A DNA stretch of 34,480 nt. Origin: Desulfovibrionaceae bacterium. GTDB lineage: Bacteria; Desulfobacterota; Desulfovibrionia; Desulfovibrionales; Desulfovibrionaceae. Below the pieces are notes generated by a model, which was given only the letters and a program-made list of their open reading frames with translations, did not search any database and was not told the DNA's origin. Shown here in pieces: positions 1-34,480 of this stretch. Location of the stretch: contig JACCQI010000017.1 in assembly GCA_015709315.1 (NCBI GenBank), positions 28,804 through 63,283 of the forward strand, in the 5' to 3' direction. The position numbers and the translations under genes were made by a program. How positions within the stretch are numbered: the first letter of the stretch is position 1; every line of letters begins with the position of its first letter.

Positions 1-3000
1 CCGTCACCGGCACGGTCAGGGTCATGGAATCGCCCGCGCCGAGATGGTCATAGGCAATGTCGGCGGGATTGAAAACGAATGAGCCGTCCGGGTTGAGCGT
101 GAACCCGGCGGGCGCGGTCGTCCCTTCCCCAAGCGTGAAGGTCAGAACCGCTCCGTCATCCACATCGACGGCTGCGACCTGTCCGGTGACCGGAACTCCC
201 CCTTCGTCTGCGTCGACCACGGCATCCTCGGCCACGGGCACGTCGTTGACGGCCGCGACATCGATGAGTCCATGCGCGGGCACAAGGCCGGTGCCGTCGA
301 AAATGTCATAGAAAAGCCTTGCTTCGCCGTTGAAATCCTGGGCCGGAACAAAGGTCCAGGTCCCGTCGCCGTTGTCGATGACGGTGCCGTTTTCGGCGCT
401 GAGATTCCTGATGCCCAGAACATCGCCGTCCACGTCGGTGGCGGTGGCCAGGAGCAGATCTTCGGTCAGGACGAAGCCGGTATCTTCATCCGTGGCGAAA
501 CGGGTGGGACCGGACACCTCGGTCGCGTCGTTGACCGGAAGGATGTCGAAGGAAGTGGACGCGGTGGTGGTCCGCGTGTCGCCGTTGGCCTCTTCGGTGG
601 TGGCGGAAACATGGACCACGAGTTCGCCGTTGAAGTTCGGCTCGGGCGTGATGGTCAGGTTGTTCAGGTCCCAGCCCATGACGTCCACGGCCTGGCCCGC
701 CTCGGATATGGCGACCTCGTTCACGCCGTCGCTGACTATGGAGCCGACCGCAAGGTCGTCCACGCTGAGGGCCGTCAGGGTTTCCGAACCGTCGGCGTCG
801 ATCAGTGCGGCATCGAGCCGGACGGCCACGGCGTTGTCTTCGAGGACATCGGTGACCACCTCGCTCACCTGGATGACGTCGAGCACGGCCCCGGTGGAAT
901 TGTTGTCCGTGGCCTTGAGTTCCAGCCGAGGCTGGTCCGTGGTGGCGGTGAACGTATAGCTGTAGCTCTCCCATCCCACTTCGGGGACGATGGTGTCGAT
1001 CACCTGCCCCTCCCACATGACGTCCACGGCCGAGTCCTCGCCCCCACGCCCGGCCCTGGCCGAAAGATCGAAGGTCAATCGGACGGTGTCGCCCGCCTCC
1101 ACGTCCACGTTGCGATAAATGTTGCTGGCGTCGCCCCGGTTCCTCTCCAGCTCGACCACCTTGCCCCTGCCGTCCTCGACGCCGTAGACCCCGTCGTCGT
1201 AGGACTCGATGAAGCCGCCGACATTGTCCGTTTCCCAGCCGTTCAGTTGCGCCGAACCGCCGCTCCCGACAATGTTGTCGTCCCCGAAGGAGGCCAGGGA
1301 TTCACCGGCCACGCCTTCCAGGGTGATGGCCGCTCCATCGGCCACGCCCTCGACAACGACCGTCGCGCCCACGCGCGTCGAGTCGATCCCGTCGGTCACG
1401 TCATAGGCAAGGACGGCCTCGCCGCTGAAATGCTCGTCCGGGGTGAAGGTCCAGGTCCCGTCGCCGTTGTCGGCTATCGCGCCGTTTTCCGAGGTAAGAT
1501 TGCGGACGCTCAACACGTCCCCGTCGATATCGGCGGCATAGGCCAGGAGTTCTTCCTCGGTGATGAGCAGGCCCACGTCCTCCCGAACGGCAAAGGAAAC
1601 GCTTTCGCTCACCACGGGCACATCGTTGGTGCCGTCCACGGTGATGCGGATCTCGCTCGCGTCCGTTGCACCGTGCTCGTCCGTGACCGTCACCGGCACG
1701 GTCAGGGTCACGGAATCGCCCGCGCCCAGATGTTCGTAGGCAATGTCGGCGGGATTGAAAACGAACGAGCCGTCCGGGTTCAGCGTGAATCCGGCGGGCA
1801 CGGCCGTTCCTTCGCCGACCGTGAATGTCAGCACCGCGTCGTCATCCGCGTCCGTGGCCAAGAGTTGGCCGCTGATGGCGGCAGCACCCTCGTCCACCGA
1901 GGCCAGAACCTCGGCACCGGCAACGGGCGCGTCATTGGTGCCGCCCACCGTTATCCGTATCCGGCTGATGTCCGTTGCACCGTGCTCGTCCGTGACCGTC
2001 ACCGGCACGGTCAGGGTCACGGAATCGCCCGCATTCAGGTAGTCGTAGGCAGTGTCGGCGGGATTGAAAACAAACGAGCCGTCAGGGTTGAGCGTGAACC
2101 CGGCGGGCGCAACCGTCCCCTCGCCGACCGTGAAAGTCAGCACCGCGTCGTCATCCACGTCGGTGGCCGTGATCTGCCCCGTGATGGCACCGGCCGCCTC
2201 GTCAACCGAGGCCAGGACCTCGGCTCCGGCCACGGGCGCGTCGTTGGTGCCGTTTACCGTGATCCGCACCTGGGTGAAATCCGTGGCCCCGGCCCGGTCG
2301 GTGACCGTCACCGGGACGGTCAGAACGACGGAATCGCCCACGTTCAGATGTGCGTAGGCATCCACCGTTGCGTCGAAGCTGTAATGCCCGTCGGCATCGA
2401 GGACAAAGCCCGCAGGGGCGGCATGCCCTTCGGACACGCTGAAAACGGCGATCTCGTGATCGTCGACATCCTCGGATTCCAGTTGGCCCGCCATGAGTCC
2501 GTCGCCTTCCAGGACAGCCGCTTCGGGCACGTCGCCGATGACGGGAGCGTCGTTCACTTCGGCTATGTGGACGACCCCCTGTGCGGGGATTTGATGCACT
2601 CCGTCCGAGACCATATACCGAATCTTTATCTCCCCGTAAAAATGCTCGTCCGGGATAAAGGCCCACGTCCCGTCGCCGTTGTCGATGAGGGTTCCGCCCT
2701 CGGCCTCGAGATTGAAGGCGCTCAAGGCGTCTCCCTGGGCGTCGTGGGCGCTTTCAAGAAGCTGCTCGCTGGAAATGATGAGGGTCCCGTCCTCGTTCAT
2801 TTCCAATTCGACAGCACCGGAAACCACCGGGGCGAGATTGATCTGCTTTTGCGTGACGACCTCTCCGTCTTGAACGGAGACCTCAACGGGAATCCTGCCC
2901 CCCCTGTCATCAGGGGTGCGCGGGGTGAAGGCGAATGTGCCGTCCTGCCGATCCGTGACCGTGCCGACTTCTTCGGGAACGTCGAGGCCGGTCGCCTTGT

Positions 3001-3367
3001 AGCGGATGCCTTCGCTGGAAAAAAGCTGCGCCTCGACGTCGTCAAGACGGATCGTGGTCTCCGCGTCAGGGGAAGACAAATACGCCCTGGGTGCCAGCTG
3101 GGGCACTCCCGCTTCAATCGGCTGGGCCGCATACCCCTCGGGAATATCTTCATCCATGCCGACTTTCCGTACGGATTGGGCGGCACGGGTTTCATCCTGG
3201 CCGAAACCGGCTTCCGGCGCCGTTGCACTGACATCCTTGATAAAGACCGAACCATGCCGGGGAACCTCGATGACCCCGAAAATCTTCGCCTTGTTAAGCG
3301 ATTCGGCCCGGCTACCCGAAGCCGAAAGCCCGGCTTCCCCTGTCGAAACGTCATATTCTTCAGCCAT
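1..3367 (-). CDS. Giant VCBS/cadherin-like repeat adhesin, N-terminal 1122 residues (C-terminus outside the window)
   Basis: This is a secreted surface adhesin, probably the cargo of the type I secretion genes transcribed divergently from it. The frame is open from ATG at 3367 to the window edge, and AGGAG lies just upstream of the start. There is no Sec signal peptide; residues 1-120 are polar. Approximate layout: a linker to 180; a tandem-95/cadherin-like unit 184-269 (NGDGTWAFIPDEHF type); three VCBS units at 274-374, 376-477 and 479-580 with TNDAPVAG linkers and acidic DVDDDAVL motifs; a second tandem-95 unit 585-657; a galactose-binding-like beta domain near 692-828 (GWETDNVGGF...VVELERN); further cadherin-like units 830-1040; and a fourth VCBS unit cut by the edge. 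The acidic repeats suggest calcium-dependent rigidity. A C-terminal RTX secretion signal would be expected beyond the window and was not seen. Confidence 0.9.
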   Translation of the reverse strand, partial: MAEEYDVSTGEAGLSASGSRAESLNKAKIFGVIEVPRHGSVFIKDVSATAPEAGFGQDETRAAQSVRKVGMDEDIPEGYAAQPIEAGVPQLAPRAYLSSPDAETTIRLDDVEAQLFSSEGIRYKATGLDVPEEVGTVTDRQDGTFAFTPRTPDDRGGRIPVEVSVQDGEVVTQKQINLAPVVSGAVELEMNEDGTLIISSEQLLESAHDAQGDALSAFNLEAEGGTLIDNGDGTWAFIPDEHFYGEIKIRYMVSDGVHQIPAQGVVHIAEVNDAPVIGDVPEAAVLEGDGLMAGQLESEDVDDHEIAVFSVSEGHAAPAGFVLDADGHYSFDATVDAYAHLNVGDSVVLTVPVTVTDRAGATDFTQVRITVNGTNDAPVAGAEVLASVDEAAGAITGQITATDVDDDAVLTFTVGEGTVAPAGFTLNPDGSFVFNPADTAYDYLNAGDSVTLTVPVTVTDEHGATDISRIRITVGGTNDAPVAGAEVLASVDEGAAAISGQLLATDADDDAVLTFTVGEGTAVPAGFTLNPDGSFVFNPADIAYEHLGAGDSVTLTVPVTVTDEHGATDASEIRITVDGTNDVPVVSESVSFAVREDVGLLITEEELLAYAADIDGDVLSVRNLTSENGAIADNGDGTWTFTPDEHFSGEAVLAYDVTDGIDSTRVGATVVVEGVADGAAITLEGVAGESLASFGDDNIVGSGGSAQLNGWETDNVGGFIESYDDGVYGVEDGRGKVVELERNRGDASNIYRNVDVEAGDTVRLTFDLSARAGRGGEDSAVDVMWEGQVIDTIVPEVGWESYSYTFTATTDQPRLELKATDNNSTGAVLDVIQVSEVVTDVLEDNAVAVRLDAALIDADGSETLTALSVDDLAVGSIVSDGVNEVAISEAGQAVDVMGWDLNNLTITPEPNFNGELVVHVSATTEEANGDTRTTTASTSFDILPVNDATEVSGPTRFATDEDTGFVLTEDLLLATATDVDGDVLGIRNLSAENGTVIDNGDGTWTFVPAQDFNGEARLFYDIFDGTGLVPAHGLIDVAAVNDVPVAEDAVVDADEGGVPVTGQVAAVDVDDGAVLTFTLGEGTTAPAGFTLNPDGSFVFNPADIAYDHLGAGDSMTLTVPVT
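1625..2545 (-). repeat. Three tandem 309-bp VCBS repeat units
   Basis: The motif CCGTCACCGGCACGGTCAGG (plus-strand view) begins at 1687 and 1996, and a close variant begins at 2305. The spacing is exactly 309 bp, or 103 codons. Another copy begins at position 1. The neighbouring motif GGCGGGATTGAAAAC is also shared. The copies are very similar at DNA level, which permits unequal recombination and change of repeat number. Confidence 0.9.
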
Positions 3368-3548
3368 GGTTCTCTCCTTTGCGCCTCCCCGTCGGGACCG
3401 GGACCAGTATGCCGAAACAGCCCGTCGCCGATCCTACGCCGCACTCGAACACGCGGGCACGGAACAGCGCCTGGGCGACATTGACCGCCATGTACTCGCC
3501 GATCTGGTTTGCTTCCGACGCGCCAACTGTTTCAGGATATTGCGGCAA
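3360..3548 (-). CDS. Possible 62-codon ORF overlapping the adhesin start
   Basis: A small frame runs from TTG 3548 (or ATG 3491) to a TGA at 3360-3362, so it ends just inside the adhesin gene. The predicted peptide is alanine-rich with a stretch around MAVNVAQALFRARVFE that could form an amphipathic helix, and it contains two cysteines. Its end overlaps the adhesin ATG by a few bases, as in translationally coupled pairs. I recognise no family. It may simply be chance coding capacity in the leader of the adhesin transcript. Confidence 0.2.
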   Translation of the reverse strand: MPQYPETVGASEANQIGEYMAVNVAQALFRARVFECGVGSATGCFGILVPVPTGRRKGENHG

Positions 3549-3968
3549 GCTTCATGCCCCCCCAAACGGGGAGAACGGAATCCGGATGGACTGGCGCACC
3601 AGGCGGCCGGAATTTTCTGTCACCTTATCCATACCCCAATCCAACCCCGTTATGGATTATATTATTTGCGCAAACGCATCGGCCAAGGAGTTCGCCCGTT
3701 TCGGACGGCGCGGCGGGCTGGAGGACTTCCCGACCGCCCCAATGAATCATGTTGAATAATAATGGAAAATTCGTTTTCAAAGGGCGACCATGCGATTTCC
3801 TCCCTCCCCGGACAACCGGAAACGCCGAACCGGCATGCGCTTTGGCAGGAGGGAAAACGCCGGCCTTGCCGGGGACAGGGCCGCCCGACAAAGGAGATTC
3901 GCCGCATCGTTATTGATTTATTGTCAAAATACTGTATATAAAATAATCACTCTTGGAAGAATAACAGG
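3368..3968. promoter_or_regulatory. 600-bp divergent intergenic region between adhesin and secretion operon
   Basis: This region must carry promoters for both directions. On the minus strand a perfect TATAAT lies at 3656-3661, which would give the adhesin a leader of roughly 285 nt; its -35 (TTGGCC with a 19-nt spacer) is weak. The plus-strand promoter candidate is listed separately. I looked for a c-di-GMP riboswitch in the adhesin leader and did not recognise one. Confidence 0.4.
3913..3942 (+). promoter_or_regulatory. Candidate promoter of the type I secretion operon
   Basis: TTGATT at 3913-3918 and TATAAA at 3937-3942 are separated by 18 bases in a locally AT-rich stretch, about 25-40 bases before the first gene. 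An alternative -35, TTGTCA, lies at 3921-3926. This is a consensus match by eye only. Confidence 0.4.
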
Positions 3969-3980
3969 ATGGGGAATTGT

Positions 3981-5279
3981 ATGTTTCGCGACAGGGGCTT
4001 CGTTGGCTTGATCGTCTGTGCGGGCATTGCCTGCTTATGCCTTTTCCCGTTTACCGCAAATGCCGAGGAATTCCAGGCGGCGGCACGGTCGGCCCTGGCC
4101 AATTCCCCGGAGATGGAATCCGCCCGCAAAGACGTCCACGCGGCCGAAAGCCAGATGAAGGTCGTTCTTGCGGAATACCTGCCCCAATTGTCCGGCACCC
4201 TCAGGACCGGCGGCATCACGGAGGATTACGCCGACGATTCGGAGACATACGAAGAAACGATTGCGCGCCTTTCGCTGTCCCAGGAGATCATCGAGTTCTC
4301 AAAATACTACAACATAAAAAAAGCCGGGTTCGAGGTGGACGTCGCCAAGGCCAAGCTGGAGGACCGCGAACAAGCCCTTGTCCTGTCAGCCGCAAAGGCA
4401 TGGGCGACCTACTGGAAGGCACTGCGCGACCGGGAAATCAACGCCGACAACGTGATCACCCTGGCCGACTACGTCGAAGGGACCGAGCTTCGCTATGAAG
4501 CGGGCGAGTTGACCATTGCCGACGTACAGCTGGCGAAGAGCAAGCACGAAGCCGCGCTTTCCCAAAGGAACAGATTCCAGCGGAATCTCGCCGCTGCCAA
4601 GGAAAACTACACGCAGGTCATGCTGGCTTCCCCGCCCGGCGACATTGCCCTGCCCGAAATCGACATCAGCCGCTTCGAGCTGCCCGGCGACGAAGAGGCC
4701 GTGTCGGACCACCCGTCCATGCGCCCTCTCCTGAAACAGGCCGAGGCGAACAGTATGGACGTCAAGCGGCAACGGTCCGGCCATCTTCCCTCCCTGAGCT
4801 TCGAGTCGTCGGTCGCGCACCAGACAAGCGGCGAATACGCCCATTCGCGGTACCCGTACAACGAAAGCACCATCGGCGTGGTGCTCAAAATTCCCTTTTT
4901 CAGCGGGGGAGGCGTCTACTACGCCACCGACCGGGCGCAAGCCGCGGAAGCCGGCCTGCTGGCGGAGATGCGGGACCTGCATTTCAAGCTGGTACGGGAC
5001 CTCAACACGGCCAGGAGCAATTACGAAATAAACCGCGAAGAGCTTGAGATCGCGCAGCACCATGTGGAATACGCGAAAAACACCTTCCTGTGGATGCAGG
5101 AGGAATTCAAGCTCGGCACCCGAACTTCGGTGGACGTCCTGCTGGCCTTGTCGGCGATGGTGGATGCCCGCCTCCAGCTCGCCACCGCCCAGGAAGAACA
5201 TTTTACATTTATAATGGATTACCTATACGCATTGGGTATTCTATCCTCGGTAATCGAAGACGCTGCAAGCGCCAATTGA
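3981..5279 (+). CDS. TolC-family outer-membrane efflux protein of a type I secretion system
   Basis: This is the outer-membrane channel that would complete a tripartite exporter with the two ABC subunits and the HlyD-like protein downstream. From ATG 3981 the protein is 432 residues and begins with a basic patch, a hydrophobic core (GLIVCAGIACLCLFPF) and an ANA-type cleavage site, a typical Sec signal peptide. ATG 3969 is also possible, but GGGG at 3971-3974 sits at good spacing for 3981. The body shows the long alpha-helical, alanine/glutamate-rich repeats of outer-membrane efflux proteins, including a YEAGELTIADVQLA motif and a later RTSVDVLLALSAM counterpart, as expected from the internally duplicated TolC fold. 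Its length fits the family. The next gene starts 22 bases downstream. Confidence 0.88.
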   Translation: MFRDRGFVGLIVCAGIACLCLFPFTANAEEFQAAARSALANSPEMESARKDVHAAESQMKVVLAEYLPQLSGTLRTGGITEDYADDSETYEETIARLSLSQEIIEFSKYYNIKKAGFEVDVAKAKLEDREQALVLSAAKAWATYWKALRDREINADNVITLADYVEGTELRYEAGELTIADVQLAKSKHEAALSQRNRFQRNLAAAKENYTQVMLASPPGDIALPEIDISRFELPGDEEAVSDHPSMRPLLKQAEANSMDVKRQRSGHLPSLSFESSVAHQTSGEYAHSRYPYNESTIGVVLKIPFFSGGGVYYATDRAQAAEAGLLAEMRDLHFKLVRDLNTARSNYEINREELEIAQHHVEYAKNTFLWMQEEFKLGTRTSVDVLLALSAMVDARLQLATAQEEHFTFIMDYLYALGILSSVIEDAASAN

Positions 5280-5300
5280 TTTACCGGGAGGTACCCGAAT

Positions 5301-7013
5301 ATGCGCGCAGAGGCGCTGAAAAAAGCCAAAACGAGCTCTGCATTGGCCCTGGCCGCCCGCACCAAAAGCTGGTTGGAGCTGATGCTTGCCATCCCCGCCT
5401 TCGTACCCGATGCGGCCACGCTGGCGGCCGTGACCGTGACGGTCAACGTGCTCGCCCTGGCGCTCCCCCTGGCCTTGATGCAGATCTATGACCGCATCAT
5501 TCCCAACTCCAGCTTCTCCACCCTCGGATGGCTCATCATCGGCGTGGCCACGGCCATCATTCTGGAAACCGCTCTCAAGATCGTTCGCGGATTCATCTCC
5601 AACTGGTTTTCTGCCCGGCTGGAGCATATCCTCAAGAGCGAGGCGCTGGACCATTTCCTGTCGGCCCGGCTGGACGGCTATGAAAAGGACCGGCCCGGCG
5701 TTCACTTCGAGCGATTCAATTCCATAGGGATCATCAAGGCATACCTGTCCGGCCAGGTAATGAACGTGCTGCTCGACCTGCCGTTTGCGATTCTCTATCT
5801 CGGGCTGCTGTATTATATCGGCGGCGGCCTCTGCTTTTTCACCCTGCTGTGCATCGCGGTCTTCTTTGCGATCACCCTCTTCTACAAGGCGCGGTTCACC
5901 CGACAGAATACAAGACAGGTCGCCCTGAACAACGAAAAGCTGGACTTCCTGCTCGAATCCCTGGGGGGCATCCACACCGTGAAGGCCCTGAACATGGAAG
6001 ACCGGCTGGCCAGAAAATTCGAGAACATCGAGGGAAGAGCCGCCGAGAACAGCCTCAAGGCGAACCGCTGGAGATCCATCCCGGCCAACAGCGCCCAGTT
6101 CATTTCGCAGTTGAATACCCTGGGCATCATCTTCCTGGGGGCCGATCTCGTCATCAAGGGAAGCCTGACGGTCGGCGCCATGACGGCCTGCACCATGCTG
6201 GCGACCAGGGGAATACAGCCCATCATCAAATTCGCAGGGTTTTTCCTGAGATTTTCCGAAGTCGGCATGGCCCAAAAACGGATAGGCAGGATCATCGAAC
6301 TCGGCGCTTCGCCCGGGGAAGCCGACATTCCCCTCATCAAGGATGTCGAAGGCAACGTTTTTTTCGAGGAAGTGAGCCTGCTCGAAGCGGACGGGAACGT
6401 GGTCATTCCGAAATTCAGCGCGGTCTTTCCCGCCGGGGACGTGGTCGGGGTGACGGGGACCAACCCCCGGCAGACAACGGCCCTCATGCTGCTTTTGTGC
6501 GGCATGTACAAACCGACGGGCGGCACCGTTCATATCGATGAATACCTAATTTCCAGCATGGACCATTCCCGGTTCAACGGGCGGGTGATGTACCTGCCCA
6601 AGCGGGGGCGGCTCTTCCAGGGCTCCATCCTCGACAACATCGTCATGTTCGATCCGGCGAAAAAGGACCGCGCGCTCAATGTCGCCTCGCTCCTTTCGAT
6701 GGACACGTTCGTGGCCAACCTGCCCAACGGCTACGAGACCCAGGTCGATCAACGATCCAACCATTCGCTGCCGCTGGGGCTGATCCACCGGATCTGCGTG
6801 GCCCGGGCGCTCGTCACGGGACCGCGCGTGCTCATCCTGGACAGGCTGTTGAACAGCCTTGATCGGGACACCCTGGAAATCACCTTGGAAATTCTGGGAA
6901 AAATGCGTGGACGATGCACCATCTTCCTGGTGGCCGACCACGGGGAATTCTTCATGGACATCGACAGCGTGGTCCGCTGCGCGGCGGACAGCCTGACCGT
7001 CCGTCCTGCGTGA
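5301..7013 (+). CDS. Type I secretion ABC exporter subunit with degenerate nucleotide-binding domain
   Basis: This is an inner-membrane exporter half-transporter of 570 residues. Residues 35-310 form the transmembrane domain (for example LPFAILYLGLLYYIGGG), and the nucleotide-binding domain follows from about 345. GGAGG precedes the ATG. The NBD has lost nearly all catalytic motifs. Walker A reads GTNPRQTT (about 386-393), with no lysine. The Q-loop glutamine is lysine (YLPKRGRLF). The signature is LPLGL rather than LSGGQ. Walker B ends LILDR, so the catalytic glutamate is arginine. The H-loop histidine remains (VADHGEF). There is no C39-like N-terminal domain. The frame is intact and the fold is well preserved, so it looks selected for, not decayed. 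I infer it is the non-catalytic half of a heterodimer with the ABC gene at 8365. Confidence 0.88.
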   Translation: MRAEALKKAKTSSALALAARTKSWLELMLAIPAFVPDAATLAAVTVTVNVLALALPLALMQIYDRIIPNSSFSTLGWLIIGVATAIILETALKIVRGFISNWFSARLEHILKSEALDHFLSARLDGYEKDRPGVHFERFNSIGIIKAYLSGQVMNVLLDLPFAILYLGLLYYIGGGLCFFTLLCIAVFFAITLFYKARFTRQNTRQVALNNEKLDFLLESLGGIHTVKALNMEDRLARKFENIEGRAAENSLKANRWRSIPANSAQFISQLNTLGIIFLGADLVIKGSLTVGAMTACTMLATRGIQPIIKFAGFFLRFSEVGMAQKRIGRIIELGASPGEADIPLIKDVEGNVFFEEVSLLEADGNVVIPKFSAVFPAGDVVGVTGTNPRQTTALMLLLCGMYKPTGGTVHIDEYLISSMDHSRFNGRVMYLPKRGRLFQGSILDNIVMFDPAKKDRALNVASLLSMDTFVANLPNGYETQVDQRSNHSLPLGLIHRICVARALVTGPRVLILDRLLNSLDRDTLEITLEILGKMRGRCTIFLVADHGEFFMDIDSVVRCAADSLTVRPA

Positions 7014-7032
7014 CGGATCGCCCGGAGGGAGC

Positions 7033-8349
7033 ATGGACAAGGCGAAATGGTCGAAATTCGTAATAGATACCGCCTCAAGGTGGGAGGACATCGAAGGCGT
7101 CGTCCGTTCGACGGGCATCGAGCGGATCGACCAGGACCATCGGCGGCTGCTCGAATATCTCCTGGACATGGGGGAACCCGCCGTGATGGGCGCGGACCGG
7201 CTGTCCACCTCCGCCATCATCGAGCATCAAAAGCTGGTTTTCCAAAGATTCCTGAACACGCTCAAGCGCCACTACCAAGCCGAGGAATACTTCCTGAACC
7301 AGTACGATCTGCCCGGCAAGGATGAGCAGCATTCCCAGCATAATTCCTTCATGGCCGAATCCGAGAACATCATCGGGCGTTTCAATTCAGGCGTGTTGTC
7401 CTTCTTCCGCACCCTGAAGACCGAAGTGATGGTCGAACTCGTCAAGCACATAAACACGCTGGACGCCCGGTCCTTCTCGCTGGACAACTTCCAGTCCGCG
7501 CTGCTCGGCGCCCGGTCATGGGATGACGTTACCGAAATCGTCAAATCCACCGGCGTGCCTTTCGTCGACGACGAACACCGGAAGCTGACGGAACTGATGA
7601 TCAAGCTCAGCGTCTATCTGACCGACGGGGGCTACCGAATCGACACCGACGGCCAAAAGGAAACCGTCCTGCGGATGACCGAGGCGATACTGGACTTCAC
7701 GAAAAAGCACTTCGCCCACGAAATCGTCTTCCTGAAACGGTACGAGTTGGAATTTGACAACCAGGAGGCGCTGCATGCCACCTTTACAGGCGAAATCGAC
7801 AGGATACTCGCCGAAATGCGCCGGGGGGACTTCCCCGACATGAAGGGCGTCGTCGAATACCTGTTCTCCTGGTGGGTCGGCCACATCAACGGCAGGGACT
7901 ATGTGGACTTCCATTTTTCCCGAATCGCCGACCCCATCTTCAAAAAGGCCGAGACCTCCGACGACTTCACCTGGCTCATCAGAAAAACCGGCATCGACCA
8001 GATCGACACCGAGCACTCCCAAATGATCAACATGCTGATGCAGATATACGCCCGGCAAAACCGCAACAGCAAATCATTCGATCCGCAAAAGGCGTTGGGC
8101 GGGCTGCTGGACTTCGTGAACCGGCACTTCAGCCATGAAGAGGACATCATGCAGGGCATGAACGTCAAGGAACTCGAAATCCACAGGGAAGCCCACCGCC
8201 GGATTTCAGGCAACATCGGCGACGGCTTGACCCACGCGGCGCTGGGCAAATCCCTTTTTTCCCCCCTGCAATGCAAGAGGCTGATGAACTGGTGGGTGGC
8301 CCACACCAACGGCATGGACTACGAAACGTTCGTCCTGAACCGCAATTGA
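7033..8349 (+). CDS. Triple hemerythrin-domain protein inside the secretion operon
   Basis: This 438-residue soluble protein has three bacteriohemerythrin domains (about 15-150, 160-310 and 315-438). Each binds a di-iron centre in the canonical family and carries O2 or senses it. Each domain has the opening IDxxH/VDDEH histidine, an HxxxE pair (HYQAE, HFAHE, HFSHE) and a closing HxxxxD (HINTLD, HINGRD, HTNGMD). Domain 3 has the complete HxxxH (HREAH). In domains 1 and 2 the first histidine of that pair is glutamine by alignment (QHSQH; QEALH), so their iron sites may be altered. There is no signal peptide or membrane segment. GGAGG precedes the ATG. The gene lies between the two ABC subunits, 19 bases after one and 15 before the other, which argues for a role in the exporter's control or protection. 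That role is inference. Confidence 0.92.
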   Translation: MDKAKWSKFVIDTASRWEDIEGVVRSTGIERIDQDHRRLLEYLLDMGEPAVMGADRLSTSAIIEHQKLVFQRFLNTLKRHYQAEEYFLNQYDLPGKDEQHSQHNSFMAESENIIGRFNSGVLSFFRTLKTEVMVELVKHINTLDARSFSLDNFQSALLGARSWDDVTEIVKSTGVPFVDDEHRKLTELMIKLSVYLTDGGYRIDTDGQKETVLRMTEAILDFTKKHFAHEIVFLKRYELEFDNQEALHATFTGEIDRILAEMRRGDFPDMKGVVEYLFSWWVGHINGRDYVDFHFSRIADPIFKKAETSDDFTWLIRKTGIDQIDTEHSQMINMLMQIYARQNRNSKSFDPQKALGGLLDFVNRHFSHEEDIMQGMNVKELEIHREAHRRISGNIGDGLTHAALGKSLFSPLQCKRLMNWWVAHTNGMDYETFVLNRN

Positions 8350-8364
8350 TCCGAAGGGAAGACC

Positions 8365-10512
8365 ATGAGCACACCAATGAAAAGAGAACGGGTCTCCGGC
8401 AAGCTCGGCAGGGTCATCTTTCCGATCCTCGACGCCCTGGGATGGGAAGGCGACAAGCGGCAATTCCTGAACGCCCTGCCCTACGACCTGAACCGCTTCG
8501 ACCTTGACGACCTGGTGAACACCATTGCCTCGCTCGGGTACGCGGTCAACAAGACATCCGGCTCTCTCAAGGAACTGGATGCGCGGATGCTGCCCTGCCT
8601 GTACCTTGACCGGGACCGCAACCCGCTCATGCTGCTCAATTTCGAAGACGGACGATTTCTCTGCTACGACAGCTGGATCAGCCAGTTCAAGAAGATCGAA
8701 CCCAATTCCGCCAAGGGCACATTCTTTTTCTTCGAAAACCTCGGGGATTCCCTGTCCAATCTGGAAAACCCGCAGCAACACTGGTTCTCCACTTTCGTCA
8801 CCCGGTTCAAGGGAAGCGGCGCGGTCGCGCTCTTCCTCTCCTTCCTGCTGACCTTCACGACGCTGCTGATGCCGTTCATCGTCCTGGGAATCTATTCCCA
8901 GATAGACACTGCCGAATCCATGACGGGATTCTGGGGAATCGGCATCGGCGTTCTGGGACTGTTGCTCATCGACCTGCTATTCAGGCTGTTCCGCCACCGA
9001 ATCGTGACCTTTCTGGGCGCAAGAATGGAATACCTGATCACCACCCAGGTCTTCAGGCGAATCCTGGACTTCAGCCCGACATCGACCGAAAACGCGCCCA
9101 TCGGATCACAAATCATACGCATGAAGGACTTTGCGTCGGTCAGGCAATTCGTGGAGGGTCCCGGCCTGATCGCCCTCCTGGAGCTTCCGTTTATCCTGAT
9201 TCTTTTTGTCGGCCTGATCCTCATGGGGGGAATGCTGGCCTACATCCCGCTGGTCGCAGCCATCCTGCTGATCATATTTTCCCTCATAACCCTGCCCTTT
9301 TCCAGAAAAGCCACCCTGAAGGCGAGCACTCACATCAGTAGGCTGCAATCCTTTCTTCTTGAATTCTTTACTGAATTTCAATCAGTCAAAATGAGCGGCC
9401 TGGCCGGAAGATGGAAACGGCAGTTCGAGACCCTTTCCGCGGACGCGGCCCTCACCTCCCTGGCGTCCGCGAACATCTCCACCGTCATTACCGGCGTTTC
9501 CCAGGGTACCGTGCAACTCGCGGGGATTCTGACCGTCGGGCTGGGCGTGATGGGCGTGCTGAACGGCCACTACAGCAGCGCGGTGCTCATCGCCGCCATG
9601 ATGCTGGTATGGAGGATAATGGCCCCGCTCGCCTCGGGCTTCTCCATCCTGTCCCAGTCCATCCACATCAGAAAATCCATCGAGCAGCTCGACCGATTCA
9701 TGGCCATTCCCCTTGAGCAGACCGTTTCGGACATGGGGGCGATCCGCCTTCGCGGTCCCATTGAATTCAAGGGGGTTTCCCTCAGGTACAAGCAGGATTA
9801 CCACCCGGCCCTCCTGGGCATCGACCTGACCATCCAACGGGGCGAGTTCGTCGTCGTCAGAGGGCATGACGGAGCCGGGAAATCCTCGCTGCTCAAGCTG
9901 ATCCTGGGCATGTACAGACCCCAGGCCGGAAGCGTGGCCATCGACAACTTCAACATCCAGCAGTTGGCGCCGGCCAGGCTCCGCCGGTCCATCGCCTACC
10001 TGCCCCAGCAGGACACGCTGTTCAGCGTCAGCATACGGAAAAACCTGAAATACTATTCACCGACCTCCAGCGACAACAATATGCGCGACGCCCTGCAACG
10101 GGTCGGGCTGTGGGACGAAGTCAAGGCGTTGCCGGACAAGCTCGACACGAAGATATCGGGCTGCAACGCCGGGGGCGAAGATGTGTCTTTCAGCCGACGG
10201 CTCTGCCTCGCCCGCACACTGCTGAACGATGCCGGGGTGGTCCTGATGGACGAACCAGCAATGGGACTTCAGTTGGAGGACGTCGAAAGGCTCCTCGATA
10301 TCCTGCATGGCTTCAAGGGACGAAAAACCGTCGTTCTCGTGGACAACAGCTCGGATTTCCTGCCGCTGGCGGACAAGGTCGTCACGCTCAACATGGGAAT
10401 GATCGTCGATGTCGAAACGCAGGGGGTGGAAAAGGACGCCGTCCCGGAAACCGCCGGGGCCGTGCATGTCGCCGCCGGCGACGCCGCAGCCCACCAATCC
10501 GGGAAGCAGTAA
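8365..10512 (+). CDS. Type I secretion ABC exporter with C39-like domain; intact Walker A/B, missing signature
   Basis: This 715-residue inner-membrane exporter belongs to the HlyB/LapB-like group. Residues 1-125 resemble the C39-like domain that binds cargo in RTX exporters, with no catalytic cysteine at the expected place. Transmembrane helices span about 150-430, and the NBD is about 465-690. Walker A GHDGAGKSS (near 500), the Q-loop (YLPQQ) and Walker B with catalytic glutamate (VVLMDEP, near 630) are all intact. The signature segment reads EDVSF just before SRRLCLAR where LSGGQ is expected, and the H-loop histidine is asparagine (LVDNSS). The defects complement those of the ABC subunit at 5301, which keeps its H-loop but lacks Walker A/B. 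A heterodimer is the natural reading. The C-terminal tail (after about 680) is alanine-rich. Confidence 0.9.
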   Translation: MSTPMKRERVSGKLGRVIFPILDALGWEGDKRQFLNALPYDLNRFDLDDLVNTIASLGYAVNKTSGSLKELDARMLPCLYLDRDRNPLMLLNFEDGRFLCYDSWISQFKKIEPNSAKGTFFFFENLGDSLSNLENPQQHWFSTFVTRFKGSGAVALFLSFLLTFTTLLMPFIVLGIYSQIDTAESMTGFWGIGIGVLGLLLIDLLFRLFRHRIVTFLGARMEYLITTQVFRRILDFSPTSTENAPIGSQIIRMKDFASVRQFVEGPGLIALLELPFILILFVGLILMGGMLAYIPLVAAILLIIFSLITLPFSRKATLKASTHISRLQSFLLEFFTEFQSVKMSGLAGRWKRQFETLSADAALTSLASANISTVITGVSQGTVQLAGILTVGLGVMGVLNGHYSSAVLIAAMMLVWRIMAPLASGFSILSQSIHIRKSIEQLDRFMAIPLEQTVSDMGAIRLRGPIEFKGVSLRYKQDYHPALLGIDLTIQRGEFVVVRGHDGAGKSSLLKLILGMYRPQAGSVAIDNFNIQQLAPARLRRSIAYLPQQDTLFSVSIRKNLKYYSPTSSDNNMRDALQRVGLWDEVKALPDKLDTKISGCNAGGEDVSFSRRLCLARTLLNDAGVVLMDEPAMGLQLEDVERLLDILHGFKGRKTVVLVDNSSDFLPLADKVVTLNMGMIVDVETQGVEKDAVPETAGAVHVAAGDAAAHQSGKQ

Positions 10513-10537
10513 CATGCCCGACGATGGGAGAATCAGC

Positions 10538-11878
10538 ATGAAAAACAACAATGAGAACACCGCGCAACAGTATCCCGGCAAGGCCCAGAACCGGCATATC
10601 GACCGATCGATCCTGCTGAAGGAGGCGGGCAGTTCGATCATGCTGAAGAGAATCGCCGCGGCCATGGCCCTCATCCTCGTCGTCTTCGTGGCCTGGGCCG
10701 CGTACCTGGAACTGGACGAGGTCGCCTTCACCACCGGCGAAATGGTGCATGAGGGCGACGAGATAAAGCTCAGGCACATGGTCGGGGGAACCGTGACGCA
10801 GATCCTGGTTCACAACAGCGCCATCGTGGAGAAGGGCCAGCCGCTGATCCGCCTTGATCCCGACGTGTCGCGCCTCGAACTGGAATCCATCGAGGGCGAG
10901 AAAATGGTCGCCGAGGCCGAAAAAATCCGCCTTGAGGCACTCATCAACGAAAAAACGCCCGACTTTTCCCCGGTCAAGGACCCCATGGTGCGCGAAACGC
11001 AGGCCAAGGTCTACGGGCACATCAAGAAGGCCCTCGAGGCCGAGCAGTTGGTCATTGAAAGCCAGATGAAACAGTTGAACAACGAGCTTTCGCTGCTGCG
11101 GCAGTCCCAAGCGAGCCTCAAGCGGACCGTCGACCTGGTGCAGGAAGAGCTGACCATCCGGCGGAAACTGGAAAGCAGGGGACTCAACTCGCGCATCACG
11201 CTTCTTCAACTGGAGAAGGAGTACAACGATGCGCTGTCCAGACTGCAACAGGTGCCGACGAACATGGCGAAGCTGGCCGAGCGCAGGGCGGAACTGGCCA
11301 CGACGCTCGCCAACCTGCGGGTAAAGGCGTCGAACAAATGGTCAAATGAATTGGCCGAGGTGAATACCCGATTGATGGCGCTGGAAAAGAAAATCAGCAT
11401 CTCCAGCAGCGGCATCGAGGGCCTGGATGTGAAGGCCCCCGTTGAAGGCATCATCCAGGACGTCAACGTCCACTCGGCCGGGGAGATCGTCCAGCCCGGC
11501 GAGGTGCTGCTCTCCCTGATACCCATTGAACGGCCGCTCGTCGCCAAGGTCAGGATAGCCTCCAAGGACATCGGTCACGTCCAGGTGGGCCAGGATGCCG
11601 TCCTGCGGATAACGACCTACGATCCGCGCCGCTACGGCGTGGCCAGGGGGAAGCTCACCAGCATCTCGCCGTCGGCCTTTGTCCCGGAGAACCGGGAACC
11701 CTACTATGAGGGGGTCATCAAGCTCGACCACAACTATATCGATTCCGGGGACAAGAAATTCCAGATTTTCTCCGGCATGACCCTGACCGCGGACATCAAG
11801 ACCGGGACAAAGACCCTTCTGGCATACCTCCTGAAGCCCATCCACCTCGCCAAGACCCTGGCCTTCAAGGAGCGGTAG
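10538..11878 (+). CDS. HlyD-family membrane-fusion (periplasmic adaptor) protein
   Basis: The adaptor would link the ABC pair to the TolC-like channel. From ATG 10538 (GGGAG at 10526-10530, 7-base spacing) it is 446 residues; ATG 10514, right after the previous stop, is the alternative. It has a short cytoplasmic N-terminus and a single membrane helix (IAAAMALILVVFVAWAAYL). A first lipoyl half follows (GGTVTQILVHNSAIVEKGQPL), then a long coiled-coil hairpin, the second lipoyl half (VKAPVEGIIQDVNVHSAGEIV), and a beta-barrel ending with the HlyD-type sequence FSGMTLTADIKTGTKTLLAYLLKPI. This C-terminal block is characteristic of type I secretion adaptors. It is the last gene of the operon; the next gene is convergent. 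Confidence 0.92.
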   Translation: MKNNNENTAQQYPGKAQNRHIDRSILLKEAGSSIMLKRIAAAMALILVVFVAWAAYLELDEVAFTTGEMVHEGDEIKLRHMVGGTVTQILVHNSAIVEKGQPLIRLDPDVSRLELESIEGEKMVAEAEKIRLEALINEKTPDFSPVKDPMVRETQAKVYGHIKKALEAEQLVIESQMKQLNNELSLLRQSQASLKRTVDLVQEELTIRRKLESRGLNSRITLLQLEKEYNDALSRLQQVPTNMAKLAERRAELATTLANLRVKASNKWSNELAEVNTRLMALEKKISISSSGIEGLDVKAPVEGIIQDVNVHSAGEIVQPGEVLLSLIPIERPLVAKVRIASKDIGHVQVGQDAVLRITTYDPRRYGVARGKLTSISPSAFVPENREPYYEGVIKLDHNYIDSGDKKFQIFSGMTLTADIKTGTKTLLAYLLKPIHLAKTLAFKER

Positions 11879-11969
11879 CAAACAGCGCGCCGTTCAGCGG
11901 CCCACACCGGGAACACCCCGCCGGAAGGCCCGGACGCGAAAGGCCCCTGCCCCTCGGGGACTCCCCATT

Positions 11970-12458
11970 CTATTTGGAAACGAACCGGAAATCCGACTTC
12001 AGGGTTTCGGCCTTGTCCGCGTTTTCGTCGAGCCAGCCGAAGCTGTCCGCCGGGACCGCATCGAATTTCGCCACATAGGGTTTGATGTCGATGAGCGGCG
12101 TGCCGTCGAGCACGTCGATGCCCCGGACCCGCAGGATGTTGTCCCGCACACTCTCCAGCCGGACCACGGACAGGCCGATCATGTTCGGACGTCTGGGCGC
12201 GCGCGTGGCGAACAGCCCCCGTTCCACGGTGTCCATGAACGGCGTCACCTTGAGCTTGTACCCGGAGTTCTTGTGAAAATGATAAAGCAGGTGGATGTGC
12301 GAAAAGCCATCCAAATCCTGCAGGCCTTCGGCGAATTCCTCGAAGACTTCGATCTCGCCGATCACGTCCCGCGCCCCGGCCGGCTGGATGGGCATGTTGT
12401 CCAATTCCTTGAACGGGGTATGGATGATTCCGATGGGAATTATGGTCGTGGTGTTCAT
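11970..12458 (-). CDS. tsaA: TrmO/TsaA-family protein (putative tRNA t6A37 N6-methyltransferase)
   Basis: This 162-residue protein is of the YaeB/TrmO/VirR beta-barrel family. In E. coli the family member uses S-adenosylmethionine to N6-methylate t6A37 of certain tRNAs. Visible family features are the opening IIPIGIIHTPF, GARDVIGEIEVFEEFAEGLQDLDGFSHIHLLYHFH, the RAPRRPNMIGLSVVRL segment and the IDVLDGTPLIDIKPYV segment. It is single-domain and lacks the C-terminal extension of the E. coli enzyme. It lies 19 bases downstream of the oxyanion-transporter ATPase on the same strand, so it is probably co-transcribed with the molybdate/tungstate uptake genes. That context leaves a different role, tied to metal-cofactor handling, open. 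Confidence 0.85.
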   Translation of the reverse strand: MNTTTIIPIGIIHTPFKELDNMPIQPAGARDVIGEIEVFEEFAEGLQDLDGFSHIHLLYHFHKNSGYKLKVTPFMDTVERGLFATRAPRRPNMIGLSVVRLESVRDNILRVRGIDVLDGTPLIDIKPYVAKFDAVPADSFGWLDENADKAETLKSDFRFVSK

Positions 12459-12477
12459 AATGGAATTCCCCCGACTG

Positions 12478-13539
12478 TCAGGTCAGCGCCACGTTGGCGG
12501 TCTTGACGCCCAGGAACATGGTGCTTTCGCGGCGCAGATTCAGCTCGTGGAAGGAGCTGGCCGTCACGACCGCGGGAATGCATACGTCCCCGGACCGAAA
12601 CCGCAAGTGGTACAGGATGCCTTCCTTGTAATAGTCTTCAAGCCGGGCTTCCCAAACATTCTGGATGGAGGAACGCACGGGGCGTTCGCTGAAGACCATG
12701 ACGTGCTCCGGGCGGAGGACCACGCGGACATGGTCGCCGCTTTCCGCCCTGTCCACGGAGTTGAGGATCAGTCCCTGGACGTCCACCCGGCAGGTGCCGT
12801 TGGCGCCGGGGAGCACGGTGCCCTCAAAGACGCTCGCACCCACGAAGTCGGCCACGAAGCCGTTGCTCGGCCTGTTGAACACGTCCCGCACCGAGGCGAG
12901 CTGTTCCAGGCGGCCGTTGCGCAGGATGGCGACCTTGTCGGCCAGCGCCCAGACATCGTCCATGTCATGGGTGATGTGCAGGACCGTGACGTCGCGCTGC
13001 CGCATGATGCGGCGCAGGAGTGCGCGCGTGGTCTGCCGGGTCTGCGGGTCGAGCGCGGACAGCGGTTCGTCCATCAGAAGCAGCCTCGGCTCGACCACCA
13101 GGGCCCGGGCCAGGGCCACGCGCTGCTGTTCCCCGCCGGACAATGTCGGCGGCTTGCGGTGCAGAACGTGGCTGATGTTGAGCGATTCGGCCATGTCCAG
13201 GATCTTGGCCTTGCGGCTTTCCTTGTCGGAATCGACCTTTTTCAGGCCGTATTCGATGTTTTTGAATACGTCCTTGTGCGGCAGCAGGGCATAGTCCTGG
13301 TAGACGATGCCGATGCGCCGCTTTTCCGGCGGATCGTCGGTGATGTCGCGCCCGTCCAGGAAGACCCGCCCCTTGGCCGGACGGTAGAAGCCGATGATGC
13401 ATTCCAGGAGAATGGTTTTGCCCGCGCCGGTCGGTCCCATGACCGTCAGGTACTCGCCGCGCTCGAATTCCAGGGAAACGCCCTTGAGCGAGAAATCGCC
13501 CAGGTCGATGTGCATGTCTTCCACGCGCAGGAAACTCAT
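12478..13539 (-). CDS. Molybdate/tungstate ABC transporter ATP-binding protein (ModC/WtpC-like)
   Basis: This cytoplasmic ATPase of 353 residues powers oxyanion import. Walker A is GPTGAGKT (about 34-41), the Q-loop follows in GIVYQDYALLPH, the signature is LSGGEQQRVALARAL, Walker B is LLLMDEPLSALD and the H-loop is HITHDMDD: a complete importer set. Residues after about 290 form the regulatory TOBE-like region (VRVVLRPEHVMVF...). Its ATG overlaps the permease stop by 4 bases (ATGA, 13536-13539), implying translational coupling. Sequence by eye does not separate ModC from WtpC or TupC. Confidence 0.9.
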   Translation of the reverse strand: MSFLRVEDMHIDLGDFSLKGVSLEFERGEYLTVMGPTGAGKTILLECIIGFYRPAKGRVFLDGRDITDDPPEKRRIGIVYQDYALLPHKDVFKNIEYGLKKVDSDKESRKAKILDMAESLNISHVLHRKPPTLSGGEQQRVALARALVVEPRLLLMDEPLSALDPQTRQTTRALLRRIMRQRDVTVLHITHDMDDVWALADKVAILRNGRLEQLASVRDVFNRPSNGFVADFVGASVFEGTVLPGANGTCRVDVQGLILNSVDRAESGDHVRVVLRPEHVMVFSERPVRSSIQNVWEARLEDYYKEGILYHLRFRSGDVCIPAVVTASSFHELNLRRESTMFLGVKTANVALT

Positions 13540-14318
13540 AGCTTGGCCTCCGACTTTTCAAAGATGAAAATGGCGATGAACGACACCGCGATGAGCAGAA
13601 TGCCGCTCGTCAGGGCCATGCCCATATTTCCGTAGGAGATATTCAGATACAGGGTGATGGGCAGGGTTTCGGTCCGCATGTAGGAGCCGCCCGCCAGGAT
13701 GAGCACCGTACCGAAGGTGCCGATGCACCGGGCAAAGGCGATGACCGTGGAGGCGAGAATGCCGCTGGCGGCCAAGGGTATGGTCACCCGCAGGAAGGTC
13801 TCGAACTGCGTATAGCCCAGGCTTTGGGACACGAACTCCAGGCGTGGGTTGATGTAGTCGAAGGTGGACTTCATTATGCGCACGGAATACGGCAGCGCAG
13901 TAAAGAATTGGGCAGCGACCACCCCTTTCTCGGTGAAGACGAAATCAAGCCCCAGAGCGCTGAACACCTTGCCCACCGGGGTCTTGCCGAACAGCAGGAG
14001 AAGGCACAGGCCCAGCACCAGCTCCGGGAAGGCAACGGGCAGGTCTATGATCGTCTTGACAACGCCTTTCCCCCAGAATTCGAGGCGGGACAGGGCGTAT
14101 CCGATGGGCAGGGCGAAGAGCATGACCAGCACCGTGGATATGAGCCCCGTAATCAGGGAAAGCCGCAGGGAAAGCCGCATCTCCTCATTCCAAATGTTGG
14201 CCATCACGTCCTCGAACGTCGGGACCATGAGCAGCGCGCCGATGGCGCAAAGCAGAAAGACGGTGATGAGAAAGGAGCAGAAAATCAACCCCGCCTTGAA
14301 CGGCGTTATTTTTCGCAC
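13536..14318 (-). CDS. Molybdate/tungstate ABC transporter permease (ModB/WtpB-like)
   Basis: This inner-membrane permease of 260 residues has about six hydrophobic segments (LIFCSFLITVFLLCAIGALL near the start). The EAA-type coupling loop (FVSQSLGYTQFETFLRVTIPLA, about 180-200) docks onto the ATPase. The start is GTG at 14318, which lies inside the last codons of the binding-protein gene (13-base overlap), so expression is coupled to it. Length and topology match ModB/WtpB. Confidence 0.88.
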   Translation of the reverse strand: MRKITPFKAGLIFCSFLITVFLLCAIGALLMVPTFEDVMANIWNEEMRLSLRLSLITGLISTVLVMLFALPIGYALSRLEFWGKGVVKTIIDLPVAFPELVLGLCLLLLFGKTPVGKVFSALGLDFVFTEKGVVAAQFFTALPYSVRIMKSTFDYINPRLEFVSQSLGYTQFETFLRVTIPLAASGILASTVIAFARCIGTFGTVLILAGGSYMRTETLPITLYLNISYGNMGMALTSGILLIAVSFIAIFIFEKSEAKL

Positions 14319-15085
14319 GGCTCAAACCCCCACTTCTCCCAAATGACTATGGCCTCCGGGGAAGCGATGTAGTCGTTGAGGGCGAGTGCCAGGGGCTTGT
14401 CCTTGGCGGAGGCGTGTACGGCGGTGGGGATGGTCTTGATCATGTTGCGCTTGTCGTCGATGCGCACGATGCCGACTTTGCCCTTGCCTTCGGCCCAGGT
14501 GCTCACATCAAGCCAGTTGATGGTCGCGTCGGCCTGTCCCAGCGCGGCATAGATGAGCAGTTGGTTGGCGGTGGGGGCGAATACCACGACATTGGGTTTG
14601 ACCTTGTCCATGAGTCCGGCCTTTTCCAGCAACTTCTTGGCGACCTTGCCGATGGCCGCGGCCTTGGGGTCGCCCAGGGCGACGCGCACGCCGGGGCGGG
14701 CCAAGTCGTCCAGGCCCTTGATCTGCGCGGAGTTGCCGCCGGGAACCACGATGACGGGCACGTGCTTGACGATGTCCTTCATGGTCGCCGCTTCGATCCA
14801 GCCGTTCTTGATGGCGTCCTTGGTGTACTTTTCCGCGCCGGGAATGAACACGTCACAGGTCTGCCCCACGCCGAGCATGCCGAAGATTTCGCCGGAACTG
14901 CCGTAGTGGACGTCGATGCTCACGCCGTGCTTTTTCTCGAAATTATGACGAATTTCCTCAAGCGGCTTCATCAATCCGGCCCCGGCAAAGAGGCTCAGAT
15001 TTTCGGCATAGGCATTGGAAGACAGGCCGACGGCGGCGAAACCCAAAAAGACAAATAGGGCAAGGCAAAAGATACGGCGAGGCAT
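14306..15085 (-). CDS. Periplasmic molybdate/tungstate-binding protein (ModA/WtpA-like)
   Basis: This solute-binding protein captures the oxyanion and delivers it to the permease. I place the start at ATG 15085 because CGGAG lies 7 bases upstream; ATG 15091 is too close to it. The 259-residue product opens with a signal peptide (PRRIFCLALFVFLGFAAVG, then SSNAYA before the mature LSLFAGAG). Oxyanion-site segments typical of the group are FAGAGLMKPLEEI, the YGSSGEIFGML loop, ADATINWLDVSTW and a C-terminal SPEAIVIWEKWGFEP. The substrate (molybdate versus tungstate) cannot be fixed by eye. Confidence 0.88.
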   Translation of the reverse strand: MPRRIFCLALFVFLGFAAVGLSSNAYAENLSLFAGAGLMKPLEEIRHNFEKKHGVSIDVHYGSSGEIFGMLGVGQTCDVFIPGAEKYTKDAIKNGWIEAATMKDIVKHVPVIVVPGGNSAQIKGLDDLARPGVRVALGDPKAAAIGKVAKKLLEKAGLMDKVKPNVVVFAPTANQLLIYAALGQADATINWLDVSTWAEGKGKVGIVRIDDKRNMIKTIPTAVHASAKDKPLALALNDYIASPEAIVIWEKWGFEPCEK

Positions 15086-15200
15086 ACTCATACTCCGGGA
15101 TGAAATAGTATCACTGTTTCGATTCCATTCCGCCCTAGAACCAGCCAATCACATCGCCACGCCGAACCCCCTCAATTGATTCACCTGTAGCTGCCGAGCG

Positions 15201-15241
15201 TTTTTTTGTAACGCACGAATTATGTTTTATCAAACATAGTT
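15201..15241 (-). promoter_or_regulatory. Promoter with overlapping inverted repeat upstream of the oxyanion transporter
   Basis: AATTATGTTT (15218-15227) and AAACATAGTT (15232-15241) form an inverted repeat around a 4-base centre, with 9 of 10 positions paired. On the minus strand TTGATA and TACAAA with a 17-base spacer overlap it and point toward the binding-protein gene, about 110 bases upstream of its ATG. A metal-oxyanion repressor (ModE or the sulfate-reducer regulator TunR) is a plausible ligand. I have not matched the arms to a known motif. Confidence 0.45.
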
Positions 15242-15628
15242 CACGTCTTGCTTAATTTCAAAGCATTTGAACTTGGTTTGGAAACGGCACTGAAACGGAC
15301 GAAAGGGGACACTCCCATATTGCCGGAAATGAATCCCCCCGGGAAGACGCCGAACCAGGCGATTCCCCTTGTTCCGCCGATTTCACGTATCTGTTCTTTT
15401 GCATATCCGCAGATTGTAATCTCAAACTGAACACTTTCGGGAGAAGTTCCCCAAATGAATGTCCCATGAAAATGTTGTCCGAACACAAAAGCTCCACAAT
15501 GGAGGGACAACGCCACATGGGACACAAGCAGCACCGGTCAACATTCCATTAACGAGCCCATGAGCAAGTCTGCGGCCAACTTGGCCCCATGTGCCGGATC
15601 GACGATTTGTTCATGAAGCCGCCCTATT
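15242..15628. other. 387-bp stretch without a supported gene
   Basis: Short frames exist on both strands, but none has a convincing start, family resemblance or codon pattern. The stretch separates the oxyanion-transporter promoter from the end of the acyl-CoA dehydratase-type gene, which points toward it. I see no clear rho-independent terminator. Confidence 0.5.
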
Positions 15629-17896
15629 TCACTGCGTTGCGCCATGGCATTGGGTAGTTGCGGCATCGATGATGTAGTGCAGTCGATTGAGAATATTGAC
15701 TTCGCTGTTCCCCGGGTCGAAATCGATGAAAAGCATGTTGGTGGACGGATAGTGTTGTTTGATTGCGCGTTCTATTCCCTTGGCTACTATGTGGTTTGCG
15801 ATGCAACCAAAAGGCTGAACGCTGATGATGTTGGAAATGCCCAGTGTGGCGAAATACGAAACGTCGGCCGGGATCAGCCAGCCTTCGCCATATTGGTTGA
15901 CGAGACTGGTTATCTCCGAAGCCAGGGCCGCCTTTTGGGAAAGCGGCATTGTCGGTTCAGTCAAGCGAAAACCGGCCAGGACCGCCTCGTATCTGTGATT
16001 CCATCGGGCGATCATTTTCTCAAACGGTCCTTCCAGGATATCGGGGAGGGCAAACTTGGCCAAGTGCTGGCTCCGGTTTACTTTTGTATTGATGAAATAT
16101 TGCAGGAAAAAATCGGAAAGAGCCGGAATGGCGACTTCAACCCCCTGGGCAATAAGCCAATCCACTATATGCATCTGGCTGAATGAATTGTATTTGAGGT
16201 AGATTTCACCGACGACTCCCACTCGCGGCCGGGGGGCTTCGTCCGCAATGGCCCCATTGAAGGCGGCCACGGCTTCGGTGAGCAGCGGCAGCAGAGAACC
16301 CGGCTCGCTTTCGAGACAGGACGCCCCGGCCTTCAGGTAACTGTCGCGGAGTCCCAGCGCTTCGCCGGTGTGGCGCTCGCGAACCGCGCAACGGTGATAC
16401 ATGTGGGCGATGGCGTCGGCATAAAGCAGCCCATGGAGGGCTTGGCTGAAAAATCGCCGTGAGTCCAATTTGATCGTCGATTCTTCATCCGCCCGGGAAC
16501 CTTTCGTGGAGATGGCGTAAACCGGGACGTCGCCATACCCGGCCTTGGCCAATGCGCGTCTGATTGTCGGCACGTAACTTGACGCCCGGCACTGCCCCCC
16601 GGTCTGCGTCATGGCCACGGCCGTGTTGGCCGGGTCGAAATCGCCGAGCGCAAAAGCCTTGATGATGTCCCCGACCGTAAGGATTGCCGGATAACAGGTA
16701 TCGTTGTTGGCGTACCGAAGGCCGTATTCGACGGAAAGAGTATCCGGAGGGGGCAGGGTATGCAGGTCATATCCCAAGGGTTTGAGCGCCGAAGGAATCA
16801 ATGGAGAGTAGTGCTCGGAAAAGAAAGGCGTGATGAGAGTGCTTGGCCTTTCGGTTTTCACGGACGACTTTCGGGCGGAAATGCCGTTTGATGCGGAAGC
16901 TTGAGCCGGGCTCCAACGGAGTGTTTCGATGAGGGACCGAAGGCGCAGACGGATGGAACCCGTGTTGGAAACGTCGTCGACCTTTATCAATGTGAATATC
17001 TTTCCGGACGAAGCCAAGACATCGCTGATGGCGTCAGCGATGAAGGCGTCGGGTCCGCATCCGAACGAGTTCAGCATCACAAGCTGGATGTAGGGAGACT
17101 CCTGGTCCGCCACCCACTGCGCCGCCTTCATTACGCGATTGGGATAGGCCCATTGGGAGAGGGCGCCCCATTCGCTCCAGCGCGGTTTGCACAGCCCCGA
17201 CACGGCATCGGCCGGGATGACGTCGGCTCCCAACTCGGAGAGAATCTTTGAGGTGTCATGTTCGATCAAGGGGTCGGCATGATAGGGGCGACCGGCGAGG
17301 ACAATGAGCGGGTGTTGATTGTCATGCTTCCGATCGAGAACCGTCCGTCCCCGGCGGACAAGCTCTTCCCGGCATTCCGACTGGGCGGCGAGTGCCGCGT
17401 CGAAGGCTTTCCGAAACCGACGACTCGGCACGTCGAGGCCTCGCACATAGTGTTGGCATGCCTTGCGGAGGAGGCTCTCGTCCCGAAATGAGACCGCCGG
17501 GGAGTCGAGAGGCGGAAATCCTTGTTCCCCGAGCTTCATTGATCCCCTCAGGACTTCTCCGTAGGCGGAGACGATTGGGCAGTTGAAGCTGTTGACGGCT
17601 GCGGCGTCTTCGAGATCGTTATGGACCACATGAGGATAGAATATCCGGTCGACGTCTTGGTCCAGCAGATTCGCGACGTGGCCATGAGCGATTTTCGCAG
17701 GGAAGCAGATGTTGTCGGACATGACCGAACATATGCCCTTCTCGTAGAGGGCCTGCGTGGAGGGGGCTGAAAGCACGACGTCCAACCCGCATTCCGTCAA
17801 CAGGGTTTTCCAGAAAGGATATGTCTCGAACATGCCCAGTATGCGGGGAACGCCGATCCGGATACTCTCTCCCGGACGATTTGCCTTCTGGCTCAC
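15629..17896 (-). CDS. DUF2229 / HgdB-like protein, partner of an acyl-CoA dehydratase-type activase
   Basis: This 755-residue protein corresponds to the second half of the large CoA-substrate-specific activase-related proteins. Its N-terminal region (IRIGVPRILGMFETYPFWKTLL, then the cysteine-containing ICSVMSDNICFPAKIAHGHV) matches DUF2229. The C-terminal half (about 430-755) is related to 2-hydroxyglutaryl-CoA dehydratase D subunits, with TGGQCRASSY and VQPFGCIANHIVAKG segments supplying candidate cluster cysteines. I choose the GTG at 17896: it overlaps the activase stop as GTGA and has AGGAG upstream, unlike the GTG at 17980. In many bacteria both parts are one polypeptide; here they are split. 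The substrate is unknown. Confidence 0.85.
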   Translation of the reverse strand: MSQKANRPGESIRIGVPRILGMFETYPFWKTLLTECGLDVVLSAPSTQALYEKGICSVMSDNICFPAKIAHGHVANLLDQDVDRIFYPHVVHNDLEDAAAVNSFNCPIVSAYGEVLRGSMKLGEQGFPPLDSPAVSFRDESLLRKACQHYVRGLDVPSRRFRKAFDAALAAQSECREELVRRGRTVLDRKHDNQHPLIVLAGRPYHADPLIEHDTSKILSELGADVIPADAVSGLCKPRWSEWGALSQWAYPNRVMKAAQWVADQESPYIQLVMLNSFGCGPDAFIADAISDVLASSGKIFTLIKVDDVSNTGSIRLRLRSLIETLRWSPAQASASNGISARKSSVKTERPSTLITPFFSEHYSPLIPSALKPLGYDLHTLPPPDTLSVEYGLRYANNDTCYPAILTVGDIIKAFALGDFDPANTAVAMTQTGGQCRASSYVPTIRRALAKAGYGDVPVYAISTKGSRADEESTIKLDSRRFFSQALHGLLYADAIAHMYHRCAVRERHTGEALGLRDSYLKAGASCLESEPGSLLPLLTEAVAAFNGAIADEAPRPRVGVVGEIYLKYNSFSQMHIVDWLIAQGVEVAIPALSDFFLQYFINTKVNRSQHLAKFALPDILEGPFEKMIARWNHRYEAVLAGFRLTEPTMPLSQKAALASEITSLVNQYGEGWLIPADVSYFATLGISNIISVQPFGCIANHIVAKGIERAIKQHYPSTNMLFIDFDPGNSEVNILNRLHYIIDAATTQCHGATQ

Positions 17897-19914
17897 CGAA
17901 ATACGCTCCTGTTTCTCAATGTAAAGATGTTCACCCCTGTCGTCTTTTCTTCCCCATGGTTGGCGAAAATCCGTTCGCACTTGTTGCCTACGAAGTACTT
18001 GTGGCCGTCATCGAAACGGAATTCCGTGACCGCGCATTGGTTGGTGCATCCGTCGCAGTGAATGGTTCGCGACTTTCGCCCGTCCTGCGAGCACAACTGG
18101 TTCAGGTCCATGGCGCATCCGTCTCCATCGCGCTCATGGTGTTCCCTGGCCAGCAACGCCGCACCGCAGGCCCCCATCAGCTCCGGGCAGGTGGGCGAGG
18201 AAACGGCTTGTCCCGTCAACAACTCCAAGGCCCGGACCACTGCCCGGTTCCGGAACGTGCCTCCCTGGACGACAATGTGTCCTCCAAGCTCTTTCGGGTC
18301 CCGAAGCTTCAGGACCTTGTAGAGCGCATTCTTGATTACGGCATAGGCCAGCCCCGCGGCGATGTCCTTGATGGTCGCCTTTTCGCGTTGGGCCTGTTTG
18401 ATCCGGGAATTCATGAAGACCGTGCAACGGGTGCCCAGGTCACAGGGGGCGCGTGACGTGCAGGCCCTGTTGGAAAACTCTTCGGCGCTGAGACCGAGCG
18501 TCTGGGCAAAGCCTTCGATGAACGAGCCGCAGCCCGAGGAGCATGCCTCGTTTATTTCGATGCGCTGAATGCTGCTTTCATTGACGAAGATGGCTTTCAT
18601 GTCCTGCCCGCCGATGTCGAGAATGAAGGAGACCTCGGGGTCCAGCAGCATCGCGCCGCGCCAGTGGGCGAATGTCTCGACTATGCCGAGGCGCAGGTTG
18701 AATGCCGCGCGAATCAGGTCTTCTCCGTAGCCGGTTGCCGCCACCTCCCCGATTCGCGGCAAGGGGATTCCCGCGCATGCCGAATGCAGCTCCCGCAAAA
18801 CGGCGCCGACGGCCTCTATGGGGTTGCCGTGATTCGGGCGGTACGCTCCAAACACCATTTTCCCCGCAGCGTCGAGTGCCAGGAGCTTGGTCGTGGTGGA
18901 ACCGGAATCGATTCCAAGAAACAACGGCGAGACGGCCTCCCGCAAAGGGGCCGAGGGGATGTCCGCGATGGATCGTTGTGATTCCCAGGCCAGGAATTCC
19001 TTTTCGTCATTAAAGAGCGCGGATAGACGTTTGCGCTGCGGCGGCGCGACGTTGAGGGCCGTCGGGTTGCACATTCGTTCGCACCAACCTTGCAGCGTAT
19101 CCGCGCCATCGGAACCGCCGCTCGCCAAGGCCGCCCCCCATGCGGGAAGATACTGGCCGAAGCTGGGCATAAGGATCTCGGACTCGGTCAATTCCAGGAT
19201 GCGGCGCAAGGCATTGCGCAGATTTGTAAGAAACGAGAACGGCCCGCCGCTGAGGAGAATCAGCGGACGAACGGGCGTTCCGCGCGCCAGGGTCGCCAGG
19301 TTCTGCAATATGACGGCATGCAGGATGGACGCACAAATTTCCGCCAGATCAACCTTTCGGCTCAACAGGTTCTGGACATCCGTTTTGGCGAACACCCCGC
19401 AACGCGACGCTATCGGGTGGATGCGGCGAGCCTCCCCGGCCAGGGCGTTCAGCCGCTCCAGGGAGATGCCGAGCAACTCGGCCATCTGGTCGATGAAAGC
19501 ACCTGTGCCGCCGGCGCAGCTGCCGTTCATGCGAATGTCCGGAGGCCGTCCCTCCGAGAAGAAGACCATTTTGCTGTCTTCTCCACCGATGTCGATCAAT
19601 GTCGAAGCCTGGGGAAAGAATCCACGGACGACATCTACGGAAGCGTTGACCTCTTGGACAAAGGGGATATCGCCCGACTCCGCAATGCCCATTCCGGCGG
19701 AGCCGGTGACGGCCATTCGAGCCGGGGAATCGTTCAACTCCTCCGGCACTTCGCCGAATATCGCCAAGAGGGCTTTGGGGATATCGGAGCCGTGGCGGCA
19801 ATAGCTTTGGAAGCACGGTTGGCCTTTCGCGTTGAGAATGATCAGTTTGGCCGTTGTGCTGCCGACGTCCAAACCGACCCGATAGACTGGAAAAGAACCA
19901 TTGTCCCGTTGCAT
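17893..19914 (-). CDS. Two-domain BadF/BcrA/HgdC-type ASKHA ATPase (acyl-CoA dehydratase activase family)
   Basis: This ATPase family transfers a low-potential electron, using ATP hydrolysis and a 4Fe-4S cluster at a dimer interface, to 2-hydroxyacyl-CoA dehydratases or benzoyl-CoA reductases. The 673-residue protein contains two ASKHA units. The first (about 10-260) has GLDVGSTTAKL, DIGGEDSK and the cluster-ligand loop NGSCAGGTGAF. The second (about 330-590) has GIDSGSTTTKL, DIGGQDMK and NEACSSGCGSF. A C-terminal cysteine cluster (CDGCTNQC) follows. The ATG at 19914 is preferred; GTG 19929 is in frame upstream. It lies 55 bases after the TetR gene and overlaps the downstream partner by 4 bases. 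No dehydratase alpha/beta genes are in the window, so its client is unknown. Confidence 0.88.
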   Translation of the reverse strand: MQRDNGSFPVYRVGLDVGSTTAKLIILNAKGQPCFQSYCRHGSDIPKALLAIFGEVPEELNDSPARMAVTGSAGMGIAESGDIPFVQEVNASVDVVRGFFPQASTLIDIGGEDSKMVFFSEGRPPDIRMNGSCAGGTGAFIDQMAELLGISLERLNALAGEARRIHPIASRCGVFAKTDVQNLLSRKVDLAEICASILHAVILQNLATLARGTPVRPLILLSGGPFSFLTNLRNALRRILELTESEILMPSFGQYLPAWGAALASGGSDGADTLQGWCERMCNPTALNVAPPQRKRLSALFNDEKEFLAWESQRSIADIPSAPLREAVSPLFLGIDSGSTTTKLLALDAAGKMVFGAYRPNHGNPIEAVGAVLRELHSACAGIPLPRIGEVAATGYGEDLIRAAFNLRLGIVETFAHWRGAMLLDPEVSFILDIGGQDMKAIFVNESSIQRIEINEACSSGCGSFIEGFAQTLGLSAEEFSNRACTSRAPCDLGTRCTVFMNSRIKQAQREKATIKDIAAGLAYAVIKNALYKVLKLRDPKELGGHIVVQGGTFRNRAVVRALELLTGQAVSSPTCPELMGACGAALLAREHHERDGDGCAMDLNQLCSQDGRKSRTIHCDGCTNQCAVTEFRFDDGHKYFVGNKCERIFANHGEEKTTGVNIFTLRNRSVFR

Positions 19915-19969
19915 CACCAGAATCCACACCTACTTTGGTTGTAGACGCACAGCATCCGGCTTCCGGCCT

Positions 19970-20590
19970 TCAACTGGCATTTCGCATTAACTGAGACATC
20001 AGCGTCTCAACGATGATACTTTTACGCGCTTCTATAAATTCTTCAAACGCACAGGTGTCGTCTTTAAGGAAAACCGCCTCAATCACCGGGCGGGCCAAAA
20101 ATGGGAAAACGCAAAGACCGAGTGAGGTGGTCATGAACTGTGAAACCTCGATATCCGCATCGAATTCCATCAGGTCTTTTTGGATTTGCCTTCGCATGCG
20201 GCCCGACAGCAGCCCGTTTTGACTCAAACGCTGAATGACGAATTTTGGATTTTTGTTGAGTTCGTTCATTATGAAGCTTGGAAGATACATATTTTGCAAA
20301 AGCATATCCATATAGGTCGAGACAAAGCGTTCAAGCTTGTTTTGAAACGAACAATCATCGAACATGATGTTTTCAATCTGTGGGAGAAATTGGCCAAAGA
20401 GGTCATCGAATACCGCTCTGAACAACTTTTCCTTGCTTCGGAAATAGTAATGGAGAGAGGTTCGGCTGATTTTTGCAGATGTCGCGATGTCCTGCATCGA
20501 AGCGCCGTCCATTCCCTTCTGCACAAACACGCGTTTGGCAGCCTCAAAAATGCGTTTCTCTGTATCTATTTGTTCTTCCATGCGATGCAT
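19970..20590 (-). CDS. TetR-family transcriptional regulator
   Basis: This is a DNA-binding regulator of about 206 residues, probably controlling its own operon with the activase pair. The N-terminal helix-turn-helix is typical: RIFEAAKRVFVQKGMDGASM, then QDIATSAKISRTSLHYYFRSKEKLF. The ligand-binding domain is all-helical and unremarkable by eye. Several starts are in frame (GTG 20593, ATG 20590, ATG 20581) and none has a strong ribosome site. A dyad that fits a TetR operator lies just upstream. Confidence 0.88.
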   Translation of the reverse strand: MHRMEEQIDTEKRIFEAAKRVFVQKGMDGASMQDIATSAKISRTSLHYYFRSKEKLFRAVFDDLFGQFLPQIENIMFDDCSFQNKLERFVSTYMDMLLQNMYLPSFIMNELNKNPKFVIQRLSQNGLLSGRMRRQIQKDLMEFDADIEVSQFMTTSLGLCVFPFLARPVIEAVFLKDDTCAFEEFIEARKSIIVETLMSQLMRNAS

Positions 20591-20619
20591 CACGGTGCTT
20601 TATGGTTATCGGCGCTGTT

Positions 20620-20666
20620 TGACAGTAGTGTCAGACCCAATAGTCAAAAAAATAAAATCTTGTCAA
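20620..20666 (-). promoter_or_regulatory. Promoter and TetR-type operator for the activase operon
   Basis: A perfect dyad TGACA-GTAG-TGTCA occupies 20620-20633. Upstream on the minus strand, TTGACA (20661-20666) is followed after an 18-base AT-rich spacer by TATTGG as a possible -10, which puts the dyad at or just after the start of transcription. This geometry fits autorepression by the adjacent TetR protein. Confidence 0.5.
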
Positions 20667-20883
20667 GTTATAGTCTACAGATGTGGAGCAACTCGAACAG
20701 GCAAGCCGCCGGGCCCGCTTGGGCCTGGCGAGGACGCCTTCATGAGAGAATGAAAAAGCCCATCACATACCAGATGGTATTATTGTTGCCATGCCGTGGT
20801 TGTGTCGAAGCAGCGAAAAAGCGGGGGCACTTTATTCGCAGAAAAGGGTTCCAAACATTCACTTGAAACCCTTAACTTTCTGG
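20667..20883. other. Intergenic stretch between the TetR promoter and the tmRNA-like fragment
   Basis: Only short, unconvincing frames are present. I see no family resemblance and no clear RNA structure. Confidence 0.4.
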
Positions 20884-20926
20884 TGGTGGAGCTGGAGGGA
20901 ATCGAACCCACGACATCTTGAATGCC
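20884..20926 (-). other. 3'-end fragment of a tmRNA (ssrA) or tRNA gene; probable attachment site
   Basis: Read on the minus strand, the segment ends GGGTTCGATTCCC, then TCCAGCTCCACCA: a T-loop, the 3' acceptor strand and encoded CCA. CAGCTCCACCA is the usual 3' end of tmRNA. The expected body of a tmRNA or the D and anticodon arms of a tRNA are absent further right, where a palindrome and IS remnants begin instead. One T-stem pair is mismatched. Mobile islands often integrate at ssrA 3' ends and leave such a copy. No integrase gene is visible. Confidence 0.6.
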
Positions 20927-20954
20927 GTTTTTGGGGTTGGCCAACCCGAAAAAC
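20927..20954. repeat. 28-nt palindrome beside the tmRNA fragment
   Basis: The arms GTTTTTGGGGTT and AACCCGAAAAAC flank a GGCC centre and pair with a single G-G mismatch (20933/20948). The T-run precedes the stem on both strands, opposite to a rho-independent terminator, so it is more likely a protein-binding or recombination site. Confidence 0.6.
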
Positions 20955-21175
20955 AACACAACCATTCAATAAAAAAGGATTTATCGCCAATCGACGAACC
21001 GATTCGAAACGCCTGCAACATGCCGTGCGGAAGGCGCGGAATGTCGTTGATTTCGCATCGCGTCGGGGGAAAAGCGGGCTCATAACGGACTCGAAAACCG
21101 ACCGCCCAACGCGAATAATGTCACACCTTCAATGGTTGCCGTCCGGCAAGCGATGCCTGCCGGGTGGCAGGTTTG
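20955..21175. other. Stretch without a supported gene, before the IS remnant
   Basis: I see only chance frames here. It lies between the putative attachment site and recognisable transposase sequence and may be mobile-element debris. Confidence 0.35.
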
Positions 21176-21179
21176 CAGT

Positions 21180-21850
21180 GCGACCCCCTCAAGTTGCAAC
21201 GCTCGACGTACTATTAGCCTGGCACTCATGAAGCACGTCGGCGAGCTGTTCTTGGAGTTGCCACTCTTCGACTCATGCCAAATGCGCAACATCCTGCGCG
21301 ATGAAGGCCACCGGGTCGGGCGCAATCGCGTCCGGCGGTTCATCCGCAAGATGGGGCTGATGGCGGCCTACCAAAGGTCGAGGACCAGCCAGCTGCATCC
21401 GTAGCACAAGACGTATCCGCATCTGCCGCGGGGCAAGTCGGTTACGGGGCCGGACCAGGTGCTCGCAGTTTACGAGCTGCGAGTTCACACGGACGCCCGG
21501 GGACGCAGGAGTATGGCTCTCCATGGATGGGCATGGCGCTGGATGGACAACTTCATGAGCGAACGCCTGTGGCGCTCGCTGAAATACGAATACATTCATC
21601 TATGGGACTGGAGACGGGAAGCGAACTGGCGCAGGACTTGGCCTAATGGGTCGACTTCTACTACAACCGTCGTCCGTACAAGGCGTTTGACGGCATAAAG
21701 CCGATGGCGATATATTCGAAAGGCCAAGACAGAATGGGCCCTCTCTGGCCTGGGCCCGCAAGGCGACGGAGTCCGTGAAACCGTCCAGCTTAAATTCGCC
21801 GCTGAGTGGTCCAAGGGAGTGAACCCACTTCGCTCTGAATTTGAAGAGTT
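21180..21850 (+). pseudogene. Decayed IS3-family insertion sequence (OrfB transposase remnant)
   Basis: Translated pieces match IS3-type DDE transposase. There is a helical segment (LALMKHVGELFLELPLFDSCQMRNILRDEGHRVGRNR), then an in-frame TAG at 21402-21404 followed by HKTYPHLPRGKSVTGPDQVLA. After that comes WRWMDNFMSERLWRSLKYEYIHLW, and in another frame SELAQDLA, WVDFYYNRRPYKAFDGIKPM. Most of the catalytic core, including the DTD-type region, is deleted between DQV and WMDN. At least one frameshift and two stops are present. The tail (AGCTTAAATT..., TGGTCC) resembles the right end of this IS group. It cannot encode an active enzyme. It sits directly before lpxC. Confidence 0.82.
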
Positions 21851-21883
21851 CCTGCTGTCCACTATAAACAACACACTTTAGCA

Positions 21884-22732
21884 ATGCCCAAACATCACAA
21901 TAGCCAACACACCTTCGCACGCTCAACTCGATTCGCGGGCAAGGGTCTACACACGGGAAAGCACTGCAATGTTACCCTTAACCCAGCCGGGCCGAATACT
22001 GGTATTGTTTTCCGCCGCACCGACCTTGATGGGGCGCTTGTGCCGGCCCATATCCGCTATGCGCAAAAGCTTATACGATGCTCTGGACTGATGAAGGACG
22101 GCGCGACTATCCGCACCTGCGAGCATCTCCTTGCCGCTCTCTACGGCTGCGGCATCGACAACGCACTCGTGGACATGGACGCTGAGGAAGTGCCGATCTT
22201 CGACGGCAGTGCGGCCTCACTGATGGCTAAAATGGCAACGGCAGGGAAGGTGGCCCAGGACGCACCGCGCAGCATCATCAAAATCACCGAACCGCTTGAA
22301 AGCCGCGACAAAGAGCGTTTCGTCAGGATAACCCCCGCCGAAACGCCGTCCATTGATCTTACTCTGACCCTCCGTCATTTCGGCTCCATCGGCTGGACCG
22401 GGCCTCTTGACCGCGAGGCCTTTGAGCGCGAAATCGCTCCGGCCAGGACTTTTGCCCCCATGCGCCACGCCCTGCCCATGAAACTGCTGAGCCTGATCAC
22501 CTTCCAGCCGGTGGCCAGGGGGCTACGCCTGGACAACGTACTTCTTTTCGCCAAGGGCAGAGTCTGGAACCCCGGTGGATTGCGTTTCCCCGACGAACTG
22601 CCCCGACACCGCGTCCTGGACATCATCGGCGACTTACGTCTCTCCGCGGCCGATGTGATTGGCAAAATCACCGCTTTTCGCTCCAGCCACGCGCTGAACC
22701 AGGATCTCGTCAGGAAAATACTGGACACATAA
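21884..22732 (+). CDS. lpxC: Divergent LpxC (UDP-3-O-acyl-N-acetylglucosamine deacetylase)
   Basis: LpxC is the zinc amidase that commits UDP-acyl-GlcNAc to lipid A synthesis. The 282-residue frame is intact and keeps the catalytic and metal residues: TCEHLLAAL (Glu and first zinc His), PRHRVLDIIGDL (second His and Asp) and SSHALNQDL (general acid His). It is somewhat shorter than the usual 300 or so residues. Between ARTF and the LDNVLLF strand the sequence departs from the family, and the conserved GGSL-type motif appears as RGLRL. No ribosome site precedes the ATG; a TATAAA lies about 25 bases upstream at the end of the IS remnant. Its setting among mobile debris suggests a second, acquired copy rather than the housekeeping gene. 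Confidence 0.82.
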   Translation: MPKHHNSQHTFARSTRFAGKGLHTGKHCNVTLNPAGPNTGIVFRRTDLDGALVPAHIRYAQKLIRCSGLMKDGATIRTCEHLLAALYGCGIDNALVDMDAEEVPIFDGSAASLMAKMATAGKVAQDAPRSIIKITEPLESRDKERFVRITPAETPSIDLTLTLRHFGSIGWTGPLDREAFEREIAPARTFAPMRHALPMKLLSLITFQPVARGLRLDNVLLFAKGRVWNPGGLRFPDELPRHRVLDIIGDLRLSAADVIGKITAFRSSHALNQDLVRKILDT

Positions 22733-22901
22733 TTCCGGCCGCAGCAAGGCTTGGCCTTGACATGCTTGTAATTGATAGGCGAACTAATGGGACTTATCCA
22801 ACCGTATCAGGGGCATACCCCAACAAAAACGCTGAAGAACCTCTCGTGACGCCGTCCGTGTATCAGGAAAACACCGAAGCCTGCGAGCACCTGAAACAAT
22901 C

Positions 22902-23444
22902 ATGAAGTTCATAGAGACGCCCATTGAGGGCCTACTCGTCTTGGAGCCCTAGGTCTTCGGTGATGAGCGAGGCTTTTTCTTGGAATCCTTCCGCCAGGAT
23001 CTGATTGAGGAAGCGGGCTTAAACCTTACCTTCGCCCAGGCCAACACCTCCCGCTCCTCAAAGAGAGTTCATCGCGGACTCCATTACCAGACACGCAAGC
23101 CGCAGGGTAAACCCGTCAGAGTTTCCAGGGGCAGCGTCTACGACGTAGCGGTAGACCTGCGAGAGTGCTCATCCTCCTACGGGCGTCACTTCGCAATAAT
23201 CATCGATGACAAGGACCACCGCCGGCTTTGGGTGCCGCCGGGATTCGCCCACGGGTTCCGTGTACTTTCGGAGATTGCCGACTTTCACTACCGCTGCACG
23301 GATTATTACGATCCGCACGGAGAGGGCGGCATCATCTGGAACGACCCAAAGCTGGGCATAGAATGGCCCGTCTCGAAGCCCATCATTTCCGACAAGGATT
23401 CCATGTTGCCGTTTTTGGGTGAACACGCGCCCATGTTTGAATAG
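22902..23444 (+). pseudogene. rfbC: rfbC (dTDP-4-dehydrorhamnose 3,5-epimerase) with an early amber codon
   Basis: RfbC converts dTDP-4-keto-6-deoxyglucose to dTDP-4-keto-rhamnose. From ATG 22902 the reading is MKFIETPIEGLLVLEP, then TAG (22950-22952), then VFGDERGFFLESFRQDL and an otherwise complete protein to 23444. The family usually has Lys or Arg at the stop position. The rest is excellent: RGLHYQ with the catalytic His, RVSRGSVYDVAVDLR, LWVPPGFAHGF and the YRCTDYY segment. Either this is a recent null mutation or a shortened protein starts at TTG 22980, which would lack the first strand. Confidence 0.85.
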
Positions 23445-23673
23445 CCTTCTCTTTTTCAGCCGAGTGCAGAAAGCAAAATTTCATTGGCCGTGTAGAGAAC
23501 TCATACCGAGTCATGGCCGACCCGCCCCCGTTTTGAGGTCCGGGCTTGTCTGAGTTCCCGGCGTCTTTGAACTGGCCCTAATTTTCTCACAGCCCGTGGT
23601 CCAGAAAGGGGACAAGCTCACCCGAATTACACCACTTGACGATCCGCAACTTGCCAACATCAAAGGTGTTTCA

Positions 23674-25752
23674 TTAATCGCGTGACCGGAAGGCGAAGGT
23701 CAACCCAATGCCGCCGTCCTCGGTCTCGCGGGACAGGTTGGGATTGTAGAAGGGGTCGCGGCGGAGAGCCGCTCCCCAGCGGTCGAGCATGATCCGTTTC
23801 TCCGCCCGAAACTCGCGCTTCTTGGCCGGGGTGTCCAGCCTTCCCCTGGTGACCGACTCGTGGTGCACGAGCACCGCGTCCGGGGTCCAGAGGTTGCTCA
23901 GCCCAGCCTTCCCGGCCCGCAAGCAGAGGTCCACGTCGTTGAAGGACACGGCCAGGGTTTCGTCGAACCCGCCCAGGGAATCGAACACGTCCTTCCGCAT
24001 CACCAGGCAGGCCGCCGTGTTCGCCGTGACCGTCTTCAGCCGGTTCAGATGGATATCCAGCCGGGGGTCGGCGGGATCGGTGCCCTTCCAGGGATGCCCG
24101 GCCAGGCCGATGCCCACGGCCACGCCCGCGTGCTGAATACGCCCGTTGGGATACAGGAGCTTTGCGCCCACCGTGCCCACGCCGCTTTGCAGGGCCAGCG
24201 GAACCATGGCCGCCATCCACCCCGCTTCCACCACCTCGATGTCGTTATTCAGGAAAGCCAGGACGCTTCCCCCGGCCTCGGCTGCGGCCAGGTTGTTCAG
24301 CCGCGAATAGTTGAACGGCATGTCCGCCCGCAAAACGCGGGCCGCGCCTTCGCGCTCCAGTCCGGAAAGATAGGCCAGGGTGTCCGGCTCGCGGCTGCCG
24401 TTGTCTACGACCAGGATATCGTAGTCGGCGTAGGCGGTTAGCGCCCGCAGGGACTCGATGCAGGTTTGCACAAGCTCCCTCCGGTCGCGGGTGGGGATGA
24501 TGACCGACACCTTGGGAGGCGGGGACGGCAGGGCAACGGGTTCGCGGCCCGAAAAAGATGAAAGGACCGTCCGCCGGACCGCTATCCTGGGGACGTGGGC
24601 CGCTGCCGCGTCGCCGGGGTCGCCCACAAGGACCGCCCGGTGCAGTCCGGCCGGAGACGCGCCCTTCCGCAACGCCGCGCGCGCCGGATCGGAGCGCACC
24701 AGGCACCCTGATCCGATGTAGTCCGCGTCCGCCTGGAGTACGGGGTCGAAATCGGGCTTGAAGACGGGATAGGCGGCCCCGTCGCCGTCCATCCGCTCCT
24801 CGTCGCCGTAGACGCAGACGGCGCCGGGCGATCGCCGCGCACCGTCCGCCAGACGGGCCAGCGCGCCGGGAAGCAGTTCGTTCCCGGCCTCCAGTGCGCA
24901 GACGAAATCGCCGCCCATGTCACCCATCTCACCAATGTCACCGGCCGCCCGCACCGTTCCCTCCTGGAAACCGGGCAGCCGGCGCACCGGGCAGCGGGCC
25001 TGCCGCGCCGCCGAGTCGCCGGGCTCCTCCCCGCCGATCACCAGACATTGCACAGGGAGCAACTCCTGGTTCCCGACCGAAGCCAAGGTGCGCTCCAGTG
25101 CCGGACCTCGGCCGCCCGTGATCAGGAGAGTCACTCCAACGGATCCGGAGGCAACGGCCAGACGGTCGATCTCGGCCTCCAGGAACGGCTCCCGACACCG
25201 CTTCCAGAGCGGATAGTCCTTCAGGGGAAGGCTACGCCGGACCATGCGCTGCTTGACCAGGGCATACGCCTTCTCCAGCCGCCCGCGCGGTTCGCGTAGC
25301 GCCGTCTCCGACGCGCCGAACCCGCGCTCCAGGGTGCGCAGCTCCGCCATCGAGCCTTCGCTGCGCAGATAGTGGGCCACCCGCCCGATCATGTAAAGAA
25401 AAGCGACCGCCGCCGACACGCGGAAGGCGCGGACTACCACCTCGCCTTCCGGGACCGCGTCGCCTACGGCGATCAGCCGGGCAACGTCCGGAGCAAAGGG
25501 GAAATACGTGAAGTGATCTATCTCGCCGTTGAGTCCGACGGGCAGGAACAGCGACGGGGCCGCATCGCCGAAGCCGAAGCGCAGTTCCAGGGGCGCGGAC
25601 TGGTCGTGCCGGTTCAGCCGCGCCAGGATGCGGTACCAGCCCGGACCGCTCTCGGGTCCCTTGCGCTCCAGTCCCCAGGCGAATCGTCCTTCCCCCGCGT
25701 CCGGCGGAACCGGGCGGCGATCAGCATCCGGCAGCGTCCAAACGATGGTCAT
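23674..25752 (-). CDS. Glycosyltransferase with two GT2 (GT-A) domains
   Basis: This 692-residue enzyme of O-antigen/rhamnan type transfers sugars from a nucleotide donor to a surface glycan. Residues 1-190 are a variable N-terminal region. About 190-400 is a degenerate GT2 domain (CLVIGGEE, then FVCALEAGNELLPGAL where DDE-type acidic residues are expected, and VYGDEERMDGDG, FKPDFDP). About 415-660 is an intact GT2 domain (VSVIIPTRDRRELVQTCIESL, DILVVDNGS, FLNNDIEV as DxD, and a GGFDE...FNDVDLCLR acceptor/base segment). The ATG at 25752 overlaps the WbqC stop as ATGA. It is last in the operon. Confidence 0.88.
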   Translation of the reverse strand: MTIVWTLPDADRRPVPPDAGEGRFAWGLERKGPESGPGWYRILARLNRHDQSAPLELRFGFGDAAPSLFLPVGLNGEIDHFTYFPFAPDVARLIAVGDAVPEGEVVVRAFRVSAAVAFLYMIGRVAHYLRSEGSMAELRTLERGFGASETALREPRGRLEKAYALVKQRMVRRSLPLKDYPLWKRCREPFLEAEIDRLAVASGSVGVTLLITGGRGPALERTLASVGNQELLPVQCLVIGGEEPGDSAARQARCPVRRLPGFQEGTVRAAGDIGEMGDMGGDFVCALEAGNELLPGALARLADGARRSPGAVCVYGDEERMDGDGAAYPVFKPDFDPVLQADADYIGSGCLVRSDPARAALRKGASPAGLHRAVLVGDPGDAAAAHVPRIAVRRTVLSSFSGREPVALPSPPPKVSVIIPTRDRRELVQTCIESLRALTAYADYDILVVDNGSREPDTLAYLSGLEREGAARVLRADMPFNYSRLNNLAAAEAGGSVLAFLNNDIEVVEAGWMAAMVPLALQSGVGTVGAKLLYPNGRIQHAGVAVGIGLAGHPWKGTDPADPRLDIHLNRLKTVTANTAACLVMRKDVFDSLGGFDETLAVSFNDVDLCLRAGKAGLSNLWTPDAVLVHHESVTRGRLDTPAKKREFRAEKRIMLDRWGAALRRDPFYNPNLSRETEDGGIGLTFAFRSRD

Positions 25753-26453
25753 GCCCTGCTCTCCAGCCATTCCCGAACAATCCCCGGCTCGCACCACATC
25801 AGAACGTCGAGAATGGACAGCCCCGGCTCGAAATCCCACCCCCGGCACGAATACACGAGGTCGGCAGGCTCGGTGATGGTCAGACGGATGTTCCGTGCGG
25901 CAAAGGCCTCGGGATCGAAAAGCTCCCGGCCGCCCGGCGGGTTCACGTACTCCCCGGCCCCCAAGGCCACGCTGATTTCCAGCGCCCACTGACCGGGGTG
26001 GGTGATCTCCGGGAGATCGAAACCCATCTCCGAGAACAGACTGCAATGGAAGGGAATATCCAGCAGGGCGCAGACCTCGGTCAGCCCCCGGACGTTCAGT
26101 TCGGCGAGAAAGTCGGTTTCACACCCCTCGAAGACCCGGCGCACCAGACCGGCCACCGTGTCGTGATGGGGAGCGCGCCTGCGGTAATGATCCAGTTGGC
26201 CAAGGATGCGGCGCAACGCCTCGTCACGGTCCCGGAGGCGGATGGCGCTGATGGGCGCGAACCGCTCGAACGAGGCCACGGACGCGGTCACGTACTGCCA
26301 GCCCTTGTTCGGATGCAGGATGCGGTTACGGTTCATCCACGACCTGGCTCGGTACTGGGCCATGTCGAAGACGATCCATCGATCCGTGCGATGGATGAGT
26401 TCAAAATACCCCACGTAGGGGAAGAAATAGGGCTGCATGATACCGAGCCTCAT
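25749..26453 (-). CDS. WbqC-family protein
   Basis: This 234-residue protein has the clear family opening MRLGIMQPYFFPYVGYFELI, followed by DRWIVFDMAQYRARSWMNRNRIL. WbqC proteins occur in O-antigen and other glycan clusters next to DegT aminotransferases and have been proposed to help modify the amino group of the sugar; the reaction is not established. Here it lies directly after two DegT genes and overlaps its neighbours by 4 bases on both sides, consistent with acting on the amino sugar they make. Confidence 0.88.
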   Translation of the reverse strand: MRLGIMQPYFFPYVGYFELIHRTDRWIVFDMAQYRARSWMNRNRILHPNKGWQYVTASVASFERFAPISAIRLRDRDEALRRILGQLDHYRRRAPHHDTVAGLVRRVFEGCETDFLAELNVRGLTEVCALLDIPFHCSLFSEMGFDLPEITHPGQWALEISVALGAGEYVNPPGGRELFDPEAFAARNIRLTITEPADLVYSCRGWDFEPGLSILDVLMWCEPGIVREWLESRA

Positions 26454-27679
26454 GCCGTTTCCTCCTGCCGCCCCCCCTTCAGGCGCGGACGGATGGCCCC
26501 CGCGTTTTCAACAAAAAAACGAATCAGACCGCAAATGCCCTCCACATCGCCCGCGGTAATCCCCTCGCCCAGGGGGAGTTGAAGCAGCTGCTCCGAAAGC
26601 CGGTCGGTGACCGGAAGCGCGTCCGTGTACTGGGGAAAATCGTCCCGGTAAGGCGGGGAACGGTGTGCGCCGGGGGTGAAATAGCGACGCGCCAGGACGC
26701 GCTCGCCCTCCAGCAGCAGGACTATGTCGTTGCGCGACAGCCCGGCTTTGTCCGCATCCACATCCACGATGAGATACTGGTGGTTGTTGGCCTCCCGCTC
26801 GTCGAAGGCGACCACGCCAAGCCCCGGCAACCCGCCGAGCCATTCGCGGTACAGACCGTAAAGTTCCGCGTTGCGGCGGCAGTTGCGCGGCAGATCCTCC
26901 AGGCTCAACAGCCCCATGACCGCCTGGGCCTCGGACATCTTGGCATTGATTCTGAGCGGTGCCTTGATGAAGGTCTCGGTAGTGTGGAAGTTGCGGATGG
27001 TCCGCAGAGCGTCGGCCAGGCCGTCGTCGTCGGTGGTGGCGAACCCGCCCTCGGCGCTGTTCAGCACCTTGGTGGCATGCATGGAAAAGACCTCGACGTC
27101 GCCGAACCCGCCGATCATCCGCCCGTCCAGGGAGCAGCCCACGGCATGGGCCGCGTCGAAGAAGAGGCGGATGCCGCGCTCCGAGGCCAGGGCCGATAGT
27201 TCGTCCACGGGGCACGGCCTGCCCCACAGATGCACCCCCAGGATGGCCGAAACCTCGTCGCTCATGGCCTCGCGCACGGTGCGCGCGGAGATGTTGTGCG
27301 TGTCCGGGTCCACGTCGCAGAAGACCGGATCAAGCCCGGCCCAGGACAGGGCCTGCACCGTGGCGATGAAGGTGAAGGCCGGGACCGCCACCGAACCCGT
27401 GAGTTCGAGAGCCCGCGCCGCGACCATCAGGGCGAGGGTCCCGTTGGTCATGCACACGGCGTGGCGCACGCCGAGGTGGTCCGCCAAGCGTTCCTCCAGC
27501 TCCCTGACCTTGGGGCCGTGGTTGGTGAAGAACCTGCGGTCGAAGATGCCCTGCATCCCCGCCCGGAAGCGGTCCCATTCCGGAAAATTCAGCTGCCCCA
27601 CATGCCGGGGCGCTTCGAAAAACGGTTCGCCGCCGAACCGGCCGAGGTCGTCGATGCGTCGCTTCGCCCGCCCCGTCAT
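26450..27679 (-). CDS. DegT/DnrJ/EryC1/StrS-type sugar aminotransferase (copy 1)
   Basis: This PLP enzyme of 409 residues transfers an amino group to a nucleotide keto-sugar. The PLP aspartate is in LFFDAAHAVG and the Schiff-base lysine is Lys204 in FSMHATKVLNSAEGG. TNGTLALMVAARALEL binds the phosphate. The sequence is close to its neighbour upstream, sharing RxxDDLxxFGG...GQL at the N-terminus, as after a tandem duplication. Start and stop both overlap adjacent genes by 4 bases. Confidence 0.9.
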   Translation of the reverse strand: MTGRAKRRIDDLGRFGGEPFFEAPRHVGQLNFPEWDRFRAGMQGIFDRRFFTNHGPKVRELEERLADHLGVRHAVCMTNGTLALMVAARALELTGSVAVPAFTFIATVQALSWAGLDPVFCDVDPDTHNISARTVREAMSDEVSAILGVHLWGRPCPVDELSALASERGIRLFFDAAHAVGCSLDGRMIGGFGDVEVFSMHATKVLNSAEGGFATTDDDGLADALRTIRNFHTTETFIKAPLRINAKMSEAQAVMGLLSLEDLPRNCRRNAELYGLYREWLGGLPGLGVVAFDEREANNHQYLIVDVDADKAGLSRNDIVLLLEGERVLARRYFTPGAHRSPPYRDDFPQYTDALPVTDRLSEQLLQLPLGEGITAGDVEGICGLIRFFVENAGAIRPRLKGGRQEETA

Positions 27680-28869
27680 GACGCCAACCTCCCGGCGATA
27701 TCTTCCTGATTGTCGTGCATGAAGGCGATCAGCCCGGCAAGCCGCACGATGGTGTCCTCGTCCACAAGTTCGCCCACGGGCATCTGTATGTATTTCTCCG
27801 CCTCCTGCTCCGTCACGGGCAGAGACGGCACCGGCAGCCCCTCCGGCATGTGCGGGGAGAGGTGCAGCGGCGGCGAATAGTAGGGTCTCGCCAGGGCATT
27901 CTCCCGCCGCAACACGGCCACCACGTCGTCCCTCGACATCTTCCAGGCCGGAGACAGCTCCAGCAGCACAAACTCATAGTTCCACTCGGAATCTTCTCCA
28001 TACCGCAGGAAGGAACAATCCGGAACCCGCAGGAAATGGCGCAGGTATTGCTCGTATCGTTCCCTGTTCCTCCGTATCACTTCCCCGACGCTTTCCAGTG
28101 ACGCGAGGGCAAGCGCAGCGTGCAATTCGTTGAGCTTTCCGTTCACCCCGCACTGGCTGATGGCATCCTGACCGACGAAACCAAAATTACGCGCAAGGCG
28201 CAATTTTTCGGCCAGGGCGGCATCGTTGGTGGTGACGTAACCGCCTTCGAAACCGTTTACGATTTTTGTCGCGTGAAGGCTGAACACTTCGGCAACGCCA
28301 TATCCCCCGACACGCGCTCCGTCGCAGGTGCAACCGACTCCATGCACGGAGTCATAAACAACAGGAATTCCATATTTTCCGGCCACATATTCCAACCCGG
28401 CGACGTCGCAAAGACTGTTGACCTGATGCACGGCGAGAATCACCGCCGTATCTTGGGACGCCACCTTGTCAACACTGGCCGGGTCCAGCGTGTGAACCGT
28501 GGGGAGGACGTCCGCGAAGCGCGGCGTCAGTCCCGCCCACTGGGCCAGATGGGGAAGTCCCGGATACGTGAACGCAGGCATGATGACTTCGGTTCGCCCT
28601 TTCACCGCCAACAGCTTCAACAGTACCATGATCGCCAGCGAGGCGCTGCAAAGGGAGACGCATTCCGCCACCTGGTGCAGCTCGCACAGGCTATCCTCCA
28701 AATCCCGCACCAAGGGACCGTTGTTTGTCAGCCGACGCCCGTCGAAAATCCGTTTCGCCTGATTGAAGAAGGCTTCATCCGGTCCGATGGCGAGCTGCCC
28801 GATGGGACGGGCGGAAGCGAATTCCGCTTGCCCGCCGAACAGCGCAAGATCATCAACGCGTTTTTTCAT
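27676..28869 (-). CDS. DegT/DnrJ/EryC1/StrS-type sugar aminotransferase (copy 2)
   Basis: This 397-residue paralogue of the next gene starts at ATG 28869, overlapping the methyltransferase stop as ATGA. A much longer frame reading upstream is only the shadow of that gene. The PLP aspartate lies in VVYDSVHGVG and the catalytic lysine is Lys202 in FSLHATKIVNGFEGG. SLCSASLAIMVLLKLL lies near the cofactor phosphate. Two different aminotransferases side by side could act on two keto-sugars or at two positions of one sugar. Confidence 0.9.
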   Translation of the reverse strand: MKKRVDDLALFGGQAEFASARPIGQLAIGPDEAFFNQAKRIFDGRRLTNNGPLVRDLEDSLCELHQVAECVSLCSASLAIMVLLKLLAVKGRTEVIMPAFTYPGLPHLAQWAGLTPRFADVLPTVHTLDPASVDKVASQDTAVILAVHQVNSLCDVAGLEYVAGKYGIPVVYDSVHGVGCTCDGARVGGYGVAEVFSLHATKIVNGFEGGYVTTNDAALAEKLRLARNFGFVGQDAISQCGVNGKLNELHAALALASLESVGEVIRRNRERYEQYLRHFLRVPDCSFLRYGEDSEWNYEFVLLELSPAWKMSRDDVVAVLRRENALARPYYSPPLHLSPHMPEGLPVPSLPVTEQEAEKYIQMPVGELVDEDTIVRLAGLIAFMHDNQEDIAGRLAS

Positions 28870-29573
28870 GGAACGTATCTGCCCCTGCTCAAAACGGCAT
28901 CGTAGCGGTAATGGGAAGCATGGTAGCTCTCCGGCAGAGTCCTGAATTCCGTGTGCCAGCCGGCGGCGGCTGCAAGCTCGAAGAATTCCTGCCGCGTGCG
29001 CCAGATGCCGATGGCAGAGTCGTACTGGTCTTCGATTCCATCGACGTACGCGCCTTCGCGAAAGAAGTCGTTCATCCGTTCCTTGTCCGGCAGGTTGCCT
29101 ATGCACACACGGCTCACGGAAACGAACCGTTGCTTGAGTTCGGCCAGAAACGCCTTGGCCATGGCCTGCGGAAGGTATTGAAACGACCCGTAGCAGAACG
29201 CCTTGGTGAACCGCTTGGGATCGGGGAAGGCCCTCAGAAACTCCACTACGTCGGACAACTGGTAGGTCTCGCGCGGCGCGTCCTCGAAATGTTCCCGGGC
29301 CACGTTGATGAGCTGTTCGGAAAAGTCCACGCCGTGTCCTTGGGCGCAATGGGAGAAGACGCGAGTGGAGAGAGCGCCGTTGCCGCAGCACAGATCCAGC
29401 ATGCAGTCCTCCGGCTTCAGGTCCGTGGCCTCCACCACCGCCGCCACGATCATCTCGATCTGCTCCTCGGAGACCGGCTTGCCGCCCACGGTGCGCTTCA
29501 CCTGCCCCCAAAAATCGTCCGGCGCGCAGTTGCGCACCAGTTCGTCGTACATTTCATTCAAGGGCTTTTTCAT
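28866..29573 (-). CDS. Class I SAM-dependent methyltransferase
   Basis: This 235-residue protein has a Rossmann-type methyltransferase core: motif I is MLDLCCGNGALS (about 58-69), and motif II falls near GHGVDFSEQLINVARE. The C-terminal half (FRTLPESYHASHYRYDAVLSR) resembles small-molecule methyltransferases. AGAGGT precedes the ATG. It starts 57 bases after the fusion gene and is coupled to the aminotransferase, so N- or O-methylation of the sugar is plausible. The substrate is not visible in the sequence. Confidence 0.82.
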   Translation of the reverse strand: MKKPLNEMYDELVRNCAPDDFWGQVKRTVGGKPVSEEQIEMIVAAVVEATDLKPEDCMLDLCCGNGALSTRVFSHCAQGHGVDFSEQLINVAREHFEDAPRETYQLSDVVEFLRAFPDPKRFTKAFCYGSFQYLPQAMAKAFLAELKQRFVSVSRVCIGNLPDKERMNDFFREGAYVDGIEDQYDSAIGIWRTRQEFFELAAAAGWHTEFRTLPESYHASHYRYDAVLSRGRYVP

Positions 29574-29630
29574 TATTCGACCTCTGCGATTGGTTTCTTC
29601 GGATGCGGGTGCGGCAGCCGCTCAAGGGGG

Positions 29631-31913
29631 TCATTCCCCTTCATATTCGGTCGTCCATTCGAGCCAGTGCTCATAGTGCGGCCCGCAAGCCTCCCTGTAA
29701 AGGGATTCCAAGCCGAGATTGACGACCATGCTCTTACGGAAGATGCGCGTCCATGGATACATGGACGAGAACGACTCATCAAGGCACCAGGCGTCCAGGG
29801 CCTGGCCCATGTCCAGATAGATGCAGTCAGGGAACTCCCGTTCCAGCCGGGTCATGAGCCAGGCGGCGATGGTGCCGCCGCACTGGAACAGGAAGACCGG
29901 CAGCGGTCCGCCCTCCGGCAGCTCGCGCAGGGCGGACCGGCAGCGCTCCAACAGCGTGTTCCGCAGGGCCGCCGCGCCGCTCCAGGGAATGGACAGGTGC
30001 CGGAACCTCGGCAGCGCCCACCGTTGCCCGATGACGGCGCACCAGGGCGGGCCGAGCAGCAGGACGGGATGCTCCCGGCACACCTCCGGCAGTTGCGCGA
30101 ACCCGCCGCTGACAACGCCCCGCTTCATGAAGGTGGCATCAAACAGTGGCTTGGACGAATCGGGGAAGAAATCGGCGAAGGTATCGAGCACGACGGGGAT
30201 ATTCGGGTCCTTGGCGGGATCGGCCCCCGGAAACGCGAACAGCCGTTCTTCCAGGGTGGGATACCCCTTGAACGCCACGGCGGAAGCCAGGTTGGTGCCG
30301 GAATTCCCGGCCCGCATGTCCGCCATGGACTCCATCCAGAAATTTTCGACGAACACCTGGTTCCAATGGCGGAACAGCTCGCCCCACCGGCCGCCGCAGA
30401 GGGTTGCCTGCCGTGCGATCCTGATGGCGCAGCGCAACCGCTCGGTCTTGGAGAGCGCATCGCCGCCGCGGGTGCGGATATCCTCGGCCATCCCGGCGAT
30501 GGTCGCCAGGAAATCCCAGCTTCCCTCGGGCCGCCGGAGGAATCCGAAGGGCCGGTTTCCCCGAATGATGTCCAGCAGGAAACCGGACGGCGGACTCTCC
30601 AGGGTGTAGCGGCGCCCGCCCGCCTCGAAGGAGACCGAAGAAGGCCCGGCAAACACCTCGGCCTGTTCCGGCGTCACCCGGTTATATTTCAGCAGATTGG
30701 TGTCGGACGGATCCCTCGGGCGAATGAGCGAAAAGCATATGCCTTCCAGGCAGGGGGAATGGTTCCCGGCCGACAAGGATTCGGACCCGGCGCGGGCGGC
30801 GTAGGCCAGTGGATTGTCCGCTTCCCGCGCCGACGGGACATTGAGCTTGTACAGGCAGGGGTCGAACCGGGGCGAGGCCAGGCACCCCTCCCGTCCGCCG
30901 ACGCGCAGGAAATGGTCGAGCGGGTCCTCGCCGCCGCGCAGATAGTCCGCGTAGGCGTCCCGATAAAATTCGGCGTCGAACAGGCCGGAACCCGCCACGG
31001 CCTCGCGGTCCGTGCGTCCGTCCCCGCCCGCCGCGTCCTCCCCGAAGAGCGGCCTGCCGCCGAAAAAGCGGTCCGCGACGGCGCGGTTTCCTGCGGCGTG
31101 TCGTTTCATGACCTCCGCCTTCCAGGCCGGGACTCCACCCTTGCCGTTCCCGGCGCGCAGGAAACGGGCCGAAGCATTGATGAACCGCTTGTGGAAACGA
31201 CGCTTGGCCGTGATCGGAAGAGGCAACAGGTTGATGGCCCGCTGCACGGCCAGAAATCCGGGGCTCAGGCGGCTGTTCGCACGGGCAGTGGCCAAATCGA
31301 ACCCCTCGGCGGAAATGCCCAGCACGTCCAGGAAATGGCGTCGGATGTCCCACCCCGACCCGCTGCCGTAGACTGCGGGCAGGATGTTGGACGCGCAAAA
31401 AACGTCCGCCCACTCGGACAAGCGGCGTCCGTAATCCCACAAATCCAGGTTCTCCTCGATGCACCGGCGCAGGGAGTGGACCGCCCCTTGGGCCTTGACG
31501 GTCTGGTTGTACCAGGCCTCATGGGCCTCGTCCTGACGCCGCAGGAAGACCACGACCACGGCCCGGCGCGCCTTCAGGGCGGGAACGGAATCCAGCAGCC
31601 GCCGCACCTGGTCCGGGGTGTTGAGGAGGTAGAAATTCTCGCTGCTGAGGATGACGTCACCGTCGAATCCCTCGCACTCGGCCTCCAGACGTCCGGTCAA
31701 TTCGTCCAAGGTCGCGTCCTGCCCGATGGCCCAGTCGGGATAGGCGTCGTTCAGCAAAAAGGAGAGGTCATGGTGTCCGCCCGCCCGCGCCGCCGACGCC
31801 GGGTACAGGTATCCAGCCTGCCGCATCCGCTCCCTGTTTTGGTCAAGGAAGCATTGCAGAGCCGTGCTTCCAGTCTTCGGAACGCCGATGTGGACGTAAA
31901 CGGTACCTTCCAT
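29631..31913 (-). CDS. Sulfotransferase-like / glycosyltransferase-like multidomain protein
   Basis: The protein is about 760 residues from ATG 31913; GTG 31928, which would overlap the previous stop by 4 bases, is also possible. Residues 1-260 are a P-loop sulfotransferase-like domain: VYVHIGVPKTGSTALQ is the 5'-phosphosulfate loop, and the VVVFLRRQDE segment is near the 3'-phosphate site. About 330-400 carries the FDAEFYRDAYADYLRGGEDPLDHFLRVG repeat seen in many surface-glycan enzymes. The C-terminal 350 residues include VLLLGPPWCAVIGQRW, a QCGGTIAAWLMTRL helix and DCIYLDMGQALDAW, which resemble GT-D (DUF1792) glycosyltransferases. That last assignment is my inference. Confidence 0.65.
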   Translation of the reverse strand: MEGTVYVHIGVPKTGSTALQCFLDQNRERMRQAGYLYPASAARAGGHHDLSFLLNDAYPDWAIGQDATLDELTGRLEAECEGFDGDVILSSENFYLLNTPDQVRRLLDSVPALKARRAVVVVFLRRQDEAHEAWYNQTVKAQGAVHSLRRCIEENLDLWDYGRRLSEWADVFCASNILPAVYGSGSGWDIRRHFLDVLGISAEGFDLATARANSRLSPGFLAVQRAINLLPLPITAKRRFHKRFINASARFLRAGNGKGGVPAWKAEVMKRHAAGNRAVADRFFGGRPLFGEDAAGGDGRTDREAVAGSGLFDAEFYRDAYADYLRGGEDPLDHFLRVGGREGCLASPRFDPCLYKLNVPSAREADNPLAYAARAGSESLSAGNHSPCLEGICFSLIRPRDPSDTNLLKYNRVTPEQAEVFAGPSSVSFEAGGRRYTLESPPSGFLLDIIRGNRPFGFLRRPEGSWDFLATIAGMAEDIRTRGGDALSKTERLRCAIRIARQATLCGGRWGELFRHWNQVFVENFWMESMADMRAGNSGTNLASAVAFKGYPTLEERLFAFPGADPAKDPNIPVVLDTFADFFPDSSKPLFDATFMKRGVVSGGFAQLPEVCREHPVLLLGPPWCAVIGQRWALPRFRHLSIPWSGAAALRNTLLERCRSALRELPEGGPLPVFLFQCGGTIAAWLMTRLEREFPDCIYLDMGQALDAWCLDESFSSMYPWTRIFRKSMVVNLGLESLYREACGPHYEHWLEWTTEYEGE

Positions 31914-31924
31914 ACCATTCCCCG

Positions 31925-33175
31925 TCACTTGTCCAGGAATGGGGCCAACAACGCCTTCAAAACGGCCCCGGGCTTGGATGCGAGTCTATTGAACCCCTTG
32001 CCCACCCGCGCCATCCAGCCGGATAGGCCGTTCCCGCTCCGCCCCTTTTCCACCTGCGGCTTGTCGGGATACGCCTCCAACTCCAGCGTTTCGAGGCCCG
32101 GAGTCAGTTGCTTCACGACATCGAGGGTCTGCAGCAGCACGATCCGCTGCGCTCCCTCGCGCTCCTCCGCCCTTTGTTCGAGATAGCGATAGATGCAAAT
32201 CTGGATGTTACGCGGCACCCTGGGGAAACAATAAATGATGTCCTTACAAAAATCCCCATCGTAAACAACGGGATGGATGTCCGGATTCCATTCAGAATGG
32301 GCGTAATCGATCCCGAAGGACGATTTCAGCCATTCGATGTCCTGCCGAATGGCCTCGTCCTCCTCGGGGGTACGGGGGAGGCGCGTCACAAACTTCTTCC
32401 CCCGTATGCCTTGCAGCACCCCGGTGTCGTTGAATTCTCTAAACGGGCTTTTGCGCCACCCGTCTCTGGAGGGAATCTGATCGTTGATGTACGCCAACAA
32501 GTCCACGGCTTTGTCCGACACGGCTTCATTCACCCGCAAAAGCGGGATGCTCGAGGTTTCTAGCCCCAGGGTCTCCAGGAAAAAACCGACCGGACCATCC
32601 TTGTGCGCGCACGCTTCCTCGAAAGAGTAGACCAGGATGTTGTTCTTCCCGAAGTATTTGATAAATTTCTCCAGCCCCCAGCGATAGATATCAGTCCGCA
32701 GTTTGATGGAGGCCCTTTCCCCGCCTTTGATCCGCTGCTGGATCAGGGACGACCTGAACGAATCATACTCCCGCGTGCAAAAAAGGATCTTGATATCGAA
32801 ATCAGGAAAGCTCTTGACGAGGAAATGTCGCAATCCCGGCACCTGATCCTCGGCCATGGTGGACATGGACTCCCCAGATATAAGTAGGTTGGCAAAGGAG
32901 CTGCCGGCGACCTCATCGAGCAGGGCCTGCTTCAACTTCCGCCCCTGTTCGGCATGTCCCTTGTGGGACAAGGGAACGTCGATGTCCACGCGGTAGACCT
33001 TGGTCATCGGCTTAAACGCGATGTCGATGAACCGAGAGTGGTCCTGTCCCAAGCAGGCCGGATACAGCACCCCCTGCCGCAGTAACTCTTCCCGCGAGTT
33101 GTGGCAGGTAGCCTGTATGCTTGAAGTCGCGGTCTTGTGCAGACCGGCGTGAAGATAAATAGTTCCTTTCAACAT
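31925..33175 (-). CDS. Sulfotransferase-like P-loop protein
   Basis: This 416-residue protein starts at ATG 33175 (GTG 33184 is alternative). YLHAGLHKTATSSIQ matches the 5'-phosphosulfate-binding loop of PAPS-dependent sulfotransferases. FCTREYDSFRSSLIQQ has the Arg and Ser of the 3'-phosphate loop. It could sulfate a glycan. Many such proteins in bacterial glycan clusters are unproven, and the same fold can bind other nucleotides. It starts 52 bases after the TPR gene. The C-terminal tail is basic (KGFNRLASKPGAVLKALL) and may touch the membrane. Confidence 0.7.
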   Translation of the reverse strand: MLKGTIYLHAGLHKTATSSIQATCHNSREELLRQGVLYPACLGQDHSRFIDIAFKPMTKVYRVDIDVPLSHKGHAEQGRKLKQALLDEVAGSSFANLLISGESMSTMAEDQVPGLRHFLVKSFPDFDIKILFCTREYDSFRSSLIQQRIKGGERASIKLRTDIYRWGLEKFIKYFGKNNILVYSFEEACAHKDGPVGFFLETLGLETSSIPLLRVNEAVSDKAVDLLAYINDQIPSRDGWRKSPFREFNDTGVLQGIRGKKFVTRLPRTPEEDEAIRQDIEWLKSSFGIDYAHSEWNPDIHPVVYDGDFCKDIIYCFPRVPRNIQICIYRYLEQRAEEREGAQRIVLLQTLDVVKQLTPGLETLELEAYPDKPQVEKGRSGNGLSGWMARVGKGFNRLASKPGAVLKALLAPFLDK

Positions 33176-33227
33176 ACAACTCACATTTTATTGCGCAATA
33201 GATCGGTCCATTTGCTTTCGCTCAATC

Positions 33228-34427
33228 TTACCCAAAATTCGACAGCTTGGCGAGATGCGTCCGATACACCGGTTCATCTCTTATTGCCAAGGCGGTCCGA
33301 ATCTCGCTCAACGCCCCCTCCAGATCGCCGCGCTTCTCATATATCCGGCTCAACTGAAAATGCGCATCCGCCGCCTCGGGATCAAGCTCCAGGGACCGGT
33401 TTAGCGCTTTTTCGGCCTCATCAAGGTTCCCCATCTGGAACAGGAGATTCCCGCGGCGGTGGTGAAAGCCCGAATGGTCTTCCTTGACGGCAACCGCCGC
33501 TTCGACCGCACTCAACGCAGCCTGGAAATTCCCAAGGCCGCCATAAATGTGGCTGAGGAACATATGATGCCCCGAAACGTCGGGAGCGAGACTCACAGCG
33601 TCGGCCATAGCGGACACGGCTTTTTTCAACATCTTCGCCTCTGAGAGCCGCGCACCGTATTGAGCGTGGTAATGGGTATTGTCGCCAGCCAGCTTCAGGG
33701 CTTTTTCAATGGCCGCTATCGCCAGCGAGGAGTCTGCGGCCAGCGTCGAGGCTATGTAAAGCGATTCAGGGGCATCCACTTTTTCAAGCTGGTTGTTGAG
33801 CGCCAGCTTCACGCTGCGCAAGGACTCCCGGTAGCGCTTGACCCAATGCCTGTCGAGCGACGCTCCGCGCTCGTACTCGATGTCGTCGGACACGGGGTGA
33901 CGCACGAGAAGGCCGACCAGATCGAAGGTGCCGGGGGCGTCCTCGGGCGGCTCGACCTGATGGATGTCGTTCTCGCACAGAGGCGCTCCCGGAATTCTTC
34001 TCGCGGAAAGCCCCACTTCGCCTTCAACCTTGAAAACGGGGCGGATGGAGCGGCAAAAAAAGCCCCGCTGCTCCTGATAGGCGACGACCTTCGAGAGCGC
34101 CACTCCGTTGCTTTCAAAACTCAGGTAGCCGTTCTGCCTGGAAGCCCTGAAAAAAATGCTGTCGATCTCAACCCGCCCGAGCGGCACGGAGGCCACGTTG
34201 CCGCCCTCCAGACAAAGGCTCTCATGGGAAATAAAGGACGTCCCCCGCCGCACTTTGGGCAAACCGGGAAATTCCGCAGCCAGGCTTACGCCCCGGAACA
34301 CCTGTGGGGAGGAAACATTCGGCTTGGGCCGCTGTGTATCCTTCGCCGACGATTTCAGGTGATCTCTGACGAGCACGGCGACATGCTTAGAAAAATACGG
34401 CCCCAGATGGGCCGGGTCCTGAAACAA
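33228..34427 (-). CDS. TPR-repeat protein heading the glycan cluster
   Basis: This protein of about 399 residues has two parts. Residues 1-200 are an unrecognised, probably beta-rich domain. About 205-399 hold at least four tetratricopeptide repeats (AIAAIEKALKLAGDNTHYHAQYG, YGGLGNFQAALSAVEAAV, QMGNLDEAEKALNRSLELDPEAADAHF, EKRGDLEGALSEIRTAL). TPR proteins in glycan clusters often scaffold or recruit transferases. The only reasonable start in the window is TTG 34427 with AGGA upstream. The frame stays open back to a TAG at 34476-34478 with no ATG, so this may be a true TTG start, or a gene truncated at its 5' end. Confidence 0.7.
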   Translation of the reverse strand: MFQDPAHLGPYFSKHVAVLVRDHLKSSAKDTQRPKPNVSSPQVFRGVSLAAEFPGLPKVRRGTSFISHESLCLEGGNVASVPLGRVEIDSIFFRASRQNGYLSFESNGVALSKVVAYQEQRGFFCRSIRPVFKVEGEVGLSARRIPGAPLCENDIHQVEPPEDAPGTFDLVGLLVRHPVSDDIEYERGASLDRHWVKRYRESLRSVKLALNNQLEKVDAPESLYIASTLAADSSLAIAAIEKALKLAGDNTHYHAQYGARLSEAKMLKKAVSAMADAVSLAPDVSGHHMFLSHIYGGLGNFQAALSAVEAAVAVKEDHSGFHHRRGNLLFQMGNLDEAEKALNRSLELDPEAADAHFQLSRIYEKRGDLEGALSEIRTALAIRDEPVYRTHLAKLSNFG

Positions 34428-34480
34428 ACTTTTCCTATGTGGCCTCAGGTCAAGGCAATCTGTAATATCCTTTTCCTATT

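Follow-up and report, generated by a model that had tools for sequence, protein, structure and literature searches.

The window analysed here, a stretch of 34,480 nucleotides from a Desulfovibrionaceae bacterium, carries genes for two degenerate type I secretion ABC subunits, hereafter ABC1 and ABC2. Judging from the residues that each subunit keeps and loses among its relatives, they probably build an obligate heterodimeric type I transporter with one dead and one atypical ATP site, which would export an adhesin and have a hemerythrin as its dedicated partner. The usual type I secretion ABC transporter is a homodimer, in place of which ABC1 and ABC2 would contribute one half each.

Operon and subunit folds

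Both ABC frames lie where a preliminary description had placed them and belong to one operon with the TolC, hemerythrin and HlyD genes, all five frames being open in the window (Table 1). An ABC exporter is thereby encoded with a HlyD-type membrane fusion protein and a TolC, as in the HlyB/LapB class, with the TolC gene scoring under the cut-off of its model (TIGR01844, 188 of 225 bits). The HlyD gene was scored as 10535-11878, and its start codon was assigned separately. From its gene position, the adhesin encoded next door is probably the substrate; its reading frame shifts beyond the window edge, and the next frame bears RTX repeats near its end (upstream DNA, L054).

Table 1. Genes of the operon and the neighbouring adhesin (positions in the window).
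Feature	Position	Strand	Basis
Cadherin-like large adhesin, N-terminal part, divergent from the operon	2..3367	-	ORF, domain scans and upstream DNA (L054)
TolC-family outer membrane protein	3969..5279	+	Pfam OEP, E=4e-47
ABC1, type I secretion ABC subunit, begins at the membrane domain	5301..7013	+	ABC_membrane, ABC_tran
Three-domain hemerythrin, between the ABC1 and ABC2 genes	7033..8349	+	Pfam Hemerythrin, 2 stretches; NCBIfam hemeryth_dom, 3 stretches
ABC2, type I secretion ABC subunit with N-terminal domain	8365..10512	+	
HlyD-type membrane fusion protein	10538..11878	+	TIGR01843 type_I_hlyD, 313 bits (cut-off 208.65)

The best NCBIfam models for ABC1 were LssB, HlyB and PrtD, each under its cut-off. 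Against TIGR03375 the best scores were 327 bits for ABC1 and 382 bits for ABC2, which do not reach the curated subfamily cut-off of 693 and point to a divergent branch of type I ABC subunits. Both single-chain AlphaFold2 models keep the exporter fold with HlyB as the best match. Mean pLDDT was 82 for ABC1; for ABC2 it was 69 with a pTM of 0.39, a modest confidence for which the overall fold alone was used. The top PDB matches of ABC2 were HlyB (7sgr and 8dck) followed by PCAT1, and they span nearly its full length, with no Pfam C39 match in the protein.

Motif losses and the two putative ATP sites

In ABC1, Walker A reads GTNPRQTT (aa 386-393), with Lys replaced by Thr, and Walker B reads LILDR (aa 511-515), with Glu replaced by Arg; both losses had been noted previously and recur in 24/24 ABC1 proteins each. 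The Q-loop (YLPKR, aa 431-435) carries Lys instead of Gln, as described, but this is no typical trait: Gln is retained in 19/24 ABC1 proteins and in 11/12 of those from the family, and its loss was rejected as a design feature of ABC1. The proposal that ABC1 keeps the H-loop histidine was not borne out, since alignments with type I relatives place Asp546 at this position and His547 one residue later, and none of the 23 ABC1 sequences that have a residue in this column carries His. ABC2 has, as reported, intact Walker A (GHDGAGKS, aa 500-507), Q-loop (YLPQQ) and Walker B (VLMDE) motifs, and its D-loop Asp is lost. LSGGQ is indeed missing from both subunits, being replaced by LPLGL in ABC1 (aa 490-494, with the D-loop at aa 517-521) and by EDVSF in ABC2 (aa 605-609). 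The Asn reported at the ABC2 H-loop is present in the window (Asn661) and in 12/12 family proteins, but it is not fixed in the wider set, where the 12 proteins with a letter have 5 Asn, 4 His, 2 Pro and 1 Lys.

Motif residues were counted over 24 ABC1/ABC2 pairs, or 23 where a column lacked one letter. Two loci were left out as copies (L061 of L043, L065 of L049), and L063, which ends at a contig end without ABC1, was not among the pairs. At L064, ABC1 is split over two frames, each read unaltered, and its second piece supplied the letters for the signature, Walker B, D-loop and H-loop; for the ABC2 of L053 the open piece only was counted. At the site formed by the ABC1 Walker side and the ABC2 signature side, the Walker A Lys (0/24), catalytic Glu (0/24) and H-loop His (0/23) are lost, with the signature Gly4 in 1/23 and the D-loop Asp in 6/23; canonical residues persisting there are the Walker B Asp (23/24), the Q-loop Gln and an A-loop aromatic residue (16/24). 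This site would be dead. At the opposite site, ABC2 contributes the Walker A Lys in 24/24, a conservation partly built in, as the retrieval of 12 of these 24 sequences relied in part on the pattern GHDGAGKS, together with the Q-loop Gln (20/24), Walker B Asp (23/23) and catalytic Glu (22/23). ABC1 adds the signature Gly4 (22/24) and the D-loop Asp (23/23), so that the suggestion that even the better site lacks a signature holds in part: Ser2 is retained in 6/24 and Gly3 in 0/24, the signature being mostly reduced to L-P-x-G, and the ABC2 H-loop His is found in 3/23.

By motifs, neither subunit has the full set expected of a homodimer with two consensus ATP sites, whereas 14/14 canonical type I ABC proteins retain every counted residue. 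The two half transporters are encoded together and have lost motifs in a complementary way, as in an asymmetric exporter, except that they retain no consensus ATP site. Since the kept halves are brought together by a heterodimer only, a heterodimer is the reading that we favour, in which the ABC2 Walker A, Q-loop and Walker B, with the Gly4 and D-loop Asp of ABC1, would form the sole ATP-competent site. With a signature mostly stripped down to L-P-x-G and an Asn usually standing in for the H-loop His, this site would probably hydrolyse ATP slowly or conditionally.

As Gly3 is gone from 24/24 ABC1 proteins and Ser2 from 18/24, hydrolysis may also be lacking at this site altogether. A heterodimer that binds but barely hydrolyses ATP, acting as an ATP- or hemerythrin-gated conduit with energy supplied elsewhere (e.g., by Ca2+-driven RTX folding outside), would suit the one plausible catalytic site being always without Gly3, mostly without Ser2 and usually without the H-loop His. 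We consider this unlikely: the nearly fixed catalytic Glu, Walker A Lys and D-loop Asp would be expected only if hydrolysis matters, and in the available part of PMC7756269 an H-loop Asn or Gln in MRP1 NBS2 is described as giving wild-type-like transport.

Distribution, phylogeny and selection

Complementary degeneration in co-conserved subunits, as postulated, was recovered in the relatives: the same 12/199 Desulfovibrionaceae genomes carry both ABC1 (E <= 1.1e-85) and ABC2, and a one-genome-per-species scan added 13 distinct loci, Magnetococcales and SAR324 included. With a profile of ABC1 and its dual-type relatives, 16/199 family genomes scored at least 538 bits and all other matches at most 376; the profile rows came from 11 of these 16 genomes, with none from G117, G144, G037, G036 and G142, the last being the 16th genome with an ABC1-type gene, at a locus outside those read. 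A phylum search with ABC2 returned 5/395 genomes, of which one is that of the window, one holds another dual system (L099, which coincides with L106) and three have canonical systems with LSGGQ (L100-L102). The dual system is therefore patchy, with 12/199 family genomes and one further among the 395 of the phylum.

In a quick, unrooted tree, ABC1, ABC2 and the canonical proteins formed one group each (SH-aLRT 100, 98 and 100), with warnings on long branches, the window pair included, and on B_window meeting B_L067; A_L053, B_L053, A_L057, A_L064, A_L064b and B_L069 were left out. Relatives with no more than 29-35% (ABC1) and 34-37% (ABC2) identity to the window proteins have lost the same motif positions, an outcome opposite to the normal motifs in orthologues by which the preliminary description would have recognised local decay. 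From sequence comparison, the losses exceed chance, as they recur at the same positions in distant relatives, and the view that the degeneracy is conserved and complementary rather than decay appears largely right. Between relatives, dN/dS was 0.03-0.14 (4 pairs per subunit with computable dS, the window itself lying outside this comparison), and the relatives of ABC1 and ABC2 are under purifying selection. The idea of a dying operon with local decay or sequencing error could draw on the window pair having diverged more than most relatives and on L053 being really broken, with stops in ABC2 and a shortened ABC1. Nevertheless, given that 24 pairs from distant organisms share these losses, the dN/dS values of the relatives and the five open frames, it is very improbable for the window, and as a general explanation it is refuted by the first two.

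Hemerythrin link and comparison with known systems

Hemerythrin was found at 24/25 distinct dual loci; by set, at 10/11 family loci and 15/15 wide loci, plus the window. It was absent, with flanks of about 1.5 kb, from 19/19 other type I loci checked, comprising 0/16 (L013-L030 without the dual-type L017 and L020) and 0/3 (L100-L102). Over L013-L030 as a whole, in which L024, L027, L029 and L030 are without a motif check, the count was 0/18 (1.5 kb flanks), and in unrelated ABC loci it was 0/27. No hemerythrin was found at the dual loci L103-L105 and L106; in hemerythrin-free dual systems, the Walker B motif of ABC1 retains its Glu but not its Asp (3/3) and the Q-loop Gln is gone from ABC2 (3/3), and these systems fit the ABC1/ABC2 scheme less neatly. 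Scored by the usual di-iron ligand pattern, domain 3 of the window hemerythrin has all expected ligands, and one His is missing from domain 1 and one from domain 2; the full set is present in 9/10 aligned relatives (L052 being the exception), a check that took in the multi-domain hemerythrins of a minority of the wide loci at most. The hemerythrin association did not figure in the preliminary description.

At L049, hemerythrin is naturally fused to the ABC1 C-terminus. This fusion in one lineage, together with the absence of the Walker A Lys, catalytic Glu and H-loop His, could make ABC1 a regulatory or receptor subunit outside the translocator, with transport by ABC2 homodimers. Such a role is quite improbable, as the ABC1 model has a membrane domain and NBD fold and the protein keeps the signature Gly4 and D-loop Asp, whereas in an ABC2 homodimer the signature Gly4 would be nearly absent (1/23) and the D-loop Asp would be missing in most cases (6/23). 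In the favoured heterodimer, ABC1 and ABC2 would work with HlyD and TolC to export the adjoining adhesin, and the hemerythrin on the ABC1 side would likely couple secretion to oxygen or redox state. More tentatively, a hemerythrin docked on the dead ABC1 may gate the single reduced-signature ATP site, with adhesin export switching with oxygen, a possibility to which we give limited credence; if true, ATP-site degeneration would be a means of handing control from substrate-driven hydrolysis to a sensor.

In the asymmetric exporters named below, the second site stays canonical and the cargo is mostly small molecules or peptides; in contrast, the signature of the second ABC1/ABC2 site is reduced, its H-loop His is usually missing, and the operon is one for protein secretion. 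The layout is otherwise theirs, carried further: in TM287/288, TmrAB, BmrCD, TAP and Pdr5 one partner loses Walker-side residues and the other the signature, with a comparably heavy loss in the degenerate site of Pdr5 (available part of review PMC7756269). The site loss would go beyond the asymmetric exporters described there, and would amount to a natural experiment showing which residues of its ATP sites a protein-secreting ABC motor cannot do without.

Two distinct ABC ATPases in one type I system are also known from MARTX (RtxB/RtxE/RtxD/TolC), where both appear necessary (PMC3034196, in part), RtxB/RtxE being compared by description only; hemerythrin has no occurrence in the accessible text of that review. 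For the arrangement, previously called unusual, both the presence of two ABC proteins and the asymmetric layout have known counterparts. LapB/HlyB-type ATPases share the fold, the operon partners and an adjoining adhesin, as in the D. vulgaris Bfs system, with one ATP transporter, one MFP and TolC beside the adhesin (PMC11784015, in part), but differ in their intact motifs and lack of a nearby hemerythrin. Hemerythrin governs output by O2 or redox in VcBhr-DGC and Bhr-HD-GYP (PMC8846402, in part); here, the regulated output would be a secretion ATPase and not a c-di-GMP enzyme, and a sensor dedicated to oxygen or redox state would act on this ATPase rather than on transcription or c-di-GMP. 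Two ABC genes with a hemerythrin would define a genome-recognisable type I subtype, sulfate reducers and Magnetococcales included.

A further N-terminal motif, ELDELTVLQD, is shared by ORFs of 10 distinct dual loci according to a text-pattern search, L049 and L065 counting as one, and was also noticed by eye in L044. Its sole match in the window's genome (E=0.069) runs antisense to a long frame resembling a phosphorylase and was judged false.

Organisation of the locus and motifs of the ABC pair

The window spans positions 28804-63283 of contig C87 in a 3.28 Mb genome. It carries an operon in which genes for TolC, ABC1, a three-domain hemerythrin, ABC2 and HlyD follow one another with gaps of 15 to 25 bases. 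Contig C53 of the same genome carries another, longer ABC frame of this type, 27% identical to ABC1.

Coordinates of the operon genes and the divergent adhesin within the window
Feature	Position	Strand or context
TolC	3969-5279	operon
ABC1	5301-7013	operon
Three-domain hemerythrin	7033-8349	operon
ABC2	8365-10512	operon
HlyD	10538-11878	operon
Large adhesin, cadherin-like and VCBS-type domains	2-3367, continues past window edge	minus, divergent from operon

ABC1 carries GTNPRQTT at Walker A, YLPKR at the Q-loop, LPLGL at the signature, LILDR at Walker B and Asp546 at the H-loop position, the corresponding elements of ABC2 being GHDGAGKS, YLPQQ, EDVSF, VLMDE and Asn661. The motif list of the preliminary description stood in all entries but one: the histidine that it had placed in the ABC1 H-loop lies one residue past that position when ABC1 is aligned with 14 type I ABC proteins encoded by same-family genomes. 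Two of these (L017 and L020) proved to come from dual-type loci, which encode both an ABC1-type and an ABC2-type subunit, and were replaced by L100 and L101 in the later set of 14 canonical proteins with intact motifs. AlphaFold2 models of both subunits kept the exporter fold (mean pLDDT 82 for ABC1 and 69 for ABC2), and the best PDB match of each was HlyB of the hemolysin secretion system, followed by PCAT1. A new class of machine was rejected in favour of a variant of type I secretion.

Complementary motif loss in ABC1 and ABC2

Across 24 ABC1/ABC2 pairs, canonical residues totalled 166/236 at the site formed by the ABC2 Walker motifs and the ABC1 signature versus 73/235 at the opposite site. 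At the former, ABC2 kept the A-loop aromatic (23/24), the Q-loop Gln (20/24), the Walker B Asp (23/23) and Glu (22/23), and the Walker A Lys (24/24, a count that is not independent for 12 ABC2 proteins because the pattern GHDGAGKS was part of how they were retrieved, ABC2's other motifs and ABC1 being unaffected). ABC1 contributed the signature Gly4 (22/24) and the D-loop Asp (23/23), and the exceptions at this site were the H-loop His (3/23), Ser2 (6/24) and Gly3 (0/24). At the opposite site, the Walker A Lys (0/24), catalytic Glu (0/24; Lys, Arg or, in one case, Gln in ABC1), H-loop His (0/23), Gly3 (0/23) and Gly4 (1/23) were lost, Ser2 (8/23) and the D-loop Asp (6/23) were partially retained, and the Walker B Asp (23/24), Q-loop Gln (19/24) and A-loop aromatic (16/24) persisted. 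Judged from these motifs, kept halves would meet, and lost halves would meet, only with ABC1 facing ABC2. The predicted ABC1:ABC2 heterodimer is well supported by inference; its ATPase behaviour is a prediction, and control by oxygen is putative.

A quick tree, left unrooted, was built from 66 proteins; in it the ABC1 types (25), ABC2 types (27) and canonical proteins (14) each formed one group, with SH-aLRT values of 100, 98 and 100, respectively, and a program warning of long branches that included the window pair. Pairwise dN/dS, calculated among relatives only since the window had no close relative for comparison, was 0.041-0.119 for ABC1 and 0.029-0.139 for ABC2 (four pairs of each with computable dS), one more comparison per subunit being saturated. 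Both artefact and decay were rejected as explanations of the motif losses.

Asymmetric exporters that have lost Walker residues in one partner and the signature in the other are described in PMC7756269, with Pdr5 among the most altered. The same asymmetry is found here in type I secretion, in an ABC pair more degenerate than those described. One known type I system seems to require two ABC proteins, RtxB and RtxE (PMC3034196). The present pair was not found described in open-licence papers on type I systems that are heterodimeric, degenerate or built with two ABC proteins, nor in the portion of PMC8277102 consulted, which is weak evidence of absence.

Distribution and divergent dual systems

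Among 199 same-family genomes, the window's counted, ABC1 matches at E <= 1e-60 were present in 36, with 12 set apart at E <= 1.1e-85; ABC2 matches at E <= 1e-90 occurred in the same 12, near ABC1 in each. With a profile built from ABC1 and dual-type relatives, 16 genomes reached at least 538 bits, 11 of them having contributed a row to the profile, and all others stayed at 376 or below. These 16 comprised the 12 and four more, three of which were read (L103-L105).

A one-genome-per-species scan with the ABC2 alignment gave 42 loci, the first 15 of which were accepted as orthologues because they matched over most of their length and the gene neighbours agreed. They derived from Magnetococcales (6), Desulfovibrio (2) and, one each, SAR324, Methylococcaceae, Desulfamplus, Humidesulfovibrio, Opitutae, a Bacillota bin and Lambdaproteobacteria; two duplicated family genomes, leaving 13 new. 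Since all 15 are metagenome bins, judged by title, odd isolated assignments such as Bacillota and Opitutae may be binning errors. A phylum-wide draw of 395 genomes added one dual system only, and the dual-ABC system is not common. Many carriers at L056-L070 are Magnetococcales bins, alongside Desulfamplus and SAR324 bins; an association with oxic-anoxic boundaries as a habitat would be in keeping with the hemerythrin, although it may be a sampling effect.

Some dual systems differ. In L103-L105, cadherin-like adhesins lie directly downstream; ABC1 lacks the Walker A Lys (strings such as DSADQILP occur there) and has Asn-Glu at Walker B, the Asp being lost and the Glu kept, and ABC2 retains Walker A and the H-loop His, with the signature and Q-loop Gln gone. 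These loci are taken as a second, hemerythrin-free dual-ABC subtype. At L099 (the same place as L106, in a host that shares the phylum but not the family), both subunits have intact Walker A and the ABC1 Glu is replaced by Asn, possibly an early stage of asymmetry. We infer that in L103-L105 and L099 the two subunits came to share out their roles in the same way, by another route or to another stage. L053 (genome G117), in which ABC1 stops shortly past Walker B and ABC2 carries stops, is a decayed copy.

Hemerythrin and neighbouring genes

A hemerythrin profile, built from the window domains and ten relatives, matched 10/11 family loci and all 15 loci of the wide scan; with the window added and two repeats removed, hemerythrin was present in 24 of 25 distinct loci. 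In 22 of the 24 its gene separates those of ABC1 and ABC2; in L049 it forms the end of a fusion with ABC1, and it precedes ABC2 in L063, where the contig is too short to show ABC1. The profile found no match in L053, the sole hemerythrin-free locus of the 25 and also the one with a broken ABC2, in 18 type I loci scanned together with flanks of 1.5 kb (L017 and L020 among them being dual-type), in three further canonical and 27 unrelated ABC loci, or in the dual loci L103-L105 and L106. The coupling of the ABC pair to hemerythrin rests on gene order and one fusion. The expected di-iron ligands were present in domain 3 of the window protein and in every aligned relative except L052 (9 of 10), one His being missing from each of domains 1 and 2. 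Hemerythrin domains of c-di-GMP enzymes sense O2 or redox (PMC8846402), and in the part of PMC11784015 available hemerythrin appears once, within a proteome table.

ORFs adjoining the dual-ABC genes at L044, L045, L046, L049, L051, L056, L057, L059, L060, L062 and L070 share the N-terminal motif ELDELTVLQD...DLSAEEQ, followed by otherwise unlike bodies that are often acidic or Pro/Glu-rich. Type I substrates usually carry a C-terminal export signal; this motif is possibly an N-terminal export or receptor signal, which would be unusual for such substrates.

RTX repeats occur near the end of the frame that follows past the window. Upstream of the window start (L054:16608-16675), the large adhesin switches reading frame between two overlapping ORFs, a switch due to misassembly, to the presence of two separate genes or to disruption of one; this piece also holds a run of X, that is, unread bases. 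On the minus strand at window positions 23677-29508, two DegT/DnrJ/EryC1 aminotransferase genes and a family 2 glycosyltransferase gene possibly form a surface-glycan cluster.
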